From Mesorhizobium loti (GTDB taxonomy: Bacteria > Pseudomonadota > Alphaproteobacteria > Rhizobiales > Rhizobiaceae), in the NCBI RefSeq assembly GCF_001510895.1, contig NZ_LPWA01000098.1:1-64000 (forward strand): a stretch of 64,000 nt of DNA, given 5' to 3'. The notes below the pieces were generated by a model. The model saw only the letters and a program-made list of their open reading frames with translations, ran no database searches and was not told where the DNA came from. Made by a program: the position numbers and the translations under genes. Positions 1 through 64,000 of the stretch are shown piece by piece (the stretch's first letter is position 1; every line of letters begins with the position of its first letter).

Positions 1-189
1 CTCATGGCCGAGGATCGCCGGAAAGATGCCTTCCGGATCGGCGCCCGAGAGCGTGAACTCGTCGGTGTGGCAGATGCCGGTCGCCTTGACCTCGACCAGC
101 ACCTCGCCCGCGCGCGGGCCCTCAAGGTCCACCTCCATGATCTCCAGCGGCTTTCCGGCACCAACGGCAACTGCGGCACGCGTTTTCAT
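1..189 (-). CDS. S-(hydroxymethyl)glutathione dehydrogenase (class III alcohol dehydrogenase), N-terminal part
   Basis: Only the first 63 codons are in the window; the gene continues past base 1. The translation begins [20 protein letters not shown] and contains [19 protein letters not shown], the zinc-ligand region (Cys in GICHTD) of class III alcohol dehydrogenases, and runs to GHE at the window edge. Enzymes of this family oxidise S-hydroxymethylglutathione, formed from formaldehyde and glutathione, to S-formylglutathione with NAD in the cytoplasm. That is the step after methanol oxidation, which fits the xoxF and PQQ genes in this window. The ATG at 189 is preceded by a GGGAGGAA-type ribosome binding site. 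It is divergent from the ABC transporter genes to its right. The family names adhI, flhA and gfa are all in use, so no symbol is given. Confidence 0.9.
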
Positions 190-581
190 GAGGCATTCCT
201 CCCAAGGCAGTCGAAGAGCTTCGTGTTCGGGCAGGCTTGAGGCCCGCTCGCAACAAAATGTCCGTTTCTTGGCCGTCGTGAGGTCGCGATAATCGAACGA
301 TCCGCCTCATAAGTCTATTCTACCAAGGTACCCCGACCGTCGAGGCAGCTGCGGCATGGACGCGGCGCTGATCTTGAGGATCAGTTCGGAACTTTCTATG
401 CGGGTTTCGAGAAGTCGTGACCCGCTTGGTCGCGACCTCCCTGCCGCGGGAATAGGACTAAAGCAGAAGCGACAAGCCAGCTTGCAACGTTTGATAAATC
501 CAGCACTTCCGCTAAGTTCGCCGCGGGCACCTTGGCTTGACGCCGGCCCGACATGGTCGGGCTTCAGCGCAAGAACGGGCA
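190..581. promoter_or_regulatory. Divergent intergenic region between the formaldehyde dehydrogenase gene and the PQQ-linked ABC operon
   Basis: About 390 bases without a convincing gene. It should hold promoters for both directions. Visible dyads are CTGATC (368-373)/GATCAG (379-384) and a perfect seven-base-pair hairpin GCCCGAC (546-552)/GTCGGGC (556-562) just upstream of the chosen start at 582. No clear -35/-10 pair was identified. Confidence 0.4.
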
Positions 582-1841
582 ATGTTATCGATGACGAGCG
601 CGGTGCCGAGCACTTTTGCGGCCTTTTTGTGCTTTCTTTTCCTGACCGCCAGCGTTTCCGGGGCGGCAGGCCAGGAAGAGCTGGGCAAACAACCGACGGC
701 AACGGCCGAGCCGGAAAAAAAGATCACTGAAATCAAGATAGGCTACCTGCGGGCTTACGCGCCGCGACTGACGCTTTCGCTGCTCGACGTGCCGCCGCGT
801 GACGAAGGTGTCGCCGGTGCCAATGTCGCTATCGGCGATAACAATACGACCGGGAAGTTCATCAATCAGAAATTCAGCCTCGACGTTACCGAGATTAAGC
901 CGGAATCGGACGCAGTTCAGGCATTCGGCGACCTGATCGCCAAAGGCGACCGCTACGTGATCGCCGACCTCTCGGCCAAGCAGTTGCTGTCGATCGCCGA
1001 TATCGCCCGCGACAAGGGTGTGCTGATCTTCAACATCGGCGCCACCGACGACAGCCTGCGCGAGGAGGACTGCCGCATAAACGTTTTCCACATCGCGCCG
1101 ACGCGCAGCATGCTGGCCGACGCGCTGGCGCAGTATCTCATGGTCAAGAAATGGCCGAACTGGGTGCTGCTCTATGGCTCGCATGAGCAGGACCATCTCT
1201 ATGCCGATGCGTTGCGCCGCGCGGCAACCCGTTTCGGCGGCCAGATCGTCGCCGAGAAGGAGTTCAAGGACACCGGCACAGCCAGGCGCACCGACACAGG
1301 CGCCACGCAGATCCAGCAGCAGATCTCCGTCTTCACGCAGGATCTGCCGGAGCACGATGTGGTGCTGGTCGCCGATGAAAGCGAAGTGTTCGGGACCTAT
1401 GTCCCTTACCGCACCTGGACGCCGCGGCTGGTCGCAGGCACGGCCGGTCTCGTGGCATCGTCATGGCACCCCGCCAGCGAGCAATGGGGCGGCATCCAGA
1501 TGCAAAGTCGCTTCCTGAGGACGACGGGCCGGCGAATGCTGTCCAAGGACATGTCGGCCTGGACGGCCGTGCGGGCCGTCGGCGAAGCCACCACGCGCAC
1601 CAATGGCGACGATCCGAAAAAGATCAGCGACTACATCCGCTCAGACGATTTCTCGGTCGCCGCCTTCAAGGGACAGAAGCTGACCTTCCGCAAATGGAAC
1701 CTCCAGCTTCGCCAGCCGATCCTGCTTGGCGATACCAAATCGGTCGTTTCGACATCTCCCCAGCAAGGCTATCTCCACCAGGTCTCCGAGCTCGACACCC
1801 TCGGCATCGATCAACCGGAAACGAAATGCGTCCTCAAGTAG
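582..1841 (+). CDS. ABC transporter substrate-binding protein of the PQQ-dependent alcohol dehydrogenase system
   Basis: A 419-residue exported protein of the branched-chain-amino-acid-type periplasmic binding fold. The N-terminus from the ATG at 582 is a signal peptide (hydrophobic stretch FAAFLCFLFLTASVSGAAG). An upstream ATG at 537 in the same frame would add 15 polar residues before it and is less likely. The body has typical receptor-family signatures such as the INVFHIAPTRSMLADALAQY region. Proteins of this type sit beside PQQ-dependent alcohol dehydrogenases in many proteobacteria, together with the beta-propeller, ATPase and ABC-2 permease found next here. The substrate is unknown; an alcohol or a dehydrogenase-related ligand is inference from context. 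It appears to lead a five-gene operon with 582-5186. Confidence 0.85.
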   Translation: MLSMTSAVPSTFAAFLCFLFLTASVSGAAGQEELGKQPTATAEPEKKITEIKIGYLRAYAPRLTLSLLDVPPRDEGVAGANVAIGDNNTTGKFINQKFSLDVTEIKPESDAVQAFGDLIAKGDRYVIADLSAKQLLSIADIARDKGVLIFNIGATDDSLREEDCRINVFHIAPTRSMLADALAQYLMVKKWPNWVLLYGSHEQDHLYADALRRAATRFGGQIVAEKEFKDTGTARRTDTGATQIQQQISVFTQDLPEHDVVLVADESEVFGTYVPYRTWTPRLVAGTAGLVASSWHPASEQWGGIQMQSRFLRTTGRRMLSKDMSAWTAVRAVGEATTRTNGDDPKKISDYIRSDDFSVAAFKGQKLTFRKWNLQLRQPILLGDTKSVVSTSPQQGYLHQVSELDTLGIDQPETKCVLK

Positions 1842-1860
1842 CGCCAATCGGGAGGAATTC

Positions 1861-2832
1861 GTGCAGAGACGAGCTTGCGTACTCGCCATTGTCGCAACCG
1901 GCATCATGGCCGGCCCGGCATCGGCCTACACGGCCTATGTTTCCAACGAGAAGGACAATACGATGACCGTCGTCGATACGGCGACCATGCAGGTGGTCAA
2001 GACCGTCGACGTCGGCCAGAGACCGCGCGGCATCACCATCTCGCACGACGGCAAGTTCATCTTTTTGTGTGCCAGCGACGACAATACGATCCAAATCATC
2101 GACACCGCGACGCTGCAGGTCGTCGGCACGCTGCCCTCCGGCGACGATCCGGAATTGTTCGTGCTTTCGCCCGACGGCAAGACGCTCTACGTCGCCAACG
2201 AAAACGACAATCTGGTCACCGCGATCGACGTCGACAGCAAGGAAGTGAAGACCGAGATTCCGGTTGGCGTGGAACCGGAAGGCATGGCCGTCAGCCCCGA
2301 CGGCAAGACAATGGTCAACACCTCAGAGACCACCAGCATGGCGCATTTCATCGACACCGAGAGCCATGACGTAACCAACAACGTGCTGGTCGACACGCGC
2401 CCGCGCTTTGCTGCGTTCACGCCCGACGGATCGCAGGTCTGGGTCAGTGCCGAGGTCGGCGGCACCGTCAGCGTCATCGACAACGCCAAGCGCGAGGTCG
2501 TGAAGAAGATCAAGTTCGCGATTCCGGGGCTACGGGCCGAGACTATTCAGCCGGTAGGCATGGCCATCAGCGCCGACGGCAAGAAGGCCTATGTCGCGCT
2601 CGGCCCGGCGAACCATGTCGCGGTGATCAACACCGAAAGCTACGAGGTGGAAAAATACATCCTCGTCGGCCAGCGGGTCTGGCATCTGGACTTCACGCCC
2701 GATCAGAAAACACTGATCACCACGAACGGCAATTCCAACGACATCACTTTCATCGACACGGCGACTGACGAGCCGGTTCAGTCGGTCACCGTCGGCCAGC
2801 AGCCCTGGGGCGTGGCCATATCGCCCCAATGA
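1861..2832 (+). CDS. PQQ-dependent catabolism-associated YVTN beta-propeller protein
   Basis: A 323-residue exported protein starting at GTG 1861, chosen because GGGAGGA lies five bases upstream and a signal peptide follows (RRACVLAIVATGIMAGPASA). The mature part is a run of YVTN-type beta-propeller blades of about 42 residues. Each has a pattern like AYVSNEKDNTMTVVDTATMQ followed by VVKTVDVGQRPRGI and SHDGKFIFL. Family members are found with PQQ alcohol-dehydrogenase gene sets and are predicted to be periplasmic; their biochemical role is not established. It lies 19 bases after the binding-protein gene. Confidence 0.85.
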   Translation: MQRRACVLAIVATGIMAGPASAYTAYVSNEKDNTMTVVDTATMQVVKTVDVGQRPRGITISHDGKFIFLCASDDNTIQIIDTATLQVVGTLPSGDDPELFVLSPDGKTLYVANENDNLVTAIDVDSKEVKTEIPVGVEPEGMAVSPDGKTMVNTSETTSMAHFIDTESHDVTNNVLVDTRPRFAAFTPDGSQVWVSAEVGGTVSVIDNAKREVVKKIKFAIPGLRAETIQPVGMAISADGKKAYVALGPANHVAVINTESYEVEKYILVGQRVWHLDFTPDQKTLITTNGNSNDITFIDTATDEPVQSVTVGQQPWGVAISPQ

Positions 2833-2897
2833 ACGCGGCCGGAAGACTGACGCCGGCGGCGTCGAGCGCGTCAGGCAAACATCCTGAAGGAGCATCC

Positions 2898-3686
2898 ATG
2901 CAGCATGTCAGGGCGGGGAAAGCGGGAGATGAGGTGGCGGCGCTCGACGTCGCCGGCGTCAGCCATTCCTATGGTCCGAAGCTGGCGCTCAACGACGTCT
3001 CTTTTTCAATCGCGCCGGCGACTTTCACCGCCCTGCTCGGTCTCAATGGTGCCGGCAAGACAACTCTGTTCTCGTTGATCAGCCACCTTTACAACACGCG
3101 CCGGGGATCGATCCGCATCTTTGGCCATGACGTCAGCCGCGCTTCCGGCGAGGCGCTCAGGCGTGTCGGCATCGTGTTCCAGGCACGTACGCTCGATCTC
3201 GACCTCAGCGTCTACCAGAACCTCTCCTATGACGCCTCGCTGCACGGCATCAGCGGAGGCGAGGCCCGGCGGCGTATCACCGATCTGCTTGAAACGGTCG
3301 ACATGCAGGGCCGTGAGCATGACAAGGCCCGTTCTCTCTCCGGCGGCCAGATGCGGCGCATCGAAATCGCCAGGGCGCTGCTCCATCACCCTTCCTTGCT
3401 GCTGCTCGACGAGGCGACGGTCGGTCTCGACATCCAGTCGCGCGCAGGCATTCTTGCCACCATCCGCAAGCTGGTCGAAACCGAGGGCATCGGCGTGCTC
3501 TGGGCCACCCATCTGATCGACGAGGTTGATGACGGCGACCATGTCGTCGTGCTGAGGCAGGGTGAACTGGTCGCCAAGGGCAAGGTGGCCGACGTCGTCA
3601 AGGCAAGTGGCGCCGGTTCGATCGGCGACGCCTTTTCGCGGCTCAGCCGAAGCCAGGCGGCCGGCATTGCGGGGATTTCGCCATGA
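2898..3686 (+). CDS. ABC transporter ATP-binding protein, PQQ-dependent alcohol dehydrogenase system
   Basis: A 262-residue ATPase subunit. Walker A is GLNGAGKTTL, the signature is LSGGQMRRIEIARAL, and Walker B is LLLLDEATVGLD, followed by the switch histidine in LWATHLIDE. The start at 2898 is chosen because AAGGAG (2887-2892) precedes it by five bases. An in-frame ATG at 2829 overlaps the upstream stop and cannot be excluded. It would energise the ABC-2 type permease encoded next, whose start overlaps its stop by four bases (ATGA). Confidence 0.9.
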   Translation: MQHVRAGKAGDEVAALDVAGVSHSYGPKLALNDVSFSIAPATFTALLGLNGAGKTTLFSLISHLYNTRRGSIRIFGHDVSRASGEALRRVGIVFQARTLDLDLSVYQNLSYDASLHGISGGEARRRITDLLETVDMQGREHDKARSLSGGQMRRIEIARALLHHPSLLLLDEATVGLDIQSRAGILATIRKLVETEGIGVLWATHLIDEVDDGDHVVVLRQGELVAKGKVADVVKASGAGSIGDAFSRLSRSQAAGIAGISP

Positions 3687-4557
3687 GCACTTCCGCAATG
3701 CCGGAAAAGGTTGCCGCCGTCACGCCGGCGACATCCGGCGCGTTCGGCCTTCGTCACTATCTCATCTGCCTCAAGGGAGTCGTGGTACGGGAATGCCTGC
3801 GCTTCCTTCACCAGCGCGAGCGTTTCATCTCATCGCTGGTCCGACCGCTCGTCTGGCTGTTCATTTTGCCGCCGGATTCCGGCAGGTGCTCGGCGTCTCG
3901 ATCATCCCGCCCTACAAGACCTACGTGCTCTACGAAGTCTACATCACGCCCGGCCTGTGCGGCATGATCCTTCTGTTCTCGGGCATGCAGTCTTCGCTGT
4001 CGATGGTCTACGACCGTGAGATGGGCAATATGCGCATCCTGCTTGTCAGCCCATTTCCGCGTTGGTTCCTGCTGCTGTCGAAGATGCTCGCCGGCGTTGC
4101 CGTATCGATCGCGCAGGTTTACGCGTTCCTGATCGTTGCCTGGTTCTGGGGCGTCAAGGCGCCGCCGCTCGGCTATCTGTTCGTGCTGCCGGCGCTGTTC
4201 CTGTCGGGCATGATGCTTTGCGCGCTCGGCATGCTTTTGTCCTCGATGATCAAGCAGCTCGAAAACTTCGCCGGCATCATGAACTTCGTCATCTTTCCCG
4301 GCTATTTCGCTTCTCCGGCGCTCTACCCTTTGTGGCGCATCCAGGAAGCGAGCCCGCTTCTTTACAAGCTCTGCCTCGCCAACCCCTTCACCTACGCGGT
4401 CGAACTGATCCGCTTCGCCTTCTACGGGCAGGTCGATTGGGTGTCGCTGGGTGTCGTCGTCGGCTGCACGTTGCTGTTTCTGGGAGGCGCCATCATCGCT
4501 TATGACCCTTCGCGCGGCCTGATAACCCGCAAACAGGGCACGGGAGGAAACGGTTGA
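3683..4557 (+). pseudogene. ABC-2 type permease of the PQQ-dependent alcohol dehydrogenase system, frameshifted
   Basis: The N-terminus (from ATG 3683, MSTSAMPEKV...) and the rest of the protein lie in different frames. The first frame reads through ISSLVRPLVWLFIL; the other continues with FAAGFRQVLGVSIIPPYKTY to the stop at 4557. Joining them at the T run 3864-3867 requires one extra T and gives a continuous ABC-2 permease of about 290 residues with roughly six membrane helices and the family's SMVYDREMGNMRILLVSPFPR segment. The gene overlaps its neighbours by four bases and one base, as an intact operon would. Either this is a real single-base deletion that would kill the transporter, or a base was missed in sequencing. 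The downstream protein shows no sign of decay. Confidence 0.8.
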
Positions 4558-5186
4558 TGGCACGAATGAGCCTTGTTCGCAGCCTGGTTGCGGCTGCCAT
4601 GTTCGTACCGAGCGCCGGCGCCATGGCCGCGAATACCGATCCGGACTGGCCCTGCGTGCAGCGCAAGGTGCCGCAACTCTCGCTCGGCCAGGTCTGGAAC
4701 GGACCGGACCTTCCACCAGCGGCGAAGGACTGGCCGGAGGACCCGTCCGTCTCCGCCTTGGTCGAGGAGGTGGCGGCCCGCAGGTTGCCGATTGCGGACG
4801 CACAGAAGAAGATCAGGGACTTTGCGGCTTCCCTGCCGGCCGGGCAGCTTGCGCCGAAAATGGCGATGCTCGAGCAGGGCATGTTCGACCACATGGATGC
4901 CGAGCGTTCGCATGTGATTTCCGGCATTTCCCGATACGCCCACCGGCAGCTCGAAATGGCCGCCGAATTGCGCAAGGAAGCGTCCGATGTCGATGCGTTG
5001 CGTGCAAAACCCGACGCGGATCAGGACGAGGTCGAGCGGCGGACCGATCAACTGAATTTCGCCACGCGAATCTTCAACGAGCGTGCGCAATCGCTGACTT
5101 ACGTCTGCGATGTGCCGACGATAATCGAGCAGCGGCTTTATCAGCTGTCAAAGACTGTCTCGGAAATGCTTGCCGCGAAGAAATAG
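4557..5186 (+). CDS. Conserved exported protein of unknown function in the PQQ-linked ABC operon
   Basis: A 209-residue protein starting at ATG 4557, which overlaps the permease stop (TGATG) and has GGGAGG eleven bases upstream. It has a signal peptide (SLVRSLVAAAMFVPSAGAMA) and a mature region opening DPDWPCVQRKVPQLSLGQVW. A mostly helical charged body follows, with a second cysteine in LTYVCDVPTIIEQRL. The two cysteines could form a disulfide in the periplasm. I do not recognise a functional domain. Position as last gene of the transporter operon suggests a periplasmic accessory role in the same system. Confidence 0.7.
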   Translation: MARMSLVRSLVAAAMFVPSAGAMAANTDPDWPCVQRKVPQLSLGQVWNGPDLPPAAKDWPEDPSVSALVEEVAARRLPIADAQKKIRDFAASLPAGQLAPKMAMLEQGMFDHMDAERSHVISGISRYAHRQLEMAAELRKEASDVDALRAKPDADQDEVERRTDQLNFATRIFNERAQSLTYVCDVPTIIEQRLYQLSKTVSEMLAAKK

Positions 5187-5190
5187 TCCG

Positions 5191-5391
5191 TCAGGATCCC
5201 CGGCCGGGCAGCACACGCCAGCGCTGCACGAAATAGCCAGGATGTGTCTCCAGCCAATGGGCGACCAGCGGCTGCGCCTGCATGAAGGCCACCCCGGGAT
5301 TCATGGCCAGGCCGTCCGCCATTTCCTCGCGTTGCTCGCAAGTCTGCGGCACCGCCGTCATGCAGACCATCATCACGATTGTATAAAGCAT
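5191..5391 (-). CDS. Small two-cysteine protein, paralogue of the protein at 17,329
   Basis: A 66-residue protein beginning MLYTIVMMVCMTAVPQTCEQ, with GAAGGGG upstream of ATG 5391. It shares a pattern with the 69-residue protein at 17,329-17,538: C-x7-C near the N-terminus (CMTAVPQTC here, CLSANPGDC there), then a W-x3-HP-x3-V-x-RW motif (WLETHPGYFVQRW here). Similarity between two short, separately located reading frames supports both being real genes. The N-terminal hydrophobic run is short, so location is uncertain. Function is unknown. It is convergent with the PQQ-linked ABC operon. Confidence 0.65.
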   Translation of the reverse strand: MLYTIVMMVCMTAVPQTCEQREEMADGLAMNPGVAFMQAQPLVAHWLETHPGYFVQRWRVLPGRGS

Positions 5392-5620
5392 TGCCCCTTC
5401 CCCTTCGAATTCCCGAACCCCACGCCCGGGACGCATAGCGATTTGCCTGCAGGGGTGTTGGCTGCCCATCCGTCTAGCTGCGAGTGTGAAAAGCCTGCCC
5501 CTGCCCTTCTGCACAGCAACATAACATGCGGGCCTGCCGACCACCATCAGCGGCGGCCCATTGTCCACGCCGCTTCCCGACCTTTTTGGCACGGTCCCGA
5601 CGGTCGATATATGAGGCGTT

Positions 5621-6610
5621 TCACTTCGGCCGCTTTCCGGGCGCGCTGGCCTGTTGCCTCGGCGCTGCTTCATTCGCTTCGGCGTATGGATACAGTTTGC
5701 CGAACAGGGGCAGGTACGTTGCCCCCTTGCGCATTAGGAAATCGTTGAAGGTCGCCATGGCCGGCGAGATCGCGTGATCGGTGCGCATCACCGAAAACCA
5801 TTGCCGGCGGATCGGCATGCCGACCACGTCGAGAATAACGAGCCGGCCGGCTTCCGTTTCCGCGGCGATGGTGTGGGCGGAGATGAAAGCGATGCCGAGA
5901 TCTGCCATCACCGCCTGCTTGATCGTCTCGTTCGAGCCCATCTCGACGCCGAGATCGTCGATCCGGCCGGGCACGTCGCTCAGGAATATCTCCAGCGAGA
6001 TGCGCGTGCCCGAGCCTGGCTCGCGGACAAGGAAATGCTCCTCGGCGATCCTTTCCTTGGAAATGTCGCGCACCGACGCCAGCGGATGTTCTGGCGGTGC
6101 GATGATGACCAGCGGATGATCGCCGAAGACCGAAGCGCGCACCGAAACTTCCTTGGGCGGACGGCCCATCAGCGCGATGTCGATGTCGTGGTTCTTCAGC
6201 CTGTCGATCGTTTCGGCGCGATTGCCGATGGCAAGCCGCATATCGATATCGGGATGCTCCTTCATGAAGCCGGCCATGAGCCGCGGCGCGAAATATTTGG
6301 CGGTGGAAACGACGCCGAGTCTTAGGCTGCCGGTGCGCACGCCCTTGATGGCGTCCATGTCGTCTTCGAGCATGCGAAGCCGCTCTTCGATAGCCTGCGC
6401 CGCCTCGACGAAGGCCAGCCCTGCGGCGGTGGGACGCATGCCTTCCGATGTCCGGTCGAACAAGGCCAGTTCGAACTCCTCCTCCACTTGGCGCAACTGG
6501 ATCGTCACCGCTGGAGGGGAAAGGCCTAACACCTTGGCCGCGCTGACGATTTTCCCGTGGCTGACGATTGCCTGCACGGTCTTGAATTGCTTAAGCGTGA
6601 GGTTTCTCAT
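5621..6610 (-). CDS. cbbR: LysR-type transcriptional regulator of the Calvin cycle operon
   Basis: A 329-residue LysR-family protein: an N-terminal winged helix-turn-helix (residues about 1-60, containing IVSAAKVLGLSPPAVTIQLR) and a type 2 periplasmic-binding-like effector domain (about 90-300). It is divergent from cbbF with 119 bases between the genes, the standard arrangement for CbbR. Family members activate cbb transcription in response to metabolites such as RuBP, phosphoenolpyruvate or NADPH; which of these applies here cannot be seen. The C-terminal 20 residues (APRQQASAPGKRPK) are a low-complexity tail. Confidence 0.93.
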   Translation of the reverse strand: MRNLTLKQFKTVQAIVSHGKIVSAAKVLGLSPPAVTIQLRQVEEEFELALFDRTSEGMRPTAAGLAFVEAAQAIEERLRMLEDDMDAIKGVRTGSLRLGVVSTAKYFAPRLMAGFMKEHPDIDMRLAIGNRAETIDRLKNHDIDIALMGRPPKEVSVRASVFGDHPLVIIAPPEHPLASVRDISKERIAEEHFLVREPGSGTRISLEIFLSDVPGRIDDLGVEMGSNETIKQAVMADLGIAFISAHTIAAETEAGRLVILDVVGMPIRRQWFSVMRTDHAISPAMATFNDFLMRKGATYLPLFGKLYPYAEANEAAPRQQASAPGKRPK

Positions 6611-6729
6611 GCCGCATATTAAATTATTTTTACTGCCTACGTAAAGTTATTGAATTTTACTTAGTTCGGATCGTTTGGTTTCATCTCTCCATCCGGCCCT
6701 AGCAGATACGGCCGGACCGGGAGGTTACG
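6611..6729. promoter_or_regulatory. cbbR-cbbF divergent promoter with CbbR-type operator
   Basis: The segment has a 17-base inverted repeat TTTAC-N7-GTAAA at 6629-6645, and a second TTTAC at 6656-6660 that forms another dyad with the GTAAA at 6641-6645. LysR regulators of this group bind TNA-N7/8-TNA sites, which the first dyad matches. The segment is AT-rich against GC-rich flanks. By analogy with other cbb operons, CbbR would bind here to repress its own gene and activate cbbF. Confidence 0.7.
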
Positions 6730-7779
6730 ATGCCAGCGGCAACGCTTGACGCTTTTCTGAACTCCTATCTCGGCGACCCGCCGGACGAACGCCGCTCCGC
6801 GGTCGTGGCCACCATCCGTCAGCTCACGCAGGCTGCCACCAAGGTGCGCAACGCTATCAACCAAGGGGCGCTGGGCACCGCCTTTGCCGGGACCCGCGGC
6901 GCCAATGCCGACGGCGATGTCCAGAAGGATCTAGACATCTTCGCTGACGACATCTTCCTCGACGCCATGCGTCACGCTCCGGTTGCGCTCTATGCTTCCG
7001 AGGAACTGGAGCAGCCGGCCCTGCTCGACAGGCAAGCTCCCCTCGCCATCGCGATCGACCCGCTGGATGGCTCTTCCAACATCGACGCCAACGTGTCGGT
7101 CGGGACGATTTTCTCCCTCCTCCCTGCAACTGGCGCGCCGGACGCCAATCCGGCCGCCTCTTTTTTGCAGGCAGGCGTGAACATGCTGGGCGCCGGGTTC
7201 TTTATTTACGGGCCGCAGCTGGCGCTCGTTCTGTCGCTCGGCAGCGGCACGCATGTCTTCGTGCATTCGGCCAGGCTGGGCACCTTCGTCCAGGCCTACG
7301 AAAGCCGGATCATCCCCGAGCGGACCCAGGAGTTCGCCATCAACGCCGCCAATTACCGCCACTGGGACGAGGCCGTGCGCCTCTATGTCGACGACTGCCT
7401 GGATGGCACCGAAGGCCCACGGGAGAAGGACTTCAACATGCGCTGGATCGCCTCGCTTGTCGCCGACTGCTATCGCATATTGATGCGCGGCGGCGTGTTT
7501 CTGTATCCCGGCGACCAACGCAGGGGTTACCGCCAGGGCCGGCTTCGGCTCGTCTATGAGGCCAATCCGATTGCCTATCTGGTCGAACAGGCGGCCGGTG
7601 CCGCGACCGATACGATTACCCGCATCCTCGAAATCGAACCCGAGAGCCTGCATCAGCGCAGCCCCGTGGTCTTCGGATCAGCGCGCGAAGTCGCGCGGAT
7701 CGCCCGCTACCACACCGAACCCAGCGCTATCGGCGAGCGTGCGCCGCTATTCAGCCGCCGCGGACTTTTCAGGGCTTGA
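6730..7779 (+). CDS. cbbF: Fructose-1,6-bisphosphatase class I
   Basis: A 349-residue class I fructose-1,6-bisphosphatase. The metal-binding signature DPLDGSSNID lies near residue 114, and the substrate-binding YPGDQRRGYRQGRLRLVYEANP segment near residue 257 also fits. The enzyme removes the 1-phosphate of fructose-1,6-bisphosphate; Calvin-type enzymes may also act on sedoheptulose-1,7-bisphosphate. The start ATG follows GGGAGGTTACG. It is the first gene of the cbb operon and reads away from cbbR. Confidence 0.95.
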   Translation: MPAATLDAFLNSYLGDPPDERRSAVVATIRQLTQAATKVRNAINQGALGTAFAGTRGANADGDVQKDLDIFADDIFLDAMRHAPVALYASEELEQPALLDRQAPLAIAIDPLDGSSNIDANVSVGTIFSLLPATGAPDANPAASFLQAGVNMLGAGFFIYGPQLALVLSLGSGTHVFVHSARLGTFVQAYESRIIPERTQEFAINAANYRHWDEAVRLYVDDCLDGTEGPREKDFNMRWIASLVADCYRILMRGGVFLYPGDQRRGYRQGRLRLVYEANPIAYLVEQAAGAATDTITRILEIEPESLHQRSPVVFGSAREVARIARYHTEPSAIGERAPLFSRRGLFRA

Positions 7780-7787
7780 GCTGCAGC

Positions 7788-8660
7788 ATGTCGGCAAAGC
7801 ATCCCATCATCACCATCACCGGATCGTCGGGCGCGGGCACAACCTCGGTCAAGCGCATCTTCGAGCTGATCTTCCGGCGCGAGAACATCGAGGCCGCCTT
7901 CATCGAAGGCGACGCCTTTCATCGCTACGACCGCGCGGCGATGAAGGTGGAGGTCGCTGCCCAGGAAAAGGCCGGCAACCCGAACTTCACCCACTTCCAT
8001 GCCGAGGCCAACGAGCTCGGGACCCTCGAGGGGGTTTTCGAGGAATATGGCCGCCGGGGGACCGGAAGGACCCGCACCTACGTCCATGACGAGGATGAGG
8101 AGAAGCTGTACGGCACACCGCCGGGCAATTTCACCGAATGGCGCGAATTCGCTCCGAGCGACCTGCTCTTCTACGAAGGCCTGCATGGCTGCGTCGTCAC
8201 CGACAAGATCAACCTGGCCAGGCATGCGGACCTCAAGATCGGCGTGGTGCCGGTCATAAATCTCGAATGGATCCAGAAGATCCATCGCGACCGCGCAACG
8301 CGCGGCTATTCCACCGAGGCGGTGATGGACGTGATCCTGCGCCGCATGCCGGACTATGTCCGCTACATCGTCCCGCAATTCTCGCAGACCGCGATCAACT
8401 TCCAGCGCGTGCCGATCGTCGACACCTCCAACCCGTTCATCGCACGCTGGATTCCGACCCCAGACGAATCGATGCTGGTCATCCGCTTCGCCAATCCTCG
8501 CGGCATCGATTTCCCTTACCTGCTTTCAATGATCCACGACTCGTTCATGTCGCGGTCGAATTCCATAGTGGTGCCGGGCAACAAGCTCGACCTTGCCATG
8601 CAGCTGATCCTGACGCCGCTCATCCTGCAATTGATCGAACGCAAGAAACGTGTGTCGTGA
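7788..8660 (+). CDS. cbbP: Phosphoribulokinase
   Basis: A 290-residue bacterial-type phosphoribulokinase. The P-loop is GSSGAGTTS at residues 12-20, followed by the family segment [20 protein letters not shown]. It converts ribulose-5-phosphate and ATP to ribulose-1,5-bisphosphate, the RuBisCO substrate. ATG 7788 is preferred over an in-frame TTG at 7776, which would overlap the cbbF stop, because MSAKHPII is the usual N-terminus of this family. It lies eight bases after cbbF. Confidence 0.95.
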
Positions 8661-8670
8661 GGAGGACGCT

Positions 8671-10677
8671 ATGACAAGCCTGGCAGCATTGAAGTCCGTC
8701 GCCACCGCCGTCTCCGAGCGCGACATGGCAAATGCGATCCGCGCGCTGGCCATGGACAGCGTGCAGAAGGCCAACTCCGGACATCCGGGCATGCCGATGG
8801 GAATGGCCGATGTCGCGACGATATTGTTCAGCCGCTTCATCAACATCGACCCGACAGCGCCGGACTGGCCTGACCGCGACCGCTTCGTGCTTTCGGCCGG
8901 CCACGGCTCGATGCTGCAATATGCCCTGCACTACCTGCTCGGCTACGAAGACATGCCAATCGAGGAATTGCAGCGGTTCCGTCAGCTGGGCAGCCGTACC
9001 GCCGGCCATCCGGAGCATGGCCACGCGCTTGGCATCGAGACAACGACCGGTCCGCTCGGACAAGGCATTTCGACCGCTGTCGGCATGGCGCTGGCGGAAC
9101 GCATGCTTGCTGCCCGCCACGGCGCCGATCTCGTCGACCATTATACCTACGTGATCGCCGGCGACGGCTGCCTGCAGGAAGGCATCAGCCACGAGGCGAT
9201 CGATCTCGCAGGCCACCTGAAGCTCTCCCGCCTGATCGTCTTTTGGGACGACAACGCGATCTCCATCGACGGACCAACCTCGCTGTCGACATCGATGGAT
9301 CAGCCGGCCCGGTTCAAAGCCGCCGGATGGCTTGTGCAGTCGGTGGACGGCCACGACATGGAGGCCGTCGCCGCGGCGATCGAGACCGCGCGGCAGTCGG
9401 ATCGGCCATCTCTGATCGCCTGCCGCACGGTGATCGGCAAGGGCGCGCCCAATCTGGGCGGCTCGGAAAAGACGCATGGCGCGCCGCTGGGCGATGCGGA
9501 GATTGCCGCGACGCGCGAAAACATCGGCTGGGCCTACGCACCGTTCGAGGTGCCGGACGATATCCTGTCCGCATGGCGCGAGATTGCCGAGCGCGGGCAA
9601 GCGGCGCGGCGCGCCTGGGAGCAGCGGCTTGCCGCCTCGCCGCAGCGGCAGGCCTTCGAGCGCGCGATCGCCGGCAAATTGCCCGACGCGGTGTTCGAGG
9701 CCCTTGGCGCCTTCCGCATGGAGCATGTCGAGAAGGCGACCAAGGTTGCAACGCGCAAGGCCTCCGAGATGGCGCTGGCCGCGATCAACGGCGCAACCGA
9801 GCTGACGGTCGGCGGCTCCGCCGATCTGACGCATTCCAATCTGACGATCACCAAGGACATGGATCGCATAGTGCCGGGCAGTTATGCCGGCCGCTACATT
9901 CACTACGGCATTCGCGAGCACGGCATGGCTGCCGCCATGAACGGCATCGCGCTGCATGGCGGATTCGTGCCCTACGGCGGCACCTTTCTGTGCTTCGCCG
10001 ACTATGCTCGCGGCGCGATGCGGCTCTCGGCGCTCATGGGCCAGCGCGTCATCTATGTGATGACGCATGATTCCATCGGTCTCGGCGAGGACGGTCCGAC
10101 CCATCAGCCGATCGAGCATCTGGCGATGCTGCGGGCGACACCCAACCTAAACGTCTTTCGCCCGGCCGACATCATCGAAACGGCGGAATGCTGGGAGCTG
10201 GCGCTGAAGAGCGAGACGCGGCCGAGCGTGCTTGTGCTCTCGCGCCAGAACCTGCCGATGCTGCGCCAGGCACACGGCCAGGAGAACCTGTCCAGCCGTG
10301 GCGCTTACGTCTTGCGCGAGCCATCCGCGCACCGCGCCGTGACGCTGATCGCGACAGGCTCAGAGGTCGAGATCGCCGTTGCCGCTGCCGAACGGTTGGA
10401 GACCGAACACGGCACCGCCGCCGCGGTCGTCTCGATGCCGTGCTGGGAACTGTTCGAGAAACAGGATGCCGACTACCGGAGGTCCATCCTCGGTTCGGCG
10501 CCGCGCATCGCCGTTGAGGCGGCCGTCCGTCTCGGCTGGGATCGCTGGATCGGCGACACGGGCGCTTTTGTCGGCATGACCGGCTTCGGCGCCAGTGCTC
10601 CCGCCTCGGACCTCTACCGGCATTTCGACGTCACGCCCGAAGCCGTCGCAGCAGCGGCGCTGAGGCTCATCATCTAG
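8671..10677 (+). CDS. cbbT: Transketolase
   Basis: A 668-residue transketolase. Thiamine-diphosphate binding is shown by the [19 protein letters not shown] segment (about residues 156-175) and the N-terminal [13 protein letters not shown] motif. The pyrimidine domain has [13 protein letters not shown], with the catalytic glutamate. In the Calvin cycle it moves two-carbon units among sugar phosphates to regenerate pentoses. GAGGAGG precedes ATG 8671, ten bases after the cbbP stop. The opposite strand has a long open frame (8,620-10,119) that is a coding shadow. Confidence 0.95.
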
Positions 10678-10688
10678 GAGGACGGACA

Positions 10689-13263
<2,575 letters not shown>

Positions 13264-13274
13264 GGAGACAGACG

Positions 13275-13694
13275 ATGCGTATCACCCAAGGGGCGTTTTC
13301 CTTCCTGCCCGACCTGACCGACGACCAGATCCGCGCGCAGGTGCAGTATTGCATCGACAACAAATGGGCTGTCAGCCTCGAGGTCACCGACGACCCTCAC
13401 CCGCGCAACGTCTATTGGGAGATGTGGGGTCACCCGATGTTCGACAATCCCGACGCGGCGGCGCTGATGATGGAGCTGAACGCATGCCGTAAGCTCTATG
13501 GCGACCGCTATATCCGCGCCGTCGCCTTCGATTCCTCGCATGGCTGGGAATCGGTGAGGCTCTCCTTCATCGTCAACCGCCCGGCCGAGGAACCCGGCTA
13601 TCGGCTCGAGCGGCAGGAGGCCGCGGGTCGCACGATCCGTTACACCACCAAGCCCTACGCCGCCGACAAGCCGGCCGGAACGAGGTACGGCTGA
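13275..13694 (+). CDS. cbbS: RuBisCO small subunit, form IC
   Basis: A 139-residue small subunit starting [19 protein letters not shown], a typical form IC N-terminus, with GGAGACAGACG upstream of ATG 13275. It carries the conserved [10 protein letters not shown] segment. The C-terminal extension (after about residue 110, [17 protein letters not shown]) is the form IC/ID hairpin that lines the central pore of the hexadecamer. It assembles with CbbL as L8S8. Confidence 0.96.
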
Positions 13695-13717
13695 TCGTCG
13701 GACAGGAGAAAAATGCC

Positions 13718-14656
13718 ATGTCGGCGCCAGCCTTTGCCGAAACGGATGTGCCTCAAGGTGCCGTCCCGACGGCGATCGATCTGCGTGAGGAATTCGAAAC
13801 TTCCGGCGTCAAGAACGTCCTGGCCGAGCTCGACCGCGAGCTGATCGGGCTCGCCCCGGTCAAAAGACGCATCCGCGAGACGGCGGCGCTCCTGCTGGTC
13901 GAGCGGGCACGCCGCCGCATGGGCCTCGCCCATGAGACGCCGACGCTGCATATGAGCTTCACCGGCAATCCCGGCACCGGCAAGACGACCGTCGCGCTGC
14001 GCATGGCCGACCTGCTGCATCGGCTGGGCTATATCCGCAAAGGTCATCTGGTTTCGGTGACCCGTGACGACCTGGTCGGCCAGTATATCGGCCACACCGC
14101 GCCCAAGACCAAGGAGATCCTGAAGAAGGCGATGGGCGGCGTGCTGTTCATCGACGAGGCCTACTATCTCTATCGCCCCGAGAACGAGCGCGACTACGGC
14201 CAGGAGGCGATCGAGATCCTGCTACAGGTAATGGAGAACCAGCGCGACGACCTGGTGGTGATCCTTGCCGGCTACGCGCAGCGCATGGATCGCTTCTTCG
14301 ACAGCAATCCGGGATTCCGCTCGCGCATAGCCCACCACATCGACTTTCCCGACTATTCCAACGACGAGCTTCTCAGGATCGCGGAACAAATGCTCGACCA
14401 GCAAAATTACCTGTTCGACACGAAGGCAACCGCAGCAATGGCCGACTACATCGCACGCCGCCGCGCGCAGCCGCATTTCGCCAATGCCCGCTCGATCCGC
14501 AACGCACTTGACCGGGCACGGCTGCGGCAGGCCAACCGCCTGTTCGAGAGCATCAAGGGGCCGCTCGACGCAAAGGCGCTGTCGACGATCTCTGCCGAGG
14601 ACATCACCGCCAGCCGGGTCTTCGCGCTAAATCCAGGCGAAGGAGAAAGCAAATGA
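13718..14656 (+). CDS. cbbX: Red-type RuBisCO activase, AAA+ ATPase
   Basis: A 312-residue CbbX: Walker [10 protein letters not shown] (about residues 86-94), Walker [14 protein letters not shown] and the sensor region ILAGYAQRM. CbbX is an AAA+ protein that remodels inhibited form IC/ID RuBisCO by acting on the large-subunit C-terminus and is allosterically activated by RuBP. It lies 23 bases after cbbS and its stop overlaps the cbbE start by four bases. Confidence 0.95.
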
Positions 14657-15339
14657 CCGGGAAGACCATCATCGCCCCTTCCGTTCTGTCGTCCGATTTC
14701 TCGCGGCTCGGCGACGAGGTCGAAGCGGTCGCGCGGGCAGGCGCCGATTGGATTCACCTCGACGTGATGGACGGACATTTCGTGCCCAACATCACCTTCG
14801 GCCCGCCGGTGATCAAGGCAATTCGCGATCGAACGGACAAGGTCTTCGACTGTCATCTGATGATCGCGCCGGCCGATCCCTATATCGCGGCTTTCGCCGA
14901 CGCAGGTTGCGACATCATCACGGTGCATGCCGAGGCCGGACCGCATCTAGACCGTTCGCTGCAGGCGATCAGGAGCCTCGGCAAGAAGGCCGGCGTGTCG
15001 CTCAATCCGTCGACGCCGGAAAGCGTCATCGAATATGTTCTCGACCGGCTCGATCTTGTGCTTTTGATGACGGTCAATCCGGGTTTCGGCGGCCAAGCCT
15101 TCATTTCGGCGGTCATCGACAAGGTCAGGCGTGTCAAAGCGCTGATCGGCCAACGTCCGATCGACATCGAGATCGACGGTGGCGTCACGCCCGACACTGC
15201 TCCCCTGGTCACCGCGGCCGGCGCCAATGTGCTCGTCGCCGGCTCCGCCGTCTTCAAGGGTGGCACCGAGGCGGCCTATCGCGCCAATATCGGCGCGATC
15301 AGACAGGCCGCCGACGGAGCGATCCGGCGAGCCGCGTGA
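14653..15339 (+). CDS. cbbE: Ribulose-phosphate 3-epimerase
   Basis: A 228-residue TIM-barrel epimerase. The family patterns are [49 protein letters not shown] and EIDGGV, which include the zinc ligands (H, D, H, D) and catalytic aspartates. It interconverts xylulose-5-phosphate and ribulose-5-phosphate, feeding phosphoribulokinase. The start overlaps the cbbX stop (ATGA). It is probably specific to the cbb operon; a housekeeping rpe may exist elsewhere. Confidence 0.94.
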
Positions 15340-15360
15340 CCTGCTTGGTCGGAGGATGAC

Positions 15361-15918
15361 ATGGCGGCAATCCCACCTGTCTGCGATTTCGGCTGGCAAG
15401 CCGTCGATGCCGTTTTGCCCGGCGTCGACGGCAAATCGCATTCGATCTTCGGCCAAGCCGGTCCCAACGGGCTGGTCGTTGCTTTCATCTGCAATCACTG
15501 CCCCTATGTGAAGGCGGTGATTTCACGCATCGTGCGCGACGCCAACGACCTCAAGGCCGAAGGGGTGGGCTTCGTCGCGATCAACTCCAATGATGCCGAC
15601 GCCTACCCGGATGATTCCTTCGACGCCATGAAACTCTTCGCCAGGGCGAACGCCTTCACCTTCCCGTATCTCCACGACGAGTCGCAGGCGGTGGCGCGCG
15701 CCTATGGAGCCGTGTGCACCCCGGATTTCTTCGGCCTCAACAGCGAGTTGACGCTGCAATATCGTGGCCGGCTGGACGCATCGCGACGAGACGCCGGACC
15801 GCCCGGGCTGAGGCGCGATCTGTTCGAGGCGATGAAGCAGGTTGCCCGAACCGGTGACGGACCGCTTGACCAGATCGCTTCGATCGGCTGCTCGATCAAA
15901 TGGAAGGAGGCTGCATGA
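15361..15918 (+). CDS. Thioredoxin-fold (AhpC/TSA-like) protein in the cbb operon
   Basis: A 185-residue protein of the redoxin/peroxiredoxin-like family. The motif CNHCPYVK (cysteines around residues 45 and 48) occupies the usual active-site position after strand-helix one. Family members usually continue TPDFF, and CTPDFFGL is present here, adding a third cysteine. No signal peptide is seen, so it is probably cytoplasmic. It is 21 bases after cbbE and its stop overlaps the cbbZ start, so it is cotranscribed. A role in redox control or protection of Calvin enzymes is inference from position only. Confidence 0.82.
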   Translation: MAAIPPVCDFGWQAVDAVLPGVDGKSHSIFGQAGPNGLVVAFICNHCPYVKAVISRIVRDANDLKAEGVGFVAINSNDADAYPDDSFDAMKLFARANAFTFPYLHDESQAVARAYGAVCTPDFFGLNSELTLQYRGRLDASRRDAGPPGLRRDLFEAMKQVARTGDGPLDQIASIGCSIKWKEAA

Positions 15919-16615
15919 ACGTCGGCGCAAGCAGGCCATTTCGGTCACAGAGGGCGATCCTGTTCGATCTCGACGGCACACTGATCGATTCGGCATCCGA
16001 CATAGCGGCGGCCGTGAACGAGCTGCTGGCCGGCCGCGACCTGCCGCCGCTGCGCGTGGATCAGGTCAAGGCAATGATCGGTGGCGGCGTCAAGAAGCTG
16101 GTCGAGCGGGCTTTCGCGGCGTCCGGAGTCCCGCTTCTCGCCGGCGCGCTCGAAGAGGCCAACCGTGCCATGGCGCCGATCTACCGCAGACATCTGACTG
16201 GCCTGACGAGGCTGATGCCCGGTGTCAGGGAGGCACTCACCCACTTCCACCTGAACGGCCTAGCCATGGGCGTCGTCACCAACAAGCCGCAATTGGCGAC
16301 CCGCGAAATCCTGCTGCATTTCCACTTGACGGAATATCTCGGCGCGATCGTCGGCGGAGATGCGGTGACACACCTGAAACCGTCGCCAGAGGCCTGCTGC
16401 TGGCGCTCGACCAGCTTGGCGTGGAACCCACCGACACGCTGATGGTGGGAGACAGCAGCAGCGACGTCGGCGCCGCGCGCGCCGCCGGCATGCCCGTCAT
16501 TCTGCTGCGCGGCGGCTACACCCAGGTCCCCGTCGAAGAGCTCGGCGCAGACCTTGTCTGCGACCGCCTGCTCGATCTGCCTTCCGCGATGCAGAGGCTG
16601 AGTGCCGCCGCCTAA
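15915..16615 (+). pseudogene. cbbZ: Phosphoglycolate phosphatase (HAD family), frameshifted
   Basis: The N-terminal part from ATG 15915 (AAGGAGG just upstream, ATGA overlap with the previous stop) carries HAD motif I, ILFDLDGTLIDSASD. It runs in frame to the GGDAVTHLKPSPE motif III region. The next frame then supplies LLLALDQLGVEPTDTLMVGDSSSDVGAARAAG (motif IV) and the C-terminus to 16615. One base is missing around GAGG at 16389-16392; restoring a G gives a continuous protein of about 233 residues, normal for CbbZ. The enzyme clears 2-phosphoglycolate made by RuBisCO oxygenation. As written, translation would end at 16442 with the last catalytic aspartates lost. Confidence 0.85.
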
Positions 16616-16655
16616 CGGGCAGCGGCAATTACGCAAATCGACGTCCGGCGAAGCA

Positions 16656-16691
16656 GTTACTTCGAGAATTGCCGTTATTTCGAGAATTGCT
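16656..16691. repeat. 18-base tandem duplication at the cytochrome c gene 3' end
   Basis: GTTACTTCGAGAATTGCC (16656-16673) is followed directly by GTTATTTCGAGAATTGCT (16674-16691), matching at 16 of 18 bases. On the minus strand the cytochrome ends LKQFSK-stop, and the next codons would read RQFSK-stop. The duplication therefore copied the last codons and the stop codon. Confidence 0.75.
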
Positions 16692-17055
16692 TGAGATAGG
16701 CAATGACGTTGGCCACGTCCTTGTCGTCCTTAAGGCCGGCAAACGCCATCTTGGTGCCTTTCACCATGGCCTTTGGATCGTGGAGATAGGTCGTCAGCGT
16801 TGCTTCGTCCCATTTGACGCCGGACTTTCCGGCCGCAACCATGGCTTGGGAATAACTGAATCCGGGATGCGTGCCGGCCGTGCGGCCGATGACGCCGTTC
16901 AACGACGGACCGACTTTGTTCTGGTCCTTGTCCGCGACGTGGCAGACCTTGCATTTGGTGAAGACCTTCTCACCTGCCGCAGCATCCTGCGCATGAGATT
17001 GGTTCGTGATGAAAGTCACCAAGGATACGGCGGCGAAAAATGCGATAGCGCGCAT
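16675..17055 (-). CDS. Class I c-type cytochrome (cytochrome c2/c550-like)
   Basis: A 126-residue periplasmic cytochrome. A signal peptide (RAIAFFAAVSLVTFITNQSHA) precedes the haem-binding motif CKVCH. The axial methionine is in GTKMAFAG, and the family segments VGPSLNGVIGRTAG and IAYLKQF are present. The start at 17055 is preferred over a longer in-frame opening because it places the signal peptide at the N-terminus. A small cytochrome of this type could carry electrons from the methanol dehydrogenase cytochrome to the terminal oxidase; this is inference from context. It is convergent with cbbZ. Confidence 0.88.
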   Translation of the reverse strand: MRAIAFFAAVSLVTFITNQSHAQDAAAGEKVFTKCKVCHVADKDQNKVGPSLNGVIGRTAGTHPGFSYSQAMVAAGKSGVKWDEATLTTYLHDPKAMVKGTKMAFAGLKDDKDVANVIAYLKQFSK

Positions 17056-17328
17056 GGCATTCCCTCGTTGATCGTCAACATGCCCCGGTTGATTTGCATG
17101 CCATTGCTTTGATGAAGTCAACCATACGAAAGTCCAGAGCACTCCGGCCGCCTTGTCCTTTCGCCTTTGTTGACGGCCTTAGGGCGAACGCGTAGCCTCA
17201 GGTCATTCTGGATTCCCATGGGCACCTCGGGAACCCAGCAGGCCGATTGTCCAGGCTGAGATTTACCCAGCCAGTGGGGCGGGCAGGATTTTCGCCAGAG
17301 CAGGCGTTTTGCACGCAAGAGGTGCCGA

Positions 17329-17538
17329 ATGAATATGGTCGACCTCATATTGACGGTTTGCCTGAGCGCCAATCCTGGCGATTGCCGAGACGAGCATCTC
17401 TATTTCGAGAGCCGTGGCTCTCTGTTCCAATGCATGATGCTGGCGCCTAGCGAAATCGCGAAATGGTCGCAGGAACACCCGACCTTGAAGGTCAGGCGCT
17501 GGAAATGCGCTTTCCCGACGAAGGACCAAGCGATCTGA
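17329..17538 (+). CDS. Small four-cysteine protein, paralogue of the protein at 5,191
   Basis: A 69-residue protein starting MNMVDLILTVCLSANPGDCR, with AAGAGGTG upstream of ATG 17329. It shares the C-x7-C and W-x3-HP-x3-V-x-RW pattern with the 66-residue protein at 5,191-5,391 (WSQEHPTLKVRRW here), and has two further cysteines (QCMML and WKCAFP). It lies 40 bases before an ABC transporter operon, as its paralogue lies beside the other transporter set. Function is unknown. A redox or metal-binding role for the cysteines is speculation. Confidence 0.65.
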   Translation: MNMVDLILTVCLSANPGDCRDEHLYFESRGSLFQCMMLAPSEIAKWSQEHPTLKVRRWKCAFPTKDQAI

Positions 17539-17578
17539 CCGAGGCCCCTGGTTTGTTGCAGTCCCGGGAGGGAACTTC

Positions 17579-18568
17579 ATGATTTCGCGGCGGGAAACGC
17601 TCCGTTTGGCGGCCCTTGGAACGGCCGCGATTCTTGGCTCACACCCCATTGCCGCCTCCGCCGCATCCAAGGTTCGTATTGGCGTGCTGAAGTTCGGCAC
17701 GGTGAGCTGGGAGCTTGATACGCTGAAGCAACACAAGTTCGACGCGGCGAACGGGATCGAGCTGGACGTTGTCTATTTCGCCGGTGAGGATGCGACCAAT
17801 GTCGCGATGCTGGCCGGCGCGATCGATATCATCGTGACCGATTGGCTGTGGGTCTCGCGCCAGCGCTCGGACGGGGGCGATGTCACATTGGCCCCCTATT
17901 CGACGGCCGTCGGGGCGATCATGGTGAAGCAGACTTCGCCGATCCGCACGATCACCGACCTCAAGGGAAAGAAGATCGGCGTCGCCGGCGGGGCTCTCGA
18001 TAAAAGCTGGCTGCTGATCCAGGCGCTGGCCAGACGCGATCACGGCCTCGACCTGCCGGCGATCAGCGATGTCGTCTTTGGCGCGCCGCCGCTGATTTCG
18101 GAAAAGGCGATCCAGGGCGAACTCGATGCGGTCCTCAATTTCTGGCACTTTTGCGCCCGGCTCGAGGCTAGCGGCTTTCGTCGGCTGATTGGCGCCGACG
18201 ATGCGCAGAAGGCGCTCGGAGCTTCGGGCCCTGTATCCGCGCTCGGCTATGTGTTCCACGACAAATGGGCGAGCGAAAATCCGGATGCCATCCGCGGCTT
18301 TCTCAAGGCTTCCGCGCAGGCCAAGGAGCTGCTGGCGAGATCCGACGACGAGTGGCTGCGCCTTGCGCCGATTGTCCGTGCGCAAGGCGGGGAACTGGTA
18401 AAGCTGCGCGACCGCTATCGCGAGGGTATCCCCAAGCGGCCAATCGCCGAGGAAGCGGCCGATGCGGGCAAGCTCTACCGCGTGCTGGCCGGGATCGGCG
18501 GCGAAAAGCTGGTCGGCGGCGCGCCGGAAATGGCCCCCGGCACGTTCTGGCAGGGGTCCGTGGAATGA
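17579..18568 (+). CDS. NitT/TauT-type ABC transporter substrate-binding protein
   Basis: A 329-residue exported binding protein of the SsuA/TauA/ThiY-like fold. It starts at ATG 17579 after GGGAGGGAACTTC, with a Tat-like N-terminus (SRRETLRLAALGTAAILG). Family hallmarks include an NVAMLAGAIDIIVTDWLWVSRQ region and a DLKGKKIGVAGG domain-swap segment. Similar proteins occur near PQQ/methanol oxidation genes in alphaproteobacteria. The ligand cannot be told from sequence. The permease gene overlaps its stop by four bases. Confidence 0.85.
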   Translation: MISRRETLRLAALGTAAILGSHPIAASAASKVRIGVLKFGTVSWELDTLKQHKFDAANGIELDVVYFAGEDATNVAMLAGAIDIIVTDWLWVSRQRSDGGDVTLAPYSTAVGAIMVKQTSPIRTITDLKGKKIGVAGGALDKSWLLIQALARRDHGLDLPAISDVVFGAPPLISEKAIQGELDAVLNFWHFCARLEASGFRRLIGADDAQKALGASGPVSALGYVFHDKWASENPDAIRGFLKASAQAKELLARSDDEWLRLAPIVRAQGGELVKLRDRYREGIPKRPIAEEAADAGKLYRVLAGIGGEKLVGGAPEMAPGTFWQGSVE

Positions 18569-19392
18569 CGGCAGGGGATCCTGACGATCGCGCGCCTGGC
18601 GCCACGGCCGATACGTCCAGCCGACCCGGTCATGCAGCGGCGCTGATGCCGGCGATGACTGTAACAATTTCTCTGCTCGGACTTTGCCTGCTGTGGAGCC
18701 TGGCGGCGAATGCCTGGCGGAGCCGGGCCTTTCCGGGGCCGGGAGAGGTCTGGCAGGTGTTGCTCCGGGAGGCGGCGAGCGGCGATCTTTTCTACCATCT
18801 CGGCGCCACGTTGGGCCGGGTTGCCGCGGCATACGTCGTCGCGATGATTGTCGGCTCGGTGATCGGCATTCTCCTCGGCAGCTATCGCGGCGCGGATCGG
18901 TTTTTCAGTCCGTGGGTAGTCCTGTTCCTCAACATCCCCGCGCTGGTTGTCATCGTGCTTGCCTACATCTGGTTCGGCCTCACCGAGGTGGCGGCGATAG
19001 GCGCGGTTGCCGTCAACAAGATCCCGAACGTTGTGGTGACCATGCGCGAAGGGACCAGGGCGCTCGATCCCAGCTACGCCGACATGGCAGCCGTCTACCG
19101 CTTCGGTCCGCTCGACCGCGTTCGCCATATCCTGCTGCCGCAACTGCAGCCCTATCTGGCCGCGACCTCGCGATCGGGCATCGCGCTCATCTGGAAGATC
19201 GTCCTGGTGGTCGAGCTGCTCGGCCGCTCCAATGGCGTCGGCTTCCAGATCCATCTCTATTTCCAGCTCTTCGACGTCGCCGCGATTCTTGCCTACACGC
19301 TGGCATTCGTGGCGGTGATGCTTGTCATCGAACTTCTTCTGGTGCAGCCCGTTGAACGACATGCAACCCGTTGGCGCCGTCGCCCCGCTTAG
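18565..19392 (+). CDS. NitT/TauT-type ABC transporter permease
   Basis: A 275-residue inner-membrane permease of the BPD_transp_1 family with about six helices. The EAA-type cytoplasmic loop is DMAAVYRFGPLDRVRHILLPQLQP. ATG 18565 overlaps the binding-protein stop (ATGA). The first 35 residues are a polar cytoplasmic tail. Its end overlaps the start of the ATPase gene, so the three genes form one transport operon. Confidence 0.88.
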   Translation: MTAGDPDDRAPGATADTSSRPGHAAALMPAMTVTISLLGLCLLWSLAANAWRSRAFPGPGEVWQVLLREAASGDLFYHLGATLGRVAAAYVVAMIVGSVIGILLGSYRGADRFFSPWVVLFLNIPALVVIVLAYIWFGLTEVAAIGAVAVNKIPNVVVTMREGTRALDPSYADMAAVYRFGPLDRVRHILLPQLQPYLAATSRSGIALIWKIVLVVELLGRSNGVGFQIHLYFQLFDVAAILAYTLAFVAVMLVIELLLVQPVERHATRWRRRPA

Positions 19393-20101
19393 GGTCGACA
19401 TCGTCGAGAAGACCTTCAGGTCCGCGCAAGGCGTCTCGGTTACGGCGCTCAAGAACCTTTCCTTCGAGGTGCGGCAAGGCGAATTCGCTTGCCTGCTCGG
19501 ACCATCGGGCTGCGGCAAGACCACGACGCTGCGTATTCTGCTTGGGCTCGACCGGCAGTTCTCCGGCTCTTTCCAACTGCCTGAAGGCGGCTCGAACCGC
19601 ATAGCCGCCGTGTTCCAGGAACCCACCCTGCTGCCGTGGCGGACGGTAGAGCAGAATGTCAGGCTGGCACTGCCAAAAGGCCTGCGGGCGAAAAATCTCG
19701 ATGGGCTGTTCGACACCCTCGGCCTCGCCGGCATGCGCTCGCTCTATCCGGCCGAACTTTCGCTCGGTCTTGCGCGTCGGGCAGCACTTGCGAGGGCCTT
19801 CGCGACCGAGCCGGCGATGCTTTTCCTGGACGAGCCCTTCGTCTCGCTCGATGGGCGGACCGCTGAGCAGCTCCGGCACCTGCTTCTGACCGTCTGGTCG
19901 GCGAGACCAACGACCGCCCTGATGGTAACGCACAACCTGACCGAGGCCCTGATGCTGTCGGATCGCATCATCGTGCTCTCGCCACGACCAGCCCATGTGC
20001 TCGGCATTTTCGACGTAAGGCTGCCTCGGCAGCACCGCAGCCCAGAGGCGACGAGCGACCTTTTGCTGTCGTTCCATCAGCAGTTTCCAGGCGTGACCTG
20101 A
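19361..20101 (+). CDS. NitT/TauT-type ABC transporter ATP-binding protein
   Basis: A 246-residue ATPase: Walker A GPSGCGKTT, Q-loop VFQEPTLLPWRTV, Walker B AMLFLDEPF and switch histidine in MVTHNLTEALML. The ABC signature is degenerate (LSLGLARRAALARAF, where family members normally have LSGGxxQRVAxARA), which is unusual but retains the key glycine and serine. The start ATG 19361 lies inside the permease gene end; an in-frame TTG at 19352 is possible. It is followed at once by an insertion sequence, so any further operon genes have been cut off. Confidence 0.87.
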   Translation: MQPVGAVAPLRVDIVEKTFRSAQGVSVTALKNLSFEVRQGEFACLLGPSGCGKTTTLRILLGLDRQFSGSFQLPEGGSNRIAAVFQEPTLLPWRTVEQNVRLALPKGLRAKNLDGLFDTLGLAGMRSLYPAELSLGLARRAALARAFATEPAMLFLDEPFVSLDGRTAEQLRHLLLTVWSARPTTALMVTHNLTEALMLSDRIIVLSPRPAHVLGIFDVRLPRQHRSPEATSDLLLSFHQQFPGVT

Positions 20102-20145
20102 TCGCCCCGCAGTGGGCGGAATGCCCTTGAAGGCTGGCTAAAGCA

Positions 20146-21130
20146 CGTTGCGATTAATCGGCCTCATATCCGGCAGCTTTGAAGAAGTTTCGGCATTCCG
20201 TCGGCTCGAACAGGTGGCAGATGTCGCCGAGCGCTTCGCAAAGTGTGTCGAAGGTTCTGGCCGCCTTCTTTCGCAGCCGCGCCTTGAGTTTTGAATAGGC
20301 CATCTCGATCGGATTGAGGTCGGGCGAGTATGGCGGCAGGAACAGGAGCCAGGCGCCTTTTTGGCGGACCAGCTGGGCTGCGCGCTCGGTCTTGTGGAAT
20401 CCGACATTGTCGAGGATGACGACATCGCCGGGCGACAGCTGGGGAGCAAGCTGCGTTTCGACATAGCCCTCGAAGATGGTGGCATTCATCGGCGCGTTGA
20501 CGATCCAGGGAGCGACAAGACCGTGGCATCGCAGTCCGGCGATGAAGGTCTGCGTCCGCCATTTGCCGAATGGCGCATGCGTCCTGAAGCGCTTGCCCTT
20601 CGGCGCCCAGCCGGTGCGTTTGGTCAGCTTGGTGTTGGTCGACGTCTCATCGATGAAGATCAGCCGCGTCAAAGCCTTGTTGAAGAAGCGCTTTCGCCCC
20701 GCCCGATCCACAACTCACGCGCCTGGCGCACGTCAGCCCGCTGCTGCTCGCTGGCCTGCAGAGTTTTTTTATGACTGAGCCCTAGGCGATTAAGCAGACG
20801 CCCAACATTGGAGCGGTGCACGCTCACCCCGCGCCCCTCCAGTTCGACGCAAAGCTCATCTAGCGTCAGTTCGCCGACCTCAGCCAGCCGTAAGCGAACA
20901 AACTCAGCATGCGGCTCAAGCTTCCCGCCTCCCACATGGCCCTGCCGGCGCGCTTCAAGCGAACCAGTCTGCCGGCGCAGCTTGATCAGATTGTTCACAA
21001 AACGAGGCGAAACGCGGAAATGGCGCGCAGCCTCGCGGTGACCATGTCCCTCATCGACATACGCAACAACACGCCGACGCAACTCAAGCGGTAGCGGCTT
21101 GCCCATCGCGGTTTCCTTTCAACCGCAATG
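20146..21130 (-). mobile_element. IS630-family insertion sequence
   Basis: Bounds are set by a weak terminal inverted repeat: CGTTGCGATT at 20146-20155 against AACCGCAATG at 21121-21130 (8 of 10 matching when inverted). They enclose one transposase in two overlapping frames. A TA dinucleotide, the IS630 target, lies just outside the left end (CTAAAG). It is inserted 44 bases after the ABC transporter operon. The exact ends need comparison with other copies. Confidence 0.6.
20154..21106 (-). CDS. IS630-family transposase, two frames joined by -1 frameshift
   Basis: The first frame (21106 down to 20669) carries the helix-turn-helix part, [40 protein letters not shown] and a linker. The second frame (20711 to 20154) carries the DDE nuclease part: [13 protein letters not shown] (first Asp), [12 protein letters not shown] (second Asp) and [18 protein letters not shown] (catalytic Glu). 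The frames overlap by 43 bases around the G-rich GGGCGGGGCGAAAGC, and the second frame is -1 relative to the first. Many IS630 elements are known to make transposase by programmed frameshifting. Both parts look intact, so the element may be active. Confidence 0.85.
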
Positions 21131-21511
21131 AATCACGAACTCGCAGCAAGGGGAATCTGGAGGCTTCTGTGAGGTCCGTCGGCGCGACGGAGCGGCCGGG
21201 CTGGTTGTCGGACCTCATTGCAAGCCGGATTGAACGGAGCCGCGGGCAGGACTGGCACTATGGGGATTGTGGCCTGGCGCGGCGTTGGGGATCAACTTCG
21301 CCCGGCGGATGGAGGGCGTGTGTGATGCGGCGGCGGCGAAGGATGCCATGGTCGAAGACTGAACCTTGAATGCGCGTACCGTCGGACAGGCTGTTGTGCC
21401 TTCTATCGCCCTGCTGGCTGCTTCCAGCCTTGTGCGGCGGGTCGCGGATTGGCGTGCCGGCGCGCATGGCGTCGGATGGGTCCATTGGTGATGTGGACGC
21501 GCCCGGCATGA
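21131..21511. other. Non-coding segment between the IS630 and IS91 elements
   Basis: About 380 bases with no supported gene. It probably includes the terminal non-coding part of the IS91-type element and remnants of the interrupted sequence. No target duplication or attachment site could be recognised. Confidence 0.4.
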
Positions 21512-22702
21512 TCATGAGGTATCGTTCCAGAAGGAGCTCGGCGGCGCTTGTCCGCATCGCCAGATGGCGAGCGTGGTCATCGTTGCTCCGCAGCATGGGC
21601 AGCGATGCGTTGCCGCAAGGCGCTCGGCGGTGGCAGCGGCGCTTTTGGCCTCTGGCTCGATATCGTCTTGCTGCGGACTGGCCAGCAGTCGGCGGCACAG
21701 GTCGAGCCTGGCGGCGCGATGGCCGTTGGCAAGAAAGCCGTAATGGCGGATGCGGTGGAAGCCGTCGGGCAGCGTGTGCAGGAGGAAGCGGCGGATGAAC
21801 TCGTGCGCGTCGATCGTCATGACCTTCGTCCTGCCGCCATGACGATAATCCCGCCAGCGGAACGCGACGCGATCGTCGTCCATGCCGACCAACCGGGAAT
21901 TGGCGACAGCGACACGATGGGTGTAGCGGCCGAGATAGGAAAGCACCTGTTCCGGTCCACCGAAGGGCGGCTTGGCATAGACCACCCAGTCAAGGCGGCG
22001 CGCCTTGGCCAACAAGCCGGTGAAGGCGGCTGGCTCGGTCAAGCCGGCGAGATCGCCGAAGAACTTGAGGCTGTGCGCGTCGAAGGCCGCTCGCAGCTCC
22101 TCCAGAAAGCGGCGTCGAAACAGGCGCGACAGCACGCGCACGGGCAAAAAGAAGCCCGGCCTGCACGAGATCCAGCGTGTGCCGTCAGGCGAGACGCCAC
22201 CGCCCGGCACGATGCAATGCAGGTGGGGATGGTATGTGAGCGTTTGGCCCCAGCTGTGCAGCACCGCGATGAGGCCGATCTCGGCGCCCAGATGCCTGCG
22301 ATCGGCGGCGATAGTGCGCAGTGTCTCGGCCGCCACCTTGAACAGGATCGTGTAGAGCGCCGTCTTGTTCTGGAAGGCGATCGCGGCGATCTCGGCCGGC
22401 AGCGTGAACACCACGTGGAAGTAAGCGACCGGCAGAAGCTCGGCTTGCCGCGCGGCGAGCCATTGCCGGCAAGCCTGCCCCTGACATTTGGGGCAATGCC
22501 GGTTGCGGCAGGAGTTGTAGGCCACGCGGATCGCCCCGCAGGATCGGCAGCCCTCGACATGGCCGCCGAGTTCGGCCGTCCGGCAGAACTCGATCGCGCT
22601 CATCACACGCCGCTCGACGCGCCCGAGATGGCCGTCATGGGCCTGTCGATACGCCTCGCCATGGCGGCGGAAGATATCCGCCACCTCCAGTCTCGCCGGC
22701 AT
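21512..22702 (-). CDS. IS91-family HUH transposase
   Basis: A 396-residue transposase. An N-terminal zinc-binding domain (GGHVEGCRSCGAIRVAYNSC, then NRHCPKCQG) is followed by the HUH motif in LTYHPHLHCIVPGGG. Later come the tyrosine-bearing segment VLSYLGRYTHRVAVAN and a second cysteine pair HRCPCCG near the C-terminus. It nicks single-stranded DNA for rolling-circle transposition. It starts 13 bases after the recombinase stop. Confidence 0.9.
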   Translation of the reverse strand: MPARLEVADIFRRHGEAYRQAHDGHLGRVERRVMSAIEFCRTAELGGHVEGCRSCGAIRVAYNSCRNRHCPKCQGQACRQWLAARQAELLPVAYFHVVFTLPAEIAAIAFQNKTALYTILFKVAAETLRTIAADRRHLGAEIGLIAVLHSWGQTLTYHPHLHCIVPGGGVSPDGTRWISCRPGFFLPVRVLSRLFRRRFLEELRAAFDAHSLKFFGDLAGLTEPAAFTGLLAKARRLDWVVYAKPPFGGPEQVLSYLGRYTHRVAVANSRLVGMDDDRVAFRWRDYRHGGRTKVMTIDAHEFIRRFLLHTLPDGFHRIRHYGFLANGHRAARLDLCRRLLASPQQDDIEPEAKSAAATAERLAATHRCPCCGATMTTLAIWRCGQAPPSSFWNDTS

Positions 22703-22715
22703 GGGCGGGACCGGA

Positions 22716-23576
22716 TCAGCCCGGCGGCACGACCTCGACGTTCAGCCGGTCGAGCGGGCTCGTCGTGCGCCGGATTAGGCCGTTCGAGACCCTGGTGTAG
22801 CGCGCCGTGCTCGACAGGTTGTTGTGGCCGAGCAGAACCTGGATGATGCGGATGTCGGTGCCGTTCTCCAGAAGATGCGTGGCGAAGGAATGCCTGAGCG
22901 TGTGGACCGTCACGCGCTTGTCGATGCCGGCGGCCGCACGCGCCGAACGACAGGCCGAATACAACACCTGCACATCGATAGGGCGATCGGCGCCGCGGCC
23001 GGGAAACAGCCAGTCCCGCGGCTTCGCCAGCCGCCAGTAGACCCGCAGGATACGCAGAAGCTGCGCCGACAGCATCACGGTGCGGTCCTTGCCGCCCTTG
23101 CCGTGCTCGACCCGGATCACGCCGCGACCGCTGTCGATGTCACCGACCTTCAACCCGACGGTCTCCGAGGCGCGAAGGCCAGCAGCGTAGGCTGTCGTCA
23201 GGGCCGTGCGAGTCTTCAGGCTCGGCACCGCTTCCAGGAACCTGACCACCTCGTCGGCGCTCAACACCACCGGCAGCGTGCGTGGCGAGCGGGCATAGAC
23301 GATCCGCTCCGGGATCTCGGCATGGCCCAACGTCACGCCGTAGAAGAACCGCAGCGCACACACCGTCTGGTTCAGCGCCGGCCACGAAATCCCCGTTGAG
23401 ACCAGATGCACCTGGAAGGCGCGCACGTCCTCAAGGCCAAGCCGGTCAGGGGAGCGGCCAAAGTAGCGCGAAAACTTCGCCACCGCATGCACGTAGGATC
23501 GCTGAGTGGCCGGCGACAGATTGCGGATCGTCATATCCTCGATCATGCGCCGGCGAAGAGGGCTCAACTCGACCAT
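22716..23576 (-). CDS. Tyrosine recombinase (phage-integrase family) of the IS91-type element
   Basis: A 286-residue XerC/D-like integrase. It has an N-terminal SAM-like core-binding domain (SPATQRSYVHAVAKFSRYF). The catalytic domain carries Arg in YAAGLRASETVGL, Lys in GKGGKDR, His-x-x-Arg in HTLRHSFATHL, His in LLGHNN and the tyrosine nucleophile in TARYTRVS. The ATG at 23576 is preferred over a longer frame start because CAGGAGC lies upstream. It may resolve or assist transposition of the element. Confidence 0.9.
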   Translation of the reverse strand: MVELSPLRRRMIEDMTIRNLSPATQRSYVHAVAKFSRYFGRSPDRLGLEDVRAFQVHLVSTGISWPALNQTVCALRFFYGVTLGHAEIPERIVYARSPRTLPVVLSADEVVRFLEAVPSLKTRTALTTAYAAGLRASETVGLKVGDIDSGRGVIRVEHGKGGKDRTVMLSAQLLRILRVYWRLAKPRDWLFPGRGADRPIDVQVLYSACRSARAAAGIDKRVTVHTLRHSFATHLLENGTDIRIIQVLLGHNNLSSTARYTRVSNGLIRRTTSPLDRLNVEVVPPG

Positions 23577-23692
23577 CTCATTGCTCCTGTTCTCGAGATT
23601 GCGCTTCAACAGCCGCAATCCTTCAAAACAGAAGCGTCACCCGCAAACCGATCCGCCAAATGCCGCGTCAGCGGCTTCGTTCAATCCTGAAT

Positions 23693-23772
23693 CCTTTAAA
23701 ACGCGACACGCTTTAAAATGGCGGACATGGTTTTCCGTCCGGAATTGTGCCCGTGAAACGGTGAACCGCTCT
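23693..23772. repeat. Partial copy of dispersed intergenic palindromic repeats
   Basis: The segment holds ACGCGACACGCTTTAAAA (23701-23718), then GGTTTTCCGTCCGGAATTG and GTGAAACGGTGAACCGCTCTAG. These match pieces of the repeats at 41,281-41,470, 50,609-50,717 and 62,211-62,310. The copy is degenerate and lacks the left arm of the large hairpin. It ends in the stop codon of the next gene. Confidence 0.6.
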
Positions 23773-24124
23773 AGAAGCAGCGAACGTCGGCTTCCGCTTG
23801 AGCGCGCTTCAACTCCGTTCGCGCGGCTTTCGCCGGCGCGCTTTCGCGAAACAGGCCTGCATTTTCGCCCGTCGTCAGAGACATGCTCTTGAAGGTCTCG
23901 GCCCTCTCATAATGGTCGTAAGGAAGGATCGAGGCGATGACATCGATTGAGCAGGAACAACTCTCCAACGCCTGACGCGTCTGGCCATTCGTCTGCATGC
24001 AGCCGAGCACATAGTCTACGACCGTCGCCGTCGGGTAGTCTCCCGCAACGCCGGCCGGATTTGCAAGGACCGGTGTCGGTGCAAGGAGGAGCGGCAGGAT
24101 CGAAAATCCAACATATCTGATCAT
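23771..24124 (-). CDS. Small exported cysteine-containing protein next to xoxF
   Basis: A 117-residue protein with a signal peptide (RYVGFSILPLLLAPTPVLA) and ATG 24124 preceded by CAGGAGGAATTCTC. The mature part contains VVDYVLGCMQTNGQTRQAL followed by ESCSCSIDVIASILPYDHYERAE and ends with a further cysteine (DVRCF). Four cysteines suggest disulfides or a bound metal. I recognise it only as a conserved type seen near PQQ-methanol oxidation genes, without known function. It is divergent from xoxF across a 692-base region. Confidence 0.7.
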   Translation of the reverse strand: MIRYVGFSILPLLLAPTPVLANPAGVAGDYPTATVVDYVLGCMQTNGQTRQALESCSCSIDVIASILPYDHYERAETFKSMSLTTGENAGLFRESAPAKAARTELKRAQAEADVRCF

Positions 24125-24816
24125 GAGAATTCCTCCTGTTGCCGGGGCGCGGTGCATCGAGACTGCATCACCGCGCCAGTTGGCGACATGCTGAAAGCCC
24201 GGTCAACCTCTCATCGCCTCCATATAGGACCAAAGGAGGATTGCCCGGCCCATCGCCAACTGCGTTTCGGGGCATCTTCATGACCCGTCCCGCATCCATC
24301 TTCCTAGGTTCTTTCCACACCTCGCTCACTACCGACAGCCAATAAGGGTCATCGCCAACACGGTCGCTAAAATATGTCGAAATAAATCCAATTTCTATCA
24401 CATGGATAATACATCGAAGTATGATCCCTAAATTTTTATTCTCCGATCGCCACCATTCTACGGCCTGGGGTCGTGAAAAGTTTCTATTATTCTTCTATAT
24501 ATTGCGACGCAACAAAAAATATTGCAGTGCAAAATTTCCAGAAGGGTTTTTCCTTGCCTGACATTTTGCAATGACATAGCCTTACATCGTTTCCGGCTTC
24601 AAGGACGCCGCTGTAATTCGGGAGCGGCGGCAGTCTTTCGTAGGCCAATTGGGTGGGTACAGGGCTAGGCTAGATAGGTAGAGGTCAGAAATGTTCCTCT
24701 GCTGAACTGGTTTAGGTCGTGACACGCTGCCGGAAATACTTCCCTAAATGAATCGCTTGAACAAGCTCTTGCGAGCTTGAAGTTCGATTTCTTGTTGTCA
24801 ACCTGGGAGGATTTTA
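24125..24816. promoter_or_regulatory. Upstream region of xoxF with paired palindromes
   Basis: A 692-base region with no supported gene, AT-rich from about 24,380 to 24,550. Two perfect 11-base palindromes, TTGCGACGCAA (24502-24512) and TTGCAGTGCAA (24522-24532), share the form TTGC-N3-GCAA and have centres exactly 20 bases apart. A related half-site, ATTTTGCAATGAC, lies at 24563-24575. A possible sigma-70-like promoter, TTGCCT (24554-24559) with TAGCCT 17 bases on, would start transcription near 24,590 and give a leader of over 200 bases. GGGAGG at 24805-24810 is the xoxF ribosome binding site. Confidence 0.6.
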
Positions 24817-26718
24817 ATGCGCGCACTTACGCAAGCTACCTACATCGCAACGACCTCTGCGCTACTGTCGTTCGGCGCGCTCTATACAGCGTCAGCCAAC
24901 GAAGAACTCGCGAAAATGGCCGAAAACCCGAAAGACTGGGTGATGCAGACCGGCGATTACGCCAACACCCGATATTCCAAGCTCAAGCAGATCACCAAGG
25001 AAAACGTGAAGAACCTGCAGGTCAAATGGACCTTCTCGACTGGCGTGCTGCGCGGCCATGAGGGCGGACCATTGATCATCGGCGACGTGATGTATGTTCA
25101 CGCACCGTTCCCGAACACCGTCTATGCTCTCGATCTCAACAAGGACGGAAAGATCCTCTGGAAGTACGAGCCCAAGCAGGACACGAACGTCATTCCGATC
25201 ATGTGCTGCGATACGGTCAATCGCGGCGTCGCCTACGGAGACGGCAAGATCATTCTCAACCAGGCCGACACCACCGTCGTTGCGCTCGACGCCAAGACCG
25301 GCAAAGTCGTGTGGTCGGTCAAGAACGGCGAAAACACCGACGGCGGAAAGGGTGAATCCGGCACGTCGGCGCCCGTGGTCGTCAAGGACAAGGTTCTCGT
25401 CGGTGTCTCCGGCGCGGAATTCGGCGTCCGCGGCTGGTTGGCCGCCTACAATCTGAAGGATGGCAAGCTCGCCTGGAAGGCTTATTCGGAAGGTCCGGAT
25501 GCAGACACCCTGCTCGACCCCGAGAAGACCACACAGCTTGGCAAGCCGGTCGGAAAGGACTCCGGCACGAATACTTGGGAGGGCGAACAGTGGAAGACGG
25601 GAGGCGGCACGACATGGGGATGGTATTCCTATGATCCCAAGCTCAACCTCGTCTACTACGGCACCGGCAATCCCTCGACCTGGAACCCGGTTCAGCGCCC
25701 CGGAGACAATCGCTGGTCGATGACCATCTTCGCCCGCGATGCCGATACCGGCATGGCCAAATGGGTCTACCAGATGACCCCACATGACGAATGGGACTAT
25801 GACGGTATCAACGAGATGATCCTGGTCGACGGCATGGAGGTCAAAGGCAAAAAGCATGATGTGCTGGTGCATTTCGACCGCAACGGTTTCGCCTACACCA
25901 TGGATCGCGCCACCGGCGACCTTCTCGTTGCCAAGAAGTACGATCCGGCGGTGAACTGGGCGACTGAGGTCAACATGGACCCCAAGAGCAAGGAATACGG
26001 CCGTCCGCAGGTCGTGGCGAAATATTCGACCCAGCAGAACGGTGAAGACACCAACTCGACGGGTATCTGCCCGGCAGCGCTTGGAACCAAGGACCAGCAG
26101 CCGGCCGCCTACTCGCCGAAGACCGGGCTGTTCTATGTGCCGACCAACCATGTGTGCATGGACTATGAGCCATATAAGGTGAGCTACACGGCCGGCCAGC
26201 CTTATGTGGGCGCCACGGTGTCGATGTATCCTGCGCCTGGCGGTGACGGCAATATGGGCAACTTCATTGCCTGGGATGCTGCCAAGGGCGAGATCGTGTG
26301 GTCAAAGCCCGAGCAGTTCTCGGTGTGGTCGGGCGCGCTGGCGACCGCTGGCGACGTCATCTTCTACGGAACGCTTGAAGGCTACATCAAGGCGGTCGAT
26401 GAGAAGGGCAAGGAACTCTATAAGTTCAAGACCCCGTCCGGCATCATCGGCAACGTCACGCCTTTCGAGCATGACGGCAAGCAGTACATCGCCGTTCTGT
26501 CCGGCGTCGGCGGATGGGCCGGCATCGGCCTCGCCGGCGGGCTGCTGTCACCCGATAACGCCGCTGCCTGGCATGGCGCCGTCGATCAGGGCCGCGCTCA
26601 AGGCGATCAGGCCGCGGTCGTTGGAACTGCCGGTCTCGGAGCAGTCGGTGGCTACGCGGCACTTGCCGACTACACGACGCTGGGCGGCCAGCTGACCGTC
26701 TTCGGTCTTCCGGACTGA
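24817..26718 (+). CDS. xoxF: Lanthanide-dependent methanol dehydrogenase, PQQ-containing
   Basis: A 633-residue periplasmic quinoprotein. The signal peptide ends near residue 27 (LYTASA-NEE). The eight-bladed propeller shows repeated DAKTGKVVW-type tryptophan-docking motifs, and the adjacent cysteines that contact PQQ are C130-C131 ([10 protein letters not shown]). [11 protein letters not shown] holds the catalytic aspartate D327 and, two residues on, D329. That second aspartate ligates the lanthanide in XoxF enzymes and is absent from calcium-dependent MxaF. The enzyme oxidises methanol to formaldehyde and passes electrons to a cytochrome c. It is followed by its cytochrome, xoxJ and the pqq genes. 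Overall pattern fits the XoxF5 clade, which I did not test. Confidence 0.95.
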
Positions 26719-26756
26719 TATCCGGAACGGCCTTAGAGACCGAAGGCCTGAAAATA

Positions 26757-26793
26757 CGAGAGCCCGGATCATCCGGAGATTTCCGGGCTCTCG
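26757..26793 (+). terminator. Hairpin terminator after xoxF
   Basis: A perfect 12-base-pair inverted repeat, CGAGAGCCCGGA (26757-26768) and TCCGGGCTCTCG (26782-26793), starts 39 bases after the xoxF stop. The following T run is short (ATTTG). It may stop transcription only partly, lowering expression of the cytochrome and xoxJ relative to xoxF, or protect the xoxF mRNA 3' end. Confidence 0.65.
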
Positions 26794-26873
26794 ATTTGCC
26801 GCGCATCCCAAAACATCGATCAATGCCGCGGCGCGACAACCCTTTGTCCTTGGCAAAAGAAGGAAGCGTCTGA

Positions 26874-27397
26874 ATGTTTGTTCGCATTGCAATTTCCGTT
26901 CTCGCCCTGCTCTTCTGCCTCTGGCCGGCTCAAGTCTGGCGCGGGCCGAGGACAGCGCCGAAAAAGCCAAGGTGGTGAAGGATGAGGGCGGCAAGTATTT
27001 GGACGCGGATGGAAATCCAACCTACAAGATCGAGAACGGAACCGTGGATTGGTATACGTTCAGCGGTTATCGCCGCTATCATTCGGACTGCCATGTCTGT
27101 CATGGACAGGACGGAACGGGTTCGAGCTACGCGCCGGCCCTGGCGAACAGCCTGAAAAACATCGACTACCCCACTTTCCTCTCGATCGTCGCCCAGGGCC
27201 GCAAGAATACCGCCAACGGCAAGGAAAACGTCATGCCTGCCTTCGGCGACAACAAGAACGTCTATTGCTACCTGGACGATCTCTACGTCTATCTGCGCGC
27301 CCGCGCCGATGGCGCGGCACCCCGCGGAAGGCCGCCCAAGCACGAAGACAAGGCTCAGGCGGCGAAGGATGCCGAAAAAACCTGCATGGGTGGATGA
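26874..27397 (+). pseudogene. Methanol-metabolism c-type cytochrome (XoxG-like), frameshifted in the signal peptide
   Basis: The body of about 140 residues, with haem motif CHVCH in RYHSDCHVCHGQDGTG and axial methionine in NVMPAFG, is the four-cysteine cytochrome family linked to methanol oxidation. Its frame has no usual start before GTG 26972, which would remove the signal peptide. ATG 26874, with AAGGAAG upstream, opens a signal peptide (FVRIAISVLALLFC) in another frame. One base added near 26917-26925 joins it to LAGSSLARAEDSAEKAK. A periplasmic cytochrome needs that signal, so this is either a missing base in the read or an inactive gene. It would accept electrons from XoxF. Confidence 0.82.
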
Positions 27398-27398
27398 C

Positions 27399-28289
27399 AT
27401 GACCGGCGGTGACGCATCCAAGCCACGCGTTATCTTGCTGATCCTCGGCGCGCTCGCCATGTCGCCCGCGCTCGCCATGTCGCCGACGAACGCCCAGGCG
27501 CAAGGCGCGGGCCTCGGGGCCGCGGGCGAACTGGTCGATCCGGATACGCTGCGCGTCTGCGCCGATCCTTCGAACATGCCGTTCACCGACCAGAGCGGCC
27601 AGGGTTTCGAAAACAAGCTGGCTGAGCTGGTTGCCAGGAAGACGGGAAGAAAGTCGGTCGCCTACACATGGTTTCCAACCGTCATAGGCTTCGTGCGCAA
27701 CACGCTTGCTGCCAACCGGTGCGACGTCATCATGGGCTATGCGCAAGGTGATGAGCTGGTGCAGAACACCAACGCTTACTATCGCTCCTCCTATGTGCTT
27801 GTGCATCCGAAGGGCGACGACCTCGAGGGTGTCGAGACGATCGAGGATCCGAAACTCACCGGCAAGAGGATTGGCGTCGTCGAACGCACGCCGCCAACTG
27901 CCAACATGGCCGCCAACAAACTCTTGCGAACGGCAAAAATCTACCCGCTGGCCGTCGATACGCGCGTCACCCCGTCAATGGGAGAGGTCGTGATCAAGGA
28001 CATGCTTGCCGGCAAGATCGACGCAGCGATCCTGTGGGGACCGATGGCAGGCTACTATGCCAAGCAACTCAAGGCGGATGTCGCGATCGTCCCACTGGTC
28101 AAGGAAAAGACCGGCTCGCGCATGTCCTACCGCATCACCATGGGAGTGCGTCCATCCGATCAGGAATGGAAGCGTACGCTCAACAAGGTGATCCGGGAAA
28201 ACCAGGCAGAGATCAACAAGCTCCTGCTCGACTACAACGTGCCGTTGATAGACGAACATGACAACGCGATCACGGCAGCGCCGGGATGA
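27399..28289 (+). CDS. xoxJ: XoxJ/MxaJ-type periplasmic binding protein of methanol dehydrogenase
   Basis: A 296-residue exported protein of the extracellular solute-binding family 3 fold, of the quinoprotein-dehydrogenase-associated type. Signal peptide: KPRVILLILGALAMSPALAMS. Family segments include LRVCADPSNMPFTDQSGQGFENKLAEL, CDVIMGYAQGDELVQNTNAYYRS and ILWGPMAGYYAKQ. XoxJ is thought to help activate or mature XoxF; the detailed role is unresolved. ATG 27399 lies one base after the cytochrome stop, with GGGTGGA upstream. Confidence 0.9.
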   Translation: MTGGDASKPRVILLILGALAMSPALAMSPTNAQAQGAGLGAAGELVDPDTLRVCADPSNMPFTDQSGQGFENKLAELVARKTGRKSVAYTWFPTVIGFVRNTLAANRCDVIMGYAQGDELVQNTNAYYRSSYVLVHPKGDDLEGVETIEDPKLTGKRIGVVERTPPTANMAANKLLRTAKIYPLAVDTRVTPSMGEVVIKDMLAGKIDAAILWGPMAGYYAKQLKADVAIVPLVKEKTGSRMSYRITMGVRPSDQEWKRTLNKVIRENQAEINKLLLDYNVPLIDEHDNAITAAPG

Positions 28290-28427
28290 TCTTGGTCGGT
28301 GCGAAACGGGACAGGTGATGGAGGGAAGGAATCGATCTTCGAGCCAGATAGTTGTGCCTTTCATATTTGTTTTTGGTTGTTTGAGAACCCAGTATTTCAT
28401 TTGTCCATTTGTGAGTTGATGGACGAG

Positions 28428-28480
28428 CCATTGCATTGCCCGCAATGGCGCCAACGACACGACCAGCCCCTTCGGGCTGG
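28428..28480 (+). promoter_or_regulatory. Two hairpins in the pqqA leader
   Basis: CCATTGC (28428-28434) pairs with GCAATGG (28442-28448), and CCAGCCC (28463-28469) pairs with GGGCTGG (28474-28480) around a CTTC loop. The second hairpin ends a few bases before the pqqA ribosome binding site (AGAGGAG, 28485-28491). They could influence pqqA translation or mRNA stability. The role is inference. Confidence 0.5.
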
Positions 28481-28497
28481 CAGAAGAGGAGAATGCC

Positions 28498-28596
28498 ATG
28501 AAGAAGAAGAGCTGGAAGAAACCGACCATGTGCCAGGTCGCTGCGGGCTTCGAAATTTCGCGGTATCTGCCTGCTGAAATTCCTCCCAGGAAGTAG
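28498..28596 (+). CDS. pqqA: Coenzyme PQQ precursor peptide PqqA
   Basis: A 32-residue peptide, beginning MKKKSWKKPTMCQ and continuing AAGFEISRYLPAE. The conserved glutamate and tyrosine, spaced E-x3-Y in FEISRY, are the residues PqqE cross-links and from which PQQ is built. AGAGGAG lies seven bases upstream of ATG 28498. It precedes pqqB, C, D and E in order. The length is somewhat longer than the roughly 23-residue short forms but within the family's range. Confidence 0.93.
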   Translation: MKKKSWKKPTMCQVAAGFEISRYLPAEIPPRK

Positions 28597-28603
28597 GCCG
28601 CAA

Positions 28604-28637
28604 AGGTGCATGTCCCTGGCAACAGGGGCATGCACCT
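28604..28637 (+). terminator. Strong hairpin between pqqA and pqqB
   Basis: A 15-base-pair stem, AGGTGCATGTCCCTG (28604-28618) with CAGGGGCATGCACCT (28623-28637), contains one G-T wobble and encloses a GCAA loop of the stable GNRA type. It starts eight bases after the pqqA stop and is not followed by a T run. It is therefore more likely a partial attenuator or mRNA-protecting element than a full terminator. It would give more PqqA than biosynthetic enzymes. Confidence 0.7.
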
Positions 28638-28749
28638 CCTTGCCGCGTGAGGTCTTCGCGACGGGCTTTGCCGCGGGAAAGGCGGGCGCAAAGCCGTTTA
28701 CCGCCGTGAATTTTCTGCCGGTCGAATGGGCCGCGGAGCAGGCATTGCC

Positions 28750-29688
28750 ATGCGCGTGAAGATCATCGGATCGGCGGCGGGAGGCGGCTTTCCGCAATGG
28801 AATTGCAACTATCGCCTGAGCCGCGCGGCTCGCACCGGGATGTCCAGCGTGCATTCACGAACCCAATCATCCATCGCCGCATCGGCGGACGGGACAGGCT
28901 GGGTTCTCTTCAACGCGTCGCCCGACATTCGCCAGCAGATTGCGCAAACGGCTGAACTGCAGCCCGCAGCCGACGCGCCGCTGCGTTCGACGCCTATCCG
29001 CGCGGTGGTGCTGACCAACGCCGACGTAGACCATATCGCCGGCCTGCTCAGCCTGCGTGAACGACAGCCTTTCGCAATCTATGCAACCGCGCAGGTGCTG
29101 GCGACGCTGGAGGCGAATTCGATTTTCAATGTTCTCGATCCGGCGATCGTGCCGCGGCGCCTCCTGGCGCCAACGAAGGAACTGGCGATCTGCGATGCGG
29201 ACGGCCACGAGACCGGTGTGGTCGTCGACGCCTTTCCCGTGCCCGGGAAGATCGCGCTCTATCTCGAGCAAAGAGGCGATCCCAGCGCCGATTTCAGCTC
29301 CGACACGGGCGACACGATCGGAGTCCGCATCACCGGGGCCGGCAGTCGCGACGCTGTCTTCTACATCCCGGGCTGCGCGCGCATCGATGCCTCCCTGCGC
29401 GCTCGTGTGGCCGATGCCGCCTGTCTTCTGTTCGACGGCACCGTCTACACAGACGACGAGATGATCGTTGCCCGCGTCGGCCAGAAAACCGGTGCGCGCA
29501 TGGGGCACATCGCAATGTCTGGAGAGGCGGGTTCGATTGCCGGCTTGGCCGATGTGAAGATCGGCCGCCGTATCTTCGTCCATATCAACAACACCAATCC
29601 TGTTCTCGACGAGGATTCCGCCGAACACGCGGCGGTCAAAGCAGCCGGCTGGGAAGTCGCCAGCGATGGGATGGAGATGGAATTTTGA
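28750..29688 (+). CDS. pqqB: PQQ biosynthesis protein PqqB (MBL fold)
   Basis: A 312-residue metallo-beta-lactamase-fold protein. ATG 28750 opens with VKIIGSAAGGGFPQWNCNY, the standard PqqB N-terminus. The motif TNADVDHIAGLL corresponds to the usual HxHxDH site with changes normal for PqqB, and INNTNPVLDEDS is near the C-terminus. It is considered a hydroxylase acting on the PqqE-crosslinked Glu-Tyr product. Its stop overlaps the pqqC start. Confidence 0.94.
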   Translation: MRVKIIGSAAGGGFPQWNCNYRLSRAARTGMSSVHSRTQSSIAASADGTGWVLFNASPDIRQQIAQTAELQPAADAPLRSTPIRAVVLTNADVDHIAGLLSLRERQPFAIYATAQVLATLEANSIFNVLDPAIVPRRLLAPTKELAICDADGHETGVVVDAFPVPGKIALYLEQRGDPSADFSSDTGDTIGVRITGAGSRDAVFYIPGCARIDASLRARVADAACLLFDGTVYTDDEMIVARVGQKTGARMGHIAMSGEAGSIAGLADVKIGRRIFVHINNTNPVLDEDSAEHAAVKAAGWEVASDGMEMEF

Positions 29689-30443
29689 GCGATTTCCGCG
29701 ACGCGGCCAGAGGTGGCCTGTCCAAGAGCGAGCTTGAGGCCGTGCTGCGGCAGGTCGGTGACGAGCGCTATCACAACCGTCATCCCTTCCATTACAGAAT
29801 GACCAGCGGCGCCCTGTCGAAGGCCGAAATGCAGGCCTGGGCGCTGAACCGCTATTGCTACCAGGCCGTCATCCCGCGCAAGGACGCCACGATCCTGGCA
29901 CATGCCGAGGATCCGGCGTTTCGCGCCGCCTGGCGCAAACGCATCGAGGACCACGACGGCGAGGATGGCTGGAGCGGCGGCATCGCGCGCTGGCTGCATC
30001 TGGCGACCTCGCTCGGGCTCGATGCCGAAGCCGTCAAGAGCGAAAGGCTGGCGCTACCGGCGACCCGTTTCGCCGTCGGCGCCTACCTTTCCTTCTGCAC
30101 GAACCGGACGCTGTTCGAGGCGGTCGCGTCTTCGCTGACCGAGATGTTCTCGCCGCTGATCATCGGCGAGCGGGTGCCGGCGATGCTGGCGAAATACGAC
30201 TACATCACCGAGGATACGCTGGCCTATTTCAACCGGCGGCCCGAACAGGCATCGCGCGATGCCGACTTCGCCCTCGCCTATGTGCTCAGCCACGCCGATA
30301 CGGCGGAGCGCCAGCAGCAGGCGATCGATGCGCTGGTGTTCAAATGCGATATACTCTGGGCCATGCTCGACGCGCTTCAACATGCATATGGCGCGCCAGG
30401 AAACATACCCCCCGGCGCCTTCCGACCGGAGTCGGTCCAATGA
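29685..30443 (+). CDS. pqqC: Pyrroloquinoline-quinone synthase PqqC
   Basis: A 252-residue PqqC of the TenA-like helical fold. It carries YHNRHPFHYRM, NRYCYQAVIPRKD, IEDHDGEDGW and LSHADTAERQQQAIDAL. The enzyme performs the last ring closure and eight-electron oxidation forming PQQ. The start is TTG 29685, overlapping the pqqB stop (TTGA); no ATG lies in frame before the conserved region, and GGAGATGG lies upstream. Its stop overlaps pqqD. Confidence 0.93.
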   Translation: MSDFRDAARGGLSKSELEAVLRQVGDERYHNRHPFHYRMTSGALSKAEMQAWALNRYCYQAVIPRKDATILAHAEDPAFRAAWRKRIEDHDGEDGWSGGIARWLHLATSLGLDAEAVKSERLALPATRFAVGAYLSFCTNRTLFEAVASSLTEMFSPLIIGERVPAMLAKYDYITEDTLAYFNRRPEQASRDADFALAYVLSHADTAERQQQAIDALVFKCDILWAMLDALQHAYGAPGNIPPGAFRPESVQ

Positions 30444-30736
30444 TGGCGCTGCGCCAAAGAGCCATCGTGTCGTTGCAATCGGTGCCATCGCTGCCCAAGC
30501 ACGTGCGCATACAGTACGACCCCGTGCGGCAGGCCTTCGCCGTGCTTTCGCCGGAGAAGGTATTCTGGCCGAACGAGATCAGCCTCGATATATTGCGCCG
30601 CTGCGATGGGCGGTCCACCGTCGGCCACATCATCGCCCACCTTGCCTCCGACTATGACGCCGATCAGGAGGCCGTGACGGCCGACGTCATCGCCTTTCTG
30701 CAGGAATGGTCCGACAAGCAGCTGGTGAGGCTATGA
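30440..30736 (+). CDS. pqqD: PqqA-binding chaperone PqqD
   Basis: A 98-residue peptide chaperone of the RRE (RiPP recognition element) type. VRIQYDPVRQAFAVLSPEKVFWPNE and SLDILRRCDGRSTVGHII are the family pattern, with LLLxPE varied here to AVLSPE. It binds PqqA and presents it to the radical-SAM enzyme PqqE. ATG 30440 overlaps the pqqC stop by four bases (ATGA) and its own stop overlaps the pqqE start. It is not fused to PqqC, unlike in some methylotrophs. Confidence 0.92.
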   Translation: MMALRQRAIVSLQSVPSLPKHVRIQYDPVRQAFAVLSPEKVFWPNEISLDILRRCDGRSTVGHIIAHLASDYDADQEAVTADVIAFLQEWSDKQLVRL

Positions 30737-31920
30737 GCGAGTCCATTCTCCCTCCGATCGGCATGCTGGCGGAACTGACGCATCGCTGCCCGCTGCAGTG
30801 CCCTTATTGCTCCAATCCGCTCGAATTGCTGAAGGCCAATCGCGAGCTCGACACGCTGACTTGGCTCGATCTCTTCTCGCAGGCCGCCGATCTCGGTGTT
30901 CTGCAGGTGCATCTGTCCGGCGGCGAGCCGACCCTGCGCCGAGACCTGGAGCAATTGATCGCCGGGCTTTCGGCTCGCGGTGTCTACACCAACCTCATCA
31001 CCGCCGGTATCGGCATAGCCGAAGGCCGCATCGAGGCATTTGCCGAAGCCGGGCTCGACCACCTGCAACTGAGCTTTCAGGGCGCCCGGCCGGCAACCAC
31101 CGATCGCATCGGCAACCATCAGGGCAGCCACGAAAAGAAGCTGGAGACGGCACGCCGCGCGCGGGCGGCCGGCCTGCCGCTTACCATCAATGCGCCAATC
31201 CACCGTCACAATATCGAGGAAGTGCCGGAATTCATCGATCTTGCCCTTTCGCTGGACGCGGAGCGGCTTGAGATCGCCAACGTCCAGTATGCCGGCTGGG
31301 CGCTGGCCAACCGCAATGCGCTGATGCCCGAACGTGCCGCGGTCGACCGGCAGGCAGACATCGTCGCGGCGGCGCGCGAACGGCTCGCCGGCATCATGAA
31401 CATCGATTTCGTCACGCCGGACTATTTTGCCATCTACCCCAAACCGTGCATGGGCGGCTGGGCGCGCGACGCCTTCATGGTCGCCCCGGACGGCACGGTG
31501 CTGCCGTGCCATGCCGCGCAGACCATTCCTTCGCTTCGCTTCGAGCGCTTCGGAGAGCGCACGCTTGCCGAAATCTGGACCGATTCACCGGCATTCAATG
31601 CCTTCCGCGGCACCGATTGGATGCAGGAGCCGTGCCGAAGCTGCGAGCGTCGCGAGCTCGACTGGGGCGGCTGCAGGTGTCAGGCGATGGCGATTGCCAG
31701 CGACGCCGCGGCTACGGATCCAGCCTGCATCAAGTCGCCGCTTCACACTCGCATGGCGATGCTGATCGACGCCGCGTTGTCAGAGGCCGCGCCGGAGGCA
31801 GATGAAAATGGCGCGGAAGATTTCATTTTCCGCCGGATAGGCGCCACAACTCGCCCGGACATACCTGACCACACGCCAATTCACCAACAACCGTCGATGG
31901 CGACATTGCGGAGCCGCTGA
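30733..31920 (+). CDS. pqqE: PqqA peptide cyclase PqqE (radical SAM)
   Basis: A 395-residue radical-SAM/SPASM enzyme. The SAM cluster motif CPLQCPYC (C19, C23, C26) is followed by LSGGEPTLRRDLEQLI. The C-terminal auxiliary clusters are ligated by cysteines in PKPCMGGWARDAF, TVLPCHAAQ, EPCRSCERRELDWGGCRCQ. It forms the carbon-carbon bond between Glu and Tyr of PqqA. ATG 30733 overlaps the pqqD stop. The last about 35 residues (after FIFRRIGATTR) are a longer tail than needed for the core. Confidence 0.94.
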   Translation: MSESILPPIGMLAELTHRCPLQCPYCSNPLELLKANRELDTLTWLDLFSQAADLGVLQVHLSGGEPTLRRDLEQLIAGLSARGVYTNLITAGIGIAEGRIEAFAEAGLDHLQLSFQGARPATTDRIGNHQGSHEKKLETARRARAAGLPLTINAPIHRHNIEEVPEFIDLALSLDAERLEIANVQYAGWALANRNALMPERAAVDRQADIVAAARERLAGIMNIDFVTPDYFAIYPKPCMGGWARDAFMVAPDGTVLPCHAAQTIPSLRFERFGERTLAEIWTDSPAFNAFRGTDWMQEPCRSCERRELDWGGCRCQAMAIASDAAATDPACIKSPLHTRMAMLIDAALSEAAPEADENGAEDFIFRRIGATTRPDIPDHTPIHQQPSMATLRSR

Positions 31921-31964
31921 TCATGTCGGATGGCCGGTGAGGCTGGGGAACGGCATGAAGCGCG

Positions 31965-33035
31965 TCAGGCCAGGAGCCGCCACATTCGCACACGACCCGT
32001 ACCACGCAATTCCGTTTCCGCGAGTGGGTCGCAAGCAAAATTTGGTCCAAGCAGTTCGTGGGTTGCATCCGAAATACGGATTTCATCGGGCTCCGCGGAC
32101 TTTTGAATACGTGCGGCGAGATTGACGGTGTCGCCCCACAGGTCATAGGCAAACCGCCTTTTGCCTATGACACCGGCGACGATTGGTCCTGAGTGAACCC
32201 CAATTCTCAGGCTTAGCGGCTCTCCTGCGAAGCGTTCGCGCCTGGCCGCCTCCCGCAGTTCAAGTGCATAGTGCGCAAGGGCTTCTGCATGATCGGGTCG
32301 CGCGGCGGGCAGGCCAGCGACCGCCATCACACAATCGCCGATTGTCTTGATCTTTTCGCAGCCGTATTGTTCCGAGAGCAGATCCGCCGCCTTGAAGAAG
32401 TAATTTAAAATAGCGAGCGTCGTCGCGGCTCCGACGCTCCGCGCTCTTTCCGTAAAACCGACGATGTCGGCAAAAAGCACACTGACCTCTGCGTGGCTGT
32501 CTGCAATTTGTTCGTCCGCCTTTAACCGCTCTGCGATCGACGCCGGAAGAATGTTGAGGAGCAGGGATTCGGCGCGCCGGTATTCACGCGTCAATCCCTC
32601 CTGGCTCTCTCTCAACGCCTCGTTCGTCGATTGTAATTTCTCGTTGAGTTGACGCTCCCTCTCCTGCAGGAGCGTCATTTCATAAGCCTTCTGTTGAAGC
32701 CGCTGTTGGTTGTCGCGCTCGGGAGTAGCGTCGAGAAAGAGCAGCCACACCGAGCCTCCGTCTTCAAAGAGATGAAGGTTCGCGACACGCCCGCCGGGCA
32801 GTTCCACCATGGGCATATGAAATGGAAGCTCCGGGCAAGGCAGCAGCCCTTCCATGAACTCAAGCTGCTCGGCAACAGGCGCACCAATGCGAAGTGATGA
32901 GAGTCCGTAATGTTCAATATTACCGCCCTTCGCAGCTATGCGAAGCTGGGCGTCAATTTTCAGATATGCGACAGAGCGCTCATTATAGAAGAAATCGTAA
33001 ATCCAGCTTCCGACTTCTTTCGGCAATCTGGGCAT
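31965..33035 (-). CDS. Class III adenylate cyclase with PAS-like sensor and coiled coil
   Basis: A 356-residue soluble protein. Residues 1-105 look like a small PAS-type sensor (YLKIDAQLRIAAKGGNIEHYG); 107-155 are a predicted coiled coil. The class III catalytic domain spans about 183-355. Metal aspartates are D190 in VLFADIVGFTERA and D234 in KTIGDCVMA. The purine-reading lysine is K230, with aspartate in YDLWGDTVNLAARI, which points to cyclic AMP rather than cyclic GMP. It is the last gene of a four-gene set with a small GTPase three bases upstream and an OmpA-domain protein, suggesting control by the GTPase. That link is inference. Confidence 0.88.
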   Translation of the reverse strand: MPRLPKEVGSWIYDFFYNERSVAYLKIDAQLRIAAKGGNIEHYGLSSLRIGAPVAEQLEFMEGLLPCPELPFHMPMVELPGGRVANLHLFEDGGSVWLLFLDATPERDNQQRLQQKAYEMTLLQERERQLNEKLQSTNEALRESQEGLTREYRRAESLLLNILPASIAERLKADEQIADSHAEVSVLFADIVGFTERARSVGAATTLAILNYFFKAADLLSEQYGCEKIKTIGDCVMAVAGLPAARPDHAEALAHYALELREAARRERFAGEPLSLRIGVHSGPIVAGVIGKRRFAYDLWGDTVNLAARIQKSAEPDEIRISDATHELLGPNFACDPLAETELRGTGRVRMWRLLA

Positions 33036-33038
33036 GGT

Positions 33039-33533
33039 CTACTTGGCGACCATCGAAGCAAGCTGATGAAACGCATCGTCAACATGTTCGCCCGAAAGCG
33101 CGCTTGTCAGATAGATTTTCCATCCACGTTGCTTCAGTTCGTCAATCTCGCTGTCCGCTATTGCCCACCGCTCGGCCAGATCGGATTTGTTGAACAGCAA
33201 CACAAACGGCATAGCGCCGAATTCGGCCTCGGCCCGCTCGCGCAGCGTAAGCGCCACGGAAAGAGTAGCGGCCCGGGTTCCATCGACGACAAGCACGAGC
33301 CCGGTCGCACCTCGCACATAGCTGACTCGGAATGAGCCGATATCGTCTTCGCCGGCCAAGTCCCACAAAATCAGATCCACGGTTCTGTCCGGGAGTACGA
33401 CACTCTTCTTGTCGATTTTCACTCCTACCGTGGTCAGGTAGGTTTCTGAAAAGATGCTTTGCACAAACCTGCGAACCAGACTCGTCTTTCCGACACCGAA
33501 CCCGCCCAACATGCAGATCTTTTTTTGCAGCAT
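33039..33533 (-). CDS. Rab/Ras-like small GTPase
   Basis: A 164-residue single-domain GTPase of the Ras superfamily: P-loop GGFGVGKTS (residues 10-18), switch I around YLTTVGVKI, G3 WDLAGED, G4 NKSD and G5 TSALSG. The Ras glutamine position is Glu-Asp (AGED), as in many bacterial homologues. It lacks a C-terminal prenylation cysteine. Bacterial members of this group often act with membrane or polarity partners. It lies 13 bases downstream of the OmpA-domain gene and three bases upstream of the cyclase. Confidence 0.9.
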   Translation of the reverse strand: MLQKKICMLGGFGVGKTSLVRRFVQSIFSETYLTTVGVKIDKKSVVLPDRTVDLILWDLAGEDDIGSFRVSYVRGATGLVLVVDGTRAATLSVALTLRERAEAEFGAMPFVLLFNKSDLAERWAIADSEIDELKQRGWKIYLTSALSGEHVDDAFHQLASMVAK

Positions 33534-33546
33534 CCTGAGCCCCGCA

Positions 33547-36500
33547 CTACTCCAGGTTCACCGTAATCGAAACCCGGCGATTGGTGGAGCTCCCAGTTCG
33601 ACTATTTTCATTTTCGGGCACCGCCGGCTCAAAGGTGCCGGCGCCCCGAACCAGCAGCAGATCCGGAGCGACGCCGCGCTTGTTGAGAAGCGCGCGAACT
33701 GTCTCGGCGCGGGCGGCGCTGATCGACGCGTTGGCCGTCTCACGGCCCGTTGTATCCGAATGGCCGGTCAACATGAACCGCGCTATCACGCCTGCCTTGC
33801 GCGCATTTTCGGCGAATTCCTTCAACTGATCAGCCAATCTGTCGAGCACCGGCGTCTGCTCTGGTCCGGGGACAACTCTGCCGGAGGAGAAGAAAATATC
33901 GGTCGCCTGGATGGCCTCTCTCAAATGATTAAGTTCTGCAAGGTTCAGCTCATGCAGTTGCGAGACATCCAGAACCACTCCGTCCGCCGAAAGTTGGTCG
34001 GCGGCGGCCTGCGCCCGGTTGATCCAGGTGGCAGAAGCCTCACCCACGACAACGATGCGACCCTGGATGATCGAAAGCTGGACCGATTTCGGCGGGGTCA
34101 GCGACGCCGTCAGCCGCTTCACCACGAACTTCGGATCAAGGCTCTGATAGAATTGCCACTGTGAATGAACGCGAGCAGGATCAACCTGCGTTCCGGACAA
34201 CAGCGACTGTGGGTCGGCGGCAAGCGGGTCTCTCAGGCCCGAAATGTAGAATTGTCCGCCCCTCGTCGTTTGTTGAGCAACGATGATCCCCGGTTGGGCC
34301 TCAAGTCGCGACACGTAATACTGCCAGTGCTCCGCCGCGCGTGCTTCGGGGCTCACATCACGAACCTTGGAGATGTCGAATTCCGGTCCGCCTGCCGAGA
34401 GCTGTCTGGCTGCTGCACGCGCCTTGTCTATCCAGGTGTCGGGAGCCTCACCCTCGGCAACGATGCGGTCATTGACGATCGAAAGTCGTACTGTATCCGG
34501 CGGATACAGCGACGCCGTCAGCCGCTTCAGCACGAACTGCGGCTCAAGGCTCTGGTAGAATTGCCAGCTTGCATGAACACGCGCGGGATCGACCTGCGTT
34601 CCGGCCAACAGCGACTGCGGGTCGGCGGCAAGCGGGTCTCTCAGACCGGTAATATAGAATTGGCCGTCGCGCACATTCTGTTCGGCGACGATGATGCCAG
34701 GCTGGGTCTCCAGTCGCGACACATAGGCCTGCCAGCGCTCCTCGGCGCTCACATCGCGGACCCCGGAGATGTCGAAGACCGGGCCGCCTGCTGAAAGCTG
34801 CTGGGCGGCGGCCCGCGCCCGGTTGATCCACGTGGTGGTAGCCTCACCCCCGGCGACGATGCGGCCGTCGACGACCGAAAGCCGTACCGAATCCGGCGGC
34901 GCCAGCGACGCCGTCAGCCGGTTCAGCACGAACTGCGGCTCAAGGCTCTGGTAGAATTGCCAGCTTGCATGAACACGCGCGGGATCGACCTGCGTTGCGG
35001 CCAACAGCGACTGCGGGTCGGCGGCGAGCGGGTCTCTCAGGCCGCTAATATAGAATTGGCCGTCGCGCACAGTCTGATCGGCAACGATGATGCCAGGCTG
35101 GGTCTCCAGTCGCGACACATAGGCCTGCCAGCGCTCCTCGGCGCTCACATCGCGGACCCCGGAGATGTCGAAGACCGGGCCGCCTGCCGAAAGCTGCTGG
35201 GCAGCGGCCCGGGCCCGGTTGATCCACGTGGTGGTCGCCTCACCCTCGGCGACGATGCGACCATCGACGACCGAGAGTCGTACCGAATCCGGCGGCGCCA
35301 GCGACGCTGTCAGCCGCTTCAGCACGAATTCCGGCTCAAGGCTCTGGTAGAACTGCCAGTTTGAATGAACGCGGGCGGGATCGACCTCCGTTCCCGACAA
35401 CAGCGACTGCGGGTCGGCGGCGAGAGGGTCTCTCAGTCCGGCAATATAGAACTGGCCGCCGCGAATTTTCTGTTCGGAAACGACGATCCCCGGCTGGGTC
35501 GCCAGTCGCGACAGATAGGTCTGCCAGCGCTGCCCGGCTTGCCAGGAAAGAAAGAACCAGGCGCCTGCCGCAGTCAGAATCAGCAGGGCTGCCGTCACCA
35601 CCAGCCACGGGAATCCCTCTTTTGAATCCGTATGCTGCAGCTCGACGCAGGTCTGCAACTGCGTCTCTACACCCAGCAACTGCGAGGTGTCCCCGTCGAA
35701 GCGCTCCAAAGCCTGCGAGGACTGATCATGGATGCGAAGCAATACGTCGCGGATTACGTCATGCAACTCCTCCGGCGGATTTCCCCTGATCACCGCAACC
35801 AGCGTCGCAAACGGTCCGACTTCCGACCAGAGGCGAAGCTCTCCGAACCGGATGGTGTCCAGGCCGCTGTTTTCTTTCTCGTTGAACGAGTCCTTCACAA
35901 AATCCTGGATTGCGCTGAGCATCGAGGAAATCAGTTGGGGGTCTTCGCTGGTCGCGTTTTCGGCTGTCACATGCGCGATCAAAAGCCCGGAGCTGCGGCT
36001 GATGAGAAAGACATGCTCCACGCGATAGACGAGAGAATGATTGAGAACGACTTCGGAGAAGCTTGTTCCCGTTCTCCAGGCCTCAAATCTCCACTTGAGG
36101 CCATGCCAGGTAAATATATGCCTTAAAGATTCATTCAGCGACTGGAAGGTCTGGTCAATCTTTTCGCCAATCGACTTGCGAATGGCCGGCAGAAACACCG
36201 GATACAATATATCCGTCAGCGTGTGCGGGTTCTTCTGGATGGACCGTTGCGCGGCCCTTTCGACGGCCGGCGCGAGGGCCTCGCCGAGTTGCGTATTAGA
36301 CGCGCGCGCGGTCGCCTCGGGAAGAACGTTCCCTACAGCGGCGGCAAGCTGCTCGGGCTCGTCGAGCAGGTGCGTAACGCGTGAAAGTTCCGAGATTTCG
36401 CCGCCGACGAGCAGTTGGCGAAGCGTTTCCAGCCGATGATCGGCGGCTGGAATTCCTTCGTAAAGCGCATGGTTGTCCGGATCGACGTTCCGGGCAATTT

Positions 36501-36594
36501 CCACCAACAGGCGGGCCAGAGCCTCGCGATCAATCCCGGTATCGTTCGAAGCTGGTCCTTGAGGAAGGCTGATTGGTTCGACGCTCGACGTCAA
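33547..36594 (-). CDS. Membrane-anchored OmpA-domain protein with four tandem repeats
   Basis: A 1,015-residue protein. Residues 1-about 330 are cytoplasmic and mostly helical, without a recognised domain. One membrane helix follows (WLVVTAALLILTAAGAWFFL). Then come four repeats of about 132 residues with the pattern RWQ-YVSRLETQPGI, FYISGLRDPLAADPQSLL and VDPARVHASWQFYQSLEP. The C-terminus is an OmpA-type peptidoglycan-binding domain (FMLTGHSDTTGRETAN, then SSTNRRVSITVNL). The start is TTG 36594, eight bases after the upstream stop; no ATG lies nearby. Topology suggests an inner-membrane protein reaching the cell wall, with its N-terminal domain free to contact the cytoplasmic GTPase. Function is not known to me. 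Confidence 0.85.
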   Translation of the reverse strand: MTSSVEPISLPQGPASNDTGIDREALARLLVEIARNVDPDNHALYEGIPAADHRLETLRQLLVGGEISELSRVTHLLDEPEQLAAAVGNVLPEATARASNTQLGEALAPAVERAAQRSIQKNPHTLTDILYPVFLPAIRKSIGEKIDQTFQSLNESLRHIFTWHGLKWRFEAWRTGTSFSEVVLNHSLVYRVEHVFLISRSSGLLIAHVTAENATSEDPQLISSMLSAIQDFVKDSFNEKENSGLDTIRFGELRLWSEVGPFATLVAVIRGNPPEELHDVIRDVLLRIHDQSSQALERFDGDTSQLLGVETQLQTCVELQHTDSKEGFPWLVVTAALLILTAAGAWFFLSWQAGQRWQTYLSRLATQPGIVVSEQKIRGGQFYIAGLRDPLAADPQSLLSGTEVDPARVHSNWQFYQSLEPEFVLKRLTASLAPPDSVRLSVVDGRIVAEGEATTTWINRARAAAQQLSAGGPVFDISGVRDVSAEERWQAYVSRLETQPGIIVADQTVRDGQFYISGLRDPLAADPQSLLAATQVDPARVHASWQFYQSLEPQFVLNRLTASLAPPDSVRLSVVDGRIVAGGEATTTWINRARAAAQQLSAGGPVFDISGVRDVSAEERWQAYVSRLETQPGIIVAEQNVRDGQFYITGLRDPLAADPQSLLAGTQVDPARVHASWQFYQSLEPQFVLKRLTASLYPPDTVRLSIVNDRIVAEGEAPDTWIDKARAAARQLSAGGPEFDISKVRDVSPEARAAEHWQYYVSRLEAQPGIIVAQQTTRGGQFYISGLRDPLAADPQSLLSGTQVDPARVHSQWQFYQSLDPKFVVKRLTASLTPPKSVQLSIIQGRIVVVGEASATWINRAQAAADQLSADGVVLDVSQLHELNLAELNHLREAIQATDIFFSSGRVVPGPEQTPVLDRLADQLKEFAENARKAGVIARFMLTGHSDTTGRETANASISAARAETVRALLNKRGVAPDLLLVRGAGTFEPAVPENENSRTGSSTNRRVSITVNLE
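33950..35535 (-). repeat. Four tandem ~396-base repeats inside the OmpA-domain gene
   Basis: The marker CTCTGGTAGAA recurs at 35342, 34946 and 34550, and as CTCTGATAGAA at 34142. The spacings are 396, 396 and 408 bases, the last one longer by 12 bases (four codons, around PEARAA). The middle copies are nearly identical in base sequence, which indicates recent unequal duplication. The outer copies have diverged more. Confidence 0.85.
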
Positions 36595-36601
36595 GTTCCG
36601 A

Positions 36602-37267
36602 TCAACTCACTTTCCAGCCACGCTCCGAACTGCCCTTGCTGCCGACGGGATCCTGATTGAGACATTTCGCGACCTCGACGAACAGGCCGGCCAAAAGATT
36701 TCGGTCGGTCTTGACGTTGCTGAGGTCGGAAAAGATCTTCTCCATCAGCATTTGAGCGCTTTCGTTCTTTTGCTTGATTTCCTCGCGCAGCAAATGGTCG
36801 CTTCTGTTCATGCGATCCGCTATTTCGCGCTCGAGCTCGCTCAATTGATCAGACAAAGCGCGCACCTGCTTTTCAAGTGCCTGATTTTGATCGCGAAGAT
36901 TGCGGTCGATCTCCTTGTCGGCCTCGGCTCGCGCATCTTTTTCGTTCCGCAACTGCGTCGCCAGCGAGTCAACCTGCTTCTTGGCATTCGACTCGTAGGT
37001 CTCAAGATTGCGCTTGGCCTCGGATTCGACATCCTTGAACCGCTGCAGGAACCGTTCCTCAAGTTTGGAGAAGCGGCGATCATAGTCCTGCATCTGATTG
37101 CCGAACAGCAGATCGCGTATCTTGTCGACACCTGGAGCGTCACCGCCGGGCCCGCCCTCGCGCGCCTGGCCAGCCATGAAGTTCAGCCCGTTTCCCTCTA
37201 CGTTACCGATCAGATTTGCGTCCGCTTTATTTGCTGAAGAAGCGGCAGTCGAAGATTCCTTAGCCAT
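36602..37267 (-). CDS. Coiled-coil protein of unknown function
   Basis: A 221-residue protein with no signal peptide or membrane helix. Residues 50-190 are a long charged coiled coil (MQDYDRRFSKLEERFLQRFKD, LSDQLSELEREIADRMNRSD). The first 45 residues are low-complexity (TAASSANKADANLIGN, REGGPGGDAPG), and the C-terminus has a short conserved-looking motif (FVEVAKCLNQDP). ATG 37267 is chosen over the GTG just before it. It heads the set with the OmpA-domain, GTPase and cyclase genes, so it could be an adaptor or effector of the GTPase; that is inference. Confidence 0.7.
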   Translation of the reverse strand: MAKESSTAASSANKADANLIGNVEGNGLNFMAGQAREGGPGGDAPGVDKIRDLLFGNQMQDYDRRFSKLEERFLQRFKDVESEAKRNLETYESNAKKQVDSLATQLRNEKDARAEADKEIDRNLRDQNQALEKQVRALSDQLSELEREIADRMNRSDHLLREEIKQKNESAQMLMEKIFSDLSNVKTDRNLLAGLFVEVAKCLNQDPVGSKGSSERGWKVS

Positions 37268-38091
37268 CACTATGCCCCAATTGCCCAGTGCAAAACTCGG
37301 AAACGAGAAATTATGTCAGACAAATACCCGGCCCGCAAGCTGGAATCCTCTTGACTTGAGCTGATTCGCGCATCACTTGTTCGGCCCTTGGACTAGCAAC
37401 CAATGCACGAGATCCGATTGATGTCGCCCTTGCATCTCGTTTTATAGCGGAAATAGCCGGCTAATCTAATTGGTCATTCGTTGTAATCTACCAACGAAAG
37501 TAGTATTATGGAGATATATCTACTTATCCGAAAATAAATTTCGCGTTATCTTTAGATTAATTCAATTAGATTATCTAGATATGTAGATACTTTATAGCAC
37601 CGGCGTGCATACTGTAACCGTCACCTCCCAACGCGGGCCCAACACCGAAAGAAAGGTCTTCTTCCGGACGGAGAATGGCTATTCGAGAATGCAGGAGCAA
37701 CGGCTGTTATTGGCGCAAGGCTGCCTGCGGTCCTTGCATTAGCGATGTCTACTTTTGATGAATCGACAGGACCTTAAAAATGACTGCCATGCGGCGCATC
37801 CCTGACAGGCAGCTTGGGACCGGCATCGGACTGTCAGGTTTCGGGACAGCAGGCAACCAGCTGACGCATGTGGTTGAAAACCTTTCGCGATCTTGCCGAG
37901 CGCGGCGGTCTTGCAACCTCACCGTCAACGCCCGCGTCGGTACCGTCGGGCATGAGCGCTTGCCATCGAGCCTGTCTTCAAGTCTTTTTGCCTGTCTAAT
38001 TGGCCCCGGTCTTGACAGAGCAGTGCTGCCATCCGATGCCGTCATTCGTATGTGACATTCGCCGGCTCCCGCCGAAGAAAGCGAAAGCTCA
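37268..38091. promoter_or_regulatory. AT-rich intergenic region with dyads
   Basis: About 820 bases with no supported gene. The segment 37,440-37,600 is strikingly AT-rich. It contains a dyad TTCGTTG (37477-37483)/CAACGAA (37492-37498), a palindrome AGATATATCT (37512-37521) and AGATTATCT (37568-37576). It lies upstream of the coiled-coil/OmpA/GTPase/cyclase set and probably includes its promoter. From 37,780 to 38,055 a plus-strand frame is open but shows no recognisable protein pattern. Confidence 0.5.
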
Positions 38092-38298
38092 ATGTTCCAG
38101 GACAATGCTGCCGTGAGCGTTGTGGTACCGGCCTCCAATGCCGAGCAAACCATCGACGCAACGCTTGCCCGCATCCGCCGGCAGACCCACCAGGCTCTGG
38201 ATATGGTGGTGGACGTCCCTGGGGACCGTTCCCGTTGGCAGGAAATCGCCAACTATGGTTCGGGACGCCTCTTCTACCTTCGAACCATGCGCGGGTAA
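38092..38298 (+). pseudogene. Truncated family 2 glycosyltransferase fragment
   Basis: A 68-residue frame whose start, VSVVVPASNAEQTIDATLARIRRQTH followed by DMVV, matches the opening strand-helix of a GT2 enzyme and the start of the intact gene that follows (VSIVVPAHNAEATLARSLDCLL). Similarity is lost after about residue 40, and the stop comes before the DxD region. It looks like a remnant of a duplicated glycosyltransferase gene; a short expressed peptide is possible. Confidence 0.5.
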
Positions 38299-38304
38299 GA
38301 CGGC

Positions 38305-41235
38305 GTGGCGCACAATCCCTTGGTTTCAATCGTGGTTCCCGCACACAATGCCGAGGCAACGCTGGCGCGCTCACTCGATTGCCTTCTCGATCAGGAAATC
38401 GTGGATTGGGAGGCGATCATCGTCGACGACGCCTCCACGGACCGCACCGCCGCGATCATCGCCGGCTATGTGGAGCGCGATGCCCGATTTCGGACGTTGA
38501 GCTCTTGCGCGTATAGCGCCGCGGGCGTGCGCAATAGCGGGATTTCGGCGGCGCGCGGCCACTGGCTCATGTTTCTGGATGCGGGCGATTGGGTGGATGC
38601 CAGCTTCCTTGCGAAAATGCTCGCCGCATTGAAAGCCGCTCCCGATGCAGTGGCCGCCTATTGCGGTTCTCAGCGCGTGATGCCCGATGGCGAACTCACC
38701 CCTTCGAGCATCTCAACCGAGGTTGCGATCCAGCCCTTCGAAACTTTCGCCCGCCGGTGTGCCGTTCGCACGCACGCGCTGCTGGTCGAACGGGAGACGA
38801 TTGTCGCGTTGGGCGGTTTCGATGTGTCGTTGCGCACCTGCGAAGACTGGGATCTGTGGCAGCGCCTCGCACGTCTAGGCAAACGTTGGGTGATGGTCGA
38901 CGAGCCGCTCGCTTTCCATTGCGTCAGCCCCATCCCGCTCGCCCGCAATTCGACGCAGATGCTGACAGATGCGGAAATCGTGATCGCCCGCGGCTTTTCT
39001 CCCGATCCCAGGGTCGAACACCCAGCATCGGCTCACGCCAATGGAGCGATCGAGGCGAACGGCGGTACCGCTTCGGAGGCACTCGCGTGGTTCCAGTTGT
39101 GGAACGCCGCGTCGGATTGCGGCCGCGGCTCGCGCTCGATCAATCCGCGGTTCCTGCGCGCGCTGCCGGCAGGACGTAAGTGGGCACGTGAGATCGCCAC
39201 GGTGGTCCTCGATGGCCTTACGGTAGGAAGCCTTTCGGTACCGACGCAATTGGCTGCCAGGTGGGACAGGTTTGGCGGCCCCCTCACCGAGTTGATCATC
39301 GAACTCGGCAAGGTCTGGGACGATCCCGCAGCGGGTCGCCGCGTCCAGTATCACCTTGAGCAAATGCTTCTCGACTCCGACGATCTTGCCGCGCCGCGCA
39401 GACTGGCGCGGACGCTCGGAATTCGCGTCGACGCGCGAAACCCGGTCTCGATCGAACTTCCGGAAGGTATCGATCAAATCTATGCCTATCTGATGATGGA
39501 CGGCCAGATCGAGGCTCGCGTGCAGTTCGGCGCACTCGGGAAAGTGACAAAGCGTCATTGGATTGAGTTGGCCCTGGATTTCGTGCCCCCTGAGCAGCTT
39601 GCATCGCAAACGGGCGCCGGTGCCGACAAGTCGTTCATGTTTGCAGCCAAGGCATCGTTGTCCATCGCGGAACGCCGGTCTGATCGGGACAGCCACTTCG
39701 GCAAACTCGCGCGGTTGGCCGCGGAGGCGCGGCGGCTGGTTCGGTCGAGCGCCGAACCTGCAGAGCGTCTTGCAGCGCCGCGCCGTGCACGAGCCGCGGA
39801 TGGGCACGACAATGATCGCACGTCGTTCTGGAATCGCCGTTTCGCGACCGAGGATCCCTGGAACTATCGTTCGCCCTATGAGCAGGAAAAATATGAGCGG
39901 CAGCTCGAAATTCTGCCTGCCGGCCGCATCGGACGGGCGCTTGAGCTGGCCTGCGCGGAGGGCCACTTCACGCGTCAGCTGGCGCCGCGAGTGGACCATT
40001 TGACCGCAACAGACATCTCCGACGTAGCCGTCGGGCGGGCGCGCGCGCGGTGCAGTGATCAGCCGAATGTCGAGTTCGGCGTACTGGATTTTTCCGCGGA
40101 CACGCTGCCGGGCGAGATGGATCTGATCGTCTGTTCGGAAGTGCTCTACTACCTGGATGATCTCGACGAGTTGCGGCGCATCGCCAAAAAAATCGTTGCG
40201 GCGTTGGCGCCTGGCGGCAGTTTCGTCAGCGCACACGCATTCGTGCTTCGTGACAATGTTGAAAGGACGGGCTTCGACTGGAATACATTCGGTGCCCAAG
40301 CGATCTCGGAGACGCTGGCAGCGACCGAAGGCCTCGTCCTCGAGCAATCGATCCAGACCGAGCTCTATCGCATAGACCGCTTCCGCCGCCTGTCACCGGA
40401 CGACGTGGCGACGGAACCGGTGATTGATCATGTGCCAATACGCGCGCCCATCGGTATTGGGGTCGCGCGAAATATCGTCTGGGGCGGGGCACGGGCCTTG
40501 CGCCGCGACGTCGCACGTAACGAGCGGCGGCAACATATCCCTGTCCTCATGTATCACGGTGTCGCCGATGATGGTCCGGCCGCCCTCGCCCGTTTCCGGC
40601 TGACGCCCGCCGCATTCGGCAGCCAGATGGCATGGCTGCGCGCCAATGGCTTTCACGCGATCACGTCCGAGCAGTTGGAATGGTTCATCGCCAACCGTCA
40701 ACCTTTCGTTGGCCGCCCAGTGCTCATCACCTTCGATGACGGCTTCCAGAATTTTGCCGACCATGCCTGGCCGATCTTGCGCGCGAACGACCTGACCGCG
40801 GAAGTGTTCCTGGTGACGGACTTGGTGGGTGAAAGTGCACAGTGGGACGCCGACAGCGGTCCGCCGACGCCGCTTATGGACGCCGGGACGGTGCGACGCC
40901 TCGCCGGCGAAGGTGCGTTCTTCGGAAGCCATCTGGCGACGCATCGCGCGATCGATGGTCTGTCGAGTTCTGACTTGGCCGCCGAGCTCCTGCGCTCTCG
41001 CATGTTCATCGAACGATGGACTGGTCGGGCAACCACGGCGTTCGCGGCACCCTTCTCTGTCACCGACCGACGGCTTGGCCGGCTGGCCAAGGAGTGCGGC
41101 TATCGGATCGGCTTCGGCGGCAAACATGGGCCGGCGGATCTCGATTGCGATCCCATCGATCTTCCGCGCATCGAGATTCGCGGGGATCGCTCGCTCGATG
41201 ACTTTGTTGCCCGTGTCGAGGCCGTGCTCGAATGA
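38305..41235 (+). CDS. Three-domain protein: GT2 glycosyltransferase, NodS-like methyltransferase, NodB-like deacetylase
   Basis: A 976-residue fusion with no frame break. Residues 1-about 230 are a family 2 glycosyltransferase (VSIVVPAHNAEATL, then WEAIIVDDASTDRT). Residues about 505-690 are a class I SAM methyltransferase resembling NodS (FWNRRFATEDPWNY, ALELACAEGHFTRQLA, VCSEVLYYLDDLDEL). Residues about 740-976 are a NodB-type polysaccharide deacetylase (VLMYHGV, LITFDDGFQNFADHA with the catalytic and zinc aspartates, GSHLATHRAI with zinc histidines). NodB, NodC and NodS make Nod factors as separate proteins. This fusion suggests synthesis or modification of an N-acetylated surface sugar; the product is unknown. 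The start is GTG 38305. Confidence 0.85.
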   Translation: MAHNPLVSIVVPAHNAEATLARSLDCLLDQEIVDWEAIIVDDASTDRTAAIIAGYVERDARFRTLSSCAYSAAGVRNSGISAARGHWLMFLDAGDWVDASFLAKMLAALKAAPDAVAAYCGSQRVMPDGELTPSSISTEVAIQPFETFARRCAVRTHALLVERETIVALGGFDVSLRTCEDWDLWQRLARLGKRWVMVDEPLAFHCVSPIPLARNSTQMLTDAEIVIARGFSPDPRVEHPASAHANGAIEANGGTASEALAWFQLWNAASDCGRGSRSINPRFLRALPAGRKWAREIATVVLDGLTVGSLSVPTQLAARWDRFGGPLTELIIELGKVWDDPAAGRRVQYHLEQMLLDSDDLAAPRRLARTLGIRVDARNPVSIELPEGIDQIYAYLMMDGQIEARVQFGALGKVTKRHWIELALDFVPPEQLASQTGAGADKSFMFAAKASLSIAERRSDRDSHFGKLARLAAEARRLVRSSAEPAERLAAPRRARAADGHDNDRTSFWNRRFATEDPWNYRSPYEQEKYERQLEILPAGRIGRALELACAEGHFTRQLAPRVDHLTATDISDVAVGRARARCSDQPNVEFGVLDFSADTLPGEMDLIVCSEVLYYLDDLDELRRIAKKIVAALAPGGSFVSAHAFVLRDNVERTGFDWNTFGAQAISETLAATEGLVLEQSIQTELYRIDRFRRLSPDDVATEPVIDHVPIRAPIGIGVARNIVWGGARALRRDVARNERRQHIPVLMYHGVADDGPAALARFRLTPAAFGSQMAWLRANGFHAITSEQLEWFIANRQPFVGRPVLITFDDGFQNFADHAWPILRANDLTAEVFLVTDLVGESAQWDADSGPPTPLMDAGTVRRLAGEGAFFGSHLATHRAIDGLSSSDLAAELLRSRMFIERWTGRATTAFAAPFSVTDRRLGRLAKECGYRIGFGGKHGPADLDCDPIDLPRIEIRGDRSLDDFVARVEAVLE

Positions 41236-41280
41236 ACAGTGAATGTTCGGTGTCCCGCCCGTCTACCCGTTCGCAAGTCT

Positions 41281-41470
41281 AATGGATGTCGCCCAGAAGT
41301 GTGCAACGACATGCATAAAAACAAAGACTAAAGCGCGTCGCCTGAATCCGTTTCGACGCGACGCGCTTTAGAACGGTTCACCGTTTCACGGAAACGGCGA
41401 ACCGCTCAATCTCTTTGTTTTCACGCAATTTCCGGACGGAAAACCGTTTCACACTTTTCCTGGAATTGCT
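41281..41470. repeat. Dispersed palindromic intergenic repeats, two families side by side
   Basis: The first part (41281-41370) matches 50,609-50,717 and ends in a perfect hairpin, AAAGCGCGTCGC (41330-41341)/GCGACGCGCTTT (41358-41369). The second part (41372-41470) contains GGTTCACCGTTTCACGGAAACGGCGAACC. Then, in reverse orientation, comes the element GCAATTTCCGGACGG to TTTTCCTGGAATTGC, also present twice at 62,211-62,310. The segment fills the gap between two convergent genes and could act as a bidirectional terminator. Confidence 0.8.
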
Positions 41471-42151
41471 CTATTGGGCGACCTGGGACACGGCTGACAT
41501 CAGCTCCTGCGGGTTTGCCGCCTCAAACATGTGTCGCCCACCCTCTGGAACCTCCGTGAAGCTCCAGCGGACGATCCCCTGCCGGTCCAGCAGGAACTGA
41601 CCTATCAGTTGTCCGTGTCCCGTTGCCATCATCTGCTCGTCGACTTCGGTCACTTCGTAATTGTCCTTCTTGTCGAGGAATTCGCTGGCCGCAAAAGGAT
41701 CCATGGGACCGGGCAACTCGCTTGGCATGTCGATCCGCATCTCCTTCACCGCTGCCATCGAAACCTTGTACGGCCAGATCGTCTCGTCTTGGGTGAATTC
41801 GAGATTGGGCAGTCCAAAGGCACGATGTGAAGCGCGCTCAGGATCGGAGGCTGCAAGCAGATTCGGCATCGGGTGGTAGCGGAAATAGAGGCGCGCCCGT
41901 TCGATCGGCGTGTTGACCACCGTCAGGCTCTGCACGCCCTTTTCGCGCAGCTCCGGATCAAGCCGCGCCTGGGCGGCGATATGGCGCCGGCAAAACGCAC
42001 AATGCAGACCTCGAAACAGGCCGACCAGAACCGGTTTTTGTCCGCGAAAGTCGTCAAGCGCGATCTTGCCTTCCTGGGTAATGGCGTCGAGCACCACGTT
42101 CGGCGCACGGTCGCCCGGTTGAAGCGGCACCAAATCAATATGCGCGGACAT
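41471..42151 (-). CDS. AhpC/TSA-family peroxiredoxin-like protein
   Basis: A 226-residue thioredoxin-fold protein. The motif LFRGLHCAFCRRHIAAQ carries two cysteines (C-x2-C) at the redox position after the first strand-helix pair, preceded by DFRGQKPVLVGLF. It has no signal peptide. ATG 42151 is preferred, with GGGAGG seven bases upstream; an in-frame TTG lies two codons earlier. It starts 18 bases after the large cyclase/ATPase gene on the same strand and is probably cotranscribed with it. Confidence 0.82.
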   Translation of the reverse strand: MSAHIDLVPLQPGDRAPNVVLDAITQEGKIALDDFRGQKPVLVGLFRGLHCAFCRRHIAAQARLDPELREKGVQSLTVVNTPIERARLYFRYHPMPNLLAASDPERASHRAFGLPNLEFTQDETIWPYKVSMAAVKEMRIDMPSELPGPMDPFAASEFLDKKDNYEVTEVDEQMMATGHGQLIGQFLLDRQGIVRWSFTEVPEGGRHMFEAANPQELMSAVSQVAQ

Positions 42152-42169
42152 TTTCAACCTCCCGCCCGG

Positions 42170-45100
42170 CTAGTCGAGAAAAGGCAGCACCACAAGCGCT
42201 TCCGGGTCGAGCCCGTGCTGGGCGCATATACCCTGCGCCAGGGAAAAGTAGCGTTCGGCCTCGGCCAGATTGTCGAAGTCGAGATTAAGCGTTGCAAGAC
42301 CATCATAGCACGGAAACAGCAGTTGGGGCTCGCCCGTTTCGCGGGCCACGTCCAGTGCTTCGTGGAACAAGCCAACCGCCAGTTCCGGACGGCCGTTGCA
42401 CTGATGGATCTGCCCCAGCACGATCAACGGCACCGGCAGGTGCTCGCGCTGGTCGAGCGCCCGGTCGATCTCGATGGCCTTCTCGGCAGCAGGCACGCCC
42501 TCCGTTGGGCAGCGATCCGTGAAAGTACAACAAGCGACCGCCAGGTTGGCCAGGAGGCGCGCCTGGAAACCCAAATCACCAACATGACGCGCCACTTCAA
42601 GACCGCGCCGACAGACCTCTATCGCCTGTGCCGGATTGATGGTCGTGTAAAGCACGCCGAGATTGGTGTAGCCGCGGCAGGCCGCGCCCAGCAGACCGGC
42701 GGCTTCGGCCAATTCAATGCTACGCTCGACCTGACGCACCGCTTCAAGGTCTCGCCCAAGGCGGGCCAGCGCGACAGCCTTGGTGTTGAGTGCCTCGGCG
42801 GTCACAAGAGTGGCATCACGCCCTAGCTCGGAGATATGCTCCGTTGTCAGATTGCGTACGCCATCCAGCGCCGCGTCTGCCCATTTTGCGGCGAGAGCGT
42901 GATCTCCGCTACGGAACGCCTGCCGGCCGCGTTCTTGCCACAGATGCGCCTGCTCGATCGGGGCATCCGCTCCTTCGAGGAGCACTGCCGCTTCAGCGTA
43001 GCGGGATTCTGCGCTGTCCCGCTTGCCGACGTCCCAGAGCAGCCGACCGATCTTACGCAAGACCCGCGCCGAAGCGACACGATCGGCTGCGCCGCGGTAT
43101 GCCTGCAACACCGCCTCGTAGTGGTGGTGGGCAATCTCGCGGCGGCCTGCCGGACCGCTCAAATCGGCAATACGCTCTGCGATTGCCAGTTTGAGCGGTG
43201 TTTGCCCGATCGCGTCTAACGCAGTCAGTGCTCGCTCGTAGAAACGAAGGGCGTCGTCATTGGCGTAAATCATGCGAGCCCGATCGCCCGCCGCCAGCAG
43301 GTAATTCGCGCCTCTTTCGCGCTCGGCGCTCTGTGCGAAATGATGACCGAGCACGGTCAGATCCTCGAGCCGTTCCGGCTTGTCGCCGCACAGTTGCTCC
43401 AAGGCGGCACCGACCCGCCCGTGGATGTCGGTCCGGCGTTGCAGGAGCAGATTCTGGTAGATCACGTCCTGCAGCAATGTTTGTGTAAAGCGGTAGCTTT
43501 GCGACGAGACCGAGCCTGATCCGGCGACTTCCTCGATGATTTCCGCATCGCAAAGCAGTTCGCAGCCGGCCTCTAGCCGGCCGGGATCGGCTGTCACGGC
43601 TTTCAGAAGTGTGGAATCGAAGCGCGGGCCGATGACCGCGGCTTCCTGGGCCAACCGGCGCACCTCTTGGGGCAGCCGGTCGATGCGAGCAAGCAACATC
43701 GCCTGGATAGTGGCGGGGATGTCGGTTGCGACCTGGCCTGCCACGGTCCGCCATCGCTGGCCCTCGCGCATCAGTACACCGCGATCGATAAGGCCGCGAA
43801 CGATCTCCTCTATAAAAAGGGGGTTGCCGCCCGCGCGCTCGAGGATCTGGTCGACAAGCCCTCCTGCGGACTTTACCCAGCTCTCGCCGAAAAGCGCCGC
43901 CAGCAGGCTGCGTCCGTCATCACGGTTGAGCGGCGGAAGCCTGAGCGCTGTGTGACTGACCCGACTGGAGTCGAGCTGGTCGTTGTCCGGCGCCGGACGA
44001 TGCGTGACCAGCAACATCAGCCGCGTGCGTTCCAACCTGTCCATCACGAAACGTAGCGCCTCGAGCGACGCGGCGTCGGCCCAGTGCAGGTCTTCGACGA
44101 CAATCAACAGCGCCGACAACGCAAGCCGCCGTTCGACGATTGTGCGGACTGCGTAGAGAATTTGCCGCCGCAGCTGCTCGGGCTCGACATGCTGCAAGGT
44201 GGCATCGGGGTCGCCGAGGCCCAGCACATGGTAGAGCAAAGGCATCAGCCGCTTCGCCTCCTCGCCCTGCAGGCCGAGATCGGTAAGCAAGGCTGCGAGC
44301 TTCCCCCGCATTTCGTCCCCATTGTCGTTTTGCATCATCCCGGCAGCGCTGCGCACCACTGCGCCCAGGGCGCCAAATGATTGTTCGCCCAGCGGCGAGC
44401 ACGTGGCCTGCCGCACGGCGACATTGCGAAAACGATCCTCGTCGCCGACGCGGGCGACGAACTCCTTCACCAGCCGCGATTTCCCGATACCGGCTTCTCC
44501 GACGAGGCGGACAAGTTGGGCCGAGCCGCCGCACGCCTGGTCAAGGCTCGCCAGCATTCTATTGAGCTCCGCGCCACGACCTATCATCGGCGCACTGAGG
44601 CCGAGCGCCTCGAGCCCACGCGCTGGGCGCGGCGCCGCAAGCGGTGCATGCAGTCGATGGACGAGCACACTGCCAGCCTTACCGCGAAGCACGACATCAC
44701 CTAGCGGCTCGTAAGAGAAGGCATGCCGGGTCAGCCTGTGAGTGAGCTCGCCCACCAGCACCTCACCCGGTGCGGCCAGCGATTGCAGGCGTTGCGCCGT
44801 ATTCACCGTGTCGCCGGTCACCGAATAGGATTTGGCGGTGCCGATGCCCAATCCACCAGTGACGACCGGACCAGTGTTTATGCCAATGTGGAGTAACAGA
44901 GGCGAGCCGGAGTGGGGGGTGCTTTGGCCGAGCCGCGTCGTCCGGGCGATCATGTCGAGTGCGGCGCGAAGCGCACGTTCCGGATCGTCCTCATGCGCGA
45001 CCGGCGCACCGAACAAAGCGAGCAGTGCATCGCCGATGAATTTGTCGACGAAACCACCAAAGTTTCGCACGGCTGCCGTCAATTCCTTGAACAGTTCGTT

Positions 45101-45466
45101 CTGCAGTGCTTGCATCACCTCGGGGTCGAGCTGCTCGCTGAGTGTCGTGAAACCGCAAAGGTCGGCGAACAGGACCGTTACCGTCCGGCGATCGGCGTCT
45201 GAGACGGGCTGCAGCCCATCGCCTTCGATGGTCGAAAGCAGCGACGGAGTTCGAGACGGCGGCACAATGGTCCGGCTTGGCGCAGGAGCGGGCCGTTCGA
45301 CGACTTTTGCGGGCGCACCGATGCTTGCCCCACATTTCGGACAGAACTCGAAATCAGGTGCGCAGAGGTAGCCGCAACTGGCGCATGGCACCGGCTGGCG
45401 CCTTCCGCACTTCGGACAGAAAGCGTAACCGCCCTCAATCTCGAAACCACAGCCCGAGCAGTCCAT
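42170..45466 (-). CDS. Adenylate cyclase with zinc ribbons, AAA-type ATPase and TPR repeats
   Basis: A 1,098-residue protein. Two zinc ribbons occupy residues 1-48 (CSGCGFEIEGGYAFCPKC and CASCGYLCAPDFEFCPKC). The class III cyclase domain is about 93-275, with metal aspartates D102 (VLFADLCGFTTL) and D146 (KFIGDALLALFG) and lysine K142. An ATPase domain follows with Walker A GEAGIGKS (323-330) and Walker B LLIVVEDLHWAD. The C-terminal half has TPR-like helices (AERYFSLAQGI). This is the known cyclase/STAND-ATPase/TPR architecture common in rhizobia. ATG 45466 opens the first zinc ribbon; a longer frame adds 39 unlikely residues. Confidence 0.9.
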   Translation of the reverse strand: MDCSGCGFEIEGGYAFCPKCGRRQPVPCASCGYLCAPDFEFCPKCGASIGAPAKVVERPAPAPSRTIVPPSRTPSLLSTIEGDGLQPVSDADRRTVTVLFADLCGFTTLSEQLDPEVMQALQNELFKELTAAVRNFGGFVDKFIGDALLALFGAPVAHEDDPERALRAALDMIARTTRLGQSTPHSGSPLLLHIGINTGPVVTGGLGIGTAKSYSVTGDTVNTAQRLQSLAAPGEVLVGELTHRLTRHAFSYEPLGDVVLRGKAGSVLVHRLHAPLAAPRPARGLEALGLSAPMIGRGAELNRMLASLDQACGGSAQLVRLVGEAGIGKSRLVKEFVARVGDEDRFRNVAVRQATCSPLGEQSFGALGAVVRSAAGMMQNDNGDEMRGKLAALLTDLGLQGEEAKRLMPLLYHVLGLGDPDATLQHVEPEQLRRQILYAVRTIVERRLALSALLIVVEDLHWADAASLEALRFVMDRLERTRLMLLVTHRPAPDNDQLDSSRVSHTALRLPPLNRDDGRSLLAALFGESWVKSAGGLVDQILERAGGNPLFIEEIVRGLIDRGVLMREGQRWRTVAGQVATDIPATIQAMLLARIDRLPQEVRRLAQEAAVIGPRFDSTLLKAVTADPGRLEAGCELLCDAEIIEEVAGSGSVSSQSYRFTQTLLQDVIYQNLLLQRRTDIHGRVGAALEQLCGDKPERLEDLTVLGHHFAQSAERERGANYLLAAGDRARMIYANDDALRFYERALTALDAIGQTPLKLAIAERIADLSGPAGRREIAHHHYEAVLQAYRGAADRVASARVLRKIGRLLWDVGKRDSAESRYAEAAVLLEGADAPIEQAHLWQERGRQAFRSGDHALAAKWADAALDGVRNLTTEHISELGRDATLVTAEALNTKAVALARLGRDLEAVRQVERSIELAEAAGLLGAACRGYTNLGVLYTTINPAQAIEVCRRGLEVARHVGDLGFQARLLANLAVACCTFTDRCPTEGVPAAEKAIEIDRALDQREHLPVPLIVLGQIHQCNGRPELAVGLFHEALDVARETGEPQLLFPCYDGLATLNLDFDNLAEAERYFSLAQGICAQHGLDPEALVVLPFLD

Positions 45467-45706
45467 CGAACAAGACCTCACCAGGGGCAATGACGGCGTC
45501 TCGCTACGCACCTCACGGCCGGGGTATTCACACAAGGATGAACCGATAGCCGTCGACCAGCAAGCGGCAACGCAAATGGGCATCGAGCGATCAGGTGGGG
45601 CCCGTGGCAGGGCGCTGCCGATTTAGGCGCCTGTGTGGCCGTCTTTTGCGAAAGTTCCCTCTCACCCTTCGTCTTCCTGCTATTGTGGAGATATGGAGAC
45701 GGACCC

Positions 45707-45889
45707 ATGAGCGAAAACCGCAAGCTAGCCGCAATCCTGGCAGCAGATGTGGTCGGATACAGCCGGCTCGCGAGCGCGGACGAAGGTCGTACCTTGGCGA
45801 GGTTGCGGACACTGTGCAGCGACCTGATCGATCCGATCATCGCAGTGCACAACTCAGGTCAGGCCCTGAACAGCAGCCGATCGCGATGA
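45707..45889 (+). pseudogene. Truncated class III adenylate cyclase, N-terminal fragment
   Basis: A 60-residue frame from ATG 45707, SENRKLAAILAADVVGYSRL, then SADEGRTLARLRTLCSDLIDPII. This is the start of the common rhizobial TPR-adenylate cyclase family, including the first metal aspartate (AADVVGYS). The frame ends after AVHNSGQALNSSRSR, long before the second metal aspartate, so it cannot be a working cyclase. It is a remnant next to a full-length cyclase gene. Confidence 0.65.
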
Positions 45890-45897
45890 AGTGAGGC

Positions 45898-47282
45898 TCA
45901 GGTCGCCTTGATCTCTGCCTGGCCGATCTTGCGCCATCGGGCGTCTTCGCGAACCAATTTCAGGTCGTCGGTCGTCTCGGCAAATGTCCGCAAGCGATAT
46001 TGCCGGAGCAGTTCCGGGAAGAGCGCCCCTTCCGGCAGGCCGGCAAGCTGCTCGCGGACCGAGATTTTTTCATCGATGACCCGCATGCCCCAGGCATTTT
46101 CCCGGACCTGCAGCTCCGCAGCCAGATCGCGCTCTTCCGGCGCGTTTTCGTCTAGCGCAGCCAGCAGTATCGAGTGGAAAAGCGCCACATAGCCAATCTG
46201 TCTCAGGCCGCCCACAACCCGCACGCGCGGCAATATGGCAAGAACGAGGAACATCAGGAACAAGTTCGGCAGCAGCACGCCGTCCAGCAGCGCCTTCTTG
46301 AGATGCGGCCTCTCGAACGGGATGGAAAGACCATGCGGCCTGTCGGGCTCGATCAGGTGCCCGTTCTCGAGGACGAGCTTTCGCACGCGCTCCTCGCGGA
46401 CGCCCCAGAAATAGGCCGTGGCATTGGGCAGGAAACTGCCAAATGGGCTCGATGCGGCCTCTTGCAAGGCACGTTCGAGACGCTGGCGCCTTGCCGGCTC
46501 AAAGAGCAGCCTGGAAAGAAGGCTGCCGTCATATTCCAGATGCCGCGCCGTGGCAGCCGCGGCGACCCGATCATCGATGAAAACCGGCAGGGCCATGCCG
46601 GAACGATCCCAATTGGCGACCAGACCCTCGTTGAGGGCCGTCAGCGCATCGGCGGCGGTTCCAAACACCTTGCCCTGGCTGGCAAGCAGTGTGCCCAGCC
46701 AGCGGCTGGCATCCGTTTCGTCGCCCACCGTTTCGAGCCCGCGCTTGTTGAGGGAGACGGGACCGGCCACGCAGGCGCTTTTGCGGCACAGTTTGTGGCG
46801 CCCCATGCCAAACAGGTTGACCTTGTCGTCGCCGACATCGAGCCATCCCGGCCCCTCTCGGCCAATTGTCTCCATGGTCATCGTCGTTCCCATGAAGCCG
46901 AAGAAGGCCGACACCCCGTTTTCGACCGCGCCGAGCCAGGCAAGCAGGAGGGCGTCGAAGGTGATCCGGTCCATCAGAAGCAGGCAGTGCAGGCCGGACT
47001 GAATCACCGGTCTGTGCTCGAACTCTTCGAGGGCCTTGCCGATCTGTTCGAGCTGCATGATCGCACCAAGGCGCTGATGCAAGACCTCGCGCAGGATCGA
47101 GCGGGCAGCGATCGCCGGGCCCGATGCAGGCCTTGCCACCGGCCGCCACAGATGGCGGGCGAATCGGACACCGGCGCATTCCAGTTGTGCTCGATGTCAC
47201 GCACGACTTCCGGGCAGAGCAGCGACAGCACGGCCAGAATTTCCACCGGAGGCGTAGGGATTGGGTCAACCACGGCGGTCAT
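45898..47282 (-). pseudogene. Conserved protein of unknown function, frameshifted near its N-terminus
   Basis: ATG 47282 opens TAVVDPIPTPPVEILAVLSL and EVVRDIEHNWNAPVSDSPAI in one frame. The other frame then continues WRPVARPASGPAIAARSIL to the stop at 45898. Adding one base at 47149-47153 joins them into about 461 residues. The long part has MDRITFDALLLAWLGAVENG, a possible membrane-associated stretch (LPNLFLMFLVLAILP) and no domain I can name. Without correction, a product could start only at an internal GTG (47139). Function is unknown. Confidence 0.65.
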
Positions 47283-47488
47283 CGGTCCCGTCTAGCCGCT
47301 TGCGGCGCAAACGCCAAGGGAGACCAGACTTGCTGGATGCGCCCGGCCCACATAGATCGTCGAACTCGATCAAAATGGTGTCAGACGAAATTGATCGTAT
47401 CATACGGAGTTCTCCATGATGATCACCTGTTCGCCGACTCGGCACGAATTGTCAGATTGGCCAAACAGTTAAGGCCAAATATCAGTTT

Positions 47489-48013
47489 TCAGAACCGCAG
47501 CCGTGCCATGCTTAGGAGGTCATGATACTGCCCGTCGGTAAAACCGGCCTTCACATGACGACCTTCGACCTCGAAGCCGTGGCTTTTGTAGAGACGGATG
47601 GCCGGGTCGTTGTCGGCATAGACCGTCAATTCGACCCGCTTCAGGGCGCGCCAGTTGTCGGCCACGTCAAGCAACGCGCCAAGTATGGTAGAGCCGATGC
47701 CCTTGCCGACAAAGGCATCGCCAAGGCCGATATTGATCTCGCCGATATGCGAACGGCGCGGCGAATCCTGCACGACCAGGCGGCCATGGCCGACGACCTT
47801 GCCGTCCACCTCCGCAACGATCCAGGTGGTTTCCTGGCCGGACTTGGCGATGCGCCGCTCCACCTGCTCCACCATTTCGAAGGGCATCCTGAGCGTGCCC
47901 CAGCGGAAGCCCGGCATGTTGAAGATGGCGCAAAGCGCCTCTGCATCGCTTGGCCGGACGGACCGGAGCTGCGGCTGGATTTTCTCGGAGGACGGCGAGG
48001 TCGTGCTGGTCAT
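47489..48013 (-). CDS. GNAT-family N-acetyltransferase
   Basis: A 174-residue GCN5-related acetyltransferase starting at ATG 48013 (TSTTSPSSEKIQPQLRSVRPSD). The acetyl-CoA site is in INIGLGDAFVGKGIGSTIL (variant Q/R-x-x-G-x-G/A), followed by LTVYADNDPAIRLYKSHGFEVEG. The substrate cannot be told; the RimJ/PhnO/SpeG-like pattern ends in ARLRF. An upstream extension of the frame into the next gene is a shadow. Confidence 0.85.
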   Translation of the reverse strand: MTSTTSPSSEKIQPQLRSVRPSDAEALCAIFNMPGFRWGTLRMPFEMVEQVERRIAKSGQETTWIVAEVDGKVVGHGRLVVQDSPRRSHIGEINIGLGDAFVGKGIGSTILGALLDVADNWRALKRVELTVYADNDPAIRLYKSHGFEVEGRHVKAGFTDGQYHDLLSMARLRF

Positions 48014-48086
48014 GGCGTTCCCGGCGAGAGCAATCGGCCCGGCACGATGACCGGACGGCGCCTGAAAATCCAGCCGTCTCTGCAAT

Positions 48087-48911
48087 CTACGACGCCGATT
48101 GCGAGCTAAAATACCGGGAGGCGGCATAGAGTTTGAACACGCCGCTGATGCCGATCCAGCCGAAAAGGGCGAGCCAGCACAATGTCCCGGTCGCCCTCCA
48201 GTCGATCCGGTGCACCGCAGCGTCGGTGATGACGAGGCCAAGGATGGCAAGCAGGCCAACCAGCAACTGCGCCAAGCCGAGCACCAGCAGTTCCTCGCGC
48301 GGCGCGCTTCTCCAGACGAGATGTGTGCCGCCCGCACCGGCGAGGAAGATGGCGCTGTAGACCTGAGCGTGGAAGGCATCGATCGGCCATGGCCAGAAGC
48401 TGCTGAATGTCAGGGGGAACAGCAGCAGGCCGACGCCATAGAGCCCAAGGATCGCCGATTCCACGGCCATGTAGCCGCGCCTTGCGGGGTTTAAGGTCAC
48501 GCCTTTTGCAGAAGGACGGGTCCTCGCCCGCCACAGGAACAACCCGGATACCACGACCGAAGCTAGATAGACCAAAAACCAGAGCCAGGGCGCTTTGCGC
48601 TCGAAGTTGAAATAGCCGAGATTGATGAACGAAGCCGCCGACACGATGACGGTGAAGATGAAGGCCATGATGAGCACGAGCCTGCCGGGCGACCAGCGAT
48701 TCCAGACCAGCAGCGCCGCCATCACGACCATTTCGGCGGTGTAGAAGCCACCGAGGAAGCGGGCATTGAACGGGGTGACGGCCCATGGCCAGCGTGGCTT
48801 GACCAGCGCGGGCGCGAAAAACAGGCCGGCGCCTACGATCAGGACGATAATGACCATCAAAGAGAAAAGGCGCAGGGCCGCGGGAAATGGCGGATTGTTG
48901 GATGTCGGCAT
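48087..48911 (-). CDS. Integral membrane protein of unknown function
   Basis: A 274-residue protein with about eight hydrophobic segments (LFSLMVIIVLIVGAGLFFAPA, MVVMAALLVW, LVLIMAFIFTVIVSAASFI, FLVYLASVVVSGLFLW, LLVLGLAQLLVGLLAILGLV). No signal sequence or catalytic motif is visible. ATG 48911 is chosen over an in-frame TTG at 48926. It lies 73 bases upstream of the acetyltransferase gene on the same strand and is divergent from a cyclase gene. Confidence 0.75.
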   Translation of the reverse strand: MPTSNNPPFPAALRLFSLMVIIVLIVGAGLFFAPALVKPRWPWAVTPFNARFLGGFYTAEMVVMAALLVWNRWSPGRLVLIMAFIFTVIVSAASFINLGYFNFERKAPWLWFLVYLASVVVSGLFLWRARTRPSAKGVTLNPARRGYMAVESAILGLYGVGLLLFPLTFSSFWPWPIDAFHAQVYSAIFLAGAGGTHLVWRSAPREELLVLGLAQLLVGLLAILGLVITDAAVHRIDWRATGTLCWLALFGWIGISGVFKLYAASRYFSSQSAS

Positions 48912-49118
48912 GGGAGAGAGCCCCAAAGATGACTGCCCTATGCGCCATCATAGTGCCGCTTGCGGCCGGCGAAAATCCGCCGAACGGAAATTGAACCGTC
49001 ACCAGGCTTATTTATTCGAAATGGCCGTAGGGTCCGTTTCGAAGTAAAATGGAGCACTCGGACCAAAGACCGGTCCGGTCAACACGCCTCCGGGCGCGCA
49101 TTTTCCGGAGCCTGCACG

Positions 49119-50534
49119 ATGAACGACGCTCAGGATCTATTCTCGCTTCTGCTGCAATCGACCGATGTCGATCCGCAGGCAATCGACGCGATCAAGCGAA
49201 CCATAGCGGAGGGCAAGGACCGCGAGCTTTGCCGCATCAATGCGCCAGCCTTCGCCAGCAAGCATGGCCTCGACGAGGAACACACCATAAGCGCCTTTCT
49301 CCATGCGGCGCGGGTGGGCATCTTCGACATTTCCTGGAATGTTCTATGCCCCGGCTGTGGCGGCGTGCTCGACACCAACGCCACGCTGAAAACCCTGCAG
49401 AAGGACGAATACACCTGCGCGCTGTGCTCCACTGGCTATTCGCCGACCCTCGACGAGATGGTCGAGGTGACATTCACCGTCAGTCCCCGCGTGCGCAGGA
49501 TTGCCGCGCACAATCCACACGAACTGCCTTTGGTGGAATATTTTCGCCAGATCTACTGGGCGTCCGGCGTCGATCTGCCGGAAGAGGATTTCGCGAAAAC
49601 GATGGAAGCGTTCTCGCTGGAAGATATCGAGCTTGCGCCCGGTGAAAGGGCGGTTCTGCCGATACAGCTTCCGTCTGAATTCATCATCGTCTTCGAGCCG
49701 GTCACCCATTCAGTGCAGTTCATCGATGTGAAAGGCGAACCGACAAGGGAGCGCCGAAGCCTCTCTTTGGTCTTCGACCGCGACCATATCCAGAACCAGA
49801 CGCTGGAGATGCAACCCGGCCCGTTGCGCATTTCGCTGGAAAACAGGACCGACACCCGGGTGCTGCCGACGGTCTTCATCGCCGGCCAGGAGTTGCATGA
49901 TCTCCTGGGCAGACGCCGGCCCTTCCTGACCGCCAAGCGCCTGCTCACCAACCAGACCTTCCGCGATCTCTATCGCACGGATACGCTTGACATCAACCAG
50001 CGCCTGAAGATCACCAGCCTGACCTTCCTGTTCACCGACCTGCGCGGATCGACCGAGCTTTACGAGCGGGTGGGCGATCTTTCAGCCTTCGATCTCGTGC
50101 GCGAGCATTTCCAGGTTCTGCACGAGATCGTCGCGGCGGAGGCAGGCGCGGTGGTGAAGACGATCGGCGATGCGGTGATGGCGACCTTCCCGACGCCCGA
50201 TCGTGCGATTGCTGCGGCCCTCAGGATGCGCGATGCCATGCGTGCGCTCAACGACAAGAGCGGTCGCGAGGATCTGCTGCTCAAGATCGGAGTCCATGCC
50301 GGCCCCTGCATCGCCGTGTCCATGAACGAGCGACAGGACTATTTCGGTCAGACGGTCAACATTGCCTCGCGGGTCCAGAACCTTGCCAACGCACAGGCGA
50401 TCTTCGCCACTCGTGCGGTGGTCGACGACAATCTCACCGCCGATCTGCTGCACAGGAACGCGCTGACGCCCGTGCCCCACGAAGTCTCGCTGCGCGGCAT
50501 TGAGCGCGAGATAGCGGTATATACGATCCCCTGA
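49119..50534 (+). CDS. Class III adenylate/guanylate cyclase with DUF5939-type N-terminal domain
   Basis: A 471-residue protein. Residues 1-290 contain an N-terminal regulatory region with a four-cysteine zinc knuckle (CPGC at 77-80, CALC at 100-103), of the DUF5939 type. The catalytic domain is about 298-471: D307 in FLFTDLRGSTELY, K347 and D351 in VVKTIGDAVMATF, and QDYFGQTVNIASRVQ. All residues for two-metal catalysis are present. The lysine suggests ATP, but the aspartate of canonical adenylate cyclases is replaced by the FGQT pattern, so the product is uncertain. ATG 49119 is chosen over a longer frame that overlaps the promoter. Confidence 0.87.
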   Translation: MNDAQDLFSLLLQSTDVDPQAIDAIKRTIAEGKDRELCRINAPAFASKHGLDEEHTISAFLHAARVGIFDISWNVLCPGCGGVLDTNATLKTLQKDEYTCALCSTGYSPTLDEMVEVTFTVSPRVRRIAAHNPHELPLVEYFRQIYWASGVDLPEEDFAKTMEAFSLEDIELAPGERAVLPIQLPSEFIIVFEPVTHSVQFIDVKGEPTRERRSLSLVFDRDHIQNQTLEMQPGPLRISLENRTDTRVLPTVFIAGQELHDLLGRRRPFLTAKRLLTNQTFRDLYRTDTLDINQRLKITSLTFLFTDLRGSTELYERVGDLSAFDLVREHFQVLHEIVAAEAGAVVKTIGDAVMATFPTPDRAIAAALRMRDAMRALNDKSGREDLLLKIGVHAGPCIAVSMNERQDYFGQTVNIASRVQNLANAQAIFATRAVVDDNLTADLLHRNALTPVPHEVSLRGIEREIAVYTIP

Positions 50535-50548
50535 AGACTTCGGTCGTC

Positions 50549-50717
50549 TGAAGCATGTCTCCCGAAAGTGGGAACCGGTTTCGGGACAAAGACATGCGTA
50601 AAATCAAAACCTAGTGCATGTCGCCCAGAAGTGTGCAGCGGTTCTGGGGCAACGACATGCATCAAAACAAAGACTTAAAGCGCGTCGCCTGAATCCGTTT
50701 CAATGCGACGCGCTTTA
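50549..50717. repeat. Dispersed palindromic intergenic repeat
   Basis: It contains GCATGTCTCCCGAAAGTGGGAACCGG (50553-50578) and CATGTCGCCCAGAAGTGTGC (50614-50633). A hairpin, AAAGCGCGTCGC (50677-50688)/GCGACGCGCTTT (50705-50716), follows. The second half matches 41,281-41,370 except for a 12-base insertion (GCGGTTCTGGGG). It lies between two convergent genes, so it may also terminate transcription. Confidence 0.8.
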
Positions 50718-50722
50718 ACCCC

Positions 50723-51202
50723 TCACACGCGCCTGCAGACAAAATAACGATCGGCGGGCACCGAGGGCGGCGGCGGGAGGCGTTGCAGCCGCGGGTGATC
50801 GAGCGGCGTGCCGCTGACCGCGATGCCGCCGACGCGAAGCAGGCGTGCGGTCAGATCGGGAAGCCAGGTAGAGGTCACTGCATCGCGATCTTCATAACCG
50901 GTGCCGATGTCGGCGTGAACAAGAGCGGCGTCGATGCCAATGAACCTGGTCGCCGTCTCGCGTATTTCGCCGAGCACGAGGTTTTCAGGTTCGGGAATTG
51001 AGCTGGCGTGTGCGGCAAGTGCGCGGTCGAACGCCACGATCCGGCGTCCAGGCAGGCGCTCGCGCAGATGGTGGAACGTCCGTCCATTGCCGAGGCCGAG
51101 CTCGATCACCGGCCCGTCCATCTTCGCCACCTCGGCGCAGACCTGATCGAGAATGTCGCGCTGTGCCGTCATCCTGCGGATGAAACTATCAAGGCGACTC
51201 AT
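50723..51202 (-). CDS. Class I SAM-dependent methyltransferase-like protein
   Basis: A 159-residue protein beginning SRLDSFIRRMTAQRDILDQV. The SAM-binding glycine motif is PVIELGLGNGRTFHHL, followed by acidic strand-end residues in GRRIVAFDRAL. FIGIDAALVHADIGTG and LLRVGGIAVSGTPLDH complete a short Rossmann methyltransferase. It is shorter than usual (about 200-250 residues), with no separate substrate domain. ATG 51202 is favoured because the longer frame adds 53 non-conserved residues. Confidence 0.8.
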   Translation of the reverse strand: MSRLDSFIRRMTAQRDILDQVCAEVAKMDGPVIELGLGNGRTFHHLRERLPGRRIVAFDRALAAHASSIPEPENLVLGEIRETATRFIGIDAALVHADIGTGYEDRDAVTSTWLPDLTARLLRVGGIAVSGTPLDHPRLQRLPPPPSVPADRYFVCRRV

Positions 51203-51411
51203 ATGCGATTGTATGTCCTTAACCGGTTCACGAAATCGGCAATGCCCCGACCAGAGCGTTTGGCGGCTGAAACCCGAGGGCGACGTGTCGAACCGACACG
51301 AGTCTTGCCGCGTATAGAGGCGAACAATGAACACTGTAATAACCGAACAGGCGGCCGACAAGGATCATACCGGGCGGAGCTGGCGGCACGGCGCGCGACG
51401 GAACAGCGATC

Positions 51412-52593
51412 TCACTTGTAGGGGTCTGCGGCGTCCCGCAAGCCATCGCCGAGGAAGTTGAACGCCAGGATGACGAGGATGACGGGGAGGATCGGCAAAA
51501 GCAGCCATGGATAGAACGCGATCACGCTGACGCTGCGCGCCTCGGTGAGCAGAATGCCCCAGCTGGTTATCGGCGCCCTCAGGCCGAGCCCGAGGAAGCT
51601 CAGCGCCGTCTCGCCCAGGATCATGCCGGGTATGGAGATCGTCGCCGCCGCGATCAAATGCGACATGAAGCCGGGAATGAGGTGCCGCCGGATAATGCGG
51701 CTGCTGCTGGCACCCATCAATTGCGCGGCCAGAACGTAATCCTCCTCCCGCAAGGCTAGAAGCTTTGAACGCACGGCCCGCGCCAGTCCGGTCCAGTCGA
51801 GCAGCCCGAGGATAACGGTGATGCCGAAATAGATCAGGATCGGACTCCAGGTTATCGGCATGATCGCCGCCAGAGTCATCCATAGCGGAATGCTGGGGAT
51901 CGATTGCAGAACTTCGATTATCCGTTGAACGATCAGGTCGAAGATACCGCCGTGATAGCCGGCCAGTCCGCCGATGACTATGCCGAGCAGGAAGCTGAAA
52001 CTGATGCCGACGAGGCCGATTGTCAGTGAAATGCGTGCGCCATAGATGATGCGCGAGAGCACATCGCGCCCCAACCTGTCAGTGCCGGCCAGAAAGAGCT
52101 GGCCGTTTTCGGCAGGGCAGACAAAATGCCTGTCACCTTCGATCAGGCCCCAGAACCGATAACCGTCGCCCTTGCAGAAGAAGCGGATCCGCTGAACATC
52201 ATCCTGTTTGTCGACGTAGTTCCGCTTGAGCGTGTCCATATCCAGCGTCATCCGGCGGCCATAGACGAACGGCCCGACGAACTGGCCGTTGTGGAACAGG
52301 TGCACCCGCTGCGGCGGCGCATAGATGTAGTCCATGTTGCGCGTGTGCAGATTGTAGGGCGCCAGGAACTCGCAGATCAGTATCCCGAAATAAAGCACTG
52401 CCAGGAATATGCCGGATACAAGAGCCAGCCGGTGCCGTCGGAATTTCCACCACATCAGCCGCAACTGCGACGCCTGAAAGACCTTCGATTGCTCCGGCGT
52501 CATCGCCTCGACCGACTGCAGGTCAAAGGGCGCGATGGAAACGTAGTGTTGCAGCGGGGCCCCCGGAGCGGGCAGCGGCGATTGCGTGTTCAT
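51412..52593 (-). CDS. Peptide-type ABC transporter permease (YejE/DppC-like)
   Basis: A 393-residue inner-membrane permease. A cytoplasmic tail and first helix (LALVSGIFLAVLYFGILIC) are followed by a large periplasmic insertion, residues about 75-165, before the core (LFLAGTDRLGRDVLSRIIYGARISL). The EAA-type loop is EEDYVLAAQLMGASSSRIIRRHLIP. The insertion and LGTDRLGRDVLSR motif are as in YejE. Its start overlaps the stop of the ATPase-side permease gene (ATGA). It is the last gene of the four-gene transporter set. Confidence 0.9.
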   Translation of the reverse strand: MNTQSPLPAPGAPLQHYVSIAPFDLQSVEAMTPEQSKVFQASQLRLMWWKFRRHRLALVSGIFLAVLYFGILICEFLAPYNLHTRNMDYIYAPPQRVHLFHNGQFVGPFVYGRRMTLDMDTLKRNYVDKQDDVQRIRFFCKGDGYRFWGLIEGDRHFVCPAENGQLFLAGTDRLGRDVLSRIIYGARISLTIGLVGISFSFLLGIVIGGLAGYHGGIFDLIVQRIIEVLQSIPSIPLWMTLAAIMPITWSPILIYFGITVILGLLDWTGLARAVRSKLLALREEDYVLAAQLMGASSSRIIRRHLIPGFMSHLIAAATISIPGMILGETALSFLGLGLRAPITSWGILLTEARSVSVIAFYPWLLLPILPVILVILAFNFLGDGLRDAADPYK

Positions 52594-53588
52594 TTGGTGC
52601 TGCCGCCCTGCAAACGAATTCGCGGATCAAGCAGCGCCAGCGCCAGGTCCGAAATCAGGACGCCGATGACCGTCAGGAAGGCGAGGAACATGAGGAATGA
52701 CCCTGCCAGATACATGTCCTGGCTTTGCAGCGCCTTGATCAGCATCGGCCCGGTCGTTTCCAAAGACAGCACGATCGCCGTGATTTCGGCGCCGGAGATG
52801 ATGGCCGGCAGGATAGAGCCGATGTCTGAAATGAAGAAATTGAGAGCCATGCGCAGCGGATATTTGACCAGCGTCTTGAAGGGATGGAGGCCTTTGGCCC
52901 GCGCGGTCACGACATATTGCTTGTGTAGCTCGTCGAGCAGATTGGCGCGCAGCCGCCGGATCATGCTTGCCGTGCCGCCGGTGCCGATGATCAAGACCGG
53001 GATCCAGAGATGGGCGAGGATCGACTTCGCCTTGGCCCAGCTCATCGGCTCGCCGAGATATTGTTGGTCCATGAGATGGCCGATGGACGTGCCAAACCAC
53101 ATGTTGGCGAAATACATCAGGATCAGCGCCAGCATGAAGTTCGGAATGGCAAGCCCGAGAAGGCCGAAGAAAGTCAGGCCGTAGTCGCCCCAGCTGTATT
53201 GATGCGTGGCGGAGTACATGCCGATCGGAAAGGCGATGAGCCACGTGAAGACGATGGTGACGAAGGAAACCATCACGGTGAGCCACATTCGGTCCCCGAT
53301 GACGTCGCGAACCGGCAACTCATATTCGAAGGAATAGCCGAAATCGCCGTGCAGCATCCCGCCGACCCAGTAGAAGTAGCGAATGACCGGCGGCTTGTCG
53401 AAGCCATATTCCTTCCGCATCATCTCGATGCGATCGGAATCCACCGCTTCGCCCTGAGCCCGAAGCTCGGCGACATAGCTGTCGAAGTAGTCGCCGGGGG
53501 GAAGTTCGATGATCGTGAACACCAGCGCCGAAATGATCAGCAGCGTTGGAACCATCACAGCAATGCGCCAGACAATATATCGAAGCAC
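52590..53588 (-). CDS. Peptide-type ABC transporter permease (YejB/DppB-like)
   Basis: A 332-residue permease with six helices: RYIVWRIAVMVPTLLIISALVFTI at the N-terminus, then GGTASMIRRLRANLLDELHKQYVVTARAKGL, the standard DppB-family coupling loop. The start is GTG 53588, following the binding-protein stop by two bases. With its partner it would form the membrane channel of an oligopeptide, microcin-C-like or opine-type importer. The substrate is unknown. Confidence 0.9.
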   Translation of the reverse strand: MLRYIVWRIAVMVPTLLIISALVFTIIELPPGDYFDSYVAELRAQGEAVDSDRIEMMRKEYGFDKPPVIRYFYWVGGMLHGDFGYSFEYELPVRDVIGDRMWLTVMVSFVTIVFTWLIAFPIGMYSATHQYSWGDYGLTFFGLLGLAIPNFMLALILMYFANMWFGTSIGHLMDQQYLGEPMSWAKAKSILAHLWIPVLIIGTGGTASMIRRLRANLLDELHKQYVVTARAKGLHPFKTLVKYPLRMALNFFISDIGSILPAIISGAEITAIVLSLETTGPMLIKALQSQDMYLAGSFLMFLAFLTVIGVLISDLALALLDPRIRLQGGSTK

Positions 53589-53590
53589 GC

Positions 53591-55489
53591 TCAGGACTCT
53601 CCAAGCCAGAATGTATCCGGCATGTAGACACCGAAATAAGCAGTCGGGTCGTAGCCGTAGAGCGCCTTGTCAGGCAGGTTGCGCAGCCGCGAGGATACCA
53701 GGACCGGCTGATATGTTCCGTTTACCGTGCCGATCGAAAACACCTGATCGGTGTAGATCGACAGCATTGAATTCCAGATTTCGGCGCGCTCGGTGGCTTT
53801 GGTCGATGCGTTCCAGCGCTTGAGCAAATCCATCAGCTCGACCACAGGCGGAAGATCAGGCGCCTCACCGACCGTGCCATGGGACAAGTAGTGGGCGCCC
53901 CAGAGCGGCCATTGCAGCTGGTCGTCGATTGTGGGTGCCAGCTGGTACGGGTTCATGTCGGCGGTCGGCACGCCATTGTCGATGCCCGACCACATCGACA
54001 TCATGATCTGGCCGCCGAGCGCACGGCTGCGGAAGATGTCGCGCTGCGAAGTCCGGATGAACAGGGCGATGCCGATCTGGCGCCAATGATCGGTGATGAG
54101 TTCGAGCGCGTCGGTTTCCAGCGTGCTTTCGCCGGCCGTTTCCACCACGATCTGCGCCGGGCGTCCATCGGGAAGTATCCGCAGGCCGTCATCGTCACGC
54201 GTCTTAAGTCCGACCTCGTCGAGCAGGGCATTGGCCTGGTCCGGGTCATGGGCGACCCAGGCTTTCGCGAATTCCGCCCGGTAGAGCGGGCTCTCCGGCA
54301 GGACCGTATCGGCACTTTCCTGCGCCAATCCGTAGAACACGGCCAGATTGATCTCGCGCCTGTCCACAGCGAGCGAAAGCGCGCGGCGCACGCGCACGTC
54401 ACGAAGAAGGCCACGCCACACCTGGTCGGCACAATTCAGATTGGGCAGCAGCGCCAGCCGCGAACCCTGTGTGCGCTTCCAGAGATGCATCTTCACCGGA
54501 TAGCGCTTCTCCGCATCCTTCAGGAAGGCGTAATCGGTGAAGTCAATTCCCATGCATTGCAGGTCGCTCTCGCCCGCACCGGTCTTGGCGGAAATGATCG
54601 CCGACGAGCTGACATTCATGACGATCCGGTCGACATAGGGCAGTTGCCGGCCATTCTCGTCTATTCGATGAAAGAACGGGTTCCGCTCGAAGACGAACTG
54701 CTCAGCGGGCGGCTTGGTCCGGTTCTGCCAGGGATCGAGCGTCGGCAGATCCGGGTTCTCCGGGCGATACTGCCGCGACATGCGGATATGCAGGAGCGTC
54801 CATTTCTGGACCCGGTTCTCCTTCATCAGGCCGGCGAGCCGGAATGGATCCTGGTATTTTTTGTGGAACTGCTTGAGATAGGCGGCCGGCAGGACAAGCG
54901 AAAGCGGCGATGCAGCAGCGAGCTTGGGCAGAAAGTCGGGATTGGGCGCATCCCAACCATAGCGGACCGTCAACGAATCGACGATCTCGAAGCGTGGCGG
55001 CTTGCCGTCCGCCAGCAGGGCCGGTGCGAGCCCGCCTTGCGAAAGCTCATCGTTCAGCCAGACATCTTCCCAGCAATAGCGAAAATCCTCTGGCGTCAGC
55101 AGGCTACCGTCAGACCATTTGTGTCCTTCCCGAATCTTGAAAGTGAAGACGCGATCATCCGCTACGTCGAAACTTTCGAGAATGTCGGGTTGCATGTTGA
55201 GCTTTTCGTCATAGCCGACCAGGCGAGCATACCCGTAGATCGTCATCATCCGGATATCTTTCTGGCTGCCGATGATCGTGCGCAGCGTGCCGCCATACTG
55301 GCCGGGCTGCCGGCCCATCGCAGCGAGGTTCAACGCGCGCGGGCTCTTGGGCAGGCGTTCGGCGAGTGCCGGCAGCGCCCTGGCCTTCAGCTGCGCCTGA
55401 AGAAATTCCGGCTCCAGATCGCCGGCGCGCGACGTGCCCGGCAGAAATGCCGAAGCCATGAGCCCAAGGACGGTGCGCCGGCTGATCAA
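53591..55489 (-). CDS. Peptide-type ABC transporter substrate-binding protein (YejA-like), Tat signal
   Basis: A 632-residue SBP family 5 protein. The start is TTG 55489, overlapping the upstream stop (TTGA) with GGGAGC behind it. The N-terminus [21 protein letters not shown] is a Tat-type twin-arginine signal. The body has the family pattern (DILESFDVADDRVFTFKIREGHKWSDG, LTPEDFRYCWEDVW, and ALSLAVDRREIN). It is the same TTG/TTGA start arrangement as pqqC. The gene order ATPase, binding protein, permease, permease is unusual, because the ATPase is normally last. Confidence 0.88.
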   Translation of the reverse strand: MISRRTVLGLMASAFLPGTSRAGDLEPEFLQAQLKARALPALAERLPKSPRALNLAAMGRQPGQYGGTLRTIIGSQKDIRMMTIYGYARLVGYDEKLNMQPDILESFDVADDRVFTFKIREGHKWSDGSLLTPEDFRYCWEDVWLNDELSQGGLAPALLADGKPPRFEIVDSLTVRYGWDAPNPDFLPKLAAASPLSLVLPAAYLKQFHKKYQDPFRLAGLMKENRVQKWTLLHIRMSRQYRPENPDLPTLDPWQNRTKPPAEQFVFERNPFFHRIDENGRQLPYVDRIVMNVSSSAIISAKTGAGESDLQCMGIDFTDYAFLKDAEKRYPVKMHLWKRTQGSRLALLPNLNCADQVWRGLLRDVRVRRALSLAVDRREINLAVFYGLAQESADTVLPESPLYRAEFAKAWVAHDPDQANALLDEVGLKTRDDDGLRILPDGRPAQIVVETAGESTLETDALELITDHWRQIGIALFIRTSQRDIFRSRALGGQIMMSMWSGIDNGVPTADMNPYQLAPTIDDQLQWPLWGAHYLSHGTVGEAPDLPPVVELMDLLKRWNASTKATERAEIWNSMLSIYTDQVFSIGTVNGTYQPVLVSSRLRNLPDKALYGYDPTAYFGVYMPDTFWLGES

Positions 55490-57381
55490 TGGCGCAGCTC
55501 CCTGACATCGGCCGAACGTCGGGCCAGCACGAGGTGGCCGCCGCCAAGATCGAGCGGCGACAGCATGTCCTCGTCGCCCTCGTCGCGGAATTGCGGTCCC
55601 CATGCGCTGGTGTCGGAAGCGCCGCTGAGCTTCAGCGTCTTGAAATCCATCGGCCTGTCGAGATCGGGGAAAGGCACTGCGGCGACCAGTGAGCGCGTGT
55701 AGGGGTGGACCGGTTTCCTAAGCAGGACTTCGCGCGGCGCAAGCTCGACGATACGCCCGCCGCACATCACCGCGATGCGGTCTGCCATGTAGTCCACCAC
55801 CGCAAGGTTGTGAGATATGAACAGGTAGGTCAGGCCCAGTTCCTTCTGCAGGTCCTTCAGAAGGTTCAGGATCTGCGCCTGGACAGAGACATCGAGCGCC
55901 GAAACCGGCTCGTCGCAGATCAGGAGTTCAGGTCCGAGCGCCAACGCGCGCGCGATGCCGATACGCTGACGCTGCCCGCCGGAGAAACTGTGCGGATAGC
56001 GCTTGATGAAGCGCGGATCGAGCCCGATTGCCTGCATCAGGCTCTTGATCGTGGCGAGTCGGGACGCGGCGTTGCCGCGTTGATGGATTTCCAGCGGCTC
56101 GCTCAAGATGTTTTCCACCGTCATGCGAGGTGAAAGCGATGAAACCGGATCCTGGAAGACCATCTGGATTTTCGCGCGCAGCATCCGCAAGGCGTCTCCC
56201 TCGCCTCGCAAGACGTCGATCGCTCCATCGCGGCCGTTGAAGATCACGGAGCCGCCGCTGGGGGTGACAGCCCGCATGAGGATCTTGCTGACGGTGGTTT
56301 TGCCGGAGCCGCTTTCGCCGACCAGGCCCAGGCACTCACCCCGCCTGATATCGAAGCTCACGCCGTCCACGGCGCGAACAGAGGTTTGATGATCCCCGCC
56401 GAACAGTCCGGACTTGCGGATGGTGAAGACTTTTTTCAGATCTCTGACCGACAGCAGGATGTCGTCCGGCCCCTTCGATGCCTGCGCCGTCTGCTTGCCG
56501 AGCAGGTTCCCGACATTCACCGGCACCTCGCGGAGCGCCTTTAGCCTTTCGCCAGGCTTCAGGTCGAAATGCGGAACGGCCGCCATCAGGCCCTTCAGGT
56601 AAGGGTGACCTGGCCGGCGGAATATCGCCTCGACAGGTCCCGCTTCCATGATCTCGCCATGGTAGATGACCACCACCTCGTCGGCGACATTGGCGACCAC
56701 GCCGAGGTCGTGCGTGATCAGCAGCATCGCCATGTTCAGCTTGGTCTGAAGCCCGCGCAGCAATTGCAGGATTTGCGCCTGGATGGTGACGTCCAACGCC
56801 GTCGTCGGCTCGTCGGCGATCAACAGGGCCGGCCGGCAGATAAGCGCCATGGCGATCATGGCGCGCTGACGCAATCCTCCCGAAAGTTCAAAGGGATACA
56901 TGTGATAGGCGCGCTTGGGATTGGGAAAGCCGACAAGGCTGAGCATTTCCTCAGTCTGCGCCTGGCGCTCCGCCCGAGTCGTGGGCGTGTGTATTTGCAG
57001 GGATTCGCTGATCTGGTTGCCGATCGTGTGCAGCGGCGACAGCGATGTCATCGGCTCCTGAAAGATCATGCCGATGCGGCTGCCTCTCAACGCCCGGATT
57101 TCGGGTCCATCACGCGGCATCTTCAGGATATCCTGCGTCGTGCCGGGCGTTTCAGGATCGGAAAACAGAATACGGCCGCGAGCATGGGCCGAGTTCGGCA
57201 AAATGCCCATCACTGCGTGGCTGAGAACCGATTTTCCGGAACCGGACTCGCCCACAAGCGCGGTAACCTTGCCGGGCAGGACGCGAAGATTTGCGCGCCT
57301 GACAGCATGTAGCGGTCCCCCGATAATGGCAAAGGAGATGCCAACATCTTCGATCCGCAGCAGATCAACACCCGAATTCAT
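55486..57381 (-). CDS. Double ATPase of a peptide-type ABC transporter (YejF-like)
   Basis: A 631-residue protein with two fused ABC ATPase domains. The first has Walker A GESGSGKS, signature [15 protein letters not shown] and Walker [13 protein letters not shown]; the second has [24 protein letters not shown] and [12 protein letters not shown]. Such fused ATPases of the YejF/DdpD-like group serve peptide-family importers. ATG 57381 begins [16 protein letters not shown]. It leads the four-gene operon 51,412-57,381. Confidence 0.93.
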
Positions 57382-57524
57382 TCCACACCAGCCCCACTCT
57401 GGCAGGTCCAGAAAGCGAGACTAGCGTATTGCCAGCCCAGAGCAACTTGGATTCGAAACGGTCGCCAGCGGCGGAACCGGCGACTGGGCTGCCTGCCGAA
57501 GGCGTTCGGATCGGATCGTGGCGG

Positions 57525-58865
57525 TTACTGGAGCTTCCTCGGGTCGCCCGCCGACAGCCGCGCGGCATCGCGGTGAAGCAGCATGACCTGCTCGGCATCC
57601 GACCTTCGGTCGTAAATCGGCTCCAGCGCGCCGTCTTCATCGAGTGCGAGAGCACCGGACAGATCGGGTGAAAGCACCGTCAGCTTCTGCTTGATGCCAG
57701 CCAGTTCCTCGCTGCCGAGCGTCAGCCAGCTGTTGGCGCCGCAATAGCTGGCGAAGTCTTTGCTGGCGAGAACGCTGTGCGGATATTTCTTGGTCAGGGT
57801 CTGAAGGCGCTGGACCTCGTTTACAGCCGAGCCGAAGACAGAGAATGTGAGCCGGTCGGTAAGCCCGACATTGCCGAACATCACATTGCCGACATGCAGG
57901 CCGATACCAAATTTTATATCGGACAACCCCTGCTCCTTTCGGCGCAGATTGAGATCCGTCATGCGCACAGTGGCCTTGTGCGCGGCCACAAGAGCAGCCT
58001 GGCAGGCGATCTCGGACTGCGAGCGGTGCCTTTCGCAAGGGTAGACGGCAATGAAGCCATCGCCGATGAAACTCATGATCTGCCCGCCTTGGCGATTAAA
58101 AGGTGCAGCAACGGCGTCGAAAAACTGGTTAAGCGTGTCGATATAGATTTCGCGGCCGGCGGTTTCGGCAAGCTTTGACGACCCGCGCATATCGGCCATG
58201 ACCAGTGCGGCGCGGATTGTATCGCCCTCGCCGCGCTTGATCTGACCGTCCAGCACGCGCCTGCCGGCATCGCCGCCGAGATATGTGGTCATCATGTTGT
58301 CAGCGAGCTTGGTGAGCACCGCCATCTTGGTTGCGATAGCGAGATGGCTCTGGATGCGCAGCAGCGCCGAAATCATGCTGTCGCTGAAGCCTGCGGCACT
58401 GTCAGTGGACCAGGACCCCATCATGCCCTGACTGGTATTGCCGCTGAAGGGAAGGACGAAAGCCATGTAATCGGTGATGCCCATAAGCCTGAGGTCATCG
58501 AAAACAGGAAACTCCGGCGGCACCGACGGGTCGAGCCGGCGTCGCAGATGTTCGAGCTTATTGCTGAGCAGATGGTAGTATGGGCTGGTCAGGAACCTGT
58601 CAGACGGCACGCCGGGCCTATTGCGGAAGCTTTCTACTTCCATGCCCTGGCCGCGAAGCCAGGTGAAGCCAAGCGCATCATAAAGCGGATGAAGCATCGA
58701 AAAGCTCAGATGCACCCGCCTCAGCGGCAGGCCGGCAGCAGCCAGCCGTTCGCAAAAGCCTTTTATCAATGTCTCCAGGTCGTTGCCCGCCAACGCCGAC
58801 TGGTTCAGCCAATCGGCAACCTTATCCATGAGAATGGTGGAAATTTCTGCTTGCGCTGTGCTCAT
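57525..58865 (-). CDS. Class III nucleotide cyclase, divergent
   Basis: A 446-residue protein with an uncharacterised N-terminal sensor domain (residues 1-about 190, including VHLSFSMLHPLYDALGFTWLR). The catalytic domain carries metal aspartates D225 (ALVMADMRGSSKLAE) and D269 (MSFIGDGFIAVYP). The position of the adenine-reading lysine is Ser265, and the YGD-TVN element is changed to FSVFGSAVNEVQRL, so nucleotide preference is uncertain and activity is not assured. It is followed on the same strand by the peptide-type transporter genes, 143 bases away. Confidence 0.8.
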   Translation of the reverse strand: MSTAQAEISTILMDKVADWLNQSALAGNDLETLIKGFCERLAAAGLPLRRVHLSFSMLHPLYDALGFTWLRGQGMEVESFRNRPGVPSDRFLTSPYYHLLSNKLEHLRRRLDPSVPPEFPVFDDLRLMGITDYMAFVLPFSGNTSQGMMGSWSTDSAAGFSDSMISALLRIQSHLAIATKMAVLTKLADNMMTTYLGGDAGRRVLDGQIKRGEGDTIRAALVMADMRGSSKLAETAGREIYIDTLNQFFDAVAAPFNRQGGQIMSFIGDGFIAVYPCERHRSQSEIACQAALVAAHKATVRMTDLNLRRKEQGLSDIKFGIGLHVGNVMFGNVGLTDRLTFSVFGSAVNEVQRLQTLTKKYPHSVLASKDFASYCGANSWLTLGSEELAGIKQKLTVLSPDLSGALALDEDGALEPIYDRRSDAEQVMLLHRDAARLSAGDPRKLQ

Positions 58866-59117
58866 GCTATCTCGAAACCCTCGAAGACGGAGCCATTATC
58901 CATTGATCCGCCATAACACAGTCCGCCAACGCCCCCAACGATAAGACCCCCGAAGTCAATGAGGCCGGCTTTGGCGGCAAGGCGGCGAAGAATTTGCCGG
59001 ATGACTGTCCTTGCGGCCAAGGAACAGGCATAACCGCATCTATCTCCTGTCGCGTTATATGGCGAGGCTGCCGGCGGAGAGCAACCAGGATCCTGACATC
59101 GGGCCGCTAAGACGCCG

Positions 59118-60278
59118 TCAGACCGGCACCTTCGCCTTCAGACTTGCGGCCGCCATCGCATAGCCGCCGGCGGCGCCATCGATGAAATGAACGTGATCGC
59201 GCTGCAGCGGCGAGGCGACGAGGCATGTCATCAAGGCCGATTTCTGGCGATGCAGGCCATAGTAGCAGATGCCCGCCTCTTCCGCCTGTTTCAGCCGGTT
59301 CTCGATCCGTTGCAGCACATCCGCGTCGACATCGATGGTCATCTTCAAGCCGTCGTCGAACTTCCGGAAATCCGAATTGCTGGCCACGTCGCGTTTGTAG
59401 ATCTTCGGATCGAACCGACCGATCGTCCAGCCAAATCGATCGGTGACGGCAGCAAGCGTCAGCAGGAACAATATCCACAGCTTCGACAGCCACCGCCGTC
59501 CTGCCGGCGCCACCGCCCTCGCCTCCAGATCGAAGCCGGCGGGCGAAAAACTGTAGGCCGGCCCGTTCACTGGCACCGGATGGCCATCGCGTTCCTGCCT
59601 GCCGGCAAGGGCGATGACGTCGGAAACCAGAAACTGAAAACCGCGCAAGTCGCGCGACGCCCCCGGTATGGCAATGATCGAGACGATTTCGCCATGCCGG
59701 GCTTCGATCGGGTTCCAGCGGCAGGAGAGACCGGTCAGATCCGGCCGTGCGCCGGCCGGCGCAGGATCGATGCGGTAGCGCCCCGCTTTCATCTCGGCTT
59801 CCGCCCAACTGCCGCCGCCGCCGGCGAACATGGCATAGAAGACCGCTTCGGAGGCCCGGAACCTCGCCACCCGAACGTCGAGGCCTTGCGCTCTTATATC
59901 CTTTATCGGCACGATTGCGGCACGCAAGGTCAGGTCCAGTTCGTCCGCCACCCATCTCTGGACAGCCGCCAGCGCGTTGCGGGTGATCTCCAGCGCCGAG
60001 CCGGGAAACGCCACGAGCGCGCCGTCGCCGCCGAAGACAAAGGGTAGATCTTGCCGACCCAGCGCATTGAGCAGCGCCGAAATGACGCTTGCGCCGGCCA
60101 TGTTGACGGTTTTATAGCGCCCGGCCCCGATCGCCTTGGTCGAGCCGACGATGTCGGCGGTGGCCAGCGCCCAGCCATCCGGGAGGGGGCGATAATTATC
60201 GATATCGGCAACGCTTTCGAACTTTGCGAAGACCGGCAAAGAAGCGACAAACGGGTCGGACGCGACAGCTGTTTCCAT
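59118..60278 (-). CDS. DUF3095-type cyclase-like protein
   Basis: A 386-residue protein of the DUF3095 kind. Near the N-terminus WALATADIVGSTKAIGAGRYKTVN (residues 36-59) and LPFVFGGDGALVAFPG (78-93) mirror the two metal-aspartate motifs of class III cyclases (D42 and D85), with unusual spacing of only 43 residues. A helical stretch, WLSKLWILFLLTLAAVTDRFGW, could be membrane-associated. The C-terminal part (FRKFDDGLKMTIDVDADVLQR) is conserved-looking but unassigned. No established function. ATG 60278 is chosen; a longer ORF start lies at 60296. Confidence 0.75.
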   Translation of the reverse strand: METAVASDPFVASLPVFAKFESVADIDNYRPLPDGWALATADIVGSTKAIGAGRYKTVNMAGASVISALLNALGRQDLPFVFGGDGALVAFPGSALEITRNALAAVQRWVADELDLTLRAAIVPIKDIRAQGLDVRVARFRASEAVFYAMFAGGGGSWAEAEMKAGRYRIDPAPAGARPDLTGLSCRWNPIEARHGEIVSIIAIPGASRDLRGFQFLVSDVIALAGRQERDGHPVPVNGPAYSFSPAGFDLEARAVAPAGRRWLSKLWILFLLTLAAVTDRFGWTIGRFDPKIYKRDVASNSDFRKFDDGLKMTIDVDADVLQRIENRLKQAEEAGICYYGLHRQKSALMTCLVASPLQRDHVHFIDGAAGGYAMAAASLKAKVPV

Positions 60279-60370
60279 GAGCGTCAAATAGCACATTCTA
60301 CTGCTTGAAGGTGATGTCGATGATGCCTCGAAATTGACTTGCGCAGGCTTTCCGATGATAGGGTCTGGCG

Positions 60371-61459
60371 ATGCGAATTGCCTTCTACGCGCCGCTGAAG
60401 TCGCCCAATGATCCCGTTGCCTCCGGCGACCGCCAGATGGCACGGATGCTGGTCAAGGCGCTGGAGCATGGAGGGCATAGCGTCGAACTGGCATCCGAAT
60501 TGCGCCTCTATCTACGCGAACCGGAGCCGAAAAGTTTCGATGCGCTCAAGGTCGAGGCCCGAGAGGAAGCCGCGCGGTTGACTAAGCTTTGGGATCGTGA
60601 CGGCAAGCCCGATCTCTGGTTCTCCTATCATCCCTATTACAAGGCGCCCGACCTGATCGGGCCCGAGCTGGCGTCGGCCTTTGCTGTCCCCTATGTCACT
60701 GCGGAAGCCTCCTATTCGAGGCGGCGCAACGTCGGTTTGTGGGCCGATACGCAAGCGTTGGTGACGCGAGCCGTCGAACAGGCGGCGCTGAACATCTGCT
60801 TCACGCAAAGGGATCGTCAGGGACTGACAGACGCGATTCCCGGCGCCACTTTCGGTATGCTTCCGCCCTTCATCGACATATCGGGATTCCGGGAGATGCC
60901 GGCACGGGGTTGTCCGGCGCGCCTCGTTACCGTCGCCATGATGCGCCCGGGCGACAAAGTCGACAGCTATCGCATGCTGGCGCAAGCGCTCGGTCCGATC
61001 GGCCACCTGCCCTGGACCTTGTCGGTTGTCGGGGACGGGCCTGCCCGTGACGAGGTCAAAGCGCAATTCGCCGGCTTGCCCGCCGACCGTATCGAATGGC
61101 TTGGCGCGATTGAGCCAGCCGCCGTGCCGGATGTCCTCTACAGTGGGGGAATTTACGTCTGGCCGGGTTGCGGCGAGGCCTATGGCGTTGCCTATCTTGA
61201 AGCGCAGGCCGCCGGCCTTCCGGTGGTGGCTCAGGACACCGCTGGCGTTCCGGAGGTCGTGCGGCATGGCCAGACCGGGCTTCTCACCCCGCCGGGCGAT
61301 GTGGCGGCGTTCACCTCTGCCATTGAAAGGTTTCTGGCTGGCAACGACGAAAGAACCATCATGGCCGCGGAAGCCAGACGTTTCATCCTCGAAGAACGTT
61401 GCCTCGGTGCTGCAGCGGCGCGTCTGGCCGAACTTCTTGCGAAGATCCCGGTTTCATGA
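60371..61459 (+). CDS. Family 4 glycosyltransferase
   Basis: A 362-residue GT-B glycosyltransferase. RIAFYAPLKSPNDPVASGDRQMARML is a typical GT4 start, and VVGDGPARDEVKAQFAG with IYVWPGCGEAYGVAYLEAQAAGLPVVA is the C-terminal nucleotide-sugar site with the E-x7-E motif. It has no membrane segment. Its stop overlaps the deacetylase gene start, so the pair likely modifies one surface polysaccharide or glycolipid. It is divergent from the DUF3095 gene, with 92 bases between starts. Confidence 0.9.
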   Translation: MRIAFYAPLKSPNDPVASGDRQMARMLVKALEHGGHSVELASELRLYLREPEPKSFDALKVEAREEAARLTKLWDRDGKPDLWFSYHPYYKAPDLIGPELASAFAVPYVTAEASYSRRRNVGLWADTQALVTRAVEQAALNICFTQRDRQGLTDAIPGATFGMLPPFIDISGFREMPARGCPARLVTVAMMRPGDKVDSYRMLAQALGPIGHLPWTLSVVGDGPARDEVKAQFAGLPADRIEWLGAIEPAAVPDVLYSGGIYVWPGCGEAYGVAYLEAQAAGLPVVAQDTAGVPEVVRHGQTGLLTPPGDVAAFTSAIERFLAGNDERTIMAAEARRFILEERCLGAAAARLAELLAKIPVS

Positions 61460-62232
61460 CATCCGATCGGATCTGGCAGCCCTTGATGGAAGAACTGGCG
61501 CGCTGGCAACGGGCGGACCGTAAGGCTGAGTTCTGGCTGCGTGACGATGACGCCGTGGATCCGACGCCTGCGCTCGATCGGCTGCTCGCTCTCACCGCTG
61601 AATTCGCGGTTCCGGTCACTCTGGCCGTCATTCCGGCCCTGACCGATGAGAAGCTTGTCGTTCGGCTTGACGAGGCGCCGCACGCCGCGGTCGCCATCCA
61701 TGGCTGGGCGCACCGAAATCATGCGCCCGAGGACCAGAAAAAGCAGGAGCTCGGCGCGCATCGGCCGCGCGAGGCAGTGCTTGATGATCTGGCTCGCGGG
61801 CTGTCGCACGTAACCGGCCTGCACGGCGCACGTGCCGTTCCGATGCTGGTGCCACCCTGGAACAGGATCGACGCCGGCTTGATAGCCGACCTTGGATCGA
61901 TGGGATTTGCGGCATTGTCGGTCTTTGGGCCGCCGAAGCCGGCTTCGCTGACGGTCATCAACAGCAATGTCGACATCATGGATTGGCATGGCACGCGCGG
62001 CTGCCGCGATCATGGCCTATTGGTTCAGGCAATCATTGCGCAATTGCAGCATGCATCCGACGGCGGCGAACTGGTCGGCCTGCTCACCCACCATCTCGTA
62101 CATGATGAATCGGCCTGGCTTTTCCTCGAGCGGCTGTTCACAGTCACCGCACGGACTGAAACCTGCGCATGGCTTCCGATCAGGACATTGATCGGGCGCA
62201 GCGCCGGTAACGCAATTCCAGGAAAAGTGTGA
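61456..62232 (+). CDS. Polysaccharide deacetylase-family protein
   Basis: A 258-residue protein of the NodB-like deacetylase fold. AEFWLRDDDAVDPTPALDRLL carries the acidic motif, and VAIHGWAHRNHAPEDQKK carries the zinc histidines (H-x3-H, in GWAHRNH). The start ATG 61456 overlaps the glycosyltransferase stop (ATGA). The last seven residues (NAIPGKV) and the stop codon are encoded by an intergenic repeat, so the original C-terminus has been replaced. Confidence 0.85.
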   Translation: MTSDRIWQPLMEELARWQRADRKAEFWLRDDDAVDPTPALDRLLALTAEFAVPVTLAVIPALTDEKLVVRLDEAPHAAVAIHGWAHRNHAPEDQKKQELGAHRPREAVLDDLARGLSHVTGLHGARAVPMLVPPWNRIDAGLIADLGSMGFAALSVFGPPKPASLTVINSNVDIMDWHGTRGCRDHGLLVQAIIAQLQHASDGGELVGLLTHHLVHDESAWLFLERLFTVTARTETCAWLPIRTLIGRSAGNAIPGKV

Positions 62233-62310
62233 GCGGTTTTCCGTTCGGAATTGCGTCCCAAAACAAGCAATTCCAGGAAAAGTGTGAGCGGTTTCCGTCC
62301 GGAATTGCGT
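62211..62310. repeat. Two tandem copies of a ~45-base palindromic repeat
   Basis: GCAATTCCAGGAAAAGTGTGAGCGG begins at 62212 and again at 62267. Each copy ends in GGAATTGCGT, giving terminal GCAATTCC/GGAATTGC arms that can pair over the unit. A reverse-orientation copy lies at about 41,430-41,470. The first copy includes the stop codon of the deacetylase gene. Confidence 0.8.
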
Positions 62311-62337
62311 CAAAACAAGGAGATAGAGGAAAATAGC

Positions 62338-63192
62338 TCAGCGCTTTTTGTGCAATGAGACTGGAAATTTGAGCGTCTGGCCATCCCGCGCGGCAAAAGC
62401 GCCGGCAAACCTGTCTTTGGCCAGTTTCTCGATCTCGTCCAGTTCCTCGTCGGTGCGTGTCGGATCGTGGTGAATCAGCGCAAGCCCCCGCGCACCGGCT
62501 GCCTCGCAGAGCTTGACGCCCTGTTGCCAGGTCGAGTGCCCGTTACCGCGACGGCGTTCCATTTCCTCCTCGGTGTAGGTGCAATCGTAAATGACGAGGT
62601 CGGCATCTTCGATCAGGTCGAGCACCGCCTGATCGAGTTTGTCCGGCTCGTGCTCGGTGTCTGTGATCACCGCCACGACGCGGCCGCCCCATTCGACCCG
62701 GTAACCTATACAGCCGCCCGGATGGAAAAGGCTGCCGGTTCGGACCACCACCCCTTCGCGCGGCCGAAGCACGTCCCCGGATACGAAATCGCGGCAGTCG
62801 AGGCTTGCCTTGCAAACATCCATTTTCACCGGGAACCACGGCGGCCGCATGAACTCATCGACCATCTGCCGGGTCGTCATGCGTCCTGCAAGATGCCCGG
62901 ACCAAAGCGTAACCTTGACGCTCCGGTCATAGATCGGAGCAAAAGACGGCAGCCCGATGATGTGATCGTAGTGGCAATGGGTGAAAAGCAGGTCGAAATC
63001 GTTCACGCCCGACGCCCGCAGCGCCCAGCCGGCAGGCCGTATGCCAGAGCCCGCGTCGAACAGAAGCGTATGCTTGCCGCATCGCATCTCAATGCAGATT
63101 GTGTTGCCGCCATAGCGAGAGAATTCTGGCCCCGATACCGAAATGCTGCCGCGCACGCCCCAAAACCTGACCAGGAAAACGTCGTCGTCCAT
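62338..63192 (-). CDS. MBL-fold metal-dependent hydrolase
   Basis: A 284-residue metallo-beta-lactamase-fold protein. The metal site is H72-x-H74-x-D76-H77 (THCHYDHIIG), with further ligands expected in VAVITDTEHE and ALIHHDP. The N-terminus VRFWGVRGSISVSGPEFSRYGGNT is the mark of the subgroup that includes cyclic-nucleotide phosphodiesterase-like and tRNase Z-like proteins. The substrate is unknown. Hydrolysis of a cyclic nucleotide would fit the many cyclases nearby but is only inference. Confidence 0.83.
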   Translation of the reverse strand: MDDDVFLVRFWGVRGSISVSGPEFSRYGGNTICIEMRCGKHTLLFDAGSGIRPAGWALRASGVNDFDLLFTHCHYDHIIGLPSFAPIYDRSVKVTLWSGHLAGRMTTRQMVDEFMRPPWFPVKMDVCKASLDCRDFVSGDVLRPREGVVVRTGSLFHPGGCIGYRVEWGGRVVAVITDTEHEPDKLDQAVLDLIEDADLVIYDCTYTEEEMERRRGNGHSTWQQGVKLCEAAGARGLALIHHDPTRTDEELDEIEKLAKDRFAGAFAARDGQTLKFPVSLHKKR

Positions 63193-63324
63193 GCTAGCCC
63201 TTCGCAGTGCCCTCGCCCATCGTAGCCAAACAACTGCAGCTAGGCGAGACAGGTTTCTCCGGGTGATATTCTCAGCAAGACGCCAGTGCCATCACGACAG
63301 CGAGGATTGATCGCACGTCATTCG

Positions 63325-63774
63325 TTATTTGGCGATTCGTGCGTCGATCAGATCCGCTGTCGTATGGCTTAGGCGATCGGCAAGAACCCGCAATATCTCG
63401 ATGGTCATTTCCGGGAACTCCTTCATAAGCCTCAGAAAATGATCCTTGCGGATTCTCAAGGCTTCCAGCGGACTTGCCGCTCTGACGGTGGCGGTGCGGG
63501 AGCTGTTGCACAATATGGCGATCTCGCCAACAATCGAATTTGGCACCAGTTCGGCAACTTTTATCGGTCCGCTGTCGGAATCGACCAGAATATCCGCCCT
63601 GCCTGAAAGGATGACATAGGCGGCGTCTCCCTCGTCGCCCTGCCGGAAAAGGATCTGGCCGGCGCTGTAGCTCACGCGATCGGAGGTGAACGCAAGCAGC
63701 TTGAGCTTTGTGGGCTCGATGCCAGAGAACAAGGGAACGCGTTGCAGCATTCCAACTTCATCCTTGAGCAGCAT
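63325..63774 (-). CDS. Stand-alone cyclic nucleotide-binding domain protein
   Basis: A 149-residue cNMP-binding protein. LFRQGDEGDAAYVILSGRADILV and the phosphate-binding cassette GEIAILCNSSRTATVRA (with the conserved Glu and Arg) are complete, so it should bind cAMP or cGMP. It has no DNA-binding domain, so it is not a CRP-type regulator and must act through a partner. ATG 63774 is chosen over TTG 63789. The gene downstream on the same strand is the MBL hydrolase, and upstream is an ABC exporter gene. Confidence 0.87.
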   Translation of the reverse strand: MLLKDEVGMLQRVPLFSGIEPTKLKLLAFTSDRVSYSAGQILFRQGDEGDAAYVILSGRADILVDSDSGPIKVAELVPNSIVGEIAILCNSSRTATVRAASPLEALRIRKDHFLRLMKEFPEMTIEILRVLADRLSHTTADLIDARIAK

Positions 63775-63875
63775 TGTCGCAAACCTCAAAATTCGCGTTT
63801 GCCAGACTAGATCAACGGACGCTTAGATGAAATCAATTCCCACCGGCAGAATGATCCCATCTGATGCCCGTTGCT

Positions 63876-64000
63876 CTACGACAGCAGTTCCTTGAAGATA
63901 CCCGTCCCTGCCAAAAGTGTCTCGTGTGTTCCGTCTTCCACCAATTGACCCGCGTCGAAGACGATAACGCGATCGAACATCATCCCCATTGCCGGATTCG
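63876..64000 (-). CDS. ABC transporter ATP-binding domain, C-terminal end
   Basis: Only the last about 41 codons are in the window; the gene enters from beyond 64000. The segment FDRVIVFDAGQLVEDGTHETLL followed by GIFKELLS and TAG 63876-63878 is the standard end of an ABC ATPase, after the switch-histidine region. It is probably an exporter-type protein. It lies about 100 bases upstream of the cyclic-nucleotide-binding protein gene on the same strand. Confidence 0.75.
   Translation of the reverse strand, partial: NPAMGMMFDRVIVFDAGQLVEDGTHETLLAGTGIFKELLS

Follow-up and report, generated by a model that had tools for sequence, protein, structure and literature searches.

Putative PhaR boxes and a predicted structured leader RNA upstream of the lanthanide methanol dehydrogenase gene xoxF in Mesorhizobium loti and other Hyphomicrobiales

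The xoxF locus

The window analysed here, a stretch of 64,000 nucleotides of Mesorhizobium loti DNA (contig NZ_LPWA01000098.1, positions 1 to 64,000 of the forward strand), carries the gene of a PQQ-dependent lanthanide methanol dehydrogenase, xoxF, followed on the same strand by genes for a cytochrome c, a periplasmic protein and PQQ synthesis-type products. The protein was recognised by Pfam and by its HDEWDYDG motif, which we take to carry the extra aspartate of the lanthanide enzymes, and its closest PDB match is the lanthanide-dependent XoxF 6oc5. The genes are arranged as follows:

24817..26718, + strand: xoxF, PQQ-dependent lanthanide methanol dehydrogenase (HDEWDYDG motif, Pfam)
26972-27397, + strand: xoxG-like cytochrome c (Pfam)
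27309-28289, + strand: xoxJ-like periplasmic protein (Pfam)
28498, + strand: pqqA-like peptide (open reading frame)
28726-29688, + strand: pqqB (Pfam metallo-beta-lactamase fold; name read from the translation)
29685-30443, + strand: pqqC (open reading frame; name read from the translation)
30706-31920, + strand: pqqE (open reading frame; name read from the translation)

To the left of xoxF, at 20154-23618, lie mobile-element genes, namely a DDE_3 transposase beside a second reading frame, an IS91-type-like transposase open reading frame (ORF) and a phage-type integrase, with Pfam as the basis for 20154-20711 and 22716-23618 only. Several ORFs with stretches resembling adenylate/guanylate cyclases are found within 27 kb (at 31965-33035, 42170-45583, 48960-50534 and 57525-58865), the Pfam analysis having covered the one at 31965-33035. 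Upstream of the xoxF-pqq genes, at 6730-15339, we noted Calvin-cycle-like ORFs for a fructose bisphosphatase, a phosphoribulokinase, a transketolase and a ribulose-phosphate epimerase, all named from their translations.

Tandem palindromes in the promoter region

Three DNA elements precede the region that is predicted to be transcribed:

24502..24512, no strand assigned: distal palindrome, TTGCGACGCAA, putative PhaR box 1
24522..24532, no strand assigned: proximal palindrome, TTGCAGTGCAA, putative PhaR box 2
24554..24580, + strand: putative core promoter, TTGCCT-N15-CATAGC, with an inferred transcription start at about 24587

A sequence-only reading of this DNA had reported two perfect 11-bp palindromes upstream of xoxF, and both are there, at 24502-24512 and 24522-24532, with their centres at 24507 and 24527, 20 bp apart, that is, 310 and 290 bp upstream of the xoxF start (24817). 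The window contains five TTGC-N3-GCAA sites where 1.6 are expected, a count reached in two of 100 shuffles, and the exact palindrome pair at 20-bp spacing occurs only here in the 7.46-Mb genome. Pairs of the shorter core TGC-N3-GCA, 18-23 bp apart, number two in the window, where 40 shuffled windows average 0.075, and the second of them (8572/8594) lies inside the ORF at 7776-8660. The same reading had placed a third half-site at 24563, which did not survive inspection: read by eye, the 11-mer centred there fits two of the eight motif letters, and the nearest better partial matches, each with six of the eight (TTGCCTGACAT at 24554-24564 and TTGCAATGACA at 24566-24576), both fall within the inferred core promoter. 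In the core-promoter region, ATGACATAGC is invariant in all 11 orthologs of the genus, and a similar TTGCC...CATAGCC precedes the RNA described below in loci L069 and L072. A scan with the sigma-70 consensus gave no site at the putative xoxF promoter.

The interpretation of the pair as a tandem operator before xoxF, which was to be checked by conservation in relatives, is supported by the comparison, in that the palindromes are kept upstream of xoxF in many Hyphomicrobiales. In the genus, xoxF orthologs of at least 85% identity were found in 11 of 37 genomes, that of M. loti included (61 genomes examined), and an alignment read by eye places a TTGC-N2-YGCA site before all 11 genes; at the second box position, likewise by eye, eight orthologs have the full core, one (G002) has a degenerate form, and two (G020 and G016) have a single site only. 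Measured from the predicted start of the RNA, 29 of the 31 loci of the genus (L036-L066) have a proximal core at -66/-67, and those with two boxes have the distal core at -86 to -89. Among the loci listed, a proximal-type core at -65 to -72 recurs in several other genera, boxes at -68 to -72 or -89 to -94 are present in Phyllobacterium, Rhizobium, Nitratireductor, Aureimonas, Aurantimonas, Fulvimarina and Jiella, and the boxes of Ancylobacter are far upstream, at -158 to -173. Five of 41 xoxF loci (L060, L062-L065) have a full TGC-N3-GCA at -34.

These positions are matched by an excess in counts. Within 150 bp before the RNA, 36 of the 41 xoxF loci have at least one TGC-N3-GCA and 14 have a pair (2.7 and 0.025, respectively, in shuffled sequences); within 200 bp, the figures are 66 and 31 of 76 named xoxF loci (8.2 and 0.08 when shuffled; L226 was omitted for its short upstream DNA); and 16 further xoxF loci from other families yield a core in 10 and a pair in six. 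These sets share species, and kindred species do not count as independent. The core is missing from five of the 41 loci (the distant L069, L072 and L074-L076), 10 of the 76 and six of the 16. The spacing of 20 bp, which the sequence-only reading had described as two helical turns, holds in the window but not as a fixed value, with 20-22 bp in pairs of the genus, 31 bp in L067 and 21-24 bp in other genera (the last range from the matches listed, with at most four loci per genus). We also tried the TTGC-N3-GCA pair pattern (gap 9-12) as a stand-alone marker and obtained 37 strand-wise matches in 37 genomes, compared with 14 for a reversed control pattern. The pattern alone is therefore no clean marker, and position and phasin context were used instead.

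PhaR as the probable regulator

We consider it probable that the palindromes upstream of xoxF are boxes for PhaR (AniA). PhaR is the most likely regulator because the phasin promoters of relatives carry the same tandem and because published PhaR sites match. A search for the pair in relatives led to a nearly identical site before a phasin gene in genome G005. We then compiled 50 regions upstream of phasin genes (PF09361), consisting of 30 returned loci and 20 stretches picked from further rows, with all seven matches from the M. loti genome included; the core is present in 37 of them and a pair in 28 (shuffled means 8.1 and 0.035), and the corresponding figures for 119 other stretches taken as comparison are 18 and one. 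The paired boxes of the phasin regions are 18-33 bp apart, with 19-23 bp in 23 of the 28. In M. loti itself, three of the seven phasin upstream regions (L133, L151-L156) have a pair and four have a core.

The genome of M. loti contains a gene for PhaR (G000:C175:78462-78581, PF05233, 65 bits). No tandem was found in the region upstream of this gene, which has one isolated core at -143; an autoregulatory site before phaR occurs in some species and is not a required feature of PhaR. The cores of the two xoxF boxes, TGCGACGCA and TGCAGTGCA, both fit the PhaR core GC-N3-GC[GA].

The best described counterpart is the phaP1 promoter of Bradyrhizobium diazoefficiens, where the PhaR motif is given as NGCN3GC[GA]N3 and two boxes, TGCGACGCACAA and TGCGTTGCACTA, are PhaR sites (PMC10888616). 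With a single box mutated, a shift took at least 1 uM PhaR instead of 0.5 uM, and weak binding remained at 2 uM when both boxes were mutated; the motif, a loose consensus as published, was also present in 66 of 78 promoters of PhaR-activated genes (PMC10888616). The xoxF boxes share with phaP1 the core GC-N3-GC[GA], with TGCGACGCA identical to the distal xoxF core, and the arrangement in two tandem boxes, within the same bacterial order. They differ in that the target here is xoxF and no PHB gene, in that they lie upstream of the inferred -35 element, whereas those of phaP1 stand on either side of the -35, one of them overlapping the -10, and in their start-to-start distance of 20 bp, compared with 29 bp in phaP1 (positions -101/-72) (PMC10888616). 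The main text of the phaP1 study mentions neither methanol nor xoxF (PMC10888616). The looseness of the consensus, the lack of a pair upstream of phaR in M. loti, the different placement relative to the promoter and the loci that have no core all count against PhaR at xoxF.

A link between PhaR and xoxF has been reported from Methylorubrum extorquens AM1, a member of another family of the order, in which a phaR mutant (with the cad plasmid) had lower xoxF1 and mxa mRNA and higher mRNA of the phasin genes gap11 and gap20 (PMC6520949). A PhaR effect on xoxF is already in print, and the addition made here is the conserved tandem putative PhaR box at the promoter. The AM1 case has in common with ours the PhaR dependence of xoxF1 mRNA and differs in that the available part of the report describes no PhaR site or direct binding at xoxF1; the drop in xoxF1 mRNA may be indirect, because the phaR mutation altered about a thousand genes (PMC6520949). 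The conserved tandem box at the xoxF promoter makes a direct effect of PhaR on xoxF likely, as judged from sequence comparison.

Two other kinds of regulator have to be weighed. In other bacteria, regulators of the FlhR/FlcR/PedR2 type govern xoxF or alcohol dehydrogenases that depend on lanthanides, and two-component systems such as FlhSR and MxbDM regulate xoxF through response regulators; the target gene is the same as here. A LuxR-type response regulator of this kind, controlling C1 genes, might thus bind the palindromes in place of PhaR, and the position of the boxes upstream of the promoter would suit such an activator. We regard this as unlikely, given that the same tandem stands in 28 of the 50 phasin promoters, which are not known to be controlled by FlhR/FlcR/PedR2-type proteins, and that the core equals published PhaR sites. 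In the literature searched, no paper combining xoxF with a promoter, an inverted repeat and a response regulator was found.

Paired TTGC-N3-GCA sites also occur in three relatives (L096, L108 and L116) before genes for binding proteins of sugar ABC transporters, beside genes for LacI-type regulators (functions read from the translations). This is evidence against PhaR and in favour of a LacI-type or other sugar-responsive repressor as the reader of the pairs, a reading that we consider highly improbable: nothing evident links the sugar-transport genes with xoxF, sites at phasin genes are numerous, and PhaR might itself act at the sugar-transport sites.

The original observation of the palindromes is correct in its main fact, and with PhaR as the probable regulator it is less mysterious, the PhaR box being known in kind. 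Nothing found in the analysis connects the palindromes as such with the sensing of lanthanides or methanol; should this region take part in it, the folded leader RNA would be a better candidate than they are.

A predicted structured RNA in the xoxF leader

From the palindromes to xoxF, the alignment of the genus shows high conservation, and an inverted repeat within this stretch, UUUCCGGC...GCCGGAAA, is kept in a more distant family. The predicted elements of this leader are:

24589..24736, + strand: conserved structured leader RNA with a three-way junction (covariance models R1 and R2; covariation)
24590-24597/24729-24736, + strand: P1 helix
24604-24613/24625-24635, + strand: P2 helix, with the loop GGGAG at 24620-24624
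24643-24646/24715-24718, + strand: P3 helix
24739..24744, + strand: CUUCCC element, complementary to the P2 loop GGGAG or to the xoxF Shine-Dalgarno sequence GGGAGG
24805..24810, + strand: xoxF Shine-Dalgarno sequence GGGAGG, predicted to pair with 24739-24744

The segment 24582-24745 folds better than its shuffled versions (z -3.18). The structure that RNAalifold derived from seven sequences was poorer, with a positive covariation term, so a structure read by hand was taken and then tested. In 20 distinct sequences, the three helices have 93.9% of cells paired, compared with 31-58% when the structure is slid along the alignment, and 15 of the 22 pairs show changes on both sides, amounting to 52 such cells where 13.0 are expected from shuffling; none of 500 shuffles reached 52. 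In 67 distinct rows, which include four weak second matches of alignment A6 (L223, L234, L242 and L252), there are 213 both-side cells compared with 58.9 after shuffling. These counts lean towards the structure because the alignments were fitted to it; in alignment A4, made without the structure, P2 already covaries in four pairs. Covariation is least in P3, with two pairs in the 20 sequences and one in the 67 rows. In the predicted ensemble of the whole window leader, P2 forms with a probability of 0.99 and P1 with 0.2-0.3, and P3 is absent.

Because the compensatory changes preserve pairing as the letters change (52 cells compared with 13.0, 0/500 shuffles), DNA sites or codons are insufficient to account for the conservation, and an explanation by an upstream ORF, an attenuator or overlapping DNA signals alone, to which a weak terminator-like hairpin at 24772-24786 might point, is most improbable, the terminator count itself being near chance (one found, 0.5 expected).

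A search against the 4227 families of Rfam returned, at E <= 10, two sub-threshold matches only, both outside the leader RNA; no match in the window reached a gathering threshold, and seven other loci gave none at E <= 0.5. Among the literature matches listed under the themes riboswitch, candidate RNA, untranslated region, xoxF, lanthanide and PQQ, there was no account of this RNA. On the comparative evidence, the predicted leader is a well-supported structured RNA and a more surprising part of the region than the PhaR boxes.

Distribution of the leader RNA

The first covariance model, R1, was built from 11 sequences and detected the RNA in 44 of 146 genomes of the genus at E < 1e-21, four weak matches (E 0.02-0.066) being left out; all 30 of the genus loci that were fetched stand upstream of xoxF. 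At E <= 1.51e-3, the same model found the RNA in 13 of 297 genomes of the order, in each case upstream of xoxF, and 14 weaker matches (L077-L090), with no xoxF in the stretch, were taken as chance. With the second model, R2, and a limit of E <= 0.01, matches came from 29 of the 397 genomes of the order, again all before xoxF (29/29), and 15 of these loci were absent from the training alignment (L304-L319 less L311). Wider searches with R2 yielded two of 385 genomes of the class and seven of 299 of the phylum, every one in Hyphomicrobiales; in these class- and phylum-wide model searches, the leader RNA was found only in this order.

A pattern scan of named genomes gave at least 116 loci, and in 109 of the 116 listed a xoxF-like gene lies downstream, at a median distance of 85 nt. 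As for the other seven, three were taken as chance, three run off the stretch and one (L239) precedes a ClpS-like ORF. When 80 of the 116 listed loci were scanned with the model, 77 matched at E 8.7e-9 or better. Pattern matches in Spirosoma, Streptomyces and Phycisphaeraceae were taken as chance, the Phycisphaeraceae match having scored E 0.0092 with R2. The genes that follow xoxF in the window are also found elsewhere: of 41 loci with 5 kb of DNA beyond the RNA, 40 have xoxG there, 40 have xoxJ and 14 have pqqB.

Several individual loci deserve description. In Mesorhizobium sp. RMAD-H1 and Paramesorhizobium deserti (L250, 5126-5335, and L282), what comes after the RNA is the remnant of a xoxF start, with another PQQ dehydrogenase (49% identity) some 300 nt downstream, as though the RNA had outlived a gene replacement; both loci are included in the 109 with a xoxF-like gene. 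Aureimonas sp. Leaf427 has a copy of the RNA (L239, 5260-5377, 70.6 bits) about 200 nt before the ClpS-like ORF and another copy before xoxF (L245). Plasmids of Rhizobium sullae and Phyllobacterium zundukense carry the leader RNA, whereas xoxF of Sinorhizobium meliloti 1021 pSymB and xoxF of Microvirga ossetica (L299 and L303) gave no match to it. The xoxF-like genes of L015-L017 gave none either.

The CUUCCC element and a possible translational switch

In the predicted ensemble of the window leader, CUUCCC pairs with the Shine-Dalgarno sequence with a probability of 0.98-0.99. This pairing was scored on 83 leaders whose Shine-Dalgarno sequence fitted a list of forms, and it exceeds 0.5 in 48 of the 71 that have UCCC. 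Among 87 distinct leaders, 75 combine GGGA in the loop with UCCC at most 16 nt from P1, 10 have neither and two have GGGA in the loop without UCCC. Over the four 16-nt windows that follow, leaders with UCCC number 0, 2, 11 and 0 of the 87, where shuffling predicts 7.6. A Shine-Dalgarno sequence containing GGGAG is found in 66 of the 69 scored leaders with both elements and in none of the 10 with neither. All 10 of the latter belong to Ancylobacter and may therefore represent a single event. The four weak second matches of A6 named above (L223, L234, L242 and L252) were left out of the leader and pairing counts and of the 76-locus box count.

A further 16 loci, outside the 87-leader counts save for L311, which is the same place as L014, have UCCC in nine cases, with a GGGAG Shine-Dalgarno sequence in three of those, and the latter is present in four of the seven without UCCC. 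The scheme of CUUCCC and Shine-Dalgarno pairing is not general and fails in several distant families. Covariation between the loop and CUUCCC was not significant in two permutation tests (660/2000 and 609/5000). According to the energy model, forcing P1 and P3 in the window leader costs 8.8 kcal/mol and leaves the Shine-Dalgarno sequence paired, so that the two states would be exclusive only through a pseudoknot between the loop and CUUCCC, a pairing that the folding program cannot model.

In the mechanism that we propose for the window and its near relatives, the P2 loop GGGAG of a stabilised fold would bind CUUCCC, and the Shine-Dalgarno sequence GGGAGG would be freed; otherwise, CUUCCC would pair with GGGAGG and translation would be off. 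We put forward this translational switch as a hypothesis with about even chances, and which of the two states a ligand would favour is a guess. The leader resembles translational riboswitches that occlude the Shine-Dalgarno sequence in its conserved multi-helix domain with conserved junction and loop letters and, in the window and near relatives, in an element with two possible pairing partners, the domain and the Shine-Dalgarno sequence. It differs from them in that it belongs to no Rfam family, is almost solely linked to xoxF and has a pairing scheme that is not general.

Proposed two-layer control of xoxF and its implications

Taken as a whole, we lean towards a model in which xoxF is under control in two layers, by PhaR boxes in the DNA and by a switch-like leader RNA. 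The tandem PhaR (AniA) boxes would tie transcription of xoxF to the PHB storage state. PhaR would here act as an activator, in contrast to its repression of phasin genes, as is suggested by the location of the boxes, some 60 and 80 bp upstream of the inferred start, and by the lower xoxF1 mRNA in the phaR mutant. The transcript would begin with the three-way-junction RNA, probably a cis-regulatory switch just before xoxF.

As to what such a switch might sense, a lanthanide ion and PQQ are the first candidates because XoxF needs both, and they are guesses. Among the matches listed, no RNA stands before separate lanthanide-uptake or pqq genes, which is evidence against a general lanthanide or PQQ sensor. 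It is a tentative proposal, in our estimate less likely than not, that xoxF is headed by a natural riboswitch which responds to a lanthanide ion (or PQQ) inside the cell and opens the Shine-Dalgarno sequence, with PhaR at the tandem boxes linking the promoter to PHB.

There is a serious chance, if one short of even, that the leader is instead a structured 5' UTR that is bound by a protein or a small RNA, or that protects the message, and is no ligand-sensing riboswitch. Many riboswitches head several kinds of genes, and this RNA is almost confined to one (29/29 and 109 of the 116 listed loci); nor are the switch elements general, and the covariation tests of the pseudoknot were not significant (660/2000 and 609/5000). 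Such a role fits less well with junction and loop letters conserved over long distances and with covarying helices, which are usual for ligand-binding RNAs.

It is an open question how cells detect lanthanides and which signals decide between their methanol dehydrogenases, and in a 2026 profile of Paracoccus denitrificans the working of the lanthanide switch is named among the unsolved points (PMC12848317). The unexplained fall of xoxF1 mRNA in the phaR mutant (PMC6520949) could be accounted for directly by the PhaR boxes. They also fit a report on a methylotroph dependent on lanthanides, in which PHB content and the expression of xoxF change with the lanthanide supplied (PMC10848612). The conserved RNA heading xoxF across many genera of one order provides a defined molecule of about 150 nt. 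We know of no natural lanthanide-binding riboswitch described before, and none was among the literature matches listed for lanthanide riboswitches; if the leader were one, it would be the first known and could serve as a biosensor. If the full proposal is true, a single methanol dehydrogenase gene would be under two sensors, one for a metal or cofactor and one for carbon storage.
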